59,716 nt of DNA. Source: a virus. The notes under the pieces were generated by a model. It had not been told where the DNA came from. It did no database searches and was given only the letters and a program-made list of their open reading frames with translations. Shown in pieces: positions 1-59,716 of this stretch (positions are counted from its first letter, which is position 1; every line of letters begins with the position of its first letter). The translations under genes and the position numbers were made by a program. The DNA lies in the IMG/VR virus record IMGVR_UViG_3300034092_001461, positions 1 through 59,716 of that record. The stretch is one strand, 5' to 3'.

Positions 1-82
1 TGCGGCACCTGGCGGAAATGCCACACAAGGCCCAAGTGGTGGTGGAACAGGTTATGGAAACAAAGGCGGAGACAACAGTCAG
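1..82 (+). repeat. 82-bp exact direct repeat, copy 1 (in glycine-rich gene)
   Basis: Bases 1-82 are identical to 1002-1083. It encodes the same segment (AAPGGNATQGPSGGG onwards) in both glycine-rich genes. Since it reaches the window edge, the true repeat may be longer on the left. It is a likely site for recombination between the two fibre genes, and also a likely breakpoint in a short-read assembly. Confidence 0.9.
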
Positions 83-445
83 GTTCCACCTTATTCTGGT
101 TCTGGAGGAGGCGGTGCAAGTTCTGCTGGTGCTGCTGGTGGTTCTGGCCGTGTTGCTCCTGGAGGTTCTGGTTTAGCATCTTCTATTTCTGGCTCTTCAA
201 TTACCTATGCTGGTGGTGGAGGTGGCGGCGGAGGCTCTAGTAACTCTGTTGCTGGTGGCTCTGGTGGCCCTGGTGGTGGTGGTGCTGGTGGTTTGCTTAA
301 CAATAACACTGGACAAATGAATGGTGCTAATGCAACTAACGGCTTAGGTGGCGGTGGCGGCGGTGGTGCTGGTGCAGCGCCACAAGATGGTGGCGCTGGT
401 GGTGCTGGAGGTCACGGCGTAGTTATTATTCGTTATCCTGTTTAG
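2..445 (+). CDS. Glycine-rich tail-tip/fibre protein, C-terminal part (truncated by window edge)
   Basis: The frame is open from the left edge to a TAG at 443-445, so the 5' part lies outside. The visible 147 residues are mostly Gly, Ala and Ser with poly-Gly runs, and end in GHGVVIIRYPV. The next gene has the same ending, so the two are paralogues. Glycine-rich proteins of this kind form receptor-binding tips on phage tail fibres; by analogy this is an adhesin. Its first 82 bases are identical to bases inside the next gene, and identity then breaks off into diverged sequence. The family is clear; the exact virion role is inferred. Confidence 0.75.
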   Translation, partial: AAPGGNATQGPSGGGTGYGNKGGDNSQVPPYSGSGGGGASSAGAAGGSGRVAPGGSGLASSISGSSITYAGGGGGGGGSSNSVAGGSGGPGGGGAGGLLNNNTGQMNGANATNGLGGGGGGGAGAAPQDGGAGGAGGHGVVIIRYPV

Positions 446-489
446 ACACTAGATAACTAGATTTTATATAAAGAGAGAGAAAAAAGACG

Positions 490-1452
490 ATGCCATTTAT
501 TAGTAGCGTAAGAGGTGCATACGGACCTCAAAGCCGTGGAGGTAGGGCAGGAAGTCTTCTTACCTCAACTGGTGGAACAATCACAACTGCTGGTGGCTAC
601 CGTATTCATACATTTAATTACACTGGTTCAGATCAAACATTTACTGCTGGCGGTGCTGGCAACGTTGAGGTATTAGTTCTGGCTGGTGGTGGCTCAGGTG
701 GGTCTAGAAACGCTGGTGCAAATCAAGGTGGCTCAGATGGCGGTGCTGGTGCTGGTGCTGGTGGATTAGTTTTACATACTTCAAGTGCTGTAACTGCTCA
801 AGCCTACACGGTGGGTGTTGGTGTTGGTGCTGCATTTACTGCTGGAAATACTCAATCGCCTGGAAACAATGGCGGAAACTCTACATTCAATAGCATCACT
901 GCATTAGGTGGCGGTGCTGGCGGTTGTGGCCCAGGTGGTCCAGTTGCTTTTGGTTTACCTGGCGGCTCTGGTGGTGGAGGCGGTGGCGGTGGGTCAACAC
1001 CTGCGGCACCTGGCGGAAATGCCACACAAGGCCCAAGTGGTGGTGGAACAGGTTATGGAAACAAAGGCGGAGACAACAGTCAGTCTCCTCCATTTACAGG
1101 TTCTGGTGGTGGCGGTGCTGGTGGCGCAGGTGCTGCTGGTGGTTCTGCTCGTGCTGGAACAGGTGGAGTAGGGCTGAGTAGTTCAATTTCTGGCTCTTCT
1201 GTTGGCTATGCTGGCGGAGGTTCTGCTGGTGGAGGAGGACCTTCTCACACGAATGGCGCTGCTTCAGTTGGTTTTGGTGGAGGCGCTGGTGGATTTTTTA
1301 ATGGCACTACCCCAAATGATGGCTATGCAGGAACAAATGGTTTAGGTGGAGGCGGTGGTGGTGGCCAAGGTACAACAGCAACTGCCCCTATTAGTGGTGG
1401 CGCTGGCGGTGCTGGCGGGCATGGCGTAGTTATTATTCGTTATCCTGTTTAA
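490..1452 (+). CDS. Glycine-rich tail-tip/fibre protein
   Basis: This 320-residue protein has a non-repetitive N-terminus (about residues 1-65, starting MPFISSVRG and containing GGYRIHTFNYTGSDQTF). A long Gly/Ala/Ser body with runs of up to seven or more glycines follows, and the conserved end is GHGVVIIRYPV. That layout is typical of glycine-rich domains in phage tail fibres, where variable loops between poly-Gly strands bind the host surface. An AG-rich Shine-Dalgarno-like stretch (about 472-482) precedes the ATG. The stop codon overlaps that of the convergent carbamoyltransferase gene. Together with its truncated upstream paralogue it forms a tandem fibre pair. Role as host-recognition adhesin is inferred from composition and layout. 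Confidence 0.75.
   Translation: MPFISSVRGAYGPQSRGGRAGSLLTSTGGTITTAGGYRIHTFNYTGSDQTFTAGGAGNVEVLVLAGGGSGGSRNAGANQGGSDGGAGAGAGGLVLHTSSAVTAQAYTVGVGVGAAFTAGNTQSPGNNGGNSTFNSITALGGGAGGCGPGGPVAFGLPGGSGGGGGGGGSTPAAPGGNATQGPSGGGTGYGNKGGDNSQSPPFTGSGGGGAGGAGAAGGSARAGTGGVGLSSSISGSSVGYAGGGSAGGGGPSHTNGAASVGFGGGAGGFFNGTTPNDGYAGTNGLGGGGGGGQGTTATAPISGGAGGAGGHGVVIIRYPV
1002..1083 (+). repeat. 82-bp exact direct repeat, copy 2
   Basis: Identical to 1-82. The flanking sequence diverges immediately after base 1083, so identity is confined to this block within otherwise related but diverged genes. This is the pattern expected of recent gene conversion or homologous exchange. Confidence 0.9.
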
Positions 1453-3113
1453 GAAATTAAATAATTAAGTTCTGGTAAGTATAAGTAGTCTATTTTAGAA
1501 CTATTGAGGGTGCTGATAGCATCTTCAATAGTTTCTACTATACAGTCTCCAGCAAGATTAAAAGAAGTGTTAAAAATTATTGGAACGTTTGTTATTTTAT
1601 AAAATTCTTCAATAAGTTTATAAAAGTTTTTATTTTGCTCTTTAGACACTGTTTGTACCCTACAAGTACCATCAACATGGGTTATTGCAGGTATAAATAA
1701 CTTTTTATCTTCTAAAACATTTACGGCATACATCATAAATGGAGACTCTTCTAAACTTCTCATATCAAACCATTCTTTGGCTTTTTCAACTAAAACAGAT
1801 CCAGCAAACGGCCTAAACCACTCTCTATTTTTTACTACATTAACTTTGTCTTTTCCATCAATGACACGAGGGTCAAAAAGAATACTTCTGTTACCTAGTG
1901 CCCTTGGGCCAGCCTCGGAAGACCCTTGATATATAGCAACAATTTTTTCTTCTGACAACAACTTTGCTACATAACTTGAAGATACATTCTTTTGTATAGT
2001 GTTTTGTGTAGCAACTTTTTCTACGTATTTTTTGTCATAATTATAGTTTGGACCATAGTATAAAGATTTTTGTTTTTGGATATTTGTACTTTTTGTTTCT
2101 GAGTGCCAAGCAAGTTTTGCAGCACCTAAAGCAGTCCCAGAATCACCAGAAATAGGTTCAATATATAAATTTATCTCTTTAGGTAAATCTAAAAGATATT
2201 CGTAGTTAGCAACGCAGTTATGGAAGAACCCACCTGACAAACAAATATTTTTAATATTTGTTTTTTCATACCACTCAAGAATTTGTTTTTTTACTTCACT
2301 TTGCGTTTCTTTTTGTAGTTTATAAGAAAAATCTGCTTTATCTTGAAAAGATTTTAACTTAGTGTAAGTTATTTTTCTTTTTTTCAGTGAAGATTTATCA
2401 TATACAAATAAATTTTTATTTATTCTTCCGTCTACATAGATAGGTGGTATATTTTTATTTTCTTTTCCATATGAAGACATACCCATAACTTTTCCCGCAT
2501 CTAAGCCATGGAATCCAAAAGTCTTAGCAGCATCCTCAAACGCTAAGGCTTCTCCATAATTATTTACTACAGTTGTCTTACCTACAGTAATCGGTTCTGT
2601 ATCAAACGAAACTGCAACTTCTTCATATAATTTTGTAAAGTTATTTGGGTACGAAGAAGAAAAAACAGACATTATCTGTCTACCAAAAGTTCCTTTTTGA
2701 AAAATAGGACTGTCTAAATATACCTCTGAACCCATTCCGTCTTTTACTATACATAGTGACTCTGAAAAGCCAGAAGAATAAAAAGAAGATGCAGCGTGAG
2801 TGAGGTGGTGTTCCATACTGTAGTTATAAACTTTTATATTATTATTAAAAAATGTTTTACCTAATCTACGTATAAATGTAGTGTAGATATCTGTGTCTTC
2901 AAAATACTCTCCAGGAACTAAAGGCCCGACTCCAGCAATTGCAACTACATCTACATGGTCTACATAGTCTTTTATTTTTGATAGAGCAAGGAAGGGATAC
3001 CAGTCATACTTAATGTTAGAAAGTCTTTCATTGTCTATATGAAAAAGAATTTCTCCATCTTTAATAAGGCATACTGAAGCATTATGGAATCTACTAACCC
3101 CAACAACAATCAT
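1449..3113 (-). CDS. NodU/TobZ-family carbamoyltransferase
   Basis: These enzymes transfer a carbamoyl group from carbamoyl phosphate, via carbamoyl adenylate, to a hydroxyl of a small molecule, sugar or modified base. The N-terminal half has the Kae1-like fold signature: MIVVGVSRFHNAS at the start, then the HxxxH metal site at residues 102-106 with D125 following. The C-terminal half has the hallmark GPRALGNRSIL near residue 400, a THVDGTCR motif and NTSFN near the end. At 554 residues the length fits the family, so it looks intact. It is last in a leftward three-gene run with two 2OG oxygenases, which could supply the hydroxyl it modifies. The substrate (DNA base, virion glycan or host glycan) cannot be told from sequence. 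Confidence 0.9.
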   Translation of the reverse strand: MIVVGVSRFHNASVCLIKDGEILFHIDNERLSNIKYDWYPFLALSKIKDYVDHVDVVAIAGVGPLVPGEYFEDTDIYTTFIRRLGKTFFNNNIKVYNYSMEHHLTHAASSFYSSGFSESLCIVKDGMGSEVYLDSPIFQKGTFGRQIMSVFSSSYPNNFTKLYEEVAVSFDTEPITVGKTTVVNNYGEALAFEDAAKTFGFHGLDAGKVMGMSSYGKENKNIPPIYVDGRINKNLFVYDKSSLKKRKITYTKLKSFQDKADFSYKLQKETQSEVKKQILEWYEKTNIKNICLSGGFFHNCVANYEYLLDLPKEINLYIEPISGDSGTALGAAKLAWHSETKSTNIQKQKSLYYGPNYNYDKKYVEKVATQNTIQKNVSSSYVAKLLSEEKIVAIYQGSSEAGPRALGNRSILFDPRVIDGKDKVNVVKNREWFRPFAGSVLVEKAKEWFDMRSLEESPFMMYAVNVLEDKKLFIPAITHVDGTCRVQTVSKEQNKNFYKLIEEFYKITNVPIIFNTSFNLAGDCIVETIEDAISTLNSSKIDYLYLPELNYLIS

Positions 3114-3137
3114 ATCTAGTACTGACTACTGATTAGA

Positions 3138-3812
3138 TTAATTTGTGTATTCAATGTAACTTTTGTTGGAAGCCCGTTGCGTAACAGAACTCTGAGTTGT
3201 AGAAGTATTTTTGTTAATAGTTCCTACTGACTCTCTACCATCATACTTAAAAGATGCGTTTGGACCATTTACATCTACATAATGAAGAAATGCTTGAACA
3301 TGAAAAGAGCCCTCTGGAGCATCAAAAGGGTCACGCCAATGGTCTAGTTCACAGCCGCGATATATAGCCATCTCTCCAGGCTTAAGCGAAATTGGAGTTC
3401 CATCTATATAAATAGGCCACGTATATCCTTTTTTATTTTTATAGTCATACTCGAAAGAAATAGTTAAAGAAACTTCACAAGAGGGTCTATCAAGATGATG
3501 GTCTAATTTATCTCCAGGATGGTACACACGATAATACGAATAGGTTGGGAACAACTTCAATCCAGTGTACTTTTCAATAGTAGGATGAAGAGATAAAAGC
3601 AATGTTTCCATTAACGGGTCAGCATACTTACTATGAGCACCAGGGACTTGTAGCCCTTCTGCTTCAGGACTGTATCTTTGGATTTCATCAAAAAGAGCGT
3701 ATTGCGTAACTAAGTCAACAGTTTCTTTAGGTAGCCCTGAATTTACAGCAACATATCTATCTTTAGTAAAAGCAGGAACTGAAGTACTTGCTGTTTTATG
3801 TATTTTTATCAT
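3138..3812 (-). CDS. 2-oxoglutarate/Fe(II)-dependent dioxygenase
   Basis: The protein has the double-stranded beta-helix signature: H106-x-D108 in LDHHLDRPS, then a distal His at 158 (GCELDHWRD). Together these form the iron triad of 2OG oxygenases, which hydroxylate substrates using O2 and 2-oxoglutarate. I set the start at the ATG at 3812 because GGAGAT lies just upstream, overlapping the stop codon of the preceding oxygenase gene; a longer in-frame reading to 3851 has no such site. The C-terminal 40 residues are Ser/Thr/Asn-rich and probably disordered. Proteins of this type are common in aquatic phages and their substrates are mostly unknown. Position next to a second oxygenase and a carbamoyltransferase suggests a shared pathway. 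Confidence 0.82.
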   Translation of the reverse strand: MIKIHKTASTSVPAFTKDRYVAVNSGLPKETVDLVTQYALFDEIQRYSPEAEGLQVPGAHSKYADPLMETLLLSLHPTIEKYTGLKLFPTYSYYRVYHPGDKLDHHLDRPSCEVSLTISFEYDYKNKKGYTWPIYIDGTPISLKPGEMAIYRGCELDHWRDPFDAPEGSFHVQAFLHYVDVNGPNASFKYDGRESVGTINKNTSTTQSSVTQRASNKSYIEYTN

Positions 3813-3820
3813 TGTATCTC

Positions 3821-4450
3821 CTACATCTGCATTGGTTGGTCTTGAGTCCAAGTTACTAAAGCATACTTAGTTCCACTAACCACAGGGTGAGCAATATGAG
3901 TATATGCGTAGTTTGATGGAAACAGTAAAAGCATTCCTGGTTCAGGTTTAATTTTTATTCCAAAATTAGTGAACTCTACATGACCGCCCTCATAATCTTT
4001 ATTAAGATATATGATTGCTGAGACCGACCTACGAGTAGATGTGTCCCCGTCATAGTGAGCCTTATATTCAGTCCCGCCTTTATATTTCAACATATTGTAA
4101 TCTTCGTGCCAAAGTTGCTCTTGTATTCCGTATCTTTTACGATACCCTTCTAAAGAAGCCATAAGTAAAACATACATCTGATTGTGAATATGTTCCATAA
4201 CTGGACTTCCAGTTTCCCTAGCAAAATAACTTACACCCATATGTAAATTAGTTCTTGCATTTTGATTTTTACCAAAACCTATAGTTGTTGCCTTACTCCA
4301 AAAAATCCCTGAACCAGCAGTGTTTACCTGACTCTCAACCATCTCTATTGTCTTTTCAGGGTCAGGCCAAGCATTCTCATAAATATCTATACAACCAGCA
4401 ACCGTCGTAGTGGGCTGTAAATCCCCTGGAAAAAATCTACCAATTGTCAT
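3821..4450 (-). CDS. Prolyl-4-hydroxylase-like 2OG-Fe(II) dioxygenase
   Basis: This is a 209-residue protein with a complete P4H-type core: H132-x-D134 (AHYDGD), SAIIYLN, the YEGGHVEF strand, KPEPGMLLLFPS, distal H188 and K195 in GTKYALV for 2-oxoglutarate binding. An in-frame ATG exists at 4483, but a strong AAGGAG sits directly before the ATG at 4450, so 4450 is the preferred start. It is the first gene of the leftward oxygenase/carbamoyltransferase run and probably transcribed from the divergent gap 4451-4545. The substrate could be protein, glycan or nucleobase. It resembles P4H-like phage enzymes more than the TET/JBP group, judged from motif spacing only. Confidence 0.88.
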   Translation of the reverse strand: MTIGRFFPGDLQPTTTVAGCIDIYENAWPDPEKTIEMVESQVNTAGSGIFWSKATTIGFGKNQNARTNLHMGVSYFARETGSPVMEHIHNQMYVLLMASLEGYRKRYGIQEQLWHEDYNMLKYKGGTEYKAHYDGDTSTRRSVSAIIYLNKDYEGGHVEFTNFGIKIKPEPGMLLLFPSNYAYTHIAHPVVSGTKYALVTWTQDQPMQM

Positions 4451-4510
4451 TTTTTCTCCTTTTCCTTGCTTCAATAGTATCACTTTATGTATAAAATACA
4501 GAGTTTTATT

Positions 4511-4545
4511 ACATAAGAGTGTCTTTATTTTGGTATAGTGACTCT
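4511..4545 (+). promoter_or_regulatory. Candidate promoter for a leaderless transcript
   Basis: TATAGT at 4534-4539 is a good -10 element. Exactly six bases separate it from the ATG at 4546, so transcription would begin at or next to the start codon. No Shine-Dalgarno sequence is present. The -35 region (about 4509-4516) is poor. Leaderless mRNAs are common in Actinobacteria. Confidence 0.4.
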
Positions 4546-4938
4546 ATGCCTTTTTTTAGAACTACTCACAATATTCTAAAAGCCCCCTGGGAACCCGAAT
4601 ATTTTGACCCTAATTGGATGAACTCTGACTCTTTAGTCTTACCTCCCAACCCTAAATGGCATTACGAAAGAGAAATGCAAATAGAAGATGTTGACATATG
4701 GGAAGTTTTATGGCAAGGTGGGGGTTCTTGGGGAGTTTATGCCGCTTGGTGTCCCTATGCAGAATTTTTTTTAGTCACAACAAACCCTAAATTTGGTGGA
4801 GTAGAGACTATGGAATACGAGACTTTTTATGGAAAAGGTGCACAAAAAAAATTAAAAAAAAGACTTAAAGAACTTAATATTCCATATGCTCAAAATAAAG
4901 TTTGGGTTGATGCTGAAGAAATGCATCTATACGAGTAA
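4546..4938 (+). CDS. Conserved-looking hypothetical protein, Trp-rich
   Basis: This 130-residue protein matches no family I recognise. It is rich in Trp, Tyr and Phe (for example YFDPNWMN, IWEVLWQGGGSW), has a basic Lys-rich stretch near residues 95-110 (AQKKLKKRLKE) and shows no signal peptide or membrane segment. The frame is also open from a GTG at 4519, but that would overlap the promoter-like TATAGT; I therefore chose the ATG at 4546 (starting MPFFRTTHN). It lies 34 bases before the glycosyltransferase gene on the same strand, so it probably belongs to that rightward mini-operon. Confidence 0.65.
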   Translation: MPFFRTTHNILKAPWEPEYFDPNWMNSDSLVLPPNPKWHYEREMQIEDVDIWEVLWQGGGSWGVYAAWCPYAEFFLVTTNPKFGGVETMEYETFYGKGAQKKLKKRLKELNIPYAQNKVWVDAEEMHLYE

Positions 4939-4972
4939 TATACTGTTCTACAGATTTAGTAAAGGGGTTTAG

Positions 4973-6043
4973 ATGAAAGTTGCTGTATATACAATTGCTC
5001 TCAACGAAGAGCAGTTTGTTGAGCGTTGGTACAACTCTGTAAAAGACGAGGCAGACTATTTGCTTATCGCTGACACGGGCTCAACGGATGGCACGGTTGA
5101 AAAAGCCCGTGCCCTAGGTATCAATGTTGTTTCTATTTGGGTAAAACCTTGGCGCTTTGATCAAGGCAGAAACGCATCTTTGGCTTTAGTTCCACCAGAT
5201 ATGGATTACTGCGTCCCGCTAGATATGGATGAAATTATGCTTCCAGGATGGCGTGCTGAACTTGAGAAAGCATTTGAAGCAGGAGCAACTCGTCCACGTT
5301 ACAACTACATCTGGAATTGGAATGATGATGGAACTCCAGGTCTTACCTTTGGTGGAGACAAGATTCACGCACGTCAAGGATATTTTTGGAAACATCCTGT
5401 ACATGAAATTTTAACTACAGATAGATTAAAAGAGGTTCAACATTGGACTGGTGCAACTATGGAGCATCACGCAGACAATACTAAATCTCGTGGACAATAT
5501 TTAGGGTTGCTCAAAGCATCGGTAGATGAAGGTCCTACAGATGATAGAAATGCTTTTTATTACGCTAGAGAGTTATTTTTCTACAACAAATTTACTGAAG
5601 CAACAGCAGAGTTCAAACGTCATTTGTCTCTTCCTAAAGCCCGTTGGGCACCAGAGCGTGCTGCCTCTATGCGCTACTTAGGAAAGATAAATAAAGAAGA
5701 AGCAGAGTTGTGGTTTACCTTAGCGGTAAGAGAAGCACCAGGCAGACGTGAGCCGCACATTGATTTGGCTAAACACTACTACGGCACTAGTGACTGGAAA
5801 CTTTGCTATGAGCACGCAAACATTGCTTTAGCAATAAAAGAAAAACCTTTAGAGTATCTCTGTGAGGCTGAAGCGTGGGGGTTTACTCCATATGATTTAG
5901 CATCGATATCTGCTTACAATTTGGGAATGTATAAAGAGGCGTATGAAAACGCTGTGAAGGCCCTTGAATTAGGACCTGAAAAAGATAAAGAAAGACTAAT
6001 AGCAAACCTATCCTTCTGTGAGGCAAAACTAAATGACAAATAA
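4973..6043 (+). CDS. Family 2 (GT-A) glycosyltransferase with C-terminal TPR-like region
   Basis: The first 110 residues are a typical GT2 nucleotide-sugar-binding domain: VAVYTIALNEE at the start, DTGSTDGT at 34-41, and the metal-binding DMDE at 84-87. The rest (about residues 180-355) is helical, with repeated AxxxxxxxAL segments like tetratricopeptide repeats. These often hold an acceptor or partner in such enzymes. AGGGG-like sequence (AAAGGGG) precedes the ATG. It would transfer a sugar to a protein, glycan or modified base. It overlaps the following methyltransferase-like gene by 11 bases, so the two are translationally coupled and probably act in one pathway. Confidence 0.88.
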   Translation: MKVAVYTIALNEEQFVERWYNSVKDEADYLLIADTGSTDGTVEKARALGINVVSIWVKPWRFDQGRNASLALVPPDMDYCVPLDMDEIMLPGWRAELEKAFEAGATRPRYNYIWNWNDDGTPGLTFGGDKIHARQGYFWKHPVHEILTTDRLKEVQHWTGATMEHHADNTKSRGQYLGLLKASVDEGPTDDRNAFYYARELFFYNKFTEATAEFKRHLSLPKARWAPERAASMRYLGKINKEEAELWFTLAVREAPGRREPHIDLAKHYYGTSDWKLCYEHANIALAIKEKPLEYLCEAEAWGFTPYDLASISAYNLGMYKEAYENAVKALELGPEKDKERLIANLSFCEAKLNDK

Positions 6044-6617
6044 TGACTATCCAAACTGGTTTACTACTAACGGTGCTTCCCAAAACTTTGCATCTTACCT
6101 ATCTAAGTTCAAAGATGTAAAAGTAGACTTTCTTCAATTAGGAGCCTACACAGGAGATGCCACCAAGTGGCTCTTTGAGAATGTTCTTACTCATCCAGAG
6201 TCAACGCTTACAGATGTTGATACCTGGGAAGGCTCTGATGAAGAAGAACATAAAAAGATGAACTGGCAAAGCGTTGAGTCTGTCTATGATGAGAAAAACT
6301 CCCAGTGGCTTGGCGAAGGCAGACTCATTAAAAAGAAAATGACTACAGATGAGTTTTTTGCCTCCAACGACAAACAATTTGACTTTGTTTATGTAGATGC
6401 TGACCACACAGCAATGGCTGTTCTCAAAGATGGAATTCATGGGTATGACTATCTAAAAGTCAATGGAATTCTTGCTTTTGATGATTACAGATGGGGCGCT
6501 CATCTACCAGTAAAAGATAGACCTCAGGCTGGTGTAGATGCTTTTAGAGTTGCTCATTGGAATAAGACATCGCTCCTTGAGGCTAATCAACAGGTTTGGT
6601 TGAAGAAGATTTCCTAG
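6033..6617 (+). CDS. Class I SAM-dependent methyltransferase-like protein (Methyltransf_24 type)
   Basis: This 194-residue protein has a Rossmann-type pattern: FLQLGAYTGDATKWL as the SAM loop (about residues 34-48), LTDVDTWEG as the acidic strand-2 end, and FDFVYVDADHT (about 112-122) followed by a hydrophobic helix and GILAFDDY. VYVDADH and the later DDY match sugar- or macrolide-type O-methyltransferases of the TylF/CmcI kind. Coupling to the glycosyltransferase upstream suggests it methylates a glycan or sugar precursor. Its 3' end overlaps the convergent WhiB gene by 35 bases. The precise substrate is unknown. Confidence 0.75.
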   Translation: MTNNDYPNWFTTNGASQNFASYLSKFKDVKVDFLQLGAYTGDATKWLFENVLTHPESTLTDVDTWEGSDEEEHKKMNWQSVESVYDEKNSQWLGEGRLIKKKMTTDEFFASNDKQFDFVYVDADHTAMAVLKDGIHGYDYLKVNGILAFDDYRWGAHLPVKDRPQAGVDAFRVAHWNKTSLLEANQQVWLKKIS

Positions 6618-7116
6618 GTTTACGGTTCTTCTTTAGTTTTTCCTTTTGTTGTTTAGCAAGTTTTTCTGCTCGCTCTACTTTGTAGGCATCAACTGCGTTC
6701 GCACTTGTGCGACTTCTCCAAGCAAAACCGCACTCAGTGCAGGTAACAATTTTTGCTGTAGTCCAACGACCAGTCGTGTCTAGTTGAGCAACAGAAGTTT
6801 CTAGTTTGTTTGGTCGTGCAGTGCAGTATGGACAATTCGGGAATCTGCGTCGTCTAGTTTCTTCTCCAAGATATGAAACAGAAAGAGTTCTACGAATTTC
6901 AACTTCATCTTTTCCTCCCCAGATTCCCCATATTTGACGATGCTCAAGAGCCCACTGTAAGCACTGTGAACGCACAGGGCAGGAGAAGCAAAGGTTCTTA
7001 GCCGTATATTTTTGAGAGAAATCTTGGGAGAAAAAGTGGTCTATGTATGTCCGATTTTCAGGAAGAGCGCATAGAGCATTGCGTTGCCACTCTAGATTAT
7101 TTACTGGTTTCCACAC
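6583..7116 (-). CDS. WhiB-family regulator fused to a C-terminal zinc ribbon
   Basis: WhiB proteins bind a [4Fe-4S] cluster and act with the primary sigma factor in Actinobacteria. The four cluster cysteines are C16, C43, C46 and C52, followed by the G[I/V]WGG turn (GIWGG, 64-68). The unusual part is downstream: a zinc-ribbon-like C95xxC98 ... C126xxC129, then a very basic Lys/Arg tail. The protein is 177 residues, roughly twice a minimal WhiB. The start is a GTG; a -10-like TAGAGT lies seven bases upstream, so translation may be leaderless. The 3' end overlaps the methyltransferase-like gene on the other strand. It probably reprograms host or phage transcription. Confidence 0.88.
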   Translation of the reverse strand: MWKPVNNLEWQRNALCALPENRTYIDHFFSQDFSQKYTAKNLCFSCPVRSQCLQWALEHRQIWGIWGGKDEVEIRRTLSVSYLGEETRRRRFPNCPYCTARPNKLETSVAQLDTTGRWTTAKIVTCTECGFAWRSRTSANAVDAYKVERAEKLAKQQKEKLKKNRKPRKSSSTKPVD

Positions 7117-7129
7117 ATAGATAACTCTA
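7117..7129 (-). promoter_or_regulatory. Possible -10 element of a leaderless WhiB transcript
   Basis: On the minus strand TAGAGT (7124-7129) is followed by TATCTAT and then the GTG start. The TAG-T-TATC pattern matches the -10/start region of the repeated promoters in the right part of the window. No convincing -35 is seen. Confidence 0.3.
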
Positions 7130-7171
7130 CTCTAATAGTCTATAAAACTATCGACTAAACACACTATTACT

Positions 7172-7516
7172 TTATTTGTCTATTTCAGCCCAAGTTACTG
7201 GTTGAATGTTCTCCAATATATCACCATAATCACTTTCGCCAAATTCATCGCAAGCGATAAGTTCAAAATCAGCCTCTAGGACTCCAGCCCACCCACTACT
7301 AACAATTCCCTTTTCTACAGCCTTGAAAGCGTCTCCTAGGCCGTCACAGACCCCATCTCGTTGAAGGGCAGAGGCTAAGGCACGTTTGACTAACTCGTTT
7401 TCAATATCAATATGATCTATCGTGTAATACACAATTGACTCTGGGTTTTGAAAAGAATAGCCAGAGCCGTCCCACTCAATCCATAACTCTTGTCCTGGTC
7501 TTGCGTCTTTTGCCAC
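7172..7516 (-). CDS. Hypothetical acidic protein
   Basis: This is a 114-residue acidic protein of unknown family, with no membrane segment or cysteine motif (single Cys residues only). The GTG start has AGGGAC eight bases upstream, overlapping the region just after the stop codon of the neighbouring 98-residue gene. The tight spacing (11 bases) places it in the same leftward operon as the WhiB genes. Visible sequence features: an aromatic N-terminal part (LWIEWDGSGYSF) and an Asp/Glu-rich C-terminal half. Function cannot be inferred. Confidence 0.6.
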   Translation of the reverse strand: MAKDARPGQELWIEWDGSGYSFQNPESIVYYTIDHIDIENELVKRALASALQRDGVCDGLGDAFKAVEKGIVSSGWAGVLEADFELIACDEFGESDYGDILENIQPVTWAEIDK

Positions 7517-7527
7517 TTGCGTCCCTA

Positions 7528-7824
7528 CTAATCGTCGTCTATGACATTATCCAAATTGAACTCAAAGTTCTTTGAGGAGTCCTCATCAAAAAAGTAAACA
7601 GTCCCTGGGTCCATTAGTGAGTAGATTCCAGCAATAGTTACTGTCCCGCACATACAGCATATTTCTACGCATCCGTGATTTACAATCTCTGGGCTATCTA
7701 CTCCCACTAACTTCATCAAGATGCTTCCAGATTCATTCATGCTCTCTGGCTCCCAGCGGGCGTGCTCATCTAGCCAGCACATCTCACATATTGCCATGGG
7801 CACTTCAACAGGTTTGGCTGCCAT
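7528..7824 (-). CDS. Small protein with two CxxC pairs (zinc-ribbon-like)
   Basis: This 98-residue protein has cysteines C13xxC16 and, 40 residues later, C52, C56, C57xC59 (EICCMCG), consistent with a treble-clef or zinc-ribbon metal site. The last 25 residues are strongly acidic. It sits between two WhiB-containing genes in a leftward operon, so a nucleic-acid or protein-binding regulatory role is plausible but unproven. I do not recognise a named family. Confidence 0.65.
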   Translation of the reverse strand: MAAKPVEVPMAICEMCWLDEHARWEPESMNESGSILMKLVGVDSPEIVNHGCVEICCMCGTVTIAGIYSLMDPGTVYFFDEDSSKNFEFNLDNVIDDD

Positions 7825-7843
7825 AGAACAATTCTAGTTCCTT

Positions 7844-8131
7844 TTAGTATCCTAGATTTGCTGCCACGCCATCAACATTTATACCTTTACGCCTTCTAAT
7901 AACATTTCTTTCCTGAGGCGTAAGACCGCCCCAGAAGCCAAAAGATTCGTGCTTTATGGCCCAATCAGCGCATTCGGTTGAGTGAATACACGACTTACAT
8001 ATTTGCTTCGCTACAGTGTAGTCTCCAACAGAGACAACAACAGACCTGTCATCTTTGTCTTCTAAGTAGAAGAACTCGACTCCAACTTCAGCGCACAACG
8101 GTTGATTAAAAGTCCAAGGCTCTTTAGCCAC
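7844..8131 (-). CDS. WhiB-family transcriptional regulator
   Basis: This compact 95-residue WhiB has cysteines C13, C45, C48 and C54 (ICKSCIHSTEC) and a GFWGG turn at 65-69 followed by TPQERNVIRRR, the usual basic DNA-binding tail. Length and motif spacing match stand-alone phage WhiB proteins. In actinophages such proteins can compete with host WhiB2 or modulate sigma-factor-dependent transcription. The start is GTG with GGAAGG placed upstream. It is the second WhiB in under 2 kb and differs from the first in lacking the zinc ribbon. Confidence 0.92.
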   Translation of the reverse strand: MAKEPWTFNQPLCAEVGVEFFYLEDKDDRSVVVSVGDYTVAKQICKSCIHSTECADWAIKHESFGFWGGLTPQERNVIRRRKGINVDGVAANLGY

Positions 8132-8155
8132 GAAATACCTTCCCCAAGCATTCGA

Positions 8156-8470
8156 TTACTTATTTTTGTTTTCAAGCGCTCCTACTTCGTAGCCACAACC
8201 TGCGTAGCCAGCAATATCAATCCATGTGTCTGGTTGATATCCAGATTTAGATGCATAACGGGCAACCTTTAGCCCGACCATCATCATTGCTACATCTTCG
8301 TTGCTTATGGGGATTCCTAAAATTACAGACCAAATCTTTGCTGTTCTATCAAAATTATCCTCTGGTGCTCCATATTGCTTATTGCGGTCACTAGAAATAA
8401 TCTTTGCTGCTTCTCTGAGGGCTTCAACCCGCAGAGGGTTTTGTTCTGGAACTGAATTATCTGTTGTCAT
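8156..8470 (-). CDS. DUF6378-like phage protein
   Basis: This 104-residue protein contains the pattern typical of this small phage family: REAAKIISSDRNKQYGAPEDNF, W at IWSVILG, then DVAMMMVGLKVARY and DTWIDIAGYAG near the C-terminus. The family is widespread beside replication and nucleotide-metabolism genes in phages; its biochemical role is not established as far as I know. AGGAT lies before the ATG. The start overlaps the end of the 69-residue gene upstream by 14 bases, indicating coupled translation. The family assignment is from pattern memory. Confidence 0.65.
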   Translation of the reverse strand: MTTDNSVPEQNPLRVEALREAAKIISSDRNKQYGAPEDNFDRTAKIWSVILGIPISNEDVAMMMVGLKVARYASKSGYQPDTWIDIAGYAGCGYEVGALENKNK

Positions 8471-8666
8471 CTTTTATCCTCGCTATAACTTCTACTTGGT
8501 AACTCTTACTTTTTTCTGCGTCAGTAACAGTTGTTTCATAGTTGACGTACCTTAGCGGGTCTTCAGAGTCGTTGTCCACAAATGCTGAAATCTTTTCCGT
8601 AATTGTGTTTAGTATTTCTTCCTTATTGTCAGCAAGAAAACCAAACTTGTAAGTAATAGATTTCAT
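8457..8666 (-). CDS. Small hypothetical protein
   Basis: This is a 69-residue charged protein with alternating beta-like segments (SITYKFGF, YVNYETTVTDAE, YQVEVIARIKDD). It has no recognisable domain, signal or membrane segment. It overlaps the DUF6378-like gene by 14 bases and starts 2 bases after the end of the 144-residue gene, so it is part of the same leftward operon. The ribosome-binding site is weak and expression may rely on coupling. Confidence 0.55.
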   Translation of the reverse strand: MKSITYKFGFLADNKEEILNTITEKISAFVDNDSEDPLRYVNYETTVTDAEKSKSYQVEVIARIKDDNR

Positions 8667-8668
8667 TG

Positions 8669-9103
8669 CTAGACCAGTTTCTCTAAGTTCTCTGGCTTGA
8701 AGTGTGCTCCATCTATGACAGGGGTCTTTCCATCATTTGTCTTTACAATGATGTCTCCATATCGAACACCAACAACTCTGCCTCTACGGCCATTCATTGC
8801 TGATTTTCCAGAGTCTTCATCAAAAGCGTTGTACATAACTCTGACAGTGTCAGCAACTTTAATTGCTCCCGCCTGAGCCTTTACCCACTTCTCGTTTTTA
8901 TCTTCTGGCACTAGAGCATGGCCTAGAGCAAGTTTTCCAAAAATATCAACAATATCTTTAGAGTTGTTTACTTTCATAGACTTGTTCTTTTCTTTAATCT
9001 GTTCCCAGACTTCTAATAATTTGAGTACAGAGTCGCCTACAGCCTTTTTAGTTTTGTTCTGAGTAAGTTGTTCTTTTACCCAGTCCATATCTGCGTCGGA
9101 CAT
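8669..9103 (-). CDS. Hypothetical protein with KOW/SH3-like C-terminal domain
   Basis: Residues 1-75 are helical and Lys/Glu-rich. Residues about 80-144 look like a small beta-barrel: IKVADTVRVMYNAF, then GRRGRVVGVRYGDIIVK, ending FKPENLEKL. The GxxGxVvgv core followed by a buried strand is typical of KOW or SH3-like modules that bind RNA, DNA or proteins. AAAGGAGG lies correctly before the ATG, so the start is secure. It stands between the GT-B-like gene and small conserved genes in the same operon. Function is unknown. Confidence 0.6.
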   Translation of the reverse strand: MSDADMDWVKEQLTQNKTKKAVGDSVLKLLEVWEQIKEKNKSMKVNNSKDIVDIFGKLALGHALVPEDKNEKWVKAQAGAIKVADTVRVMYNAFDEDSGKSAMNGRRGRVVGVRYGDIIVKTNDGKTPVIDGAHFKPENLEKLV

Positions 9104-9114
9104 TTTTCCTCCTT

Positions 9115-10137
9115 TTAGATTGTGTATGTTTTTTGGAGCAATACATTGCCCAAATTTTCCTTGACCTTAGACCAAGAAGGCAATGTTTCTATGTATAACT
9201 CTTTTTGCCGTCTTGCTAGTTCAAGTCTTTTTTCTGGCGTTAGTTCTTCTATCGCGGCAGGAAGTATTGACCACTCACTACCTAGATGAACTGTCTGACG
9301 CCAGTCAGTAGCCACAGGGACGCCCACAAAGAGCGCCTGAGACAGGCTAGGAAGCCACCAAGGGTTTCCATCTTTGTAGACTGAGATAAGGGCTCCAATG
9401 GAGTTATCTAAGCGTTCTAAGATGTCTTCGTTTGCTTCCCATTTACTTTGTCTGTAATTTACTACAGGCTTAGTAATATTCTCAAATGTCCTCAGCGCCC
9501 ACTTACTTTTTTGGCTGTCTGAGCACCAGTAATCACCATCAACTAATTTAGTTCTGTAGCGTTGAATTTCTAAAAGCACAGAATCTGGAGAAACTAGAAA
9601 CAACTTATTGTTGTCTATGGTTGGTATGTATTTAGAAATAACCTCTGGCTTAGACCAAGGGTAAGCAGGAATAATAGTCTTTGGCCAAGCCTCTGTGAAT
9701 AACTTAGTAAGCCCAGAAAAGATATTGGCATAGTTTTCTTGCTCTAAAGCCTGATTGTATTCACGCTTTTTTGAATAAAAAGGTTTTACTAAAGATTGTG
9801 GGTTGAGGTATATTTCTCTAAGTCCAGCGTAAATTTTATGTGGGTCAGGGGTATCTACAAATAGAGAAAGGTTGCCTAACTCCGATGCGTGTTTGATGAC
9901 GGACAATGCGCCATAAATTCTGTGTGAGGTTACATTTGTTGGTGAAGAAACGCCAACTATTACTGAGTCAAACTGAGACAAATACTCTTTATCAAACGTT
10001 ACTGATGGGCTATCCCAAACAACTTCACAACCCAACTCCGTGAGGGCCATATTGATAATTCCAGCAAAGGAAGGTGTCTTTTCATTGGAGTATGTAGATG
10101 CGTGTGATGCTGTACATCCAGTAAGAAATACTTTCAT
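9115..10137 (-). CDS. Possible GT-B-type glycosyltransferase
   Basis: This 340-residue protein begins MKVFLTGCTASH. A Rossmann-like first half has hydrophobic strands at FDSVIVGVSSPT and LSLFVDTPDPHKIYAGL, and a second half carries GNPWWLPSLSQALFVGVPVATDW followed by a helical tail. A C-terminal 'sequence-G-P-hydrophobic' element of this kind recalls the donor site of GT-B glycosyltransferases, but I see no decisive catalytic motif. AAAGGAAGG precedes the ATG. A long inverted repeat sits between it and the ssDNA-binding gene. If it is a glycosyltransferase it could act with the carbamoyltransferase/oxygenase block. Other nucleotide-binding folds are possible. Confidence 0.45.
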   Translation of the reverse strand: MKVFLTGCTASHASTYSNEKTPSFAGIINMALTELGCEVVWDSPSVTFDKEYLSQFDSVIVGVSSPTNVTSHRIYGALSVIKHASELGNLSLFVDTPDPHKIYAGLREIYLNPQSLVKPFYSKKREYNQALEQENYANIFSGLTKLFTEAWPKTIIPAYPWSKPEVISKYIPTIDNNKLFLVSPDSVLLEIQRYRTKLVDGDYWCSDSQKSKWALRTFENITKPVVNYRQSKWEANEDILERLDNSIGALISVYKDGNPWWLPSLSQALFVGVPVATDWRQTVHLGSEWSILPAAIEELTPEKRLELARRQKELYIETLPSWSKVKENLGNVLLQKTYTI

Positions 10138-10159
10138 AGAACCTTCCTTTATTTAAGGA

Positions 10160-10205
10160 TTATTAGGTGCTGGACTTACTTCCCCGAAAGAACAGCACCT
10201 AATAA
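10160..10205 (-). other. 13-bp perfect inverted repeat (intercistronic hairpin)
   Basis: TTATTAGGTGCTG (10160-10172) pairs perfectly with CAGCACCTAATAA (10193-10205) around a 20-base loop. It lies between the ssDNA-binding gene and the GT-B-like gene. No U-run follows on the transcribed minus strand, so it is not a classical terminator; mRNA stabilisation, processing or an operator are alternatives. Confidence 0.7.
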
Positions 10206-10219
10206 CCACATTTATTTAT

Positions 10220-10747
10220 TTAGAACGGCGCTTGCGGTGCTGCTGCAATTGGCGCTGGAGCAGGTGCTGGCGCTGGTGCAGGAGCAGGTGCAGGTGCTGG
10301 AGCAGCGGCACTTACAGGTGTTGCTGTTGTCGGTGCAACTGCTGGATAGTAGTTCTTGATTTCGTTCTTCTTTTGTCCTTGCCAAGTACGTGTTCCTACT
10401 TGAGCACGGAAGCGACGACCAACAATAATCTGCTCAATCTGAGCGTTTGATGGCTGTGGCTGTTGCATGAAGTATTCCTTTGGCAAACCAAGAGCGTGCA
10501 TCTTCTTGAAGAAGATACCTAATGCTGCTTGACTGTCTGGAGATACAACGAGATTGTCCCAAACAAGACGCTTATTGTGAGCACCGCCCTCAACTTGTGC
10601 CTTGATTGCGAACATGGTTTTGCCGCTCTGTGAAACCTTTGCTGTTGCTTCAAGGACTACTAAATCGTAGTCACCGTCTGGCAGAGCATCGTAGGTTCCA
10701 GTCTCGCCGGCTTCCTTGATGAGATCGCTCCAATTGAGAGTACTCAC
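10220..10747 (-). CDS. DUF669-like single-stranded-DNA-binding protein with Pro-Ala tail
   Basis: Residues 1-125 form a compact domain (LPDGDYDLVVLEATAKVSQSGK, RLVWDNLVVSPDS, VGRRFRAQVGTRTWQG) like phage DUF669/SSB-like proteins that coat single-stranded DNA in recombination. The C-terminal 35 residues are a Pro-Ala repeat ending in QAPF, reminiscent of SSB tails whose final hydrophobic residues recruit partners. The GTG start overlaps the stop of the RecA-like ATPase gene by four bases (GTGA), and phage DUF669-like genes typically neighbour such ATPases. Placement in the replication-recombination block supports the call. The exact family is inferred. Confidence 0.75.
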   Translation of the reverse strand: MSTLNWSDLIKEAGETGTYDALPDGDYDLVVLEATAKVSQSGKTMFAIKAQVEGGAHNKRLVWDNLVVSPDSQAALGIFFKKMHALGLPKEYFMQQPQPSNAQIEQIIVGRRFRAQVGTRTWQGQKKNEIKNYYPAVAPTTATPVSAAAPAPAPAPAPAPAPAPAPIAAAPQAPF

Positions 10748-11526
10748 TCTGTTACCTCTTTCTTAGTTGTTGTTGTTGCTGTTTGTCGTGGTCCGAAAAT
10801 CATGTCTAACATTCGGTCAACTGACAAATTTTCCTGTTCAACGATTGCGCCGAGGCGTCCTTGGACACGCTCACCCGCTTCGTATTCGTTTGTACGTTCA
10901 ACATACATACGTCGCACCTTTTGTGGTGCTTGCATAGGGTCAATGCTTTGGTGTTGCTCCAAAGTTATAGCCCCAAGAATGTCGTAGAAGTATGGTGCTT
11001 GAATCTGCAACTGACCTTGTAGGTAAGGACGATGACGTCCATCCTGCGAAGTCTTTGACATTGCAGTGAGCACTACTGCCTCTAGAGGATTGGTTGGGTG
11101 CATAGTTAAATCGCGGAGGTCGCGTAGAAGACCACCCATGTGACGAAGTAGTTCGCCCCACTGTTGCATCTTCATCTGCTCAGTACCAGCAATGCTGTCC
11201 ATACACTTAACTTGGAGTTCAGAGATTGAGTCGATAATCAAACTCTTAAAGTGGTGCTTTCCAAGTTGTAGCCATTGATAGGTTTTAATAACTGTGTCGT
11301 AGTCCCGAACTTGAACTACAACGGTGTCCCAACTTCCATCTGCAATTGGTGGTTCTTCTCGCAGTGGGTCCCAGTACTTGACAACAATAGGCAGGAATCG
11401 GTGCCCGCCCTCAACGTCAAGCATTAGGCGAGGATATGGTGCAGTTACAGCAAATGTTGATTTACCAACTTTGCTTTCGCCGTAAACCATAACCGTTAAA
11501 GAGCGTTGAATTTCGCCCATTGTCAC
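10744..11526 (-). CDS. RecA-like recombination ATPase (Sak4/AAA_24 type)
   Basis: This 260-residue P-loop protein has Walker A GESKVGKST at 16-24 and Walker B SLIIDS at 95-100, followed by a sensor-like region VVLTAMSK. The size and minimal RecA core match phage Sak4-type ATPases, which anneal strands with a cognate SSB-like protein. It sits directly between that protein and a RecB/Cas4-like nuclease, a classic phage recombination trio. The start overlaps the nuclease stop by four bases (GTGA); an internal ATG two codons later is equally possible. Expected to act on replicating phage DNA in the cytoplasm. Confidence 0.87.
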   Translation of the reverse strand: MTMGEIQRSLTVMVYGESKVGKSTFAVTAPYPRLMLDVEGGHRFLPIVVKYWDPLREEPPIADGSWDTVVVQVRDYDTVIKTYQWLQLGKHHFKSLIIDSISELQVKCMDSIAGTEQMKMQQWGELLRHMGGLLRDLRDLTMHPTNPLEAVVLTAMSKTSQDGRHRPYLQGQLQIQAPYFYDILGAITLEQHQSIDPMQAPQKVRRMYVERTNEYEAGERVQGRLGAIVEQENLSVDRMLDMIFGPRQTATTTTKKEVTE

Positions 11527-12449
11527 TCGCTTCCTGTTTTGTCTGTGTCGTAATACGCATAAGGATCTTTTTCCTCATACGAATCGCTAAGTGCTTGTTC
11601 AACGGCGCTTCCGTCATCAAACATTGGGCATATAGCGAAAAATTGGCATTTCCACTTACAATCTCTACTGGCTCGTGGATATACATGGAACGCAGGATTT
11701 TCTCCAGCGTCTAGTGCTGTTCTGATTCTCATTAGGTCAGCAATAGTTCCGTGAATGCGTTGCCAGAAAGAACGCATAGTGAAAATATTGTGCCTAATCT
11801 CAACGTGGTCATAGAAAGGTGGCTTTGCTGCCGCAGTTCTACGTACCTTCTTTAGGAGAGTAAAGATTCCACCCTCTGAGCGTTCTTTCTCATCAAACTT
11901 TGAAGATTCAAGAAGCATATAAGTCATAACCTGCTCATTCATATGAGCCATGCTTGAGAACTCTGACAGTGAACCACCAACAGTTTTGAAATCGCGGAAC
12001 AAGCGAACTCCATCTGCCTTACGGCGAACACGCATATCAAGTTTTCCCTGAAGTTCTACAGCACCATTGAACAATGGAGCAACAATCTTTTCTTCAGTTG
12101 AAATCATTTCAAGTTCAGCATCAATTCCGTTTTCTTCAACCCACTGCTCATAACCTTCAAGCATGATGCGTCCAAGTTCGGCTTCTGTCTCTAAATCATT
12201 GACATCTCTAAAGTCGGCAAGAAGAAGTTGCTTATCTTTCTCAACTAGTTCTGAGTGAGCCTGTAGGAGAGGCGTGCCTTGTGCGTAGTGAGCATCTAAG
12301 GCTGCGTGGATACGAGTTCCAAGTGCTAGCGCACCAGTCATATCTTTTTGCTTTGGCTGTAAGCGACGATAGTAATTTAGCCACCAACGTCTGCGACAAT
12401 CTTTGAATGTTTGTAACTCTGAGTTTGAAAGTCTAATGATTTCACTCAT
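11523..12449 (-). CDS. RecB/Cas4-like PD-(D/E)XK nuclease with Fe-S cysteines
   Basis: This 308-residue protein carries the Cas4/RecB exonuclease pattern: H48 in LGTRIHAALD, D138 in QGKLD, and D153-x-K155 in RDFKT. It also has the four cysteines expected for a [4Fe-4S] pin: C18 near the N-terminus and C264, C268, C274 near the C-terminus. It probably resects DNA ends to make single strands for the neighbouring Sak4-like ATPase and ssDNA-binding protein. Its start overlaps the end of the SNF2 helicase gene by four bases, so the recombination genes form one translationally coupled operon. Confidence 0.9.
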   Translation of the reverse strand: MSEIIRLSNSELQTFKDCRRRWWLNYYRRLQPKQKDMTGALALGTRIHAALDAHYAQGTPLLQAHSELVEKDKQLLLADFRDVNDLETEAELGRIMLEGYEQWVEENGIDAELEMISTEEKIVAPLFNGAVELQGKLDMRVRRKADGVRLFRDFKTVGGSLSEFSSMAHMNEQVMTYMLLESSKFDEKERSEGGIFTLLKKVRRTAAAKPPFYDHVEIRHNIFTMRSFWQRIHGTIADLMRIRTALDAGENPAFHVYPRASRDCKWKCQFFAICPMFDDGSAVEQALSDSYEEKDPYAYYDTDKTGSE

Positions 12450-14257
12450 AACTTACCCGCCTTGTCATCTTGTAGAAGTTTGAGCAACTGGTCTTTGTCC
12501 CGAACAATCTGCTCAAAGTTGTCGGCTTTAGTTTCAAGAACTTGAATCACACGTTCTTCAATTGTTCCTTCAGTTACATAGTCAGTAATCACAATTGAGT
12601 CGTGTATCTCGCTCCCGATTCTATGAACTCTATCTAGCACTTGCTTATGGTCTACAAGAGACCACGGCCTCTGAAGCATAATCAAGCGACGAGCAGCAGT
12701 CAAGGTAATACCTACACCACCTGCTTGTGCTGTAAACAAAATCCACTTTATTGCACCAGATTGAAAATCGTCAATAGCCTTCTGACGCTCATCCTCATCT
12801 TGGTCTCCAGTGATAAGACCGTGAGGAATCTTTTTCTTTGTCATCTCTGCGCTGAGAAGATTGATAAGTTGCTTTGATACAGCAGAAACAGCAACAGAGT
12901 CATCTCCAAAGTCTCCATTGTCAATATCATCCATCAACGCTTCAACTTTGCAAGAAGGCGAATCAAGAATGGCTTTAATTTCTCCTGTAGATTCGTTAGT
13001 GCTCAAAGTTGCGTAGGAACTAGCAAACTGTAGAAGTCTAATTGTTTGTGTCAAAACACTAGGCGCTGTTAGCGTATCGCCAGAGCCAAGTTCAGCAATC
13101 ATTAGGTCACGCATTTGCTCGTAAGCCTTCTTCTGCTTAGTTGACATCTCAACATCTCGGCGTTCATTGATAACTGGTGGAAGCCAAGGAAGCACTACTT
13201 TCTTGAGCATACGACGCATAACTGGGTTTACAGATTTGTAGAACTCATCTTGCATCGCTGGCTTTACGCCAATAACCATCATTCCGCCAAAGGCGTTGAG
13301 CATCGTGTCAACCATTCGGTCAATCCACTTTGTCTTGCTTGGCCAATCCTTTGGAGAAATCCAATGAAGAATTGACCAAAGGTCTACAACATTATTGGCA
13401 ATAGGTGTTCCAGTAAGTGCAAAACGAATCTTTGAGTCTCCACTAGCAGACCAGAGAGCACGACTTTGCTTTGATTTAGGGTCTTTAGAACGGTGAATCT
13501 CATCTGCAATAACGGCTTTGAAATCAATATGATTGAGTTCACGAAGATGTACTTCGCAACGTGTTTCGCTAATCTTTTCATCTTGTCCACCGCAAGCACG
13601 GCAACGAGTCAGAGCAACAGAGCCATAAGGTGCTAGTCGTGAGTGGGTTCTAAGAGATTCCCAGTTGATAATAAATACTTGCGCTGGGTCTTCAAACTGA
13701 CGTTTGCGTTGAACCGCAGAGCCTTTGATTACCTGTGTTGGAACCTCAGGCCACCACTTCGTAAATTCTCTAGCCCAGTTCTTTTTCAAAGTGTTAGGGC
13801 AGACAATCAAAACTGGAAAGATTTCTTCTCCTCTTTCGTGGAGCATCTTGAGGGCACGGATAGCCTGTGCTGTTTTACCTAAGCCAGGCTCATCGGCTAG
13901 TAGGGCTCGTTTGGCTGTTGCTAAAAACTCAACGCCAGCCCTTTGGTGAGGGAAAAGGATTTCATCGCCTTCAAAGGTTTCTAACTCTCTAAAAGCATTA
14001 GAAGGGTTGATTCTGGTGGTTACTTCATTAGCAGCCCATTCAGATAAGGCTGGTCCAATAACTAGGTCATTGCGGAATGTAGAGCGTAGAGCGAGACAGG
14101 TTGTCCAACTTAGGGGAACTCTCCAAACCTGGTCAGAAGGGCTCCAGGAGGCTCCTGGAAGGCTCTTACAGAGTTCTTTGAGGCGCCACTCAGCGGTAAT
14201 AAGGATGTGTTCCCCACCGTTATCTATATCTACAGATACTGTCACTACAACCCCCAA
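12446..14257 (-). CDS. SNF2-family DEAD/DEAH helicase
   Basis: This 603-residue protein has an intact superfamily 2 core: FPHQRAGVEFL (Q-like motif, about 102-112), Walker A EPGLGKT at 124-130, DEIH at 252-255, LTGTP at 281-285, and in the second lobe QAGGVGITLTAA and QVLDRVHRIG. The N-terminal 90 residues resemble a HARP-like annealing-helicase accessory region (W-x-x-S...W-R-V-P). A Cys-rich insertion (C219xxC222 ... C234xxH237) lies between Walker A and DEIH and may bind zinc. It probably remodels forks or anneals DNA during phage replication. The TTG at 14257 is a possible start; a GTG four codons later after a G-rich site is an alternative. Confidence 0.9.
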   Translation of the reverse strand: MGVVVTVSVDIDNGGEHILITAEWRLKELCKSLPGASWSPSDQVWRVPLSWTTCLALRSTFRNDLVIGPALSEWAANEVTTRINPSNAFRELETFEGDEILFPHQRAGVEFLATAKRALLADEPGLGKTAQAIRALKMLHERGEEIFPVLIVCPNTLKKNWAREFTKWWPEVPTQVIKGSAVQRKRQFEDPAQVFIINWESLRTHSRLAPYGSVALTRCRACGGQDEKISETRCEVHLRELNHIDFKAVIADEIHRSKDPKSKQSRALWSASGDSKIRFALTGTPIANNVVDLWSILHWISPKDWPSKTKWIDRMVDTMLNAFGGMMVIGVKPAMQDEFYKSVNPVMRRMLKKVVLPWLPPVINERRDVEMSTKQKKAYEQMRDLMIAELGSGDTLTAPSVLTQTIRLLQFASSYATLSTNESTGEIKAILDSPSCKVEALMDDIDNGDFGDDSVAVSAVSKQLINLLSAEMTKKKIPHGLITGDQDEDERQKAIDDFQSGAIKWILFTAQAGGVGITLTAARRLIMLQRPWSLVDHKQVLDRVHRIGSEIHDSIVITDYVTEGTIEERVIQVLETKADNFEQIVRDKDQLLKLLQDDKAGKL

Positions 14258-14322
14258 CCGTCATTATGTACTTAGAACATACGGTACCAGAAAAAATAGT
14301 TTTTTACTTTTTCAAGACCGTA

Positions 14323-14787
14323 CTATTTTAGCAGAACTTTTGGCTTCCAACCACTTTTAACCAGTTTTAGCAGGGCGTGTCGGATAGCGTCATTTGCGTG
14401 CCCTTCCCCGCCTTTATGCCAAGTCCCAATCTTCTTGAGACTTTCATTTGTAAACATTGTTTTAGCGTCTACAGGAGCCTGAAAAGTGATGTCTTCAGGC
14501 TTATAGCCGTTTACTCTACACATATGCTTGAGAATTCCTATTTGCTCAAGACTGTATGGCGCTTGCGAATTTCTTACAGTTTGTGCTGTAATAGTAAAGC
14601 GTTCACATACGACCATAAAAGAATCATAGGATCTCCATTGATGTAGCGCAATTTCAATTGGGCTGGCATATCCAGCATCATCTACTTCAACTGAAAATTT
14701 AACAACTGGCAGGTCATCTTCATTTCCTGACCATTCAAGAAGGCACACACCACTCATTTTTCCTGGGTCTACTGAAAGAACATACAT
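14323..14787 (-). CDS. RuvC-like Holliday junction resolvase
   Basis: This 154-residue RNase H-fold protein has D7 in LSVDPGKMSG, E62 in VVCERF, and a C-terminal GHANDAIRHALL with H130 and D133. These supply the acidic metal-binding residues of RuvC-like nucleases. It would resolve branched DNA before packaging. The ATG overlaps the stop of the polymerase gene (TAATG), so the two are translationally coupled. About 65 bases separate it from the helicase gene downstream, in which I see no clear promoter. Confidence 0.87.
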   Translation of the reverse strand: MYVLSVDPGKMSGVCLLEWSGNEDDLPVVKFSVEVDDAGYASPIEIALHQWRSYDSFMVVCERFTITAQTVRNSQAPYSLEQIGILKHMCRVNGYKPEDITFQAPVDAKTMFTNESLKKIGTWHKGGEGHANDAIRHALLKLVKSGWKPKVLLK

Positions 14788-16607
14788 TAGTACTTATCTC
14801 CCCACGTCTCTAGTGGACCGTCAATTCCAGCAGTAAGTGGAACATCCCATCCGTCTGTTGTTGTCATACATTCTTGAACTATCTTCTTGATTTCTTCAGC
14901 ATCTTCACGAGGTGCTTGAAGAACAATTTCATCGTGTACAGGAACAATCAAATGCTCAGTCAAATCTGCTTGATCAAGTTTTATAAGATTACTCTTGAAA
15001 ACTTCAGCAGCACCGCCTTGAATAAGATAATTGATAAGAGTATAGACACGACCTTCATCGCAAGGAATCTTACGACCAGTCCATGTGTAAATGTAGCCTT
15101 GACCTTCATTGCGCTCACGAGTTGCGCCAAGATGTTCAATCTCTTTTTGGAACTTAATCATTCCTGGGTATCGCCTATCAAAAGCATCTGAGACCGCCTT
15201 CATCTGCATTTCAGCAACTCCAGCAGTAAGTGCTTGCTTAGCAACACCAGCGCCATAAAGACGTCCGTAAACCATTCCCTTGATAAGAGTTCTGCGTTTA
15301 TCTGAACGAGTCATTTCTGGTTCTTGATAAACCTCACGACCAATTTCTGTAAAGGGGTCAGAGCCAGTTTCATCAGCACGATTAAACAGTGTGATGAGGT
15401 TTGGGTCTTTAGACAAAGATGCAAACATACGAAACTCAACTTGGTCTAAGTCTGAAGTAATAATGACGTGGTCTTTATCTTTTGGAATAAAAGCACGACG
15501 CACCGTGTCATCACCCTTAGGAAGAGTCTGTAGCGCAGGGTCTGTGATTGACATACGAGATGTGCGAGCACCTAAAGTCTTTACGGAAGGGTGCAAGATT
15601 CCATCAACATTTTTATTGATAAAGTTGAGGAAGTATGTGTTAGCAAGTTTATCTGCTTTGCGTTGCTTGAGAACTATGTCGGCAAGATTTTTTACTTCAT
15701 CGTTTCCATTGATAGCAAGAAAGGCTAATTGGTCTTTGCTGGCAGATTTTTGTCCAGAAGGAGTGTATTCAATAATCTCTGCGCCAAGTTTCTCAAACAA
15801 ACGAACAAGTTGAATGTTGCTAGTAATGCTTGTTCCAGCATAAGTTTTATTTGCCCAATCTTTGACAGATTCGGTGTAGTCAATAAGTTCTTGGTACTTA
15901 CGCTTAGAGTATTCAAGGTCAACACGAGCGCCATTGATTTCCATACGAGTAACGATTTTTCTAGCAGCCATTTCAATCTCATACGCCTTGTGATAAGGCT
16001 GACCAGGGCCACACTTCTCATAAAACTTTTCCCAAAGACGCATTGTGAGAATGGTGTCTAGAGCGCCATAAGACCAGTAAGGCTCAAAGTTTGTAGGAAC
16101 AGTTCCCCACGTCCAGCCATTTTTTGTAAGGTCAATATCCAACTTGTCTTGAAGGTGAGCAGCCTGTCCATCAATAAGTCTTGCAGATAGCGGCTTGAGT
16201 CCACCAGGACCTAAAGGGTCAATAAGGTGAGCCATAATCATTGTGTCGTGTGCACGATGCCAAGGAAGTTCCCAATGAGACTTAACAGCAAACCACTTCG
16301 CTTCAAATGCAATGTTGTGGCACACAATTGGTCCATCAAACTTATCCATTGCTTCATAAAAAACACCAGACCATTCTTGCCAAGGAATTGACCAGCCATG
16401 CATTCCATCACCAACTTGAACAAGGCGTAAGTCGCCATGCCAAGGAGAGAGTGCATCTTCTCGTGGTCGCCCTGGTCTTTCTCCTGTTTCAGTATCAATA
16501 GCGATTGCGTTATGCGGTCTGCGTTCGCCAAGCCAACTAATAAACTCGTTTGCTTTTTCTACTGAATCAACAAGGGTGACTTGAATTCCATCAAGTCCTT
16601 TTGTCAT
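14787..16607 (-). CDS. Family A DNA polymerase (Pol I-like) with 3'-5' exonuclease domain
   Basis: This 606-residue replicative polymerase has a proofreading domain with D38-x-E40 (AIDTETG), CHNIAFEAKWF (about 96-106) and ALDT (about 187). The polymerase motifs are A at about 385-400 (SDLDQVEFRMFA), B at about 440-455 (RRTLIKGMVYGRLYGAG) and C near 556 (VHDEIVLQ). It lacks the 5' nuclease domain, as usual in phages. Motif A reads DLDQVEFR where DYSQIELR is common, a conservative but noticeable variation. An AAGGA site precedes the ATG. It heads the coupled replication operon. Confidence 0.94.
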   Translation of the reverse strand: MTKGLDGIQVTLVDSVEKANEFISWLGERRPHNAIAIDTETGERPGRPREDALSPWHGDLRLVQVGDGMHGWSIPWQEWSGVFYEAMDKFDGPIVCHNIAFEAKWFAVKSHWELPWHRAHDTMIMAHLIDPLGPGGLKPLSARLIDGQAAHLQDKLDIDLTKNGWTWGTVPTNFEPYWSYGALDTILTMRLWEKFYEKCGPGQPYHKAYEIEMAARKIVTRMEINGARVDLEYSKRKYQELIDYTESVKDWANKTYAGTSITSNIQLVRLFEKLGAEIIEYTPSGQKSASKDQLAFLAINGNDEVKNLADIVLKQRKADKLANTYFLNFINKNVDGILHPSVKTLGARTSRMSITDPALQTLPKGDDTVRRAFIPKDKDHVIITSDLDQVEFRMFASLSKDPNLITLFNRADETGSDPFTEIGREVYQEPEMTRSDKRRTLIKGMVYGRLYGAGVAKQALTAGVAEMQMKAVSDAFDRRYPGMIKFQKEIEHLGATRERNEGQGYIYTWTGRKIPCDEGRVYTLINYLIQGGAAEVFKSNLIKLDQADLTEHLIVPVHDEIVLQAPREDAEEIKKIVQECMTTTDGWDVPLTAGIDGPLETWGDKY

Positions 16608-16634
16608 TTGTCTTTTGGTCCTTCTTTCAGATTG

Positions 16635-17105
16635 TTACGGAATCATCTCGACTCTGTAGACTGCATCTATCTTCTCATCATTCTCTGCTGCTCGCTCTAG
16701 CAACCTCTGTGCGACGTTAGTTAGGTATCTTGCCCCACCTTGGTCGTATTTGTAAAGAGCATCTAAGACTGGTTTAGGGTCTTCACTTACTTGAGCCCAG
16801 TAGCGATACTTTTCTGGAAAGACAATTGGTAGCGACCTTACTGGCTTACAAATGTCGCAGGGGATTGCGTCAGTATCTAAATCCTCAGGCTCTCCCTCTA
16901 CTAAAAAGTATTGCTTTACTAAAGGACAAGCAGCGCCGTGAAATACTAAAGATACACCAATACGGGACAAAATGTAAGAACCATTCTCTGTCCGATACAG
17001 TGCAAACTCAATCCATCTGGTTGAGCCACGACGCCAAGAAGAAGACTCTCCTAATAACCTACCATTGAACTGTAGTGTTCGTGAGCCGTCTTTTATCTCA
17101 AACAT
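16635..17105 (-). CDS. Conserved-looking hypothetical protein upstream of polymerase
   Basis: This 156-residue protein has a beta-rich N-terminal half (SSSWRRGSTRWIEFALYRTE, YILSRIGVSLVFH), a CxxC pair in PCDICKP near residue 83 and a helical C-terminal half (DALYKYDQGGARYLTNVAQRLLERA). The N-terminal pattern recurs in actinobacterial phages and hosts as far as I recall, but I know no function. It overlaps the 73-residue gene upstream by eight bases and ends 27 bases before the polymerase start, so it is co-expressed with replication genes. Confidence 0.65.
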   Translation of the reverse strand: MFEIKDGSRTLQFNGRLLGESSSWRRGSTRWIEFALYRTENGSYILSRIGVSLVFHGAACPLVKQYFLVEGEPEDLDTDAIPCDICKPVRSLPIVFPEKYRYWAQVSEDPKPVLDALYKYDQGGARYLTNVAQRLLERAAENDEKIDAVYRVEMIP

Positions 17106-17319
17106 TCTTCTCTTCCAGTAATTCTGAGACAGATGGAAATTCTTTAGGCGTCTCAGGTTGAGGGGTTAGCCTTTTAACAAGGTCTTTGTTAATGGTATCT
17201 AGTTTTGTTATATCAGCACGAAGAGTAGCAACAGCGTACTCATAGTTCTGAACCAACTCACCAATTCTTTGCCGTAAGGCAATAATTACTAAGTCTTTAC
17301 TGTCATTAGCGTCAGTCAT
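17098..17319 (-). CDS. Small coiled-coil protein
   Basis: This is a 73-residue protein with heptad-like leucine/isoleucine spacing (LVIIALRQRIGELVQNYEYA, VATLRADITKLDTINKDLV) over residues 8-50, predicting a coiled coil. No catalytic motif is visible. The stop overlaps the start of the next gene by eight bases. Could be an oligomerising accessory factor; function unknown. Confidence 0.55.
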   Translation of the reverse strand: MTDANDSKDLVIIALRQRIGELVQNYEYAVATLRADITKLDTINKDLVKRLTPQPETPKEFPSVSELLEEKNV

Positions 17320-17332
17320 TTAGAGTCCTCTA

Positions 17333-17545
17333 CTAAGACATTAAGGCTTTTAGAGCCGTGATTTTGCCTCTAACAGTGTCGTTTTCTGATTCCAATGTAT
17401 CAATTTGTTCTGTAGAACCATCAATACCTGTAAGAGCAATAATTGACACCTCGTTGTTGTACATGGTGTACTCTAAATTGCGAATGTGATTGGTGATGAT
17501 GTTCTGCTTATCTTCATCTGATAAGTAGGTATATGTCTCTGGCAT
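17333..17545 (-). CDS. Small helical hypothetical protein
   Basis: This is a 70-residue acidic helical protein (starting MPETYTYLSDEDKQN; NHIRNLEYTMYNNEVSIIAL). An optimal AAGGAGAAAAA site stands before the ATG, so it should be well translated. It is the first gene after the hairpin-containing gap that separates the virion module from the replication module. No family recognised. Confidence 0.6.
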   Translation of the reverse strand: MPETYTYLSDEDKQNIITNHIRNLEYTMYNNEVSIIALTGIDGSTEQIDTLESENDTVRGKITALKALMS

Positions 17546-17569
17546 TTTTTCTCCTTCTTAGGGTTCTAT

Positions 17570-17586
17570 GATAGCACTTTGCTATC
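17570..17586 (-). other. Short hairpin in the gap between virion and replication modules
   Basis: GATAGCA and TGCTATC pair perfectly around a three-base loop. A second stem (TTAGGCT/AGCCTAA) covers the end of the upstream gene. No U-run follows. These could be weak attenuators or RNA processing sites at the module boundary. Confidence 0.45.
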
Positions 17587-17595
17587 TATAGGTTT

Positions 17596-17784
17596 TTAGG
17601 CTTGATAGCCTAATTCTTCTAGTTTTTGCAGTATTGCTGCTTTTTCTGCTTGGTATCGAGTCAAGTAGTACTCCTTCGAGGGCTTTCCTTCGATCTCTGG
17701 ATTACTCTCTGTATGCTCTATTACCAAATTTATGTTTGACAATTTACCTAACAAAAAATCTATTTTTTCTTGATTAGTTAGCAT
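17596..17784 (-). CDS. Small helical hypothetical protein after the FN3 tail protein
   Basis: The 62-residue reading starts at the ATG at 17784, two bases after the stop of the large FN3 protein (starting MLTNQEKIDFLLGKLSN). A longer reading upstream to 17862 lies inside the FN3 gene and begins with improbable sequence, so I reject it. The protein is a helix pair (IDFLLGKLSNINLVIEH; RYQAEKAAILQKLEELGY) with no known domain. Small helical proteins here could be tail accessory or lysis-timing proteins; no evidence decides. Confidence 0.5.
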   Translation of the reverse strand: MLTNQEKIDFLLGKLSNINLVIEHTESNPEIEGKPSKEYYLTRYQAEKAAILQKLEELGYQA

Positions 17785-17786
17785 AT

Positions 17787-20700
17787 TTATGACCAGGCCG
17801 TAAATGCAGAGTAGGCAGAACTTCCAGCGCTGTTGGTAGCAAGAACTTGGGCTCTTCTCCAAAGTTTTCCAGACACAAAAGGTATTGTAAAACTTGTAGT
17901 GTTTCCTACGTTTTGAGCAACAGCAGTATTAGGACTTCCTCCAGTGTTAGTAGCAGCGCTTTGATATCGAACGGTGTATGAAGTCGCTCCAGCAGAGGCA
18001 TTCCAAGTAACAAGACCACCACCACTAACGCTAACTCCTGTAGGGGTTGAAGGGACTGCTACAAAAGTAGTAGCAGAATCACGAGCAGACCAACCGCTTA
18101 CTCCAATAGAGTTTCTTGCTCTTACCCAGTAGTAGTAAGTTGTACCTGATGTTCTACCACTGTGCGTGGCAGTTGTGCCAGTAATTCCAGAAAAGTCAGC
18201 ACCCTGTGTAGTAGGTGTGGTTCCACTAATATTCCAATACCACTCATAGGTCGATGCTCTAGCGGCAGCATTCCAAGAAAGGCTTACAGAAGAAGTACTT
18301 GTTGCAGTAGCAGAGAGTCCTGTAGGGGTTGCTGGAGCAGAAAGAGATGTACCACTCCACTCTCTTAGACCAGATGTTTTTGGCTGTGGCGTTTGTGTAG
18401 TGGGAAATGGTACAGCAGAGCCCTCTCTAAAGACTCCAGTACCACCACTGTTGGCATATGCTCTAACTCTGATATTAGAAATAGCAGTTCCAGTTGTTGT
18501 TGTAATTGTGTACGATGTTGATGTAGTTAGTACATTTGAAGTGGTTCCGCTTATAGTGAATAAAACTCTATAACTAGATGCTCCTGATACTGCTGGCCAG
18601 TCAATAAGAATTCTTCCATCAGTATTTCTTGATCTAACACTTCCAGAGTAAGCAACTCCACCATTTGTAATAGTCCAAGAATCGGTAGAAAAATTTGTAT
18701 TAAAAGTTCTAAATCCTTCAGTTCCACCACTAATTGTGCTTGTGTATTCAGTAGCATTTGCTGCATCCGCCCAGTCCAAATTAACTGCATTATTACTAAA
18801 TGTAACAGTCACTACTCCTGGAGTTGAAGGCGTAACAGTTGTATCAGAAGGGGTCCAATTAAAGGCTGAGATTTCTTGAACGTTGATTGTTTGAGTTCTA
18901 GACCTAGCGCTATCAAAAAGTTGAGAAACGCCACTAATTGTTTTTCTTAATCTAGCAAACAAAGACACGGTTTTAGTTCCTTCAGTTGCAACGGAAACTG
19001 TGGTGTTGACTGATAAAGACGTGTTTATAATACTTCCACCAGTGTATGTTCCAAAGTAACTTGTAGCACCATTAGAAGTCAAATCACTAATTGTAAATGT
19101 AAGGTCAAAATTATTTGTTAACGTGTATGTAGGAGGGTACGGAAGAATCGTGGGAGAAGAGTCAAATACATAAGAAGTAGTCGTTCCTCTAAAAGTTCCT
19201 CTAACACGGATAAGAATATTTTCTCCAATATCCGCACCAGCAGGGATTATTGAAGAGTTGCTGCCTTTTGTATAAGTGTTTGCTGTTTGACTTTCAAGAT
19301 TTGTTCTGCCCCAGGTATGCTCAAACGACCACTCAGAGTTTGAAGCAGCGGGTGTCCAACCAGAAAGTGAATATGTAAGAAATTCAAAAACTTCAGGTGT
19401 ACCACTTATAGTCACACTTCCAGCACTTACAGTAATGAAGGTCAGACTTTGGCTTCTAGTAACAGCCCTAGTAGCAACAACTTGAGTATTAGAGGTAGTT
19501 GAGCCTGTTACTACTCTTGAAGGACCGATTTGGTCAGCAAATCTATAAGCAGTGACACTTACTACCTCTACTTGCCAATACAAATCATTATCAAGAAGGG
19601 CAAGATCAAAAAAAGTTGTTGATGAATCAAAATTTACAGTAATATTTGAACCAGGAAAACCAGAGCCTCTAGGGTTGTTGTATAAACGATATACAAGCCT
19701 ATAACTTCCAGCATTTGTTGCTGCTGTCCAGTCAATTCTTATGTATTGGTATCTATCATTTGTTGCTGTAACTCTTAGGCTGTGAGTGCCACTTTGAAAA
19801 ATACCCCAAGAGTCTGTTCTATTTAAGTCATTGTCGTAGTCTGAAAAAGTGCCATCTGGTCTAGTCCATCGAGAATCATAATTTGTAACTCTAGTACCAG
19901 CAGAACTCCAACTGGTGTTATACCTATTAAGAATAGTTGTGCTTTCTTCAAATGGGTCTATAGTAAAAGCAACAGGCTGACCTAAATCAGAGGTTCTATT
20001 AGTAAGACTTATTGTAAATGTTCCAGGAGCAGTAACGTTGACAGTGTTTGAAAATCCAGAGGTAACAGTACTTGAGCCAGATTGAACAGCAACAACTCTA
20101 AATTTATAATTACCAGTCGTTGTAACAAATACGCCTGAAGCGGCTGGATAGAATGCAACTATTGGATTACCGCCAGAAGTGGTAGAGCCAGAATCAATAA
20201 AAACATCATTTCTGTATATCTGCCACGTATATGTAATCGTATTGTCATTACCACCTAAAGAAGGATTCCAGCGTAAATCAAGTTTTCCAGGGTTAGAGTC
20301 TGACTCTGAAAGAATTAAGTTGGTTGGTGCTTTTAGAAGTCCGTTATCTACAATTTGTGTAGTTGTAGTTGCTGTAACAGGTGAGCCAGTTGAACTGTTG
20401 TAAGCGACTATAGTTACTCTAATTGTTTCTCCAATATCTCCATTTTGAACTGTGTACCTAGCAGAATTTGTTGGCGTTCTTGGATTTGATGAGTCAAGAG
20501 TTCTTGAGTCTCTTATATATGTACCAGTACCAGTTGCTATTGTAAAAATATAGTAATCAGGGCGTGTGTCATTAGTTATGGTTGTAGTTGACTGCCAGGC
20601 AGTTGATGACCAAAAATCAATTCTGTCAGTTGGGTAAGGCTCATTTGTAAGTGCGTTATATGTTGTAGCAAAACTGTTAAATCCTCTAGCGCCGCTTGCT

Positions 20701-21203
20701 ACGTTCACAAGTCTGACAGGGGTGCGTTTTCTAATTCTTACAACGTTGCTGTTTACAGTTTCTGAAGATTTAGTTACTCTAAATCTCATATTTAACGTAT
20801 AACTATATGCAGCAGTCTCAATAGCAGCCAAGTCTGAACTATCAGTTACATAGTTAGTAGTTAAGGTTCCTCCTGTAAGAGTTCCAGTTGCTCCAGTGCC
20901 TCCCTGATTAAACCAACCATTAGCAGCATTTGTGCCAATACGATACTGCCAAGCAAAAGTATATGTTCCAGAAACATTTGAGCCACGGTAGCCGACAAGA
21001 GTGTTTCCAACAGATGAGTTACTTATTGCGTCTCCAGAAGTGTTTCTAATTTCAGGTTGAAAAGTTCCAGATGAAAAAAGTTGACGCCAAGAATCGTTGT
21101 CCCACATCCAGCCACTATTAATCTGACGCCAGGAATCGTTGTCCCACATCCAAACACTGTTGATGTTTCGCCATGAATCGTTGTCCCATTGATATATAGG
21201 CAT
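17787..21203 (-). CDS. Large fibronectin-type-III/Ig-like tail fibre protein
   Basis: This 1138-residue beta-rich protein begins with three 14-residue repeats (WDNDSWR core), followed by many Ig/FN3-like domains rich in Ser, Thr, Gly and aromatic residues. Clear FN3 units occur near residues 290-390 (APTNLILSESDSNPGKLDLRW) and in the last 190 residues (PATPTGLSATATSTSSVSLSW; PSTPTGVSVSGGG). FN3 domains decorate phage tails and fibres and bind carbohydrate or host surface weakly. It is the last large gene of the leftward virion module, the usual place for receptor-binding proteins. No signal peptide is seen. Role as adhesin is inferred. Confidence 0.8.
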   Translation of the reverse strand: MPIYQWDNDSWRNINSVWMWDNDSWRQINSGWMWDNDSWRQLFSSGTFQPEIRNTSGDAISNSSVGNTLVGYRGSNVSGTYTFAWQYRIGTNAANGWFNQGGTGATGTLTGGTLTTNYVTDSSDLAAIETAAYSYTLNMRFRVTKSSETVNSNVVRIRKRTPVRLVNVASGARGFNSFATTYNALTNEPYPTDRIDFWSSTAWQSTTTITNDTRPDYYIFTIATGTGTYIRDSRTLDSSNPRTPTNSARYTVQNGDIGETIRVTIVAYNSSTGSPVTATTTTQIVDNGLLKAPTNLILSESDSNPGKLDLRWNPSLGGNDNTITYTWQIYRNDVFIDSGSTTSGGNPIVAFYPAASGVFVTTTGNYKFRVVAVQSGSSTVTSGFSNTVNVTAPGTFTISLTNRTSDLGQPVAFTIDPFEESTTILNRYNTSWSSAGTRVTNYDSRWTRPDGTFSDYDNDLNRTDSWGIFQSGTHSLRVTATNDRYQYIRIDWTAATNAGSYRLVYRLYNNPRGSGFPGSNITVNFDSSTTFFDLALLDNDLYWQVEVVSVTAYRFADQIGPSRVVTGSTTSNTQVVATRAVTRSQSLTFITVSAGSVTISGTPEVFEFLTYSLSGWTPAASNSEWSFEHTWGRTNLESQTANTYTKGSNSSIIPAGADIGENILIRVRGTFRGTTTSYVFDSSPTILPYPPTYTLTNNFDLTFTISDLTSNGATSYFGTYTGGSIINTSLSVNTTVSVATEGTKTVSLFARLRKTISGVSQLFDSARSRTQTINVQEISAFNWTPSDTTVTPSTPGVVTVTFSNNAVNLDWADAANATEYTSTISGGTEGFRTFNTNFSTDSWTITNGGVAYSGSVRSRNTDGRILIDWPAVSGASSYRVLFTISGTTSNVLTTSTSYTITTTTGTAISNIRVRAYANSGGTGVFREGSAVPFPTTQTPQPKTSGLREWSGTSLSAPATPTGLSATATSTSSVSLSWNAAARASTYEWYWNISGTTPTTQGADFSGITGTTATHSGRTSGTTYYYWVRARNSIGVSGWSARDSATTFVAVPSTPTGVSVSGGGLVTWNASAGATSYTVRYQSAATNTGGSPNTAVAQNVGNTTSFTIPFVSGKLWRRAQVLATNSAGSSAYSAFTAWS
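21086..21195 (-). repeat. Three tandem 42-bp repeats encoding WDNDSWR units
   Basis: Near-identical 26-base cores begin at 21086, 21128 and 21170, a strict 42-base period. Translated, they give three 14-residue units starting WDNDSWR at the N-terminus of the FN3 protein. Differences between copies are few, indicating recent or conserved duplication. Confidence 0.9.
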
Positions 21204-21232
21204 CTTTTGTCTTTGTCCTTTGTTATATTCTT

Positions 21233-22378
21233 TTAGGTATATCTAAATACTATTTGTCCAAAAGTGTGACCATCTGATGGCGGTTGTCCAGAACCTTCAG
21301 AGAGAGGGCCCTCATCTTGATTGCGGTTAAAAACAAGTGGACCATTAATTTCAACATACCAATCGCCAGGAGTTGGGGCATATCCAGAATTTAGAGAAAT
21401 AATGTCAGCCTGATTTAGTGAATATTCTCCATATGTTCTAACAGACGATGCATCAAATTCCATATAGTTTTTATTGCTACCAAAAATAGAAAGACCAGTG
21501 TCAGTAGCAACATATGATGGAAATTTCTGACCACCCTGAGATACAGCGTCTGGTCCTCCATAAATCATAATTCCATCATTAATAATAATAGTTCCATCCT
21601 CTTCAGGATTCCAGTTTTCCGCAATCGGTGTAACAGTTCCTACTCTAGAGTCGGCATCATAAAAAATTAAGTCATCTTCATTTGTTATTTCAATTCTTCT
21701 ACCAGTTCCAGATGTTTTTAGTGTAATACCAGAAATAATTCCAGCAGTAATATTGTTTGCATTCAGGGCTGTAGTTGCAATTACCGCAGAACTGAGAGAG
21801 CCTGTAGTAATCTGACCAGCACTTAGGTTAGATGTAACAATGACCCCAGCGGCCAAAGACCCAGCGGTAATTTTTGTAGCAGAGATTTCTGCTATAGCGC
21901 TGTTTCCTAGTTGAAACCCGGACCAAGTAGTACCAGTCCAGGTATACATTTTGTAGCCATCATCAGAATCAAACCATGTGTCATCTACAGCATATGTTCC
22001 CCCTGAAGGTGCGCTGTTTTGGTAGTAAATTGTGTTTTTGCCGTTTGCTACTGTTCTAGCGTCATCATCTACCGCTGGAAGTTGTATGTAGTCTTTTTGT
22101 TCTTCTGAGTAAACAGAGGTAGTTCCAGCGGTCTCATTGATAACTAAAAGACCATCTTTTGGGTTTTCAATAGTGTTTACTGCGGCATCTGTAATAACTG
22201 TTGTACCAAAACTTACTTCATCTGGACCAACAGCATTGACAGCAATAGCAGCGGTAGTTACAACTCTGTTTTGGAGTTTTGTGCGGACAGGTCTGCGCTC
22301 CATATTACGCAATCTGCGCTGAACATCAGCAAGGTTATTTCCTAAGTTTTTATTACGGGAACGGCGTCTACTAGGCAT
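21233..22378 (-). CDS. Minor tail/fibre protein with beta-helical repeats
   Basis: The 381-residue protein starts with a very basic stretch (MPSRRRSRNKN). A central region of short repeats follows (EISATKITAGSLAAGVI, NLSAGQITTGSLSSAVI, ALNANNITAGIISG) of the kind that forms triple beta-helix shafts in phage baseplate and fibre proteins, and a C-terminal domain ends FGQIVFRYT. I set the start at the ATG at 22378 because AAGGAGG stands just upstream; a GTG at 22402 would place that site inside the gene. It overlaps the hub protein gene by eight bases. It probably connects the tail tip to the FN3 fibre. Confidence 0.78.
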   Translation of the reverse strand: MPSRRRSRNKNLGNNLADVQRRLRNMERRPVRTKLQNRVVTTAAIAVNAVGPDEVSFGTTVITDAAVNTIENPKDGLLVINETAGTTSVYSEEQKDYIQLPAVDDDARTVANGKNTIYYQNSAPSGGTYAVDDTWFDSDDGYKMYTWTGTTWSGFQLGNSAIAEISATKITAGSLAAGVIVTSNLSAGQITTGSLSSAVIATTALNANNITAGIISGITLKTSGTGRRIEITNEDDLIFYDADSRVGTVTPIAENWNPEEDGTIIINDGIMIYGGPDAVSQGGQKFPSYVATDTGLSIFGSNKNYMEFDASSVRTYGEYSLNQADIISLNSGYAPTPGDWYVEINGPLVFNRNQDEGPLSEGSGQPPSDGHTFGQIVFRYT

Positions 22379-24785
22379 TCTTTCTGTCCTCCTTCCACTC
22401 ACTAATAAGTTCTAATGATACTTTTTCTGGGAAGGTTGGAGTGTCTGGCACGCTCACCTTATAGCCAACAATTTTTCTAACAATGATGTCGCCTCGTGGC
22501 TCTAAATCGCTACCTAAACGAAGTCGAACAAACTCATCATCAATAATAATAGAGCACCAATCTCCTGGCAAGTAATCACCAACAACAGGGTTGATAGATC
22601 CATTTACTTCTATAGTAAAGGTTGCCTCTGGTGGTCGTGCTTCATCTAAAAATTCTTTTGCGTAGTCGTATAAGGCTGCTTCACCTGCAATAGAAGTTTG
22701 TACATCATTTTTTTCTTCAATTAAATCTAAAACTGGCCATCCACCAGCAAGCATATCTGTTGAGGTTGCCGCAGCGTATGGCTGACTTGCTTCTCCATCT
22801 AATCCATCATTGTTTCCGCTAACCCACATACGAGTCGCTGAATCTTCAGCGTTTTCGTCTACCTTGAAATCAAGAATGTTTCCAGGGTACTCAAAAACAT
22901 ATTGGTCTGCGCCGAGCACACTAAGCGGATGAACAGAGCCGATAGAACCTAAACAAGCAGTAGAGGGAACATTGTTGCCATATGACTGATATGTAAAGGT
23001 GTTAGAAGTTGGGGTTGATAAAACAACATAGGTTCCATTAAAGTTCAAACCAACATCAGCAATAACAATTTCTTCATTTACTTCTAGCCCGTGAGCGCCT
23101 TCAGTTGTCAAAGTAGCAATATTAGATGTAAGTTGCTTATTTACAACATTGATTTTTTGTGGAGGCGGGATAAAAGGAACAAATCTAAATGTACGAGTAA
23201 ACTCATCGTTAGTAAAGTCGCAATCAATCCTATACTCAAAACCGTCAATATTCTTAGCAAAGTCTTCGAGGATTTCTCCAAAGTACTTCAACTCAGAGCC
23301 TCTAAAGACCTGCTGGGTTGCTCCAAGATACTTTCCGCTCAAATTGTTAGTAGTGTCAATTCCAATACTGGAGTTAGAAGAGTATGAACCATAAGTACCA
23401 GCAACAGCCCGTGAGCCCCACTTGAGAGTTCCGCCAAAGACACTCTCTGTTGCTGCGGTGAGCGTGCTAAATAGAGTAAACTTCAAAGTCGTAGCATCTA
23501 CAATACTTGACACTGTTTTTACACCGTCATACGCTGCATCATCTATATCAACAACAATAGTTTTTCTAGCGCTAAGTCCGTGATTTGTAGAGGTCACAAG
23601 AACAGCAGTCTTGTATGAAGCCTCACCGCCAGTTACAACGGTAGATGCAATATTAGTTACTGTTTTTGCGTATGTAAAAGTATTAGCAGCAGGGGTGGTA
23701 AGAACAGTATATGTTCCGTTGAGGTTGGAGTCCACCTTAGCAATGCTTACTTCATCTCCTGGAACTAAATTATGAGCAGCATTAGTTGTGAGAGTAACAA
23801 TGTTGTTTGAGGCAAGTTTATTGGTTACAGAGTAAAGATTATTTACTATGGCTTTTGCGGTTACGTTATATGTAGAAAGACCAGATGTAGCAGCAGAAGC
23901 CACATTTGCACTACTTCCTTCTACTTGAAATGTAAAACTTGTAGAGGTAGGTATAGATGTAATTATTCTGTATCCATCAATAGCAGCATCGACATCAATA
24001 ATCTCTAAAAGTTGTCCTTCAATAAGGTCGTGAGGCAGAGATGTAGTAAGGGTTGCTAAGCCACTTGTCATAGCCTTATTTACAATTGAGTATTCAATTT
24101 CACTTGCTGGCTTAATTTCATCATTGATAAATTGGTTATCACCAAAATCATCAGAAAGCCAGCCTAAAATATCTCGTACAACTTCGTAAGAATCAACGAT
24201 AGTTCTTGCCAGTCCCGTACTTGATGGACTCAAGGCAAGAGTCGCTGCGCTAGCAAAACTAAAACTTGCTAAAGATGGAGTTGCAGTAATGGTGTGGTCT
24301 CCATTAATTGCTGGATTGAGGGACGCAACTCTTACTTTGTCTCCTATAGCAAAGCCGTGGTCTACATCTGTAAATACAGTTGCTGTACCAGATCCTGCTT
24401 GATACTTAGAACAGTAGACGCCCTCTGAGCCGTAGTAAAGAGTCTGCCAAACAGCACGGTGATAGAGGTAACTTATAAACTCTTGACCATCAATAGTCAG
24501 GGTTTTGTTTGCTGGAGAGTATGAGCGAGACCAAATAATTCCGCCCCACACACAGACTCCGTTACGCAATACATAGAGTGCTGTCTTTCCAGGCATAGTT
24601 GTTTCATAAAGATTAAAAGAGGAAGTGGCATCAATCATTGGAATATCGCCAGAAAATGAGCCAGCCTTGCTAAGAGCACGAGAATAGGAAACGCCAGTAA
24701 AAGGGATTTCAGCAATTACATTGTTGGTCAGCAAATCAACAGTGTAGTAGCGATAATCCGCTGGTGTTACTTCATTCGTTGCCAT
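22371..24785 (-). CDS. Tail hub/minor tail protein with five inserted beta-sandwich repeats
   Basis: The ends of this 804-residue protein resemble a Gp37-like siphophage tail-tip hub protein: N-terminal YYTVDLLTNNVIAEIPFTGVSYSRAL and GVCVWGGIIWSR, C-terminal GDYLPGDWCSIIIDDEFVRLRLG. Between them I count five copies of a roughly 75-residue module with AHGL-like, hydrophobic GD/GE and NGTY-like elements: near residues 130-200, 230-310, 315-395, 395-460 and 540-615. The same module appears in the distal tail protein and the tail tube protein. The hub would sit at the tail tip under the distal tail ring. The insertions make it larger than a bare hub. Confidence 0.82.
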   Translation of the reverse strand: MATNEVTPADYRYYTVDLLTNNVIAEIPFTGVSYSRALSKAGSFSGDIPMIDATSSFNLYETTMPGKTALYVLRNGVCVWGGIIWSRSYSPANKTLTIDGQEFISYLYHRAVWQTLYYGSEGVYCSKYQAGSGTATVFTDVDHGFAIGDKVRVASLNPAINGDHTITATPSLASFSFASAATLALSPSSTGLARTIVDSYEVVRDILGWLSDDFGDNQFINDEIKPASEIEYSIVNKAMTSGLATLTTSLPHDLIEGQLLEIIDVDAAIDGYRIITSIPTSTSFTFQVEGSSANVASAATSGLSTYNVTAKAIVNNLYSVTNKLASNNIVTLTTNAAHNLVPGDEVSIAKVDSNLNGTYTVLTTPAANTFTYAKTVTNIASTVVTGGEASYKTAVLVTSTNHGLSARKTIVVDIDDAAYDGVKTVSSIVDATTLKFTLFSTLTAATESVFGGTLKWGSRAVAGTYGSYSSNSSIGIDTTNNLSGKYLGATQQVFRGSELKYFGEILEDFAKNIDGFEYRIDCDFTNDEFTRTFRFVPFIPPPQKINVVNKQLTSNIATLTTEGAHGLEVNEEIVIADVGLNFNGTYVVLSTPTSNTFTYQSYGNNVPSTACLGSIGSVHPLSVLGADQYVFEYPGNILDFKVDENAEDSATRMWVSGNNDGLDGEASQPYAAATSTDMLAGGWPVLDLIEEKNDVQTSIAGEAALYDYAKEFLDEARPPEATFTIEVNGSINPVVGDYLPGDWCSIIIDDEFVRLRLGSDLEPRGDIIVRKIVGYKVSVPDTPTFPEKVSLELISEWKEDRKNA

Positions 24786-24813
24786 GTCACTTTTTCCTTT
24801 TGTTTTGTTGTTT

Positions 24814-25971
24814 TTAGCCTAGCCAGCCAGACCTGTATTCAACTGTAATTTTTGAAGCCGAAGCAGAGGCTGCTCCATTGTCATAATAAAGAATTGTATT
24901 TGCGCCAGGGGAAAGAGTAACCCAGTCGTTGTAGACCTCAAGTTTTGTTCGTGCTCCAAAGTATTGACCATTGAGGTAGACAGTTCTGTTGTATGTATCA
25001 ATCTCAAGTAGGTCAGGTCCATAAACAAGTGAGCCAGAGCCAGCACCGTATGCAACATTTCCTGAACTAACTTCAAAAGTAAATTGAGTAGAAATAGACT
25101 CTGAGCCAACAACACTAGCAACTATCTGCACTCCGTCGTATGGAGCACCTAGTCCGCTAATAGTTACAGAATCTCCAGCAGTCAGCCCATGAGCCGCAGT
25201 TGTGCCGATAGTGACTAAGTTGTCTGTGATTCCTCGGTTGTTGATAGTTTTTGTTGTCAAAGCACGAAGGGTTCCAGTAATAGTAATAAACTCTTCATTT
25301 GTTTCGTTAGAGATAACTGCTGGACCAACAACTGGTCCTACAACTGTTATATATGTACTGACAGGGTAATCACCACTATTTGTAATAACAGCGGAGCCTG
25401 TGCGAGAAGGGCTTACTGATTTAGCAAGAATCTCTTGTTCAAAATAGCCACTTTCATTTGCCGCATTCCACTGATACTTTATTGGGTCAGCAGCGCGAAG
25501 ACCAATGGAAAACTCAGTTCTACCGCGAGCATTGACTGTTTCAATCTTTGGCTCTCCACTGAGTCTAACCCAGCAAGCCTTAGTAGGGTTTTCATCTGTT
25601 TTTAACCATCCTCCCGAATAGACAAGGTTTGTAGCAGCAATAAATCGTGCTCTAGCAGCAGCAAGTAGGCTTGGGTTAGGTGTAAGAATTACACCCTCAA
25701 GAGTAATATCTCTAGCGTTGTAGCGACCCTTAACGTCGTAAGAGCCATCTCCCCAGCCGCGTCTGATATCTGGAACATCTGGTGCAGGGTGTTGCCACCA
25801 TCCTTCAATATTTGTAATGACCCAAACAACGCCAAACTCATCTACCCTGTTGAAAACAAACTCGTTGAGCGAGATGTCTTCCTGCAACTTCATACCTGTT
25901 AGGTGCGGTTGCGGTAGCGGAATGAGCGAGCGGTCTACATAATTATTTTCTTCCGCTTGTGTCAATGACAT
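24814..25971 (-). CDS. Distal tail protein (Dit-like) with one inserted repeat module
   Basis: This 385-residue protein follows the tape measure gene with a TAATG stop/start overlap. Residues 30-180 match the siphovirus distal tail RIFT-type domain in layout (FVFNRVDEFGVVWVITNIEGWW, GDGSYDVKGRYNARDITLEG, EFSIGLRAADPIKYQW). A copy of the AHGL-type module lies at about 245-320 (TTAAHGLTAGDSVTISG). The C-terminal part (YNRTVYLNGQYF, WVTLSPGANTI) is the galectin-like second domain often found in Dit proteins. It forms the ring joining tail tube and tip. Confidence 0.82.
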   Translation of the reverse strand: MSLTQAEENNYVDRSLIPLPQPHLTGMKLQEDISLNEFVFNRVDEFGVVWVITNIEGWWQHPAPDVPDIRRGWGDGSYDVKGRYNARDITLEGVILTPNPSLLAAARARFIAATNLVYSGGWLKTDENPTKACWVRLSGEPKIETVNARGRTEFSIGLRAADPIKYQWNAANESGYFEQEILAKSVSPSRTGSAVITNSGDYPVSTYITVVGPVVGPAVISNETNEEFITITGTLRALTTKTINNRGITDNLVTIGTTAAHGLTAGDSVTISGLGAPYDGVQIVASVVGSESISTQFTFEVSSGNVAYGAGSGSLVYGPDLLEIDTYNRTVYLNGQYFGARTKLEVYNDWVTLSPGANTILYYDNGAASASASKITVEYRSGWLG

Positions 25972-28900
25972 TATGCTGCTCCCCTACGAGTTGCAAAAGC
26001 AATCTGACGAGAAACTATTGCTGCTAGTTCTCTCTCGTCCATGCCTTCAGATGGATGAACATTTATAACAACTCCCTTTCCACCACCACCAGAAAGTCTG
26101 TCAATGATTGCTTTATCTCTAACTGACAAACCTTCTGGGTCTAAAGGCTCAATACGCTCTGGTCTACCTGCTTCAGCAACACGAGCAATTACTCCGCCTG
26201 TTTGAGGGAATACAGTTCCACCTTCGGCAAAATTTGCTAAGTTAATGCGAGGTAGTTTAGGGACACTAAAGGTATTTCCGCCAATACCTGGCACCCATTT
26301 AGGGATAGTCCAACTAAGTTTACCTACAGAATTATTCCAAGCATCTGAGATTGCGTTGATTACTCCAGTGAAAGGAGCAACAATTGATTTAATCACATTC
26401 TTGATAGCACTAAATGCTGCCGAGAAAGACTTCTTCATAGAGTCGGCAGCACCTTCGGTGTTACCTGTTAGGAGTTGGAAGATACCCTTTACAAAGTACC
26501 ACACAGCCTTGAAGGCTTCAATAATTCCACCAATAACATAAATAACTTTTTGAATTGCTCCAGAAAGAACACCAATGGCTCTAACAAGAATAAAACTTAA
26601 AATAGGAACAAGGGTTACTGCTAAGAAGTTTCCAACGCTTTCAAAAAGTTCACCAACACTTCTAATTGATGGCATTATGCTGTCAATTGCTCCCATAATG
26701 TCATTAAAGGCTCCCTTAAGAGCACCAAGAGCGCCATCTATAAGAAGCATAAACGCTTCTCTAAGTTTTTCACTTTTTGTAAATAAAAGTACAACAATTG
26801 CAACTAAAGCGGCAATCCCTGCAACAATTGCTAAAACAGGTCCAGCACCAAGTAGCATAACAATCTTCAAACCCATAAAAGCCTTATATGCATTAAATAT
26901 AACAGTGCCTAATGTTATAAATGGGGTAATTAGTTTTACAATTCCTCCAAGAACAACTAAAAAGGCAAATTTTGCAACGCTACCAATAAGACCAATGGCT
27001 GCTAGTAGCGGCAAGACTTGAGCAGATATGTTTAATATTTTTTGACCCAAATCGCTTGCTAAAAATTCATTTATTTTTCCTAATACTTTGGAAAGAGTAT
27101 CAAAAAATATTGTAATTGAGCCGCTCTCTGTAACTAAAGCGACAAATGTTGCAAACTGAATTAAGAAATTTCCAAATGATGGCAAAGAAGCATCAAGATT
27201 TTCGCCAATTTCTTGGAATATGTCTACTACATCATTAAGTTGAAGTAGAAAAATTCCAAGTCCTTCGTTGTCAGCCAGGCCAATAAATCCACCAAGAATA
27301 TTTCCAATTAAGTCTAATAATCTAGTGCCGTTTTCAGCAGCATCTAAAAAGAAGTCTTTTAGAGGTCTTCCATCAATTTCGGTTATATTCTTAAATCTGC
27401 CAGTAACCTCTTTGAGATAGTCTAGGAAGAACTGACCACCACTGCCTGGACCAACGTTGGCAGCAATAATTTTGCCTAGTCCGCCAAAAGTGTTTCCAAT
27501 AATTTTACCTAAGTCTTTTAGGATTCCTCTAGCAGTTTGAAATTTTTCATTAAGTTTTCCAGAGGCTTCATCAGCCTTGAGGGTTTCTGTCCAACCCGCA
27601 GTTACAGCAGCAATCCACGCAGAAAATTCTTCTGTAAGAGGGCTAATGTTGTCAAGAATAATTAGCAGGTTCTCGTAAAGACTAACTAAAGCATCACCAA
27701 AATTTTTCAATACTTTGTCGTTAGATTTCCAAATTCTTTCTAGTCTTTCTAGATTCTCTCCCTTTGTTACTGCTTCAGAGAACTTTACAGCGATGTCGCC
27801 GATAACTCCGCCAGTCTCCTTAAGGAGCGGGATTAGCGCCGGGAATAATTTAGTTCTAAGATTTTCTAGAGCGGTTTCTAACTTTGGAAATAGTTCTTCA
27901 CCTGCTGCTGCTTTTAAGTCTTTAAGGGCTGGTATAAAAGTGTTAACCATATACTCAGCAAATGCTCTTGCCTCTTTTGATAACTCTGCTAGAGCATCGG
28001 CGTAGGCATCTGTCGCATCTTTGTTATTTTTTATATCATCTACGGCTTCTGCCGCTTCGTCTCGTGCCTCAGTGGCACTAAGAATTGAACGTTCATTGTC
28101 TTTTATTGTTTCGTTATAAGCATTTGTAGCATCATCTACTGACGCCAAAGCATTAACAACATTTTCTTGACCATCAATAAGGGCTTGGGGACCCTTTTTA
28201 GCAAGTTCAGCGTTCTTTGCTTCTGTCTTTTTTAAGTCATTGTTTGCATCAATGGCTTTTCTATAATTCAAATCTGCTTGAGCAAACGCCAGTTCTGCTT
28301 CTTTACGAGCACGAGAGTTTGGTGGAAGGTCAGAGACACGAGCAAGAGTTTCACGGGCTTTTTCAAGTTCAATTGCTGCTTTTTGCTCAGCAATAGCGGC
28401 ATCTTCTGACTCAAAACCAATTTGTTGTAAATCTTCAATTGCTTGTTCACGGGCTTTAGAAAGTTCTTTTTCTGCATCTGTAATTGTCTTCTTTGCTTTT
28501 ACTTCTCTAGTTGCTGCATCTTCATAAGCATTTGCTAGAGCCCTTTGTGCTTTAGTAAGCCTATCTTCTGCTTTTTCAAGTGCTTTTGCTCTGTCTGCTC
28601 CAGCCTTTTTGGCTTTACTTCCAGCCTGGATTGCTTTACCAACTCCAGAAAATGCTAATTTAAGAGTAATCGCCGCTTGAGCAACAGCAGTAACACTTTG
28701 TGCAAGAACATAAAAAGCAGGCGCTGTCGCAGCGGCTATAACTGAACCAAGAGAGAGTAGACCTGTGCCAAGTAAACCAATAATTCCACCAAGGGCAGTT
28801 AAGGCTGGGGCAAGTGCGTATCCTGCTCTAGTTAAAGAAGTAAATCTTTCTCTAGCAGCAGTGGCTTGGCTAATAATGTTGGAAAACATACTTCTGCCAT

Positions 28901-29057
28901 CGCCACCACGCATAAAGCCTTTTACAAAAGACCTACCGACACGATCTCCAGCATTTTCACCAATACGATCAGTACCATTAAAAGCGTTTTTAATATCTTT
29001 TTCAACGCCAGTGGTGATGGCCCGAACAACCACATATGCATCACCTACAACTGCCAC
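25971..29057 (-). CDS. Tape measure protein
   Basis: The 1028-residue protein has the expected build: a basic N-terminus (GDRVGRSFVKGFMRGG), a hydrophobic segment near 85-130, a long Ala/Lys/Glu coiled coil at about 150-360, several further hydrophobic stretches in the middle (around 675-770), and a Gly-rich C-terminus. It sets tail length and is probably ejected ahead of DNA, its hydrophobic segments helping to cross the membrane. The start is a GTG with GGGAGG nine bases upstream. It follows the frameshifting chaperone pair and precedes Dit, the canonical siphophage order. At roughly 1.5 Angstrom per residue it would predict a tail of about 150 nm. Confidence 0.93.
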   Translation of the reverse strand: MAVVGDAYVVVRAITTGVEKDIKNAFNGTDRIGENAGDRVGRSFVKGFMRGGDGRSMFSNIISQATAARERFTSLTRAGYALAPALTALGGIIGLLGTGLLSLGSVIAAATAPAFYVLAQSVTAVAQAAITLKLAFSGVGKAIQAGSKAKKAGADRAKALEKAEDRLTKAQRALANAYEDAATREVKAKKTITDAEKELSKAREQAIEDLQQIGFESEDAAIAEQKAAIELEKARETLARVSDLPPNSRARKEAELAFAQADLNYRKAIDANNDLKKTEAKNAELAKKGPQALIDGQENVVNALASVDDATNAYNETIKDNERSILSATEARDEAAEAVDDIKNNKDATDAYADALAELSKEARAFAEYMVNTFIPALKDLKAAAGEELFPKLETALENLRTKLFPALIPLLKETGGVIGDIAVKFSEAVTKGENLERLERIWKSNDKVLKNFGDALVSLYENLLIILDNISPLTEEFSAWIAAVTAGWTETLKADEASGKLNEKFQTARGILKDLGKIIGNTFGGLGKIIAANVGPGSGGQFFLDYLKEVTGRFKNITEIDGRPLKDFFLDAAENGTRLLDLIGNILGGFIGLADNEGLGIFLLQLNDVVDIFQEIGENLDASLPSFGNFLIQFATFVALVTESGSITIFFDTLSKVLGKINEFLASDLGQKILNISAQVLPLLAAIGLIGSVAKFAFLVVLGGIVKLITPFITLGTVIFNAYKAFMGLKIVMLLGAGPVLAIVAGIAALVAIVVLLFTKSEKLREAFMLLIDGALGALKGAFNDIMGAIDSIMPSIRSVGELFESVGNFLAVTLVPILSFILVRAIGVLSGAIQKVIYVIGGIIEAFKAVWYFVKGIFQLLTGNTEGAADSMKKSFSAAFSAIKNVIKSIVAPFTGVINAISDAWNNSVGKLSWTIPKWVPGIGGNTFSVPKLPRINLANFAEGGTVFPQTGGVIARVAEAGRPERIEPLDPEGLSVRDKAIIDRLSGGGGKGVVINVHPSEGMDERELAAIVSRQIAFATRRGAA

Positions 29058-29079
29058 GTACCATCACCTCCCGACATTC

Positions 29080-29421
29080 TTAGCCCAGTGGGCCGTCTAA
29101 TACTTTTCCAAATGGTTTTGGAGAGTTTTCATTAATATCTGTAGCAGGAACAAACGGCTTTACTGCTGCCTTTTTTGGATCAAATGGAGTTACATCGCTG
29201 TAATCCACCTGAGACCCTAAAGGCTCTTCAGAGTAATCGTTTGAACCTCCGCCATATGTATAAGTTCTGTCATAGAACTCTTTATACATAATTTTTCTAA
29301 TCTTGTTCTTTGCGTCAACTTGTTCTCCACTAACAGCGCTAGTGTAATCTTCTTCAAATAAGACGTGTATAACGTCTAACATTTCAGAAGAAGACAACTC
29401 AGAAATCTGTAGGCCGCTCAT
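29080..29421 (-). CDS. Tail assembly chaperone, downstream (frameshifted) part
   Basis: A 113-residue reading from the ATG at 29421. The same frame stays open upstream into the end of the first chaperone gene (GLLEWAVDLWPYVNGKAL precedes the ATG without a stop). The shift is therefore most likely a -1 ribosomal frameshift, giving a fusion of about 242 residues over 29080-29807. In siphophages the short and fused chaperones (lambda gpG/gpGT type) coat the tape measure protein. The visible domain LSSSEMLDVIHVLFEEDYTSA is typical for such C-terminal parts. Its own ribosome-binding site is weak, which supports the frameshift. Confidence 0.8.
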   Translation of the reverse strand: MSGLQISELSSSEMLDVIHVLFEEDYTSAVSGEQVDAKNKIRKIMYKEFYDRTYTYGGGSNDYSEEPLGSQVDYSDVTPFDPKKAAVKPFVPATDINENSPKPFGKVLDGPLG

Positions 29422-29453
29422 TAGTGCTTTCCCGTTGACATAAGGCCAAAGGT

Positions 29454-29807
29454 CTACTGCCCACTCAAGGAGTCCCCTGGCCCCTGCGTAGGGCGGCTTG
29501 AGTATTGCTCCACTAACCAGGAAGTAAGTTCTCCTAACGTTTCTACAGTTACGATTTTTTCTGGGTCTTGTAGTAAGGCCTCAAAACGAACAAGGCTTTC
29601 TTGAATAAGTGCTTTTGCAAAAAAAGTTTCAATTAGGTTGTTTGCAATAGCGCTTTCAGCACCCGACTGGGCAGTAGCAACCATGTCCAAAAGAACTTTT
29701 CCTTGGAGTGCTGGCTTGCAGTGAAACTCTTCCCCATGGAGTTTGAAAGAAAGGGGTTCTGAAATGCTGTCACCAGCACCAAAATCCCTAAATCTCGGAT
29801 TTGTCAT
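29454..29807 (-). CDS. Tail assembly chaperone, short form
   Basis: This 117-residue protein lies directly upstream of the tape measure module and ends WLVEQYSSRPTQGPGDSLSGQ. The YSxRPTQ ending is typical for actinophage chaperones that frameshift near their stop codon. The helical domain (VLLDMVATAQSG, NLIETFFAKAL) fits the family. It would bind the tape measure protein during tail tube assembly. Confidence 0.85.
   Translation of the reverse strand: MTNPRFRDFGAGDSISEPLSFKLHGEEFHCKPALQGKVLLDMVATAQSGAESAIANNLIETFFAKALIQESLVRFEALLQDPEKIVTVETLGELTSWLVEQYSSRPTQGPGDSLSGQ
29473..29486 (-). promoter_or_regulatory. Probable programmed -1 frameshift site in chaperone gene
   Basis: On the coding strand GGGGCCAGGGG lies 10 codons before the first chaperone's stop, in frame so that a GGG codon can slip back onto an identical GGG. 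The -1 frame is open from here into the downstream chaperone reading. The exact slip position cannot be fixed by eye; CCA does not re-pair perfectly. Confidence 0.6.
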
Positions 29808-29838
29808 CTTTGTTTATCCTCGTTTCTCGTATGTCTTT

Positions 29839-29860
29839 ATTTACTATTGGCATAGTAAAT
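29839..29860 (-). other. Hairpin upstream of tail chaperone gene
   Basis: ATTTACTAT and ATAGTAAAT form a nine-base perfect stem around a four-base loop between the gp10-like and chaperone genes. No U-run follows. It may tune expression between head-tail joining and tail genes. Confidence 0.45.
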
Positions 29861-29866
29861 TACTAA

Positions 29867-30250
29867 CTATTTTACCAACTTTAGGTTGTCAGTAAGATAG
29901 CGATTTGCCTTTGTTCCAGGATGCATGACTGCGTGGGCATAGACCACACGGCCCCTGTTAACAAACCTAAGTACCGTTGCCCTGTTGGGAACGATTAGAT
30001 GAGGCTTACTTCCCTCATGGTGAAGTAGTGCATAGTTCAATGATGAGCCAATTTTTACAAATTGACCTCTAGAATCACGAAGGTGGCGCATATGAATAGA
30101 GGAACGAAGTGCTCCAGTTCGTACTCCAACCTGAGACTTAGCAGCAGCCTGAACTATTCTTCCTTTTTTTGCTAAATATCTTCCGACATCACCAGATGGA
30201 TTATTGAGCATGAAATCTAGTTCTGCTTTTCTAATAATTACTGTTGCCAT
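29867..30250 (-). CDS. HK97 gp10-like head-tail joining protein
   Basis: This 127-residue protein has the family pattern: AAAKSQVGVRTGALRSSIH, then LNYALLHHEGSKPHLI and a C-terminal TKANRYLTDNL. The RTGxLxxSI and YAxxxHEG elements are hallmarks of HK97 gp10-type proteins, which form part of the neck or tail completion complex. It starts one base before the tail terminator gene's end, so the two are coupled. Length is normal. Confidence 0.88.
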   Translation of the reverse strand: MATVIIRKAELDFMLNNPSGDVGRYLAKKGRIVQAAAKSQVGVRTGALRSSIHMRHLRDSRGQFVKIGSSLNYALLHHEGSKPHLIVPNRATVLRFVNRGRVVYAHAVMHPGTKANRYLTDNLKLVK

Positions 30251-30251
30251 T

Positions 30252-30758
30252 TTATGGAATCGCCGCTGTCAATGTAAGAACTACGGTTTGAAATCCGCCT
30301 TCTGGTGCCTGAACTTCTACAGTTGCAATTACTCCCATACCAAAACCTGACGGTTCCCAGGTATCTAATTGAGCAGCGCTGTCTAATAAAATCCAAGCAT
30401 CGTATGCTGAAATCTCAGCGAAAGATTCAATGTTGTCTGCTGATGGTGGTCTTCCATTTTGACCAACGACTGGCACTTCTCTAGAGATAGAAACGTTGAT
30501 TGTCGCGCTTCGAGGGTCTTGGCAACGGCGGGGTTCTGTTGCTTCATCTCCTGGAGAGCCGACATACATCTGAATAAATGAAACAACAAGTTGTTCGCAG
30601 TCGACTGCTGGTTGTCCTAAGGTGTAATACCTTCTAGAAGGCAAAGGCATATTGTAAGAAGCATAAGAAGAAACAACTTGGTCTAAGACTGCTTGCAAAA
30701 ATACAGCAAGATTTTTAGCATTACTGCTAACAGATGCCTTATTTATAGGTGTTGCCAC
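30252..30758 (-). CDS. Tail terminator-like protein
   Basis: This is a 168-residue protein between the adaptor and gp10-like genes, where siphophages place the tail terminator. It has a helix (NLAVFLQAVLDQVVSSYASY), a central CEQLVVSFIQMYVG strand, an insertion with charged loops, and a closing beta pair (IATVEVQAPEGGFQTVVLTLTAAI). This resembles the alpha-beta fold of terminators that cap the tail tube. The assignment rests on position and fold pattern more than on motif. Confidence 0.65.
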   Translation of the reverse strand: MATPINKASVSSNAKNLAVFLQAVLDQVVSSYASYNMPLPSRRYYTLGQPAVDCEQLVVSFIQMYVGSPGDEATEPRRCQDPRSATINVSISREVPVVGQNGRPPSADNIESFAEISAYDAWILLDSAAQLDTWEPSGFGMGVIATVEVQAPEGGFQTVVLTLTAAIP

Positions 30759-30789
30759 TTATGTCTCTCTTTCGTCTTTTACGTAAATT

Positions 30790-31935
30790 CTACAAGGTGT
30801 AGATAGGCTCTACTCTTGTTCCAAGTTGGATTGATGCATTTGCTGTAAGAAGATTGATTACCTCATCTACAGCAGGGTTTGCCAAACTTGGTCTAGTGCA
30901 GTAAATATCGTATACACCTGGTTCTCTTGGTCCCAGCACAGCGAGGATGTCTGAATAGTTAACTGTAATAGTTATCTTTTCAGTTCCACGATTCAACACG
31001 GCTGCGCCAGTGAAAGTCTCGGTTTTAGATCCTGTGTAATCAGAGACAGTCATAGAGACTACCCAAGCATTGTCGTTTAGTAAGAAATCTCCACTTACCT
31101 CATCTAAGTAAAGTACAACACTTCCACCTGTTGGCAAGACTCTTAGGTCAAATGCTGTTTCTGTATACAAGAAAGGCTTTGGTGTAATGCGACGAGCCTT
31201 AGGAACATCTGGACTAAATACACGAGCACGAGCACGGGCTTTATCTGGGTTAGAAGTTTTCAAAAATAAATCAACAGCGTATAGTCCAGTACGCAAGTCA
31301 TCAATAAAATCTTGATTGTCAAGTACTGTATAAGAAATACCTTGTCTAGAAATAGAAGTAACACGTTGAGGTAGGGCGCAAGTGTCATCGCCTTCATAAA
31401 GTTTTACAAGTTCAATAGCCAACATACGAGCAGCGTTTTTACCTGCTGTTGGAGGAGGAGTTCCGTAGGTATATGTAACCTCTACGTTTGATGGAGTCCA
31501 AGTGGCTCCAGGTGTTGCTAAAAGAGTTGAGTGCTCTACTAAATAGTATTGAGACGGGTCAATGATATTTCCATCAATATCTCTTACAGTATGAATTTTT
31601 ACAACTTTACGACCACGAAGACGGATACGAGTGTTTGATGATGTTCCATCACCTAGGTAGTCATCGTCTCCATAAAGACCAGAGCCACCAATTCTTAGGT
31701 TCTTAACCTCACCTTGAATAAGAGTTGGTGAGTAAGTCATTATTGATGCACCAGCACGAAGGTATGGGTCGTAGACAGAAACATAGCGTTCTGTAACAGT
31801 TGTTGTTCCGCTGTATTTGCGGCCAGACATTCCCCACAATAAATAGGAAGCAGTTTTTACAGCATCGTAAGCGTAGTCAGAATCAGCATATGCGCTACCT
31901 AAATCTTCTACGTTAGTCCAAAGATTACTGCTCAC
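30790..31935 (-). CDS. Head-tail adaptor (connector) protein
   Basis: The 381-residue protein has an N-terminal helical part (YAYDAVKTASYLLWGMSGRKYSG), a beta insertion, then a helix with ARMLAIELVKLYEG and CALPQRVTSISRQGISYTVLD. That sequence is typical of actinophage adaptors that dock under the portal. A C-terminal beta-rich domain (about 245-381) is an extra compared with the usual 150-200 residue adaptors and may be exposed on the neck. It starts after the terminator hairpin behind the tail tube gene, which should lower its expression compared with the tube protein. Confidence 0.72.
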   Translation of the reverse strand: MSSNLWTNVEDLGSAYADSDYAYDAVKTASYLLWGMSGRKYSGTTTVTERYVSVYDPYLRAGASIMTYSPTLIQGEVKNLRIGGSGLYGDDDYLGDGTSSNTRIRLRGRKVVKIHTVRDIDGNIIDPSQYYLVEHSTLLATPGATWTPSNVEVTYTYGTPPPTAGKNAARMLAIELVKLYEGDDTCALPQRVTSISRQGISYTVLDNQDFIDDLRTGLYAVDLFLKTSNPDKARARARVFSPDVPKARRITPKPFLYTETAFDLRVLPTGGSVVLYLDEVSGDFLLNDNAWVVSMTVSDYTGSKTETFTGAAVLNRGTEKITITVNYSDILAVLGPREPGVYDIYCTRPSLANPAVDEVINLLTANASIQLGTRVEPIYTL

Positions 31936-31945
31936 TTTGTCTCCT

Positions 31946-32005
31946 AAATACTAAAAGCGGACGACTTACCATGTGTGCTAATGACACGACTGGCACGTCG
32001 TCCGC
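31946..32005 (-). terminator. Transcription terminator after the tail tube gene
   Basis: On the minus strand GCGGACGAC (32005-31997) pairs with GTCGTCCGC (31965-31957), a perfect nine-base stem with a long loop, followed by TTTTAGTATTT. Lies directly behind the tail tube gene, so it probably attenuates transcription into the adaptor gene. Confidence 0.75.
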
Positions 32006-32019
32006 CCTCAGTTATCTAA

Positions 32020-33066
32020 TTACTCTGTTGGGTTTTCTGACGATGCGATAATAAAGTCAACAGCAGCATCAGCGTTGTAATCTGAGTTACCAGGAACGTT
32101 GTATGTTGTTGTTGAGCCTTGTGAGGCAAAGTCTGTAACCGCTGTGTATCCACGTTGACGAACCGCTGAGCCCACAGGGGATACAGCAGCACTAGCAACG
32201 TTTGTAGCAACCTTTGCGTAAGAGAAGGTTGTGTTGCTTCCAACAGTGGTAATTGTGTAAGTACCATTGAATGTGGCATCAACACCTGCTACAACAACGC
32301 TCTGACCTGCTTCAAAGCCGTGGGCTGAAGCAGTAGTTATTGTTGCTACGTTAGATGTAAGAGACTTGTTGTTTACTACGGCTGATAGGTTGTCGTACCA
32401 CTCGTAGAAGCCCTTTAGACCTGTTGGTGCCCATGATGCACGAGCGTATGAGTATGGACGCTCTGTTGCGATTGGGAACTCCCAACGGCCATCTAGACCT
32501 GTGTCAAAGTTTTCGTTTCCTAAACCATAACCTTCAAATGTGTTAGCAAGTAAACCGTTTTCAATTACGCGGTCACCTGATTGACGCAATTTTGCGTATG
32601 GGAATACCCAGTAGAAGTATGGATTTGTTGTTGCACGCTTTCCATCCTTTACTGCGAATGACCAAACTTCAATAGCAACGCCGTTTCCAGCAGGATCGTC
32701 TCCTACGGCTGGCGCGGCCCAACCGATGCTTTCGTTGTCTGGTGAAGCAAAAGTTCCAAAATTCTTACGAAGTAACAAACCACCTGATAGTAGTGCTGTT
32801 AGTTCTGGGTCTGGTTCGCAAATTGCGAGTTCCATTGTGATGCGCTTTAGAGTGTCTGGGGCTTTGTAAGAAACACAGACTGTACCGTCTGCTGACTTTT
32901 CTACAATTTCATCGCCTTCTTCGTACTCTGGTGTGAATGAAGCGCGGAGGAACGCCGAGGTTGTATAACTATCACCTGGTTCGGTGAGTAAGTTGCCTGA
33001 GGCGTCCAGTCTGGTGACTCGGATCGCCACACCTTGGACGCTTGCCGCGTAGTCCTGAGTGGCCAT
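32020..33066 (-). CDS. Major tail (tube) protein with C-terminal inserted beta-sandwich module
   Basis: Residues 1-220 look like a siphophage tail tube protein (GVAIRVTRLDASGN, FTPEYEEGDEIVEKSADGTVCV, LKRITMELAICEPDPEL, then YPSYAR-like end). Residues about 228-300 are a copy of the AHGL/NGTY module also seen in the hub and distal tail proteins (TASAHGFEAGQSVVVAGVD, FNGTYTI). The module would decorate the outside of the tail tube, as Ig-like domains do in other phages. The gene is placed before the adaptor and terminator genes instead of after, an unusual order. AAGGAG precedes the ATG. Confidence 0.8.
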   Translation of the reverse strand: MATQDYAASVQGVAIRVTRLDASGNLLTEPGDSYTTSAFLRASFTPEYEEGDEIVEKSADGTVCVSYKAPDTLKRITMELAICEPDPELTALLSGGLLLRKNFGTFASPDNESIGWAAPAVGDDPAGNGVAIEVWSFAVKDGKRATTNPYFYWVFPYAKLRQSGDRVIENGLLANTFEGYGLGNENFDTGLDGRWEFPIATERPYSYARASWAPTGLKGFYEWYDNLSAVVNNKSLTSNVATITTASAHGFEAGQSVVVAGVDATFNGTYTITTVGSNTTFSYAKVATNVASAAVSPVGSAVRQRGYTAVTDFASQGSTTTYNVPGNSDYNADAAVDFIIASSENPTE

Positions 33067-33104
33067 ACTGATTTCTCCTTTAGTCGGTCTTACTTGTTCT
33101 TATT

Positions 33105-33980
33105 TTACGCTGTTAAATCTACTCTGATTGCTAAGTGAATAGAGGTGTCAAAGTAAACCGCCGCTGGGCGAATTGCTTTAAGGTTCATATCATTCTGATT
33201 TCCCGACACGTTGTATCCCTGTGCCAGTGTGTCAGTGACGACATCGATATCACCAAGGATAACCTTGACAGTACCAGTGGCGTACATCCATTTGTTTGTA
33301 GATGTTGGCGTCTCTGTATCACCAGCAGCGTCAGTTGGACCTGCACCTGTGTAACTAGAACCAACAATTACGGGCGTTCCGCTTATTGTTTGAAGGTGGT
33401 CTTTACCTTCACTATGTATAAGCAACTGAGCGTCGCTTGCGAGTAACGCAGCAACGTCACGAGTCATGTGAATAACGCCTTGTTCTCCAGAAGGAGATGC
33501 TGAGCCAATTTGGAAATCAAGAAGAGCCAGTGCTCGACGAGGAGACAGTGCAGTGCCTGAGTTTAGAATCGATGCTTCTGGGCTAACTAGTGCTCTGTTA
33601 GTGTGAGTCTCGCCAATGCGGACTCCACCTTCCCAAAGTTCTTTTTCAATTGCGTGCTGTGTAATTCCCTCTAACTGATTCTTAATTCTTTCAATTGGGT
33701 CAACGCCAAGTAATCCTAGGGTTGAGCGGTAATCTTCGACTTCAATAAAAAATGGTTTAATCTCGTCATAACGAGTAGGGGTTGCATTAGTTGCAACAGT
33801 AATAAGTGTCGTGTCTGTGTCGTCAATATTTTTTGCAGAGTAATACTGAGTGGTCCACTCTTGTGAAAAGCCACGAATCCATTGATCCTCTTTAGGACCT
33901 GCTTCTGGCTTTGCGACAGAGAGTAGCCCGTACTGTGAAGGCATATGCTTCGGTGCTTCAAAAACTCCCGTAAAGGCCAT
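33105..33980 (-). CDS. Second capsid-type protein (HK97-fold-like; possibly pentamer or minor capsid)
   Basis: This 291-residue protein follows the main capsid gene. It contains an HK97-like layout: a strand pair (PFFIEVEDYRSTLG), a long spine-like helix (DPIERIKNQLEGITQHAIEKELWEG), and a P-domain-like tail (GVIHMTRDVAALLASD, TISGTPVIVGSSYTGAGP, WMYATGTVKVILG). Encapsulin-like and phage capsid proteins share this order. Some actinophages use two capsid proteins, one for hexamers and one for pentamers, and this gene may be the pentamer partner. A head decoration protein is the main alternative. The fold reading is by eye. Confidence 0.55.
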   Translation of the reverse strand: MAFTGVFEAPKHMPSQYGLLSVAKPEAGPKEDQWIRGFSQEWTTQYYSAKNIDDTDTTLITVATNATPTRYDEIKPFFIEVEDYRSTLGLLGVDPIERIKNQLEGITQHAIEKELWEGGVRIGETHTNRALVSPEASILNSGTALSPRRALALLDFQIGSASPSGEQGVIHMTRDVAALLASDAQLLIHSEGKDHLQTISGTPVIVGSSYTGAGPTDAAGDTETPTSTNKWMYATGTVKVILGDIDVVTDTLAQGYNVSGNQNDMNLKAIRPAAVYFDTSIHLAIRVDLTA

Positions 33981-34031
33981 CTTTACTCTACTTTCTAACT
34001 TAAAAGTTAATTTAGTTACTTATTCTGTATC

Positions 34032-34057
34032 GGGAGCGCCCATTGCTGAGCGCTCCC
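34032..34057 (-). other. GC-rich hairpin after the capsid gene
   Basis: GGGAGCGC and GCGCTCCC form a perfect eight-base stem with a 10-base loop, between the capsid gene and the second capsid-type gene. No proper U-run follows, so it may be an attenuator or a 3'-end stabilising hairpin. Confidence 0.6.
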
Positions 34058-34090
34058 TCTACAAGATTTACTTCTAGTACTGGGTACGGC

Positions 34091-36205
34091 TTAGTACTCA
34101 ATAGCAGCAGCAGTTGCTCCACCAGTTGTATCGCGGAGGGCAGCAGCCACACCGTTGATAGAAATGGTTGAAGTAATTGCTAGTGCTTCTACGCCAACGA
34201 ATGCGATACCTTCAAAGGTTTCAACAAACATCTTGTAATCGTTAGTTCCAACAAGGGTAGAATCACGGATGATTCCTAGATCCAAAGTACCGCCATCAAG
34301 GAACAAGAATGAACCTTCTGCGAATAGGTACCAAGTGAATGAATCTGCGAACTCGTTTAGAGCAGCGGACGATGATTGTGCGCCAAACACGTTCTGATCT
34401 AGTGAAGCACTTAGTGTGACTCCACGAGAAGCAACGTATCCGTCGATTTCTGCGTATGCGTTGAGAGTTGAATCTCCTGGCATTGCCAAAGCAAGGTCAG
34501 CAGCCATCGCGTCCTTAACCCATGCTGGGATAATCGCACGAAGTGGTGCATCAGCCTCTAGGCGATGACGTGAACGGTAAGCAGCAGAAGCGCGACCTAG
34601 TTGTACTAGGAAGTCACGACCAAATCCGATTAGGGAAGTAGTTGTAACTGCTGTTGAAGCAGTACCAATCTTTGAAAGAAGGTTTTGCTCTGCTTCACGA
34701 GCGTGCTGAATCAGACCCAACTCGTTGTGACGAGCGATGAGTTCTGGATAAGCACGAGTCATCAAGTTACCGAACTGTAGTTGCAAAGTTACTGCGTCTG
34801 TTGCGACGGTTTGCTCTGCTGCTGCTGAAACGGTGAGGCTTGCTTTAACATCGGTACCAGGTGCTGTATCAACTGCGTTTGTCCACACGCCAACTGCGTT
34901 TCCGTATGAGGAAAGCACTGGTGGTGTTACGAAGCGAATACCGCCGCGATCAGCCTGGAAACGAGGAAGAGCATCACGTACTGGACGTGCTGTTGTTCCA
35001 AGTCCAAAAATGTCGTATTTGGTCTCGAATGGTGCTGCGTGTCCACCTGAAGCAACAAGTGCTTCTGGGCTTGTCACAGCGTTGATTTTTGCCCAGTTTG
35101 ATTCAGCATCTTGTGTAAGAGTGCGGTCTTCTGGGAATGAAGTGGTTACAGAAGCAACAATGTGTTGTTCTCCATCTCCACCGTTTACACGGCGTAGGCC
35201 ATGTAGACGCTTTGCCATTGCTTCAGCAACAGCGCTCATATCTGTTAATGGGCTTCCAGCCGTATATCCTGGAATATCTGCACCCGCTGTGATTGCCACA
35301 GGAGCGGCAGATGTCCGAGATGTTGGACGGCGGTCAGCCGGGACCTCAATGTTGAGGTTGTCTGCATTTGCAGCGGCGGTCACGGGTGCCTCCATATTTT
35401 CTTGAACCAAGGTTGGTTCACTTGCTTGGGTTGATGTTTCTTGAATAGATGCTTCTGCACCTTCAACAGTTTCAACAGATGCTTCTGCTGACACTGGAGC
35501 ATCTACAACAGTCTCTGCAACTGCTTCGGCAACTGGTGCCTCTGCTGATGCAACTTCTGCTGTTGGTGCCTCTTCTGTTGCTGCTGGTGCTACTGATTCT
35601 TCAGCAGCGGCAACAACTGGTTCTTCTACAACAGCAACTGGTGCTGGTGTTTCAATTTGTGATTCAGTTGAGAACTCTGTGTTCTTTCCCGCTTCGGTAG
35701 ACGCTTCGGTCATGGTTTTTTCCTCTTTCTTTTTCTCGTCCTCTTCCATATCAGAAGGAGTTTCTTTTTCAGGAGCGACAGGCATCTCTGCTGCCTCATC
35801 CATCTTTTTCTCCTCTTCCATTGGAGCAGGAGTGTCAGAAACAGGTGCTTCTTCAGCAGGTGCTTCTTCTGTCATTGGAGCAACTGGTGCTTCCTCTGCC
35901 ATTGGAGCCTCTTCTGTTTTTGCTTCCATGTTTTCTTCCTCTTTTTCGCCGTCTTGTCCGTAAACGCGGGAGGCGGCCTCAGTGGCTCGCTGAGCGAGTT
36001 CTATGGCTGCGGCCTCGCGGCGCTTGACTTCGTTTCTAACTCCATCGAGCATATCGGCAAGTGACGTCATCGCGTCGACTGTTTGCGGGGTAGGATCTTC
36101 TTTCTCAACCAATTCAAATTGCTTCAAGATTGAACTCTGAAGTTCGACAACTTGATCGTCGCCTAACTCTGCGAGTTGATCCATCTGTTCTTTAATTTGG
36201 TCCAC
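34091..36205 (-). CDS. Major capsid protein fused to an N-terminal scaffolding (delta) domain
   Basis: Residues 1-90 are a helical Gln/Glu-rich segment (DQIKEQMDQLAELGDDQVVELQ) like HK97 delta domains. Residues about 90-275 are Glu/Ala/Pro-rich and disordered. From about 310 to 704 the protein looks like an HK97-fold capsid protein (FVTPPVLSSYG, LMTRAYPELIARHNELGLIQHAREAEQNLLSK, ending YKMFVETFEGIAFVGVEALAI). The joint carries APVTAAAN near 275 and VAITAGAD near 304, candidate protease sites that would release the scaffold. The start is GTG with AGGAAGG upstream. It lies two genes from the maturation protease and, with it, forms the prohead. Confidence 0.88.
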   Translation of the reverse strand: MDQIKEQMDQLAELGDDQVVELQSSILKQFELVEKEDPTPQTVDAMTSLADMLDGVRNEVKRREAAAIELAQRATEAASRVYGQDGEKEEENMEAKTEEAPMAEEAPVAPMTEEAPAEEAPVSDTPAPMEEEKKMDEAAEMPVAPEKETPSDMEEDEKKKEEKTMTEASTEAGKNTEFSTESQIETPAPVAVVEEPVVAAAEESVAPAATEEAPTAEVASAEAPVAEAVAETVVDAPVSAEASVETVEGAEASIQETSTQASEPTLVQENMEAPVTAAANADNLNIEVPADRRPTSRTSAAPVAITAGADIPGYTAGSPLTDMSAVAEAMAKRLHGLRRVNGGDGEQHIVASVTTSFPEDRTLTQDAESNWAKINAVTSPEALVASGGHAAPFETKYDIFGLGTTARPVRDALPRFQADRGGIRFVTPPVLSSYGNAVGVWTNAVDTAPGTDVKASLTVSAAAEQTVATDAVTLQLQFGNLMTRAYPELIARHNELGLIQHAREAEQNLLSKIGTASTAVTTTSLIGFGRDFLVQLGRASAAYRSRHRLEADAPLRAIIPAWVKDAMAADLALAMPGDSTLNAYAEIDGYVASRGVTLSASLDQNVFGAQSSSAALNEFADSFTWYLFAEGSFLFLDGGTLDLGIIRDSTLVGTNDYKMFVETFEGIAFVGVEALAITSTISINGVAAALRDTTGGATAAAIEY

Positions 36206-36231
36206 GAACTGTCCTTCCTCTGGCCAGTCAC

Positions 36232-36313
36232 GATAGGTCTATTACCTATCTCGCTAATCAATCGAGGCCGAGGGACTCCGAAACGCTGTGTAGATAGCGT
36301 GGAGGCACTCCAC
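36232..36313 (-). other. Leader of the capsid gene with three stem-loops
   Basis: The 173-base gap 36206-36378 before the capsid gene holds GATAGGT/ACCTATC (36232-36250), an ACGCT/AGCGT pair (about 36291-36301) and GTGGAG/CTCCAC (36299-36313). A structured leader before the most abundant virion protein may stabilise or regulate its mRNA. I see no convincing TTGACA promoter here. Confidence 0.5.
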
Positions 36314-36378
36314 CTAATACTGAATACTACATTACTTCTATTAGTGTGATTTTTAGTTTTGTACGATTTTTAGACAGA

Positions 36379-39300
36379 CTAGGTAAGTAACCGAAGTAAC
36401 TTAGCCATCTGACTAGAAATCTCTGATTGGCTGTAATAGTCGCCGCCAGACATAAAGGTGTTCAAATCCTTTGTGGCAATAGCGGCGTCATCCTTGCCAA
36501 TCTTGGCCTCTACCCGTGTAATCATGTCTTCCATAAGTTGTTGTAGCGCAGGAGGGATATCGCTAAAACGAATCTTTTGGGCGTCCTGACCAAAGGCAAA
36601 GGGAAGGTTAGCAATAACTTTTCCAAGTTCACCAGCACTACTTCTGACATTTTCTAAAGATTCAGAATTTAGTGCTCCAGTGTCCAAGCGGTCAATAATG
36701 CCTAGAAGGTCACCCGCTGCCTTGGCTGCGCCAGCGTAGTTTCCAGCATTATCTAAGTTTTCTGCTTGCTCAATCTTTTTTAGAGCAGCGTCAGCGCCAG
36801 CATCACCTAAGTCTAATTTCAACCGGGCAAGAACTTGTCGAAATTTCCCTGCGGCATCGCGGGGTTGGGTTTTAGGTGTGTATTTGGCACGTTCTGCATC
36901 TGCTTGTTTCTTGCCCTTAACTTCTTTTTTTAGTATGTCAAGTTCTTCATCGGTCAGACCTTCTAGGTCTTTCTCGGTGATTTCGGCTGCGGCAACAACT
37001 GTTTTAAGTGCTTCAATTTTGGTTCTCATACTGGCAATTAAAGTGTCTGAAGTGTCAGATGCTTCTTTCCAATTTTCTGGAATTAAGTCTGTCTTCTCAA
37101 GTTGACGGGCACGCTTTACGATGTGGCGACGAACTAGTCCACGTTTTCCTGGCTTTGAACGTCCGTATGCCTGAACAGCATTTCTTAAGTCAGAAACATT
37201 TCTGATTGGGAATGAGCCATCTGGAAGTGCTTTCTTTTCGCCAGCAAGTTTTTCACGCATCTTGCGGGAAATCACTGCTAGTTCAGTATCAGCATCTTCT
37301 AGTGTCTGAAGCATATAAGCGCTGTCAGCATTTTTTGTTTCTGCAATTCTGCTTGAAAGTTCTGAAGCCTTGATAGCAGCAGTTATTGTCTCAATGCGAG
37401 ACTTAGCATCTTGTGCAGCAGCAACCATAGGTGCTTCAAGTTTGTCAATACGCTCATTTAATTCACGTAGTGGGTCATGCTTGAGTTGAGCAAGAACATT
37501 TGCTCCAGCAGCAACAAGAGCCATTACCTGACCTGATGCAACACGAGCACGAGCAATTGGGAAGCCAGGAACGTTTACTTGGCAAACTGCTACAAGTTCA
37601 AGTGAACCCTTGATTGGGCGCCAGTCACCAGATGGTGCTGAAGCACGAAGGGAACGAATTTGCTCTGGAGTTGTTCCAGGGCGAAGTGCTCCTGAAACCC
37701 AGATGCCATAAGCATCTTCTCCTGCGTGAACATCTGCGATAGCAGACGCTGTGTCGTCATAGTGACGAACTGCTTCTGAAGCACTGGCTTCTAGAGAAGC
37801 GTGTCCTCCAGCCAATGTTAATTGTCCAACTGGAACATCGACACTTTCCTCAGTACGAACTACGCCAGTATGAAAATAGGCATAGTTACTCTTACTGCGT
37901 GGTGGTCGTGTTCCAAAAGACATTCCAATGTGGTCAACGTGCCAAGCGGCAATGTGACCAAAAACTTTTCCTTCATCAGTTACCGTCAGAGCGGTTGGCT
38001 TGTTTAAGCCAGGGTTATCAAACCACTCCTTAGGCGGATGTACTGGAATAGCACCAGCAACAATTCCGCAAGCGACGAGTGCTGAAGCATCGAGTGGATT
38101 TACTCCCTCGACGTACACTCCATCTTGAATCACTTCTTCCTCCTGGTCTCTCCCACTCTCATCAACGAGTTCAATAGTGCACTCTTGATAAGCGGGTTTA
38201 GGGACAAGCGTTACAGCCATAACTCTTGCCTTTGTTATCTTCATTTTACCTGCTCCGACTTTGCCGTCGGATTCTTTTTCTGAAGCATTTGTTTCTTCAT
38301 TTGCTTCAAACATATCTAAGTCAGCAGAAACTCCACGGATAAATCCGCCACGAACGAGTCTTTCCGCTTCTTTTCCGTACTCACCTGTGTCAAAATAGCC
38401 ATAGGCATTTCCTATGCCATTTTCTACTCTTTCCATCTTGGTAATTTTTCCTATAACAACTGATCCGGAATGGCCTTCGCCAGTCTTGATTTGCCATAAG
38501 AAAGGTAGTGGTAGTTCTCTCATTGAGATAGCCCCTGGAACAAATTTACGTCCATCGCCAGACTCTATGGCTTCAGGGATAACTAGAGGAATATAAAACT
38601 GTGCCCCAACTCCAGGCTCTTCCATAGAAGCACCAGCAGTCAAAACACGATTCTTAGCGTCAGCAATTCTTGCTTTCATAATTACTGAAGCAAGAACTGC
38701 CTCTGATGGAATGACAAAATCATTACTAAAAGTATTCTTTGCTTTTCCTTTTTTACCAAACAGTTGACGATGCTCTTTATCGCCTGTCCACATACCTGTG
38801 GCTTCTTTATGGCGTAAGGCGCAATAGCCCTTAGAACGAGGTCCCATATATTTAGAAAGTTGACGAACACAGCGTGTCCAGTCTCCTGGAGTATTCCAAC
38901 GAATCTTTGCTGCGCCTTTTCCATATAACCAGTAGCGACGAAGTTTTTCAGCGTTGCCACGGTTTCTATCAGCACCACCTGCTGCCATCAAAGCAATGAT
39001 TCTTGAATCAATATTGCTGATAGAGGCAGTTGCTGGTTTTACAGAATCAATTTGGTCTAATACCAAAGCAAGGTTGTCATTATCTAAAACAATAACTGGT
39101 GGAGGAGTAGGACTGTTTAGGTCATTGAGAATCTGCTCATCTTTTTCCCACTTGCCTGGCTTACGCTTATAAGTCATTGGAGTAGTTGTTTTATTAGTAG
39201 CAGGTACTAATGAAACTAATTCCATAACAGCCTGAGGGTCATCTGGAGAAACAATTGCCATATAGATAGGAGGAACATCAGATGTGTCTGGAGTAAGTTC

Positions 39301-41118
39301 TACCTCTGCTGCTTCAGCAGAAGAAGTAAATCCTTTTGCTGGCTGTGTTAACCAAGGCACTGGTGTAAGACCAGGAGATGGTTTCAAATCTTTTGCTGGT
39401 TTATATGCTTCAACATCGGAAGGTTTTACTGGTGTCTTAGAAATATCTGGTCGGTACCAAATTGCATTTGGATTAGAAGTCTTTCCATCTTTTACTACTG
39501 TCTTCTCTAAAAATGCACGTAAAGATGGGTCGTTATAGGCATTAGGTGTTTTACGAAGTTCGGTTGGAGCATCTGGAGAAGATGCTGGAGTTTGTGCTGC
39601 TTGTCTAAGGTCTACTGCCCAGGGGGAGAAATCACTAAGAATTGTTTTCACTTGATTTACCTGCAACTGTGGAAGTTTTGCTGTAAGAGTTGCTGCTGGT
39701 CTATCAATAGGAGTGCGAGGCTCTCCAAGAATATTTTTAGTTAACTGCTTAGTTGAAACAGCAGACTGAACCTGAGGCATTGGTTTGAAAGTGTCTACTG
39801 ACTCTGTTGTATTAGCAGGTACATCTACATAACTACCATTTGTAAGTTTTACTTTTACGCTTTGACTTTCTGGATTTATTGACTCGATAGTTCCCGTGTA
39901 TTCAGGGTTTCCACCAATAACAACTTTTCCACCAGCCTTAGCAAACTTGCCCATTTTGTCACGAACCTGACCACGAGCCTTTTCTGAGCGCTCTTCTGGG
40001 GTGTAGTTTCCATCTTGATTTGTTGGTGCGCCACTTGATGGTGCTTCACCTGCGGCAGTTAGAGAATCATCTACTTCTGAATATTCTTCATACTCACTAT
40101 AATCAGTTTCATCGTATTCAACTTCGTCTACTAAATCCCAGTCGACGCCATCCATCTCATCAACAAATAGTTGAGACTCTTCTGGCTCAATTTGAGAAAC
40201 ATAAACTGCTTTGAAAGGGTCTGCTTCAAAGAGACCAGAAATAATTACTGCTGTTTTGGAATCTATAGGCAAGTGTAGTTTTGATACATTGTCATAAGCA
40301 TCGTCAAGAGACTTATCGTAGGTTTCAAAGTCGTGATTTATATTTCCTAAATCTTCCCACATAGCATCGTCCCAAACAAAGACAGAGCCATCTGGATTTA
40401 CTTTATAAAGACGGTCAATCCCTGAACCATCTAAACGAACACGCATATAAAATTGAGGTGCCATTTCTTCTGGCATAACTTCTGCTTCAATAAATGAGTT
40501 AAGGTCAACTGACTCTGGCTTAGCGTAGTCAGACATGACATACTCGAAAGAGGCGGTAATAGAGTTAGATTGGGCTTTTCTATTTTCACGATTTACAATT
40601 GCTGTAGCCCAAGACTTAGCAGCATCCCCGCCCCACAGTGCCCAAGCGATACGTCCGTTGCTTGGATAGTTTTCTTGTCCAGGCTTGTAGCCTTTGCCTT
40701 TTTTATCTACTTCATGGCGTGGAAAATATTTAGCAATATGACGAATTTTACGAATACCAATTTGTCCACCACGAGCAAGAGTGCGAGCAGTGTTTAGACC
40801 GACTGGAGTTCCGCCACGCTTTTCTTCCTTACGCCATTCCAATGCTCGTTTTGCTTCGGCCTGAACTGATTTAGGAATTGTGTATAAGCGGTCATTGTTG
40901 GAAAAAACTTTAATATCAAGGTCTGTTGTAGCAGCAACAGCAAGTTCAAAAGGGATAGAAGATTCTGGTTTTGTTTGGTCGCCATCAGGTATGAAAGATG
41001 CGACCATAGAGTCAGCATCACCTACAGAGCATACGAGTTTTGTTTGTTCGTCAACAATTACGGCTTTGCTATCGGCAACGAATAGAACCTCATTGCCACT
41101 GCGACCAATAAATTGCAC
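36379..41118 (-). CDS. Capsid maturation protease embedded in a 1579-residue polyprotein
   Basis: The protease core lies at about residues 830-1010: DGRKFVPGAISM, GEGHSGSVVIGKI with the likely catalytic His near 880, and IRGVSADLDMF with the likely nucleophile Ser near 933. It matches actinophage prohead proteases of the S78/U35-like group. The following part (about 1030-1190: VFGHIAAWHVDH, HYDDTASAIADVHAGEDAYGIWVSGALRPG, VNVPGFPIARAR) is the usual companion region. Around these lie an N-terminal region (about 80-175), a KOW-like strand (GKVVIGG), disordered linkers and a C-terminal coiled region with FPIRNVSDLRNAVQAYGR. [S]-[I/L]-T-A-[A/S] at 186-190 and 352-356 and VLTAGA near 827 may be self-cleavage sites. 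GTG start with GGAG upstream. Confidence 0.88.
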   Translation of the reverse strand: MQFIGRSGNEVLFVADSKAVIVDEQTKLVCSVGDADSMVASFIPDGDQTKPESSIPFELAVAATTDLDIKVFSNNDRLYTIPKSVQAEAKRALEWRKEEKRGGTPVGLNTARTLARGGQIGIRKIRHIAKYFPRHEVDKKGKGYKPGQENYPSNGRIAWALWGGDAAKSWATAIVNRENRKAQSNSITASFEYVMSDYAKPESVDLNSFIEAEVMPEEMAPQFYMRVRLDGSGIDRLYKVNPDGSVFVWDDAMWEDLGNINHDFETYDKSLDDAYDNVSKLHLPIDSKTAVIISGLFEADPFKAVYVSQIEPEESQLFVDEMDGVDWDLVDEVEYDETDYSEYEEYSEVDDSLTAAGEAPSSGAPTNQDGNYTPEERSEKARGQVRDKMGKFAKAGGKVVIGGNPEYTGTIESINPESQSVKVKLTNGSYVDVPANTTESVDTFKPMPQVQSAVSTKQLTKNILGEPRTPIDRPAATLTAKLPQLQVNQVKTILSDFSPWAVDLRQAAQTPASSPDAPTELRKTPNAYNDPSLRAFLEKTVVKDGKTSNPNAIWYRPDISKTPVKPSDVEAYKPAKDLKPSPGLTPVPWLTQPAKGFTSSAEAAEVELTPDTSDVPPIYMAIVSPDDPQAVMELVSLVPATNKTTTPMTYKRKPGKWEKDEQILNDLNSPTPPPVIVLDNDNLALVLDQIDSVKPATASISNIDSRIIALMAAGGADRNRGNAEKLRRYWLYGKGAAKIRWNTPGDWTRCVRQLSKYMGPRSKGYCALRHKEATGMWTGDKEHRQLFGKKGKAKNTFSNDFVIPSEAVLASVIMKARIADAKNRVLTAGASMEEPGVGAQFYIPLVIPEAIESGDGRKFVPGAISMRELPLPFLWQIKTGEGHSGSVVIGKITKMERVENGIGNAYGYFDTGEYGKEAERLVRGGFIRGVSADLDMFEANEETNASEKESDGKVGAGKMKITKARVMAVTLVPKPAYQECTIELVDESGRDQEEEVIQDGVYVEGVNPLDASALVACGIVAGAIPVHPPKEWFDNPGLNKPTALTVTDEGKVFGHIAAWHVDHIGMSFGTRPPRSKSNYAYFHTGVVRTEESVDVPVGQLTLAGGHASLEASASEAVRHYDDTASAIADVHAGEDAYGIWVSGALRPGTTPEQIRSLRASAPSGDWRPIKGSLELVAVCQVNVPGFPIARARVASGQVMALVAAGANVLAQLKHDPLRELNERIDKLEAPMVAAAQDAKSRIETITAAIKASELSSRIAETKNADSAYMLQTLEDADTELAVISRKMREKLAGEKKALPDGSFPIRNVSDLRNAVQAYGRSKPGKRGLVRRHIVKRARQLEKTDLIPENWKEASDTSDTLIASMRTKIEALKTVVAAAEITEKDLEGLTDEELDILKKEVKGKKQADAERAKYTPKTQPRDAAGKFRQVLARLKLDLGDAGADAALKKIEQAENLDNAGNYAGAAKAAGDLLGIIDRLDTGALNSESLENVRSSAGELGKVIANLPFAFGQDAQKIRFSDIPPALQQLMEDMITRVEAKIGKDDAAIATKDLNTFMSGGDYYSQSEISSQMAKLLRLLT

Positions 41119-41121
41119 TTT

Positions 41122-41421
41122 TTACTCCGTCTCTGGACTTACTGACTCGTACTTCACAACTTCTTCAATCGGAATAGCCAAGTCTTGCTCATCGGCTTCG
41201 TCATAGACAGAAATGAAGGCGGGGTCTACGTATACGATAATTAAACCATCAAAATCTAACTCCCAATCGTCTTCTAATGAGATTTCTTTCCATTGACCTT
41301 TGTCGCGGTAAAAATCACCATCATCAGATTGGTAAGTAAGAAATGCTGCCTCATCCAGGTCAGTGTCGCAATGACATATTAAGTCAGTTGGAAACTCTGG
41401 ATTGTTTGGTGAGAATGCCAT
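41122..41421 (-). CDS. Small acidic hypothetical head-module protein
   Basis: This 99-residue, strongly acidic protein (WKEISLEDDWELDFDGLIIVYVD) has no recognised domain. GGAGCAG precedes the ATG, which overlaps the stop of the Cys-rich gene (TAATG). The gene ends three bases before the protease polyprotein start, with the GGAG of that gene inside its tail. It belongs to the coupled head operon and may be an internal or decoration protein. Confidence 0.6.
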   Translation of the reverse strand: MAFSPNNPEFPTDLICHCDTDLDEAAFLTYQSDDGDFYRDKGQWKEISLEDDWELDFDGLIIVYVDPAFISVYDEADEQDLAIPIEEVVKYESVSPETE

Positions 41422-42182
41422 TACTGCTCCTTAGCCTTTTCGTCATCAATTGGACCTCCCGAAACCCATGCACGGCAGGTTCTAGCAGACGCACATTTGA
41501 AATCGAATGCTTCGCAGTATCCAAGTTCTCCAGCCTCGTCTATTGCATCAAACTCATCGGACTGAGTTTCTCCAGTCAGCCCTTGAGAGATGCAATCCTT
41601 CATTGATGATGTGACTACGAAAACAGCGCAATTACCACAGCGCTGTTGCTTTGCAGTTTCCACATCTACGCTCCACTCTGTTGCCAGTGCTTGCCAATAT
41701 TCATTATTTGGCTCATCTGGATTTAGTGGACCGTACATAGCAGTGTCAATAGCATTTTTACGGTTCTTTAGGTTTAGAGCGATGTCTTGAGTAGCAGGTG
41801 GGCAAGCATCTCCAACTGCTGCGGTCATTGGCTCTTCTTGACTTGCTCTAAATTCTCTTGCATCTTCAAAAGAAACAATTTCATCCATAACAACCTCGTC
41901 ATAGGAGTCGTCTGAAATTTCTTCATCTCCAGTTACATTTTTATAGGAGAGACCAGAAATGTTATACATAGCAAGAGCAGCCCAGCCGTCAGCATCTTTA
42001 GGAAGGCTTCTCTTATTATGCTTCATAACATCAATAAGCATCTCTTTTCTTTCATCATCAAACCCACTATCTGGGTCTGAGATATAAATAAAATCGGAGT
42101 CTGCTGCTACGATAGACAACACATAGTTATAGCCAGTATAAACTTCGTTATCTGGATATCCGCGATATATTTTTATTGTCAT
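41421..42182 (-). CDS. Cys-rich head-module protein (possible Fe-S/HiPIP-like domain)
   Basis: This is a 253-residue protein in two parts. Residues 1-115 are acidic and Asp-rich. After a PMTAAV motif at 118-123 (candidate protease site) comes a short linker, and the C-terminal 75 residues hold seven cysteines: CGNCAVF, MKDC, GYC, FKCASARTCRAW, ending SGGPI. This arrangement, C-x2-C then C then G-Y-C and F-x-C-x5-C, resembles metal- or Fe-S-binding domains found in head modules of tailed phages. The neighbouring DUF5824-like protein has a similar CANCVLY module. A redox or structural role in the virion is possible. The ATG has AGGATG upstream. Confidence 0.62.
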   Translation of the reverse strand: MTIKIYRGYPDNEVYTGYNYVLSIVAADSDFIYISDPDSGFDDERKEMLIDVMKHNKRSLPKDADGWAALAMYNISGLSYKNVTGDEEISDDSYDEVVMDEIVSFEDAREFRASQEEPMTAAVGDACPPATQDIALNLKNRKNAIDTAMYGPLNPDEPNNEYWQALATEWSVDVETAKQQRCGNCAVFVVTSSMKDCISQGLTGETQSDEFDAIDEAGELGYCEAFDFKCASARTCRAWVSGGPIDDEKAKEQ

Positions 42183-42191
42183 AGTGTCATC

Positions 42192-45100
42192 CTATCTTTT
42201 CCTCAATATGCGCTTCCACTTGGAATTATCAATTCCACGAAGAAGTTCTAGTCTTTTAATTATTGCATCTAAATCAGCGTCAGTAATGTCTTTTCCGCGC
42301 TCTCGTTCTAGTGCTTGAACTGCTTGCTGTATGGTCATATCATTAATTCGTTTGTACAAATCAACGCCAATTTTGTCGACAAGTTGAGAAGCAATATTTA
42401 TTGCTCTTCTATGACTATCGTCACTGTCAGCGCCTTGGATGTAATCGTCTGGAGACATCATTCCGCCTTTGACGATAAGTCCCGCTAGTCCGTGATCAAC
42501 AGCCATAAATTGAACTGCTTCGGTGTCGTCATTTGCATTTACACCATCAAGATTTTTTACTTTTCCTACAAGGAGATTATTTCTATGTCTATCACCATTG
42601 ATAAGAATTGCATCCATAATAGCAAGTCCAATAACATCTACAAAAGCACCGTTCATCGCGGCTTGTTCATGTTGTCTTAGGTACTTGGTGTCTCCGATAC
42701 GCTTTGGCTCTGACTCAAAGTCAACCATTTCTCCAGCCCAGGATGTGACAACTACATCTCTTCTACTCCTATGACGGAATACTTGATAAGCGCCAATGTT
42801 TCCTAAAGCACGATTAAGGGCCGCTGATGCAATTTCTGCGTCAGCACCACGCTCTCCAACCATAGTGTCTAACTTCATAACAAACTTACGACCAGACGCT
42901 CTATGAGTTATGAAATAAGTTGTGTTTACACCTTTATCTTCATCGATTGCTACTTTTATATTGAATCCAGTGTCTTGACCGTTTATTTTTAGTTTTACAT
43001 CTCTTTCAACTCTGTTCCTGTATAGGAAGTCTCCTAGTTCTTTTATCTTTGAAAAGTCCATATCAAGAAGAGCATCGCCAACCCCTAAATCAGGAGCGTT
43101 AGGAGTAAAAGCAAGTCTTTCAGCGTGAAGTTGTACAGCCAAATCACCAAGATTATTAACTACCTCTTCGCTCTTGTCTGGATCAACTGGATTATTAGAA
43201 TCTTTCAGCGCCTTACCAACAAAAAAACCAAGTGCTTGACGAGCAGCGGGAGTTAACATTGCTAGTGGCTTAGGGTCGCCGTTGGCAAAAAACTCTTGTA
43301 ATTCATCTTTGAATGGTTGAAGAAGTCTGTCGTTATCAACATTCAAATCATCAGCCATAAATGCTTGAAGTTTTTCTACAGGAGCAAACTCGTTTGCCTT
43401 ATCAGCAATTCTTTGCTTTGCTACTTCTTCAGGGTCTAGATTATTTAATGGTTGCTTTACTACTGGACCGCCACCGCGACTTTCTAACTCTGTGCGGTAG
43501 CCATCTAATATGTCAGCAAAGTTTTCATACTTATCAGCATTAGGCTGATTGCCGTCCTTTGCTTCTACACTAGCGACTCTTCTTAAAGCATTAGCGATTT
43601 CTTCTAAGTCTGAATGAATGATGTCATCCAAATCAAGCATATCTTGATCTATAGACTTAAGATATTTTCTTAGTGCATCTCTCTGTATGCCAGCATCTCT
43701 ATTAGCAGACTTCCGTGCGTTATAGTCTCCATACTCTGGAAGTCTTTGAATAATCTCATTGATAACATTCTTCATTCCATCTTTGTCTACGCCCTTAGGC
43801 TCAGGGAGTTCAGGAAGCGGTGCAGCAAGTCTCTTGTTGACAAGTTCTTGACGTTTTGCTTTTATCTCTTTAGATATTTTTTCAAGTTTATCCGCTGCAT
43901 CTTGAGCAAAAGCATCATTAGATTCTCTTCTCAAACGGCGAATTGCTGCATCTAAATTGTATTCGCTTATTTCGTCTACACCAGCGCCTCCAGCAAATTT
44001 AGAATTAATATCATCTAGTGCTTGACGAGCGTTTCTTAAGTTTAACGCGGCTTTGTAGTTTCTTGCTTTTGGAAGAGCATCAGCAATTTGCTGAAGCCCA
44101 GCGACAACATTTTCCCTATTCTCAAGGTCGTCAAACTTGTTCCCGAAGTCAGCCTTGAATTTTTCTAATTTGGCATCAGCAGCATCAGCATCAGGCTTAT
44201 CTGCGGCTGGAGCCTCTACTGGAATACCTTCTACAATTCCATTTTCATCAGTTGGCATAAAGTCCATTTTTTGAATTGTAAAGTTTTTCATTTGGCCACC
44301 TTCAAAGCCACCAACATTTACATTTCCATTTTGTGGATTTACCCAGACGCGCTTAGGAGTAAAGTTTCTTGCTTTTCCGTTGTACATAAAAGCAATAGCA
44401 TCTCCATCAGCAATTGCTTGCTCAATTTGCTCTTTCAAATCTTCTTCTTTGTCTCTACCTAGGTTTCGGTCAACTAAAGCACGAATCCTTTGCCCCTGAG
44501 CCCGTACTGGTTCTTGTGGCTCTACATCAACAGGTGCCCCATCTTTTGCTTCTTGGAACCCTGCAAGCCATTCGTTCCAGAGTTCAGCCTTATTAGGTCC
44601 AGCAGGTCCAAACTCCCACATTTCCATAAACTCTTTGTCGTTTGCTGGTAGTTGATTTCCTCTACCACCTCTAGCAAATGCTTGACGTCCTAATTCTTTT
44701 GCTCTAAGTTTTTTAGCCTTTTGGTCGTCTTCTGCTTTAGGTAATGCTGGCTCTACCTTAGGCTCTTTTACAACACGTCCGCCAGGACCTTCAATGCCAA
44801 GTCCACGATCTACTGGCTTTGCTTTTGGTCCACGGAAATCAGGAAGAACAATGTCAGTGTTATCTCCCTTTTGAAGAATAAGATTTCTACCCTTCAGTTC
44901 ACGGCCACCTTGACGGAATGCCCATTTTTCATCTTCACCTTCAAATTGAATGATAAGTTTGTCTAGGTAAATAACTCCTTTACGGCCTTGACCACCAGCC
45001 TTTTGACCTTCTTCAACTTGTGCGCCCATACGAGCCTTTACAACACCACGGCCCCACTTAGCATTTTTTACTGGGTCCTTGAAGCGAACAACATCTCCCT

Positions 45101-48100
45101 CTTGTAGGGCAATGCCATTTCTATCTTCGTAGAATCCTTCTTCTTTATATCTTCCACCCATTGGGCGACCCTCTTTAGCAACAATTCTTTCTCCAAGAGG
45201 CTTACGCTTAATTTGTCCACGCTTTGCTCCAGGAACTGCTTTTGTTCCCTTTGGCTCATCAATAATTTCAAACTCTTGATCTTCAACACCAGGACGACGA
45301 ATGTTACGAAGCGGTGAGTCAGCCTTGAAGTAGCGAGGTTCAATTCTTCCATTGACACGGTTTTGAATCATGAATTCATACCTATCAAGGACACCGATGT
45401 AGCGTGCTGCAAGAACTTCCTCGAAGTTACCCCAGAATGGAGACCAGAAGAAATCGCCAACTTGAACTTCTTGGGCTTCAATAGGTGCTAAACGACCAGC
45501 GTTTTCCTCAACCCAAGCGTTATCTTTTTCTTTTGCCTTTTCTTCTTCAATTTTTGCTTTTGCATCTTCAGATAGAGGTTTTGGCTCTCTCTTTTTCTTC
45601 TTCTTTGGCTCTTCAAATACAGGTTCGTTATATCCTCCGCGTCCAAAACCATCTTTTTCAGCAGACCAGGCTTTAGGAAGTTCATCTCTTACTGCACCTG
45701 TTTCTTCGTTCTTCCACTTTCCATCTTCTTGAAGAATATAAACTTCTTCTCGTGGAGGAACTCCAGGAGCACTCGGTATAAATTTAACGCGGGCTTTAGT
45801 GCCAACAGGTCTTCCATTAATGTTCTTTGGCGCATCTTTATCTTCTACTGGTTGTTCTGGATTTTGAAGAGCGTCAACTACACGAGCAATAAACTCGCGG
45901 CCTTCTTTCTCTGCCTTATCTTTGTCAGGATGATTTGTAGTCTGATTTGCTAACAAATCTCCGTCAAGGTCACGAACAACAGCGTCTGCTTGGAAGTCTG
46001 GCTTCTCGTCGCCAACGTTTTGAATCTTGATGTCTCCAGCAAGATTGTCTGGTAGGTCTTGTACTTCAATAATTTGTGGGGCATTGTTGGCATCGCCTGG
46101 AATGTCTCCGCGAGCAATAGGAACATCTTTTGCTCGTGCCTCTTCTGGCTCTGCTTGTTCCTTACGCTTTTGGTCAAGCAAATCTTTTGCATGAAGTTTG
46201 ATAAGTGCTTCACCCTCTGCTTTAGCACCTTCAGCAGTTCTGTACTCTTCTTCTACTCTGTAGATTTCATTTCCATCATCGCTATTGTGGATAAGTGCAC
46301 GAAGTGCAAATCTTCCTCCAGGTGTCTTATCAATAATAATTGTGCCAATGCCAATGCCTGGAAGACCAAAAGCATCAAGCCAAATTCTCTCTGCTCCTAC
46401 CTCTTCTGCATTCTTATCTAAATCAACAGGGTCGTTAGCAATAAACGGTGCTGCTTCACCTTCTGGCATAACTTCTGGAACATTCAAATCTTCTGGATTC
46501 TTAGGACGACGAACTCCGTCTAAGAACACTGTATGGAAATGTTCGTATGTAGAAACTTCTCCGTTTTCAATATTACGTCGATAAACTCTAACTTTTCCTG
46601 GCTCAAGACCAAACTCTTCTCCACCACGAAGAGCAACTACTTGCCAGATAATGTTTCCATCCTTAGAAGACATAAAGTCTCCAGGAAGTAAATCACGCAT
46701 ACGAATATTTTCACGAGGTAGAAGAACGGCGTTGTCTGGGTTAAGCACCCAGTCGCGGTCCATCATTCTCATCTTTCCTTGAGGGAACATCGTGTTAGGT
46801 GTGAAATCAAGAACTACAACTTCATCACGAGCACGAACTGGTTCTGGCTCAAGGCCGACAGGACCAGCATCAATATTTTCGCCAGGGTTTGGAGTACCAA
46901 CAGCATCTTTTACAGCACCATCAGTGTTTACGGGCTTGCCATTGAGACCATCTCGCATTGCCTTAGCAGCAGCGTATTCAGCAAGTTGTCCTTCGTAAGC
47001 ATCGAAGGCTGCGTTATATCCATCCATCTTTGCCACATACTCATCGTTGCGAGCATCGACATCAAACAAATCTTTACCAGCATCAAGTTCAATTCCCTTG
47101 TCAATAAGAGCATTGAAAATCTTTGCTGCTGCTTCTGCATCAGCATCTGCTGCGTGCCAATTTTCTAAGTCAACGCCAAGATGTTTAGCAAGGTTTCCTA
47201 AAGCGTAATGATTTTTACGGCCCTTAGGAGCCTGAGGACGGTTTTCCTTAGGTTGGTCTTTGAAGATGTCTCGTGCCATTGGCAGAATGTCTAATAGACC
47301 TCCTGGAGCCCAGTCAAGACCATGACGGTCAGCAAGACGACGAGCAACTTCATCATCAAAAACCATATTTTGTGCGCCGAAGATTGCATTTGGTCCTGCC
47401 CACTCCAAGAACTGACGCATTGCATCTTCTTGGTTTGGTTGCTGACCTAAGAAATCATCATTGAGTTTGTTGCCCTTGTCATCTACAGCGTTAGGGATTC
47501 CATCTGTATCACGACCAGCATATGTATCAGCAATAGAGCGACCTGGGTTCATAAAAATATTTACGCGGTCAATAATTTCACCGTTGCGAACACGAACACC
47601 AGCAACTTGCCATGGCTCGTTGCCATCTTCTGGATCTACTCCAGTTGTTTCAAAATCAAAGAAGACTAAATCTTTATCCTTAAGAAGTTCACGGAACTTA
47701 TTCCAGTCTCCACCTGCTTCACGAGCAATTGCAGCCATATCACCTTGGAAGGCTGGCATTTCAATCTGACGTGGAGGTGTAGGGCGTCGCACAGCGACAG
47801 CATTAGGAATATCTTTATCTTGCTCTGCAACATTATCCTTCTGGTTAATAACTGGAAGGTCTGCTGGTGCTTGCCACAAGGCTGCGGCCTCATCAAGTTT
47901 CTTCTGATGCTCTGCACGCTTGGCAGGGTCCTTATCTGGACGCCATTTACCATCAACAACGTTGTGAGGTTGGTGTAACTCTTCTAAATCACCCTTTGCA
48001 GGTGGTTCAACGTTACGAATAACATCGATAGGGCCGTTTGCCTTCCACTCTTTTCTTTGAGTGACGTGTCCTGGGTAGTAACCCTCAACACTGACAAACT

Positions 48101-51100
48101 CTGGCTTTGTGTTTTCGTCAACAAAAATTCTTTCAATTACAAAGTGACCCTTCTTAGGGTCTGTAGTTACATCTCCAGCCTTCAAATCAGCAGCACGAGA
48201 GATAACACGATGTGGCTGGTTTGCTGGTTCTGTTGGGTCAACAAAACGCTTCTTTGCTGCGTCTAGTTGTATGTCGTAGTCAGCACGAGCAGCATCAAAG
48301 GCTGCTTGGTCTTCTGCCTTAGCAAATCCCCAAGAGCCATCTGCGTTTTTCTTTCTGCGACCAAAATCTTTTTCTTTTGGCTTAGAAAGAACTGGTAGGT
48401 CTCCCATTTCAGGAGCCTGTGCGCCACGAATTACTGGAATCTCACGCCATTCATTCCACTGCTTTGTATCTTGTTCGACATGGCCTGGGTAGTAACCCTT
48501 AATCTTTATGCGATCTGTTCCTGGAACTTTCTCGCCAACTTCTGTAATTACAAAATGGTCGCCAACAGTAATATCACCAGGCAAAATGTCTTTTGCTTTT
48601 ACAGTAATACGAATTGGTGGTCTATTTCCATTTCCACCTGGAGGTGTTGGTCCATCTCCACCGTCCCCTGGGGCTGGAGCAGGTGCAACGTTTGCTGCCG
48701 CTGGATATTCTTCAAATCCGTCTGGAATCTCTTGTAATCCATCAACCTCAAAATCATCTGGGGCTGCTGGTCTAATGTTTTTGTTTTCTGGAACAGAAAC
48801 AATGTCTAAACCTTTTTCACCTTCTGTAGCAGTGCCTGGCTTGCGCTCTGCTGCAACTGGAAGTTCTGCAACTGGTGCATTTCCATCTGGGAAATCTCCA
48901 GCCTGTTCTGAAATACGCTTTTCTTTTCCAAAGGCTGCCCAGCGTTCTCTTTGAGCAGGACGAGGCATATCAACTGCCCATGATGTTTCAAAATCATCTA
49001 AAGCGCTCTTGTAGGCTTCTGTATGGTTATCTGGGTTAGCGAAGAAATCTGCAATCTCCGCTTGAGTCATTGAATCAAAAGCGGCAATCTGTTCGTCAGA
49101 AAAACCATAGCCTTTAGCAAACTCTTTAATTTTTTCACGAGATGCTTTTGCATACTCTGCCTTGCGAGCATCTAGGTCTGCCTGTACTTCATCCCAGTTT
49201 TCATAAGTCTTTGGTTCAACAAGACCATTGCGGTCTTTTACAGTTATCTTTCCATCTTTATCAGTAGATGCTTCAAAGTTATTCAAACCATAAACGTTGT
49301 TATAGTTTTCTGGAAGAGCACGGCCAAACATTCTTCCTACTGTTTGTGAGATTCCCCAACCCTCAGGAACATTACGTCCTTGGTCATCAACACGGGCTTC
49401 AGCATTGGCTTTTAGTTCTGCTATGCGGTCTTCGACAGCCTTTCTTTCTGCTGCTTGCTCTGCCATCAAACGCTCGTAAGCATTCATTGGCTTTGCTTCA
49501 GTTGGAAGGTCTAGAGGAAGTTCTGCTTGTTGCTCTTCTTGTCCAACAAATCCTTCATCAGCAATTGACTTAACAAGTGCGTTTGTATCTTCTCCAAGAA
49601 GTTGTAAAGCATCACGCACTGCTTCTACAGGAACGTTTGCTACAAACTCTTCGCCATCATCATCTTTCATAGACACGTTTGCGTGTCCTGGAATTGGATT
49701 ACCTGGCTCAATACCACGCTTTAGTTCTTCAACAAGTTTTTCTTTTTCAACAGACTGCGCCAAGAAAACAGGGTTGTCGCTAAATCCAACTGGAAGATTT
49801 TCATTCTGGTCTTCTTCAGTAACTTCTTTCCAGTTTTGGTATGGCTCAGGATTGATTTTGTGATATCCCGCTGGCATATCAATATCATCATTTTTTGGAA
49901 GATAAGGAGTGTGGTCTTTAGTTTTCATAAATTCAGCCATCTCGGCTTCGCCAAGACCATCTAATACAACTGGAAGTGGAACTAGGTCCATCTCTTCTTT
50001 ATTGAAATCTGGAATCTCTGCTGCTGGTGCCTCATCTGCGTCGCGCTCAATAGTTCTTTCAAACGCTTCAGCAATATCTGGATTAGGTCCACTAACATTC
50101 TCTGAGCCCTTACGGAAGTCAGCAAGTGCTTCTTCGTTTTGTTTAGTTCCAAGTTTTTTGTCGTAGATTCTTGCAAGTTCTAGAGGAGCATCTTCGCCAG
50201 CCTCTTGAAGAGCAAAAAACAATGCTTCTGCTGGAACAAACTCGTCTCCGTTATTGAAACCAAGTGCTCCATAGCCAGTTGCGTTTTCGCCATCTTCTTT
50301 TGGAATAACTGCTTCTTCTAAAGCAGCAACTAAATCACGAGGGTCATACTTTTGTGCAAGTTCTACAGGGTCATCAGTAAAATCTGTTGACTCTTCATCA
50401 ATACGACCTTCAGGGTCATATGATGAATCTGGGTTAATTATTTTTGCGCCTTCAGGAATAGCAAAAGCAAAAGCCGCTGCTTTTTCTTTAGGTTTTATAA
50501 TTTCTTGTTTTTGTTTTTGTTGTTCTTTTGCTTCTGGAAATTCTGTTTCCTGAGAAGGCTTATCAATTTCATCAATCTTATCTAAAATCTCTGACCAAGA
50601 TTTGGCATCGATAATTGGGCCTTTGCCATTGCTTGCAGTTAGATTACCAAAATCATCCTTAGTAACTCTCCACTCTTCATTCTTCCAAGTGTAGCCACCT
50701 AATTTTTCCCAGCCGTCTGGTGCTTCAACAAATTCAATATCTTCTTCGTTTATTACATCATCGCTAACTGAATAACGAACTGGTGCTTTGCTAAATCCGT
50801 CAGCAGTTGGATTAAGGATTGCTTTTACGAACTCGCCCTTTGAAGGTGGAATTTTAGCAATTCGACCATCTGGAAGTTCTACAAGAACATTTTCTCCATC
50901 ATTGGAGTCCATAAGAGTTTTACCAACAACGCTAAATACTTTTCCAGCACGACGAACTAGAGCACGAAGACCTCCGCCTTGGTATGCGAATCGACCTTTG
51001 CGGTCACGACGTTGTAGTTTTGCACGAAGAGAACGAGCAATTGGAGAATTTCCATCGCCCATAGCAGCAAGCAATGTCTCGGTTGGCAAAGTTCCTTGTG

Positions 51101-51602
51101 GTAGACCAGCAAGAATTGAGTTGTAGTAAGTGTGTTCTACAGAGCCAAACTCTGAAGTAAGTGCTGATGCAAGAATTACTCGTGCACGTTCATCTGTAAT
51201 TCGTGCGTCATCAACAAACCAACGAGCACGAGAAGATTCTAAAGCAGATGCTGTAAGAGAGTGGTCACGAGTTGAGCGTGGGTGTGAGATTGGAAGTAAA
51301 TCTGTGTGTGAAAGAGTTAAAGAGTTGTTCTTATTGTTTTGAGCAAGGTTGATGTACTGAGTAAGTTCCTTCAAAGCCATATGCTCACGTAGTGAGAATG
51401 GAAGATGACGTGTTGCTTGAAGTGAGCGAAGAACTACAGTAAATGCTGCCTTCTTTGTGATACGGCGAGAAGTATTAGCATTTGTGTTCGCCTGTTCAAT
51501 TACAGAAAGTGCTGACTCACGAATACGAAGAGCCTGGCTCATTGATTGAGAGCGACGTCCCTCTTCTGAAATTGCGTGACTTAGTCTGCGAATTCTGCTC
51601 AC
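42192..51602 (-). CDS. Giant 3136-residue head-module protein: DnaQ-like exonuclease plus PI3K-like kinase domains
   Basis: The start is a GTG with AGGAAGG upstream. Residues 1-125 are helical and end with a SHPRST...SLTAS motif (115-119). Long acidic, disordered linkers and several small GD-containing beta-barrels follow, including a tandem pair each holding GYYPGHV (near 1036 and 1176). A DEDDh exonuclease domain occupies about 1310-1500: D1316-x-E1318 (FFDFETTG), a mid-domain NMVFDDEVARR and H1483 in HAADADAEAAAKIF. Near 2300-2355 is a GRQAFARGG...WLAGFQEA segment resembling RMF-like domains, and near 2385-2450 a WYL-like segment (AIAFMYNGKARNFTPKRVWV). The last 270 residues look like a PI3/PI4-kinase-like fold: K2910 (FVMKLD), G3003-D-R-H-R-N (catalytic loop, D3004/N3009) and D3036-H-G. 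Lying between portal and protease, it is probably packaged and delivered to the host. RMF and WYL calls are tentative. Confidence 0.82.
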   Translation of the reverse strand: MSRIRRLSHAISEEGRRSQSMSQALRIRESALSVIEQANTNANTSRRITKKAAFTVVLRSLQATRHLPFSLREHMALKELTQYINLAQNNKNNSLTLSHTDLLPISHPRSTRDHSLTASALESSRARWFVDDARITDERARVILASALTSEFGSVEHTYYNSILAGLPQGTLPTETLLAAMGDGNSPIARSLRAKLQRRDRKGRFAYQGGGLRALVRRAGKVFSVVGKTLMDSNDGENVLVELPDGRIAKIPPSKGEFVKAILNPTADGFSKAPVRYSVSDDVINEEDIEFVEAPDGWEKLGGYTWKNEEWRVTKDDFGNLTASNGKGPIIDAKSWSEILDKIDEIDKPSQETEFPEAKEQQKQKQEIIKPKEKAAAFAFAIPEGAKIINPDSSYDPEGRIDEESTDFTDDPVELAQKYDPRDLVAALEEAVIPKEDGENATGYGALGFNNGDEFVPAEALFFALQEAGEDAPLELARIYDKKLGTKQNEEALADFRKGSENVSGPNPDIAEAFERTIERDADEAPAAEIPDFNKEEMDLVPLPVVLDGLGEAEMAEFMKTKDHTPYLPKNDDIDMPAGYHKINPEPYQNWKEVTEEDQNENLPVGFSDNPVFLAQSVEKEKLVEELKRGIEPGNPIPGHANVSMKDDDGEEFVANVPVEAVRDALQLLGEDTNALVKSIADEGFVGQEEQQAELPLDLPTEAKPMNAYERLMAEQAAERKAVEDRIAELKANAEARVDDQGRNVPEGWGISQTVGRMFGRALPENYNNVYGLNNFEASTDKDGKITVKDRNGLVEPKTYENWDEVQADLDARKAEYAKASREKIKEFAKGYGFSDEQIAAFDSMTQAEIADFFANPDNHTEAYKSALDDFETSWAVDMPRPAQRERWAAFGKEKRISEQAGDFPDGNAPVAELPVAAERKPGTATEGEKGLDIVSVPENKNIRPAAPDDFEVDGLQEIPDGFEEYPAAANVAPAPAPGDGGDGPTPPGGNGNRPPIRITVKAKDILPGDITVGDHFVITEVGEKVPGTDRIKIKGYYPGHVEQDTKQWNEWREIPVIRGAQAPEMGDLPVLSKPKEKDFGRRKKNADGSWGFAKAEDQAAFDAARADYDIQLDAAKKRFVDPTEPANQPHRVISRAADLKAGDVTTDPKKGHFVIERIFVDENTKPEFVSVEGYYPGHVTQRKEWKANGPIDVIRNVEPPAKGDLEELHQPHNVVDGKWRPDKDPAKRAEHQKKLDEAAALWQAPADLPVINQKDNVAEQDKDIPNAVAVRRPTPPRQIEMPAFQGDMAAIAREAGGDWNKFRELLKDKDLVFFDFETTGVDPEDGNEPWQVAGVRVRNGEIIDRVNIFMNPGRSIADTYAGRDTDGIPNAVDDKGNKLNDDFLGQQPNQEDAMRQFLEWAGPNAIFGAQNMVFDDEVARRLADRHGLDWAPGGLLDILPMARDIFKDQPKENRPQAPKGRKNHYALGNLAKHLGVDLENWHAADADAEAAAKIFNALIDKGIELDAGKDLFDVDARNDEYVAKMDGYNAAFDAYEGQLAEYAAAKAMRDGLNGKPVNTDGAVKDAVGTPNPGENIDAGPVGLEPEPVRARDEVVVLDFTPNTMFPQGKMRMMDRDWVLNPDNAVLLPRENIRMRDLLPGDFMSSKDGNIIWQVVALRGGEEFGLEPGKVRVYRRNIENGEVSTYEHFHTVFLDGVRRPKNPEDLNVPEVMPEGEAAPFIANDPVDLDKNAEEVGAERIWLDAFGLPGIGIGTIIIDKTPGGRFALRALIHNSDDGNEIYRVEEEYRTAEGAKAEGEALIKLHAKDLLDQKRKEQAEPEEARAKDVPIARGDIPGDANNAPQIIEVQDLPDNLAGDIKIQNVGDEKPDFQADAVVRDLDGDLLANQTTNHPDKDKAEKEGREFIARVVDALQNPEQPVEDKDAPKNINGRPVGTKARVKFIPSAPGVPPREEVYILQEDGKWKNEETGAVRDELPKAWSAEKDGFGRGGYNEPVFEEPKKKKKREPKPLSEDAKAKIEEEKAKEKDNAWVEENAGRLAPIEAQEVQVGDFFWSPFWGNFEEVLAARYIGVLDRYEFMIQNRVNGRIEPRYFKADSPLRNIRRPGVEDQEFEIIDEPKGTKAVPGAKRGQIKRKPLGERIVAKEGRPMGGRYKEEGFYEDRNGIALQEGDVVRFKDPVKNAKWGRGVVKARMGAQVEEGQKAGGQGRKGVIYLDKLIIQFEGEDEKWAFRQGGRELKGRNLILQKGDNTDIVLPDFRGPKAKPVDRGLGIEGPGGRVVKEPKVEPALPKAEDDQKAKKLRAKELGRQAFARGGRGNQLPANDKEFMEMWEFGPAGPNKAELWNEWLAGFQEAKDGAPVDVEPQEPVRAQGQRIRALVDRNLGRDKEEDLKEQIEQAIADGDAIAFMYNGKARNFTPKRVWVNPQNGNVNVGGFEGGQMKNFTIQKMDFMPTDENGIVEGIPVEAPAADKPDADAADAKLEKFKADFGNKFDDLENRENVVAGLQQIADALPKARNYKAALNLRNARQALDDINSKFAGGAGVDEISEYNLDAAIRRLRRESNDAFAQDAADKLEKISKEIKAKRQELVNKRLAAPLPELPEPKGVDKDGMKNVINEIIQRLPEYGDYNARKSANRDAGIQRDALRKYLKSIDQDMLDLDDIIHSDLEEIANALRRVASVEAKDGNQPNADKYENFADILDGYRTELESRGGGPVVKQPLNNLDPEEVAKQRIADKANEFAPVEKLQAFMADDLNVDNDRLLQPFKDELQEFFANGDPKPLAMLTPAARQALGFFVGKALKDSNNPVDPDKSEEVVNNLGDLAVQLHAERLAFTPNAPDLGVGDALLDMDFSKIKELGDFLYRNRVERDVKLKINGQDTGFNIKVAIDEDKGVNTTYFITHRASGRKFVMKLDTMVGERGADAEIASAALNRALGNIGAYQVFRHRSRRDVVVTSWAGEMVDFESEPKRIGDTKYLRQHEQAAMNGAFVDVIGLAIMDAILINGDRHRNNLLVGKVKNLDGVNANDDTEAVQFMAVDHGLAGLIVKGGMMSPDDYIQGADSDDSHRRAINIASQLVDKIGVDLYKRINDMTIQQAVQALERERGKDITDADLDAIIKRLELLRGIDNSKWKRILRKR

Positions 51603-51604
51603 TC

Positions 51605-52558
51605 TTATATACCTTCCTCAAACTCTGGTAATAAATCTCCATCAAGACTTGCATGACCCAAAGATGCTAAAAGCGAAGCACGAAGAAAAGGGTCATCGCC
51701 ATTTCTTACGCCGCGAAGCCAACTTGCTCTAATTGCTTCTTCTGCTTCATATCCATAACCTGAATACTCTGCCATAGCAAGGATAGCGTCTTCTGGATAT
51801 AGGTAATCTTCTTTATTTTTTAGTTCAATATTAAGTTCTTGCTCGTATGCAAACTCTTCAACATCTTTCATAGATGTTTTTCCTTCTTTTTTGATTACGC
51901 CATCAGGAAGAACAGCAAAACGACATACTCCCATTGGCTCTACAGGTAGGGAAATGATTTGGCATTGGTCTCCGCCAGCATAAAGAACGCAGTTGGCGCA
52001 ATGAACGCCGATTTCTTGGTCTTTGTTATCTGCCGCAGATGTGTAGCCAGCCCATATGCCAGTTTCATCTTCATTAAACTTTCCATACTTGGTAGCAATC
52101 TCAACAAGTGCTGCTGCTAACTCTTGTTCTTCTGGAACAAGACCTGCTGCTGTAATTGAATTAAATTTTTTAGTAGAACGAGGATGTCCAGAAGGTAAAA
52201 GGTCATTGTCAGTGGTGTAAGCAGAGTTAGTAGGCTTTCCAGACTTGAGAAGTTTTAGAAAAGCATTGACGCGACCCATAGCCCATTGATTGCGATTCAT
52301 TCCAGGACGATGCGAGACACTAAATGCTCCTGCGCCACGGCGATAGACCGCTTTGAGCATTCCTAGCGATGCTTTACGTCCAGATGGTGCTTTTTCATTA
52401 TGCTTAGAAACTTTTTCTTTCAAAGATGCTTCAACTGATGCTGAAAATTTTACTTTGCGTGCTTCTTTAGTTCCTTTAGCAGAATCTTTTTTGTTTTTTG
52501 ATGAACCTTTAATCTGATCAGACTTCGGTGCTGGTGTCTGGCTGATTGTCTTCGACAT
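51605..52558 (-). CDS. DUF5824-like head-module protein with Cys module
   Basis: I set the start at the ATG at 52558 (MSKTISQTPAPKS), which overlaps the portal gene's end by 41 bases; an upstream reading to 52636 lies inside the portal gene. Residues 1-55 are Lys/Ser-rich and disordered. Residues about 60-125 hold the conserved segment RKASLGMLKAVYRRGAGAFS and HRPGMNRNQWAMGRVNAFL, ending DNDLLPSGHPRST. SITAA (134-138) follows. A Cys module (HCANCVLY, QC, GVC) and an acidic helical C-terminus complete the protein. Its DLLPxxHPRST segment is repeated in the giant protein next door. Probably an internal head protein; function unknown. Confidence 0.68.
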   Translation of the reverse strand: MSKTISQTPAPKSDQIKGSSKNKKDSAKGTKEARKVKFSASVEASLKEKVSKHNEKAPSGRKASLGMLKAVYRRGAGAFSVSHRPGMNRNQWAMGRVNAFLKLLKSGKPTNSAYTTDNDLLPSGHPRSTKKFNSITAAGLVPEEQELAAALVEIATKYGKFNEDETGIWAGYTSAADNKDQEIGVHCANCVLYAGGDQCQIISLPVEPMGVCRFAVLPDGVIKKEGKTSMKDVEEFAYEQELNIELKNKEDYLYPEDAILAMAEYSGYGYEAEEAIRASWLRGVRNGDDPFLRASLLASLGHASLDGDLLPEFEEGI

Positions 52559-54287
52559 TTGGTTCACCGCCTTCCGCAGGTGCTCCAGAAGTTGCTTGTT
52601 GTAGAAGTTGTTCAACACTTTCAGGTAGCGGAGCAACAGATGCGCCTTGTTGAGCCTCTCTTACCTTCATCATAAGTTCAGGACTTAGTGCACCAAGCAT
52701 TGCTTCAGTAAGTTCAGGTGTGATTGCTCCCTTTTCAAAGAGCATTCTGATTCCAACTTCTTCTGCTGTAGGTGTATCAGATGCAGAGAAGCCGTGAGCA
52801 CGACGCCATGTCTCTCCAGAGATAATTCCTCTGTCAAATCCAGAGTCAGCATCCATTGCTCTGTCATTGCGAGTTGAAACTGCGCTTGGGTCATACCAAA
52901 CAACAATTCTGTCAACCTCAGTTGCGTTGAAACCTTGAGCAGTGAGGTATGGGCGTAGATAGACGATAGTCAAAGCATCTGCAATGAGCAACATCAATGG
53001 TTCAATGTGTGCCTTGTAGAGTGCTTCGTCAATTTGTAGAGCGTTCGAATATTTCACATTGGCAAGACCAGTGACTACATCCTTTGGAACATCTAAACCT
53101 TGAAGGATACGTTCAAGAACACGGTCTGCACGTTGAGCCAACGCAGGGTCGAACGAACGCTCAAACTTAAATTGTTTAATGGCATCGCCAAGTTCGGCAG
53201 GGCCACGAATGATAAGCGGAACAACTGCTGATGCGGATTCTTCATCACGAATCGGAGTTGTCATTGCATCAATAAGTTGTTCTTCAAACTCATCTTCTGC
53301 TTCTTCTGCTGTAAAGCCAGGATTTAATTCACTGTCTGCCTCATCATATGGATAGTCAGGGTCGCCTTGTGCAGCAACTGATAAACCATCTGGTAAGTAA
53401 AGAGCGCCAGCGTTTAGGCGAGAGCGTGCTGTTGCACGGAATGTTCTGTTGAGCAAAAGAAGTTCTGCGCAAAGGTCTAGAAGACCGCGTAGTGATGAAT
53501 CTGCTTCATCTGAGTAACGTGGATGTGAACGCCAAATGCGTCCTACGAATGCACCATTAGCAAGACGATTAACTCCTATAGATCCACCTGCTGTTTGTTC
53601 ACGGCGACCAATAACGTTGTATCCACCACGAGCATCTGCCATAATTTCATCAACGGAACGAATGTCCCAAGATTCAGGAACGCCTGATCCCTTTTTCTCT
53701 GGCATCTGAACTAAATAACATTCACCAGCAACTGAAAGATTAAGTGCTGCATCCTTAAGAAGTCCTGCTTGTCCGCCGTATGCAGAATCTAAACGAGCAA
53801 GTGCTCTTTCTGCGGCAGCAGCAAGACGTGGATCAATAATTCGTGCATTGCGTACAGATGTTGGGGACTCAGATGCGTTCTCTACAACCGCTGCATAAAT
53901 TCTAATTCGTGAAACAACTGATGCAACAAGGTTGAAGGCATACTTCACTTCACCGATTGCGTCGTAGTATTCCCATGCTTCTGCTTGCCATGCTGATGAA
54001 CCAGCGGCGCGACGTTGTCTAAATTGTTCAAACTCGCCTTTATCATTAATTTTGATTTGAACTGCGGCAGCAGTTAAAGAACGTGGAGTTGAATATGCAA
54101 CAGAAGATGCAGGTGATGATAAAAATACTGAGGCAGGTCCAGAAACTTTAGAAGAACTACGACGAGCAACTAATTGTGTAGAGCGAGTAGTAGATTTTGA
54201 TTTACCCTTTTTAGGCGAGGATGCTTTCTTGGGAACGGCAGGACGAACAGGTTCACTGGATGGTTCTTCGCGTTTGAATACGCCCAC
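52518..54287 (-). CDS. Portal protein
   Basis: This 589-residue protein fits an actinophage portal. A disordered Lys/Ser/Pro-rich N-terminus ends at SLTAAA (70-75). The folded core then runs through AWEYYDAIGEVKYAFNLVAS, LKDAALNLSVAGECYLVQMP, RSVDEIMA, the long clip/stem region (DLCAELLLLNRTFRATARSRL, GALYLPDGL) and GLDVPKDVVTGLANVKYSNA. Portals form the dodecameric DNA channel at one capsid vertex. The C-terminus is Glu/Pro-rich. The start is a GTG with GAGGAG eight bases upstream. It is the first of the large virion genes in transcription order. Confidence 0.92.
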   Translation of the reverse strand: MGVFKREEPSSEPVRPAVPKKASSPKKGKSKSTTRSTQLVARRSSSKVSGPASVFLSSPASSVAYSTPRSLTAAAVQIKINDKGEFEQFRQRRAAGSSAWQAEAWEYYDAIGEVKYAFNLVASVVSRIRIYAAVVENASESPTSVRNARIIDPRLAAAAERALARLDSAYGGQAGLLKDAALNLSVAGECYLVQMPEKKGSGVPESWDIRSVDEIMADARGGYNVIGRREQTAGGSIGVNRLANGAFVGRIWRSHPRYSDEADSSLRGLLDLCAELLLLNRTFRATARSRLNAGALYLPDGLSVAAQGDPDYPYDEADSELNPGFTAEEAEDEFEEQLIDAMTTPIRDEESASAVVPLIIRGPAELGDAIKQFKFERSFDPALAQRADRVLERILQGLDVPKDVVTGLANVKYSNALQIDEALYKAHIEPLMLLIADALTIVYLRPYLTAQGFNATEVDRIVVWYDPSAVSTRNDRAMDADSGFDRGIISGETWRRAHGFSASDTPTAEEVGIRMLFEKGAITPELTEAMLGALSPELMMKVREAQQGASVAPLPESVEQLLQQATSGAPAEGGEPNVEDNQPDTSTEV

Positions 54288-54323
54288 AGATTTACTCCTC
54301 GTCTTCGTTACGGAACACCAGGA

Positions 54324-54617
54324 CTACCTATCCTCGTGTGCGGATAACAAGCCAGCAATAGCAGAAAGCGCTAAGACTATTTCAACTACTTGCGTGGCCT
54401 CTGGAATAATGATACGGGATATTACAAGTAATGATGCGACCCAAACACTAGTACACCACATACAGGTAAAGAAATACCCGAACTTATTGCTCTCTGGAGG
54501 GAACTTTTCCCATATCCAGTTACGGGGTTTATCAAAAATCTCGTCTCTAACTATCAACCTAGATATTCTGTAGGTCGCTAGTCCAGCAATTGCTAACTGG
54601 AAGAAGTCTGTAATCAA
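54324..54617 (-). CDS. DUF1360-like small membrane protein
   Basis: This 97-residue protein has a hydrophobic N-terminal segment (QLAIAGLATYRISRLIVRDEIF), a TCMWCTSVWVASLLVI segment with the CxxC pattern of DUF1360, and a third hydrophobic helix (VVEIVLALSAIAGLLSA). DUF1360 proteins are small membrane proteins found in Gram-positive bacteria and their phages; a holin-like or membrane-anchoring role is conceivable but not established. It overlaps the next upstream gene by four bases (ATGA). Confidence 0.75.
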   Translation of the reverse strand: MITDFFQLAIAGLATYRISRLIVRDEIFDKPRNWIWEKFPPESNKFGYFFTCMWCTSVWVASLLVISRIIIPEATQVVEIVLALSAIAGLLSAHEDR

Positions 54618-54973
54618 TTATCCCCCTGAACCATCAAAGTGCTTCCATAAGGGCTCCAAGAACGCAAGCGTGAGCCGCATCCACAGTTGTCATCCTTTTT
54701 GAAGGCTATAAGTTTTCCTGTTTCGGTAATCACTCGATGTACCTTTTCGTATTTCTCATAAAAAGTAATATTTTCTTGGAACACTAGATTAGGTCCTGAC
54801 GGAGAGTCTACAGCGATAAGCAACTTATTGTTGAAAACCACGACACGACACCTATCAAGCCTTCTGGTTCCTTTCGGGGCAGCACCTTTGGGCATCAACT
54901 CTCTCAAATCCTCTAAAGAATTCGGTTCTGCCAAAGCAACTACTGATGGAAATACATCTGCTTGTACTCTCAC
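54614..54973 (-). CDS. Hypothetical protein with Cys-Gly-Cys motif
   Basis: This 119-residue protein is compact and probably alpha-beta (VVVFNNKLLIAVDSPSG, VHRVITETGKLIAFKKD) with a C-terminal DNCGCGSRLRSWSPYG motif that recurs in actinophage proteins as far as I recall. No known domain. Four-base overlaps with both neighbours indicate a coupled operon upstream of the portal. Confidence 0.6.
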   Translation of the reverse strand: MRVQADVFPSVVALAEPNSLEDLRELMPKGAAPKGTRRLDRCRVVVFNNKLLIAVDSPSGPNLVFQENITFYEKYEKVHRVITETGKLIAFKKDDNCGCGSRLRSWSPYGSTLMVQGDN

Positions 54974-55317
54974 TTAGTCTCCGTGTATTCAGATGGTATG
55001 TGGAACTCAAGCCAGCCAAGATAAGACTTAGCAAGAGTTAGTGGGACTAGTAGAGGCTTCTCTCTAGTTGCTTTCTCTGGTGTTAGAAAGGTTTCTAAGT
55101 CGCTAGGCTGTTTAGCAACAGGGCAATACATCCAAGACTCTGTTTCCTGAAGTGTTGCTAATGGAAAAGCAATAGGGTAGTGTGATTTTTCAGAGGTAAG
55201 TGTCTCTAAACGTCTGGCGTTAGGTCTGGACTTTACTTTTTTAGGGTTGAACCAGACTGCTACTACAAGGTCTTCTTCAGAGTATGTGCCAGAAGTGTTT
55301 TTATAGGTTCTAGACAT
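54970..55317 (-). CDS. Hypothetical protein
   Basis: This 115-residue protein matches no known family. It has a basic loop (WFNPKKVKSRPNARRLETL), one Cys, and a hydrophobic centre (VPLTLAKSYLGWLEFHIP). It overlaps the double-HTH gene by eight bases and the next gene by four, so the three are translated together. Position between a DNA-binding protein and the head genes hints at a packaging or regulatory accessory role only by association. Confidence 0.55.
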   Translation of the reverse strand: MSRTYKNTSGTYSEEDLVVAVWFNPKKVKSRPNARRLETLTSEKSHYPIAFPLATLQETESWMYCPVAKQPSDLETFLTPEKATREKPLLVPLTLAKSYLGWLEFHIPSEYTETK

Positions 55318-55810
55318 TGCTTAGTCGCCTTGCCATTGCTCTGTAGGTAACTCCAGCGGCTTCAGCGATGTCCGCAGCGGGTACGCCACGGTCTCTAAGT
55401 TCTTTTGCAATCGCTGTGAGTTCCTTGTTGGCTATCGCAAGGGGGCTATTGCTTGGTGTCTTTGCTCTATATCTCTTTGAGAGGTCAGCAAGTTGCTTGA
55501 GTTGAGGTCTCAACTCTGGCGGAACGCTTGGGGAGATAGACCTCATGCGTGGGGCATTGTTTAGTGGGGCGGTAGAGGTTAAAGATTTAGGTGGGGTAGG
55601 TGGGACTGGCCTTCTCTGCTCTTCTGACTTAGCATTCTTGACCCAGAAGTGAACTGTTGACTTAGGACGAACAGGTTTGAGTGAGTTAGCAATTACAGCC
55701 AATGACCAGCCAGCCTCCCAAAGGGCACGGAGGCGTGGGGGAAGCATTTCATCTGGAAGACTGGACAAAAATCTCACCTCATCATCTGGGAGTCTTGTCT
55801 TTTTCTTCAT
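55310..55810 (-). CDS. Double helix-turn-helix DNA-binding protein (leftward)
   Basis: The 166-residue protein has an N-terminal HTH-like segment (RLRALWEAGWSLAVIANSLK, about 27-46), a Pro-rich linker with PPTPP and SVPPELRPQL, and a C-terminal HTH-like segment (IADIAEAAGVTYRAMARRL pattern, about 144-163). The same three-part layout is found in the rightward gene 58100-58765, so the two are paralogues flanking the early region. The ATG is preceded by TAGGAT at six bases and lacks a Shine-Dalgarno, suggesting a leaderless mRNA. It could be a late-gene regulator or a small-terminase-like packaging protein; the data do not decide. Confidence 0.65.
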   Translation of the reverse strand: MKKKTRLPDDEVRFLSSLPDEMLPPRLRALWEAGWSLAVIANSLKPVRPKSTVHFWVKNAKSEEQRRPVPPTPPKSLTSTAPLNNAPRMRSISPSVPPELRPQLKQLADLSKRYRAKTPSNSPLAIANKELTAIAKELRDRGVPAADIAEAAGVTYRAMARRLSNV

Positions 55811-55816
55811 ACCCCT

Positions 55817-55846
55817 ATCCTACAGGGTTTTTTAGATGCCGTACAA
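55817..55846 (-). promoter_or_regulatory. Candidate leftward promoter for the double-HTH and head operon
   Basis: Minus-strand TTGTAC (55846-55841), an 18-base spacer, and TAGGAT (55822-55817). Six bases then lead to the ATG at 55810, implying a leaderless transcript, the same geometry as at 4534-4546. Confidence 0.5.
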
Positions 55847-56313
55847 GACTAAAGCAGCAAAATCATTGGACGACAAAGACGAATATATGAACCTTTCCAT
55901 ATTTTGGTTTTGGCCTGTGACAAGGCTCTGCATAGTATTAACACTTTTCCAAATCGTTTCCGGATAAAAATAAACTACAGACAACTTTTTATTTTTTTCT
56001 TAGGTTCTGAAGTCTTAGGTAATCTTTTTTTATTATTTTATTTATTTATTTGGGCTATAAGACTTTTATTGAGGCGTTCTTGTCTCTAAAAACTTACAAA
56101 CAATTATTATTTATTTTATTTTCTAAACTTTCTCTAGTGTCTAGTGTTATCACTTGGTCATCTCTCCGGCTGACTAACTTACAAACAACTTGGCTAGTGT
56201 CTTAGACATAAGGGGGCTAAGTGTCAAGGCTTTTGATAACGATTAGATAACAAGGGGGCTAGGCTCTTGTCTAAAGGTGTGATACAAAACACTAACAAAG
56301 ACTAGGACAATAC
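55847..56313. other. Non-coding regulatory gap with AT-rich tract
   Basis: The 576-base gap between the divergent genes at 55810 and 56387 contains no convincing gene; a 61-residue reading at 55904-56089 is very hydrophobic and Phe/Leu-rich with no ribosome site. From about 55980 to 56130 the strand is T-rich with TTATTTATT-like runs. Further right the words AAGGGGGCTA and CTAGTGT recur. A leftward promoter is possible (minus TTGACA at 56227-56222, 17-base spacer, TAAGAC). The region may be a promoter hub or replication origin; neither is proven. Confidence 0.5.
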
Positions 56314-56342
56314 TTGACAATAGTCTAGGCGTGTTCTAGTGT
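56314..56342 (+). promoter_or_regulatory. Early promoter P1
   Basis: TTGACA (56314-56319), 17-base spacer, TAGTGT (56337-56342). It drives the small gene starting at 56387. Confidence 0.75.
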
Positions 56343-56386
56343 TAGGTATGTAGTCAAAGGGGCTACACGAAAAGACAGGAAAAGAA

Positions 56387-56608
56387 ATGACACAACACGG
56401 GGTAAGCATTACAACTGAAGGACATAACTACAACTTCGTAGTAGATACCACCGCACAGGTTAGAGACTTGCTACTCAACACCACCGCACCAATTACTGAG
56501 GTAATTGTTATGGAAGAAGGCTACGGCAAGGAAGCCCGTATGCTAAACGCTGAGGAAATCTTGGCTATTGTCCTCAACCACCCAAAGCCAGCCCTATCTC
56601 TAGTCTAA
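56387..56608 (+). CDS. Small early protein
   Basis: This 73-residue acidic protein (starting MTQHGVSITTEGH) has a predicted strand-helix layout (NFVVDTTAQVRDLLLN, EVIVMEEGYGKEARML, AEEILAIVLN) and no known domain. It stands alone between promoter P1 and a strong terminator, an independent transcription unit. A GGAAAAG ribosome site precedes the ATG. Such small proteins expressed from host-like strong promoters are often host-takeover factors; that role is inferred. Confidence 0.7.
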   Translation: MTQHGVSITTEGHNYNFVVDTTAQVRDLLLNTTAPITEVIVMEEGYGKEARMLNAEEILAIVLNHPKPALSLV

Positions 56609-56622
56609 TAAACTAGGCAAGG

Positions 56623-56646
56623 AAGCCCCCGCAAGGGGGCTTTTTT
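56623..56646 (+). terminator. Rho-independent terminator
   Basis: AGCCCCC, GCAA loop, GGGGGCT, followed by a T-run. Ends the unit of the 56387 gene. Confidence 0.92.
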
Positions 56647-56684
56647 GTTGCCAAAAGTATGACCAGTCATCTGCCTTTTAGGGC

Positions 56685-56724
56685 TTGACAAGCGTGGAAC
56701 AGTATCATAGTCTTATCTCATAAG
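56685..56724 (+). promoter_or_regulatory. Early promoter P2 with palindrome at the start site
   Basis: TTGACA (56685-56690), 17-base spacer beginning AGCGT, TAGTCT (56708-56713). CTTAT-CTC-ATAAG (56712-56724) spans the predicted start site and could bind a regulator. Confidence 0.85.
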
Positions 56725-56757
56725 CACAGAGAGTGCTTACAGACAAGGGGAAATAAA

Positions 56758-56916
56758 ATGACAACAGCACTACTTCAGATTATCGCAGGCGCACTACTTC
56801 TAAACACACCTCTCATCATCCTATGGATTATGGAAGCCCGCAAGGTGAGCAAGCCAAAGCGCAAGGCGTCCAAGCCTGAGAACTTCGCAGTAGAAAACTT
56901 CTGGGCAACTAACTAA
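56758..56916 (+). CDS. Small single-span membrane protein
   Basis: This 52-residue protein has a hydrophobic segment over about residues 4-25 (ALLQIIAGALLLNTPLIILW), then a basic Lys-rich stretch (KVSKPKRKASK) and a short tail ending FWATN. The charge pattern predicts an N-out, C-in single membrane helix. AAGGGG precedes the ATG. Own promoter (P2) and own terminator. It may act on host membrane functions or superinfection; the role is unknown. Confidence 0.75.
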   Translation: MTTALLQIIAGALLLNTPLIILWIMEARKVSKPKRKASKPENFAVENFWATN

Positions 56917-56928
56917 AACTTACAGAGA

Positions 56929-56955
56929 AGCCCCCCGCAAGGGGGGTTTTTCTTT
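56929..56955 (+). terminator. Rho-independent terminator
   Basis: CCCCCC, GCAA loop, GGGGGG, then TTTTTCTTTT. Ends the small membrane protein unit. Confidence 0.92.
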
Positions 56956-56975
56956 TGCCCTAAAGATGTGATAGG

Positions 56976-57033
56976 AAACACACCCTAAAGACTTGACAAG
57001 CGTAAGACACTAGCATAGGCTTATCTTATAAGC
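56976..57033 (+). promoter_or_regulatory. Early promoter P3 with palindromic operator-like site
   Basis: TTGACA (56993-56998), 17-base spacer, TAGGCT (57016-57021). GCTTAT-CTT-ATAAGC (57019-57033) overlaps the -10 and start site. Bases 56976-57006 are an exact 31-base repeat of 57437-57467. Confidence 0.88.
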
Positions 57034-57050
57034 ACAAACAAGGGGGAAAG

Positions 57051-57293
57051 ATGAAAAACAAAAAGAAAGTAGTAGGACTTGGAAAGGTCTGCTATTCCTG
57101 CTCGGTAGAGATTATGAGCAACGAGGATTACACCGCACTAGTCCATAAACAAAAAGGCGCAGAGACTATGGCACTAGCGCACACAGACTGGACAGGTTGC
57201 CAAAAAGCCATAAATCGCCCAGAGAGCAGACTTGAATACCGCTTACAGGTATCAAGACAAAGGGAAAGCGAAGCCTCGCTAACCCTAGTCTAA
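57051..57293 (+). CDS. Small early basic protein with CxxC
   Basis: This 80-residue protein starts with a Lys-rich stretch (MKNKKKVVGLGK), has CYSCS at 14-18 and a third Cys at about 50 (WTGCQKAI), and a charged C-terminal half. The cysteines might bind zinc but a full set is not obvious. AAGGGGGAAAG before the ATG is a strong ribosome site. It is a single-gene cassette with P3 and a terminator. No family recognised. Confidence 0.7.
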   Translation: MKNKKKVVGLGKVCYSCSVEIMSNEDYTALVHKQKGAETMALAHTDWTGCQKAINRPESRLEYRLQVSRQRESEASLTLV

Positions 57294-57300
57294 AAACTAA

Positions 57301-57324
57301 AAGCCCCCGAAAGGGGGTTTTTTT
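57301..57324 (+). terminator. Rho-independent terminator
   Basis: AAGCCCCC, GAAA loop, GGGGG and a seven-T run. Ends the cassette of the 57051 gene. Confidence 0.92.
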
Positions 57325-57436
57325 CTGGCGAAGGTAGCCAAAAAGTAAAAATCTGGCTAACCGGTTCTACTTCTACAAACAACTTTCGCAGACTATCCGC
57401 ACACAGCGTTCTAAACCCTAGACTAAATGTGTCCTA

Positions 57437-57482
57437 AAACACACCCTAAAGACTTGACAAGCGTAAGGCTATGCCATAGTAT
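57437..57482 (+). promoter_or_regulatory. Early promoter P4
   Basis: TTGACA (57454-57459), 17-base spacer, TAGTAT (57477-57482), followed by TATCAC. The upstream 31 bases (57437-57467) are identical to promoter P3, so the element was duplicated as a unit. Confidence 0.88.
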
Positions 57483-57511
57483 TATCACTAAGACAAGGGA
57501 AAGGAAAGAAA

Positions 57512-57685
57512 ATGCGAGGACTACCTGATAGCGCAATAGTAGGAACTTACAAACGCCTACACCGCAAGCCAAAGCGTAAAGCACCTATTGTTAGTTATGA
57601 CGAGCAAGCAGAAATAATTGGTAAATTATTCTCTTGGGTCGTAGTAAAAGCAATAAAAGCAACGCACAAAGTAATTTATAAATAA
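57512..57685 (+). CDS. Small basic early protein
   Basis: This is a 57-residue protein. The first third is basic (YKRLHRKPKRK), then an acidic patch (YDEQAEI) and an amphipathic, hydrophobic C-terminal helix (KLFSWVVVKAIKATHKVIY). AAAGGAAAG precedes the ATG. Promoter P4 drives it; the next promoter (P5) begins four bases after its stop, with no terminator between. DNA or membrane binding are both possible; no family recognised. Confidence 0.68.
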   Translation: MRGLPDSAIVGTYKRLHRKPKRKAPIVSYDEQAEIIGKLFSWVVVKAIKATHKVIYK

Positions 57686-57688
57686 AAC

Positions 57689-57718
57689 TTGACAAGGGCT
57701 ATTCCTATGGTCTAGCCT
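57689..57718 (+). promoter_or_regulatory. Early promoter P5
   Basis: TTGACA (57689-57694), 18-base spacer, TAGCCT (57713-57718). Less similar than P2-P4 but placed in the same way, 28 bases before the ATG at 57747. Confidence 0.65.
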
Positions 57719-57746
57719 TACACTTATCAAACAGAAAGGAAATAAA

Positions 57747-58082
57747 ATGCTTGCTATCAAACTAAATGCTGAAGGACAAGCAGAGGAAGTCCAACTAGCA
57801 GATGAAGGTTCTCAACTAGAGCAACTTCAATCTGCCGTAGGCGGACTTGTTCAAGCGATAGACTTCACCGCAGACTTGACAATCTGGGTAAATGAAGAAG
57901 GAAAACTTTATGGGTTGCCAATCAACCCTATGGCAACTTTCTTATGGGAAAAGTATTTCGGACTTACTGACTTTATTTGTGGAGATGTAATCTTCACAGG
58001 TGGCACAGGTGAGGAAGGCGAAACGCTAGGACTCAATGATGAAACCGCGAAACAACTTCGTGAGTTTCTCCGTATTGACTAA
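57747..58082 (+). CDS. DUF3846-like protein
   Basis: This 111-residue protein has the family pattern LTIWVNEEGKLYGLPINPMAT (about 45-65), then ICGDVIFTGGTGEEGETLGL. DUF3846 proteins are common small phage and plasmid proteins, often near replication or anti-defence genes; their function is not known to me. AAAGGAAAT precedes the ATG. The following double-HTH gene starts 17 bases later with AAAGGAC, so the two form a two-gene unit under P5 that ends at the terminator at 58785. Confidence 0.8.
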   Translation: MLAIKLNAEGQAEEVQLADEGSQLEQLQSAVGGLVQAIDFTADLTIWVNEEGKLYGLPINPMATFLWEKYFGLTDFICGDVIFTGGTGEEGETLGLNDETAKQLREFLRID

Positions 58083-58099
58083 CTCAAACAAAGGACAAA

Positions 58100-58765
58100 A
58101 TGACAACCGCAATCAACTTCCGCACTAACCCCGGCCAACTAGAAAAGGCTCACGGGGCACGCTACGCAATTAGAACAGAAAGACCTACTTTCTATCGCAG
58201 GGCAGGGCAGAACAAAATAGCAAAACTACAACTACCTGAAAATGTGGTTGTGGCTTTTTCTATGCTGACAAGCCCACTAGATAAAAAAATGAGAAACGAT
58301 TATGTAGTGGCGTTAGTAGGTGCTGGCTGGACACAAGCGTCCGTAGCGAGAGCGTCTAAATTATCTCCGCAGATGATTAGAGTAATTCTAAACTCTCACA
58401 CTAGCACAGGCGTTCCGCCAACGCTATTTGTTCCACCCGTTCCAAAGCACGCACCAAAGGTAGGGCAATCTCGTTATGTAATGCCTACACCTGAACTACT
58501 GGCAAGGCTGAAGGAACTTCAACCCTACGCACAGCAGGTAAGAGCAAACAGCCCTCGCTTTCGCGCTGAGGCTGAGGAATACACCTACCTACTCAATCAA
58601 GCACACAACGAACAAAAAGTTACTCTCTATCGCTTGGCAAAGTTATTAGGAGTAACTACTTCGGCACTTGCTTTCCGCTTGGTTCGGTATGGATACCGCA
58701 CAACTACACTAGGAAAATCTTCTTCCTACAAGCCCGTTCTACACAAAAACAGAAGCACAGTCTAA
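58100..58765 (+). CDS. Double helix-turn-helix DNA-binding protein (rightward paralogue)
   Basis: The 221-residue protein has a basic N-terminal region, an HTH-like segment at about 68-95 (VVALVGAGWTQASVARASKL), a linker rich in Pro (VPPTLFVPPVPK), a helical PELLARLKELQPYAQQVRANSP stretch and a second HTH-like segment at about 172-195 (LYRLAKLLGVTTSALAFRL). The order and several positions (PEL..LK.L, GVT..A.A.RL) match the leftward gene 55310-55810. It is the last gene of the early unit and could regulate either direction, for instance by binding the palindromes at the early promoters. This is inference. Confidence 0.7.
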   Translation: MTTAINFRTNPGQLEKAHGARYAIRTERPTFYRRAGQNKIAKLQLPENVVVAFSMLTSPLDKKMRNDYVVALVGAGWTQASVARASKLSPQMIRVILNSHTSTGVPPTLFVPPVPKHAPKVGQSRYVMPTPELLARLKELQPYAQQVRANSPRFRAEAEEYTYLLNQAHNEQKVTLYRLAKLLGVTTSALAFRLVRYGYRTTTLGKSSSYKPVLHKNRSTV

Positions 58766-58784
58766 GTTCTGGTTCTGGAATAAA

Positions 58785-58821
58785 GAAAGCCCCCTAGTTT
58801 TTGCTAGGGGGTTTCTTTTTT
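58785..58821 (+). terminator. Rho-independent terminator ending the early region
   Basis: CCCCCTAG and CTAGGGGG pair around a six-base loop, extended by GAAA/TTTC, then a T-run. Placed right after the double-HTH gene. Confidence 0.92.
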
Positions 58822-58865
58822 GACGCCTTATGCCGTCCTTCCAAACTCCACACAAGGACGCAAAA

Positions 58866-58918
58866 AGTAAAAAACAACGCCCTGCAAGTCAAGTTTAAGT
58901 GACGAGCAAGGCGTTGAT
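58866..58918 (-). terminator. Rho-independent terminator of the lysis genes (minus strand)
   Basis: On the minus strand CAACGCCTTGC (58918-58908) pairs with GCAGGGCGTTG (58887-58877) with one G-U pair and a 20-base loop, followed by TTTTTTAC. It lies 12 bases past the end of the peptidoglycan-binding gene. Confidence 0.8.
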
Positions 58919-58929
58919 TTTGTTAATAC

Positions 58930-59409
58930 TTAGTTAGTGACTTCTACTGAAGTCCCTTCGAACAAACAAGAGATTAGTTTCTCGTCCTGAGCATTGACTT
59001 TTTCTACCGAAGTCTTAGCAAACTGAGCGAGAGACTTCATAGTCCCTGCACTTAGCCAACCAAACTTGTCACTACCCGCATCGAGAAAGCCGAGTTCGAC
59101 AAGACGGAATTGCACCAAACCAACTGATGCAGAATTTCTGGATTTCGACTCGAAAACAAGGTTCGACAACGAAACAACTTTTTTAGATGCAGCAAGTTTT
59201 GACGGGGCTGGTGCATCATTTTTACTTTTTGCCTCTTCGACAGGTGCAGCAACAGCAACAACTTCTTCAACAACTTCTGCTTCTAGAGTTTCTGGCTCTG
59301 TCCACACGGGTTCGGGTTGCGCTGGTGGGGCAAATGTAGGGACAACTTCCGCACTCTCAAGCACGGGTGTTGGCTCTGAGACCTCAGGTTCTTTGGCGTT
59401 CTCTATCAA
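58930..59409 (-). CDS. Peptidoglycan-binding protein with Pro/Glu-rich linker (lysis accessory)
   Basis: I set the start at the TTG at 59409, because AAGGAG lies seven bases upstream and the TTGA overlaps the lysozyme-like gene's stop by four bases; the frame is also open further up to 59442. The first 90 residues are a disordered Pro/Glu/Val/Ala-rich segment. Residues about 100-159 look like a PG_binding_1 repeat (GLVQFRLVELGFLDAGSD, FGWLSAGTMKSLAQFAK). With the catalytic domain encoded separately upstream, this may be the cell-wall-targeting half of a two-gene endolysin or a virion wall-binding protein. Confidence 0.7.
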   Translation of the reverse strand: MIENAKEPEVSEPTPVLESAEVVPTFAPPAQPEPVWTEPETLEAEVVEEVVAVAAPVEEAKSKNDAPAPSKLAASKKVVSLSNLVFESKSRNSASVGLVQFRLVELGFLDAGSDKFGWLSAGTMKSLAQFAKTSVEKVNAQDEKLISCLFEGTSVEVTN

Positions 59410-59716
59410 GGGGTTACTCCTTCGGGAAACTTCTTGAGCCAAGATTCATAGCGTTCTTGGTCTACACCATTATACCCGCTACCAACTTTCCAAGCCTCCC
59501 ATTTTTCGCCACCATTACTCATGTGATAAGCAATCTCAGCATTGACTACTGGGTTGAATAGTTCCGCATTTGATTTGAGGTCAAACTTTTCTCGGCGGTC
59601 TACTCCTAGTCCGCCAATCATATTAATCTGGAAGATTCCGTATGAAGAGTCGCCTGTTCTTGTATTGCCATTGAAGGCAATAGGGCGACCATTAGACTCC
59701 TTCTTCACAACAGCCC
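59406..59716 (-). CDS. Lysozyme/transglycosylase-like catalytic protein, C-terminal part (cut by window edge)
   Basis: The frame is open to the right edge, so the 5' part is missing. The visible end has the goose-type/SLT lysozyme pattern: VVKKESNGRPIAFN with the likely catalytic Glu, TGDSSYGIFQINM, then NPVVNAEIAYHMSNGG and a Trp pair (KWEAWKVG). It would cleave peptidoglycan glycan strands, either as endolysin or as a virion-associated lysin. A GTG at 59708 is not the true start because the enzyme motif continues upstream. It is translationally coupled to the peptidoglycan-binding gene. Confidence 0.85.
   Translation of the reverse strand, partial: AVVKKESNGRPIAFNGNTRTGDSSYGIFQINMIGGLGVDRREKFDLKSNAELFNPVVNAEIAYHMSNGGEKWEAWKVGSGYNGVDQERYESWLKKFPEGVTP

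Follow-up and report, generated by a model that had tools for sequence, protein, structure and literature searches.

Enzymes of the NodU family of O-carbamoyltransferases carbamoylate sugars. Glycine-rich adhesins occur in phages, for example S16 gp38 with its polyglycine-rich tip, which the fibre described here would resemble in sequence type and for which we know of no tailoring enzymes.

In cyanophages and pelagiphages, 2-oxoglutarate (2OG) oxygenases, carbamoyltransferases and halogenases have for 15 years been read as auxiliary metabolic, DNA repair or secondary metabolism genes (PMC3037559, PMC7824862, PMC9146016). Cyanophage papers name aspartate carbamoyltransferase (pyrBI) (PMC3037559, PMC9146016, PMC10436341), and a cyanophage cluster with carbamoyltransferases, a halogenase and 2OG oxygenases, that of S-SSM6a, was interpreted by Iyer et al. 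as serving secondary metabolite synthesis or capsule decoration (PMC7824862). A phage-type 5-hydroxymethylcytosine carbamoyltransferase has been proven (MetaGPA, PMC8670742); it belongs to the same superfamily as the enzyme considered here and is also phage-encoded, and its hydroxyl group is supplied by a partner enzyme. For the halogenase VirX1, no natural pathway is given in a review table (PMC8407142). None of these enzyme families is new, and their genes have been catalogued one by one as auxiliary genes; no paper linking them to a tail fibre was found in the open-access literature.

The phage and its fibre-proximal locus

The stretch analysed, hereafter the window, is the whole of IMG/VR record IMGVR_UViG_3300034092_001461, which is linear, comprises 59,716 bases and may be a fragment. 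Its gene content is siphovirus-like (tape measure, distal tail, portal and head genes), and its replication genes, which encode a DNA polymerase, a helicase, an exonuclease and a Sak4-like protein, form a block. A megablast search of its first 25 kb against phage records gave no match at the DNA level. At the protein level, the isolate Actinomycetia phage DSL-LC01 shares the glycosyltransferase (GT2, 63% identity), helicase (76%), Sak4-like protein (78%) and WhiB (57%), and since the window carries a WhiB gene (PF02467) and this backbone matches that of DSL-LC01, an actinobacterial host is likely.

Table 1. Features at the left end of the window
Feature	Position	Strand	Basis and remarks
Partial tandem copy of the glycine-rich fibre gene, upstream	2..445	+	Open 5' end at contig end; fibre-model match
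Glycine-rich fibre protein, 320 aa	490..1452	+	PF21722 Gly_rich_2 E=5.6e-07; phrog_2295; proposed substrate
O-carbamoyltransferase CT, NodU/CmcH-type, 554 aa	1449..3113	-	Pfam, PHROG; last gene of operon
OxB, P4H-fold 2OG oxygenase, ~224 aa	3138..3812	-	Fold, triad, start site; ORF opens at 3851
OxA, P4H-type 2OG oxygenase, ~209 aa	3821..4450	-	PF13640, fold, start site; ORF opens at 4483
139-aa protein	4519..4938	+	No Pfam/PHROG match
GT2-type glycosyltransferase	4973..6043	+	PF00535 Glycos_transf_2 1.6e-07, phrog_13126; backbone gene, outside cassette
Class I SAM methyltransferase (MT)	6033..6617	+	PF13578 Methyltransf_24 1.9e-12; backbone gene

The five enzymes that the first-pass annotation had placed in one block at 1449-6617 (the carbamoyltransferase, two oxygenases, GT2 and MT) are all intact open reading frames. 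The protein next to them is composed of 35% glycine and 4.7% proline and qualifies as a glycine-rich phage fibre by its PF21722 domain adjoining tail-fibre genes, its relatives likewise standing beside tail-fibre PHROGs; a GXY scan listed no collagen-like repeats in the window. The 139-aa gene, absent from the first-pass list, adjoins the fibre gene in loci with a carbamoyltransferase, a halogenase or phrog_7084-type genes alike, and so accompanies the fibre whatever the cassette.

Two P4H-like oxygenases and a carbamoyltransferase

OxA, OxB and CT form one minus-strand operon, whose distal end abuts the 3' terminus of the fibre gene. OxA likely starts at the ATG at 4450, preceded by AAGGAG, and OxB at the ATG at 3812, with a ribosome-binding site that overlaps the stop codon of OxA. 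OxA matches 2OG-FeII_Oxy_3 (PF13640) at E=1.6e-15, and its predicted fold (pLDDT 85) resembles PHD2, algal P4H and bacterial P4H with Z ~20; H143 and D145 are invariant among its homologues and H196 is nearly so. OxB has no Pfam family (no match at E<=1), and its predicted fold (pLDDT 79) resembles bacterial P4H, SnoN and PHD2 with Z ~17, while H119, D121 and H171 are invariant among divergent homologues. Its R173 is also invariant, at a spacing from H171 unlike that of the basic 2OG-binding residue of P4H. OxA can thus be assigned to the P4H type by Pfam family, HxD...H triad and fold, and OxB by triad and fold; the ferrochelatase label of OxB in PHROG was rejected, its best solved-structure matches being 2OG oxygenases. 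The first half of phrog_3531 matches OxB and the second half OxA, which suggests that natural OxB/OxA fusions exist.

The triad and the fold (Z 17-20) are shared with prolyl 4-hydroxylases such as PHD2, algal P4H, the bacterial enzyme whose structure was solved with EF-Tu and the viral collagen P4H of PBCV-1, at about 20% identity or less, and the likeness may extend to the substrate. Peptide hydroxylases are matched by both predicted folds, and the natural-product enzyme SnoN ties at the top for OxB, so that more than one kind of substrate is compatible with a P4H fold. The earlier impression that both oxygenases look P4H-like is borne out. No TET fold is among the best 50 structure rows for OxA or OxB, an absence that in itself carries no weight.

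CT contains both domains of the NodU/CmcH family (Carbam_trans_C, E=1.8e-59; Carbam_trans_N, 3.8e-23; PF02543/PF16861) and matches phrog_1601 at E=2e-160. The closest solved chains are NovN (E=1e-47), GdmN and TobZ. Across an alignment with seven homologues, H10, H102, H103, H106, D125, D324 and the GPRALGNRSI segment are invariant, and CT thus shares with NodU, CmcH, TobZ, GdmN and NovN the conserved His/Asp residues and the GPRALGxRS motif; it differs from them in belonging to a phage fibre-linked clade. This family assignment speaks against the published readings of such genes as auxiliary metabolism (PMC3037559, PMC9146016, PMC10436341), in which a carbamoyltransferase would serve pyrimidine synthesis and the oxygenases 2OG/nitrogen control or DNA repair: CT is not the aspartate carbamoyltransferase named in those papers, and the genes follow the fibre locus. 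A role of this kind is extremely improbable.

DNA as a possible target

An oxygenase and a carbamoyltransferase could also act in succession on DNA, the oxygenase making 5-hydroxymethylcytosine and CT converting it into 5-carbamoyloxymethylcytosine. Such a route has a precedent in the proven phage-type enzyme (PMC8670742), and OxA and OxB show some similarity to Tet-like chains, weak in both E value (NgTet1, E=0.27; another Tet-like chain, E=0.19) and score, the Tet_JBP model giving a sub-threshold 15 bits against a cut-off of 34.9, so that neither protein qualifies as TET/JBP. Carbamoyltransferases do occur with DNA-modifying enzymes in two records that served as positive controls, one with a true TET (L015, 2e-28) and one with a C5-methyltransferase (L028, 1.4e-55), both of which have split carbamoyltransferases.

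The window differs from these cases and from the MetaGPA enzyme. As the first-pass annotation had stated, there is no C5-methyltransferase or thymidylate-synthase-like gene, PF00145 and PF00303 having no match in the whole record, and the wider look for base-modifying genes that it proposed gave no match to PF00303 or PF00145 and none above threshold to PF12851 in these 59,716 bases, which may be a fragment; neither a dCMP hydroxymethylase nor a TET partner is present in the record. The same holds for the searched relatives of the OxA/OxB module. A TET search of thirteen small carbamoyltransferase records had no match, but its controls had none either, which makes it uninformative. Carbamoyltransferases linked to TET or C5-methyltransferase form a separate clade in the N-domain tree (support 98), with 26-29% identity to the N domain of CT, which therefore does not group with DNA-modification-linked enzymes. 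The operon, moreover, adjoins the fibre gene, away from the replication genes. Modification of DNA is thus very unlikely.

The operon travels with one fibre clade

An OxA-type gene lies <=3 kb from OxB in 76 of 80 loci, while in a set chosen by carbamoyltransferase this is true of 13 of 80 carbamoyltransferases. All three genes occur together in L004, L009, L018, L029, L052-54, L212 and L264, and in the cultured cyanophages S-SSM5, S-CAM8 and S-MS29. The independent contig L212 has a layout identical to that of the window (glycine-rich fibre, convergent CT-OxB-OxA and 139-aa gene) at 52-73% protein identity. In the window, CT and the fibre gene are convergent and share the few bases around the CT stop. 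A like overlap, again convergent in the three cyanophages, joins the 3' end of the carbamoyltransferase gene there and in L052-54 to a fibre gene, which belongs to the PHROG and Pfam family of the window fibre (PF21722, with E=7.8e-18 for L052).

A single clade of the fibre tree (support 98) contains the fibres of the window, L212, L264, L008 and the cyanophages, each of them accompanied by CT and OxA/OxB, and in the tree of the carbamoyltransferase N domain the window, L212, L264 and the cyanophages again fall in one clade (support 97). Because the operon sits behind the same fibre clade in T4-like cyanophages too, fibre and enzymes move together between a siphovirus and T4-like myoviruses. 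This agrees with the earlier suggestion that a position beside the fibre genes favours surface modification.

The operon is a swappable cassette

The clearest example of an exchange is the contig L220, which shares its backbone with the window (55-96% identity overall; GT2 83%, MT 68%, WhiB 89%, SSB-like protein 96%, Sak4-like protein 93%), and at the position of the operon it has two unrelated phrog_7084-type proteins instead of OxA-OxB-CT. Its fibre is 45% identical to that of the window and contains 1.3% proline against 4.7%. Across contigs of this phage group, behind the same fibre family, a halogenase with phrog_7084-type proteins is found in L214, L217, L218, L223 and L236, phrog_7084-type proteins without a halogenase in L215, L220, L245 and L248, and several 2OG oxygenases in L231. 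The halogenases of these relatives are tryptophan halogenases, and in DSL-LC01 the order is collagen-annotated fibre genes, tryptophan halogenase, GT2 and WhiB. OxA-OxB-CT is a swappable cassette on one phage backbone.

The idea that five enzymes hydroxylate, carbamoylate, glycosylate and methylate one target does not survive this comparison. L220, in which OxA-OxB-CT is replaced, has kept both GT2 and MT, and GT2 also remains in L214, L251 and DSL-LC01. L220 and DSL-LC01 rule the two genes out as cassette members; therefore only the three minus-strand genes form a unit. The same observation weakens the reading in which host surface glycans are the target of the enzymes acting with GT2 and MT, perhaps as a barrier to superinfection: GT2 and MT do adjoin the cassette and sugars are a known target of the carbamoyltransferase family, but the two genes are unlinked to it and the P4H-fold oxygenases best match peptide hydroxylases. 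We regard this reading as improbable.

In cyanophage Syn10 the exchangeable locus contains a characterised halogenase, CPUG_00131 being VirX1 (matched to PDB 6qgm over 530 residues). VirX1 lies behind glycine-rich proteins, with phrog_7084-like, 2OG-oxygenase and OxB genes, and the locus differs from that of the window in that a halogenase stands in the place of CT.

Fibre proline tracks the oxygenases

In an exploratory set of 24 fibres, proline was higher in those with OxA/OxB downstream (7 vs 17, p=0.0012). With the rules of the test fixed beforehand, new loci gave medians of 5.9% with OxA/OxB (n=32) and 3.1% for the others (n=21; p=0.00065), and where new loci had been retrieved with the fibre as the only query, the two groups did not overlap (4.9-7.9% vs 2.2-3.8%, p=0.003). 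Per locus, proline was the strongest of the 20 residues (p=4e-8), non-enzyme ORFs of the loci showed no proline difference (p=0.9), and the effect was unchanged when GC was added to the analysis, so that GC is not its cause. Corrected with a tree built from proline-masked fibre sequences, the effect was 3.1 points (p=1e-9). Among independent pairs on all branches, 7 of 9 go in this direction (p=0.016 by the Wilcoxon test, 0.18 by the sign test); few branches are well supported, with only 2 such pairs on them, and the independence of the cases is accordingly uncertain. Sampling is uneven, OxB having been the route to many of the oxygenase-positive loci. The fibres of Syn10 run counter to the trend, with 2.2-2.6% proline and OxB and OxA-like genes further downstream.

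Pro-Gly is mildly enriched in the fibres (233 observed, 206 expected), too mildly for a strict collagen-type X-Pro-Gly motif, which was discarded. An association of halogenase with fibre tryptophan was also dropped (p=0.038 in the first set, p=0.77 in the new loci); the failure of this parallel prediction counts against the fibre reading.

The proline association bears as well on the proposal made for the S-SSM6a cluster (PMC7824862). NovN and GdmN, the closest solved relatives of CT, serve antibiotic synthesis, as would be expected if the cassette made a secondary metabolite or decorated a capsule. Yet it has no scaffold-making enzymes, its three genes follow a fibre clade between unrelated phages, and fibre proline tracks the oxygenases, and such a role is unlikely.

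Proposed function and significance

We consider that OxA-OxB-CT is probably a swappable set of tailoring enzymes whose substrate is the glycine-rich tail-fibre protein encoded next to it, and that it acts by hydroxylation and then carbamoylation. As the cassette travels with the fibre and is swapped in close relatives, amino acids of the fibre, and not DNA, are probably what is decorated. The first-pass annotation had held a glycan or tail-protein target to be equally likely as DNA; that estimate is too low, because the clade to which CT belongs, its joint movement with a single fibre clade and the link to proline all favour the fibre over DNA.

OxA and OxB, as 2OG/Fe(II) oxygenases, would add hydroxyl groups to fibre side chains, with prolines in the glycine-rich domain as the most likely sites, and CT would move a carbamoyl group from carbamoyl phosphate/ATP onto the new hydroxyl, giving for instance O-carbamoyl-hydroxyproline. 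The modified tip may then have a changed receptor-contacting surface or stability. The parts of this scheme differ in strength: the fibre is quite probably the substrate, the chances that proline is the hydroxylated residue are evenly balanced, and action of CT on the OxA/OxB product is a somewhat more tentative proposal. We infer both the substrate and the order of enzyme action, and the association evidence is computational.

More broadly, it is possible, though we advance it tentatively, that phages chemically diversify their tail-fibre adhesins with interchangeable tailoring enzymes encoded at one locus behind a glycine-rich fibre and passed on with it, as one unit, among siphoviruses and T4-like cyanophages. 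The interchangeable set would comprise proline hydroxylases with a carbamoyltransferase, tryptophan halogenases, and phrog_7084/DUF6065-like proteins, each adding side-chain chemistry to the tip. If so, the native substrate of VirX1 would be the fibre or a neighbour of the fibre. The link to the fibre gives a prediction at the level of a residue, proline, and if it is true, phage adhesins would bear post-translational chemistry that is invisible in sequence alone, with consequences for host-range prediction and for the making of recombinant fibres.

Variants of the cassette and other genes of the window

In L264, a single fibre gene precedes a double arrangement: the genes for the two P4H-fold 2OG oxygenases and the O-carbamoyltransferase (OxA-OxB-CT), then OxB and OxA once more as a pair. 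Two 139-aa-type genes also lie behind this fibre. In L011-L015 and L028, the N and C parts of CT are separate, the C part sharing 56-71% identity with the window CT and the N part only 24-29%. In Cyanophage Syn10, Gly-rich proteins precede the halogenase VirX1, which has another halogenase as a neighbour, along with one phrog_7084-like gene and multiple 2OG oxygenases.

Coordinates of the features discussed
Feature	Location	Strand	Remark
VirX1	L276 (Cyanophage Syn10) 11986-13575		characterised viral halogenase
Double enzyme arrangement	L264 8001-13898
340-aa protein	window 9115-10137	-	replication block
1579-aa ORF	window 36379-41118	-	portal/head-maturation matches over part of length
3136-aa ORF	window 42192-51602	-

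The 340-aa protein has no match in Pfam, PHROG or PDB. A hypothetical protein of phage DSL-LC01 is 32% related to it and adjoins UDP-galactopyranose mutase and glycosyltransferase genes, the latter product being 22% related to the window protein, which is possibly a divergent glycosyltransferase. Both giant ORFs look like fusions or polyvalent proteins.

In phage annotation, phrog_2954 and phrog_3531 are labelled 'ferrochelatase', though they are 2OG oxygenases related to OxA/OxB, and the likewise related phrog_274 is labelled 'DNA endonuclease V'; one published genome paper names the cyanophage NodU-type CT pyrBI. All three labels look wrong.
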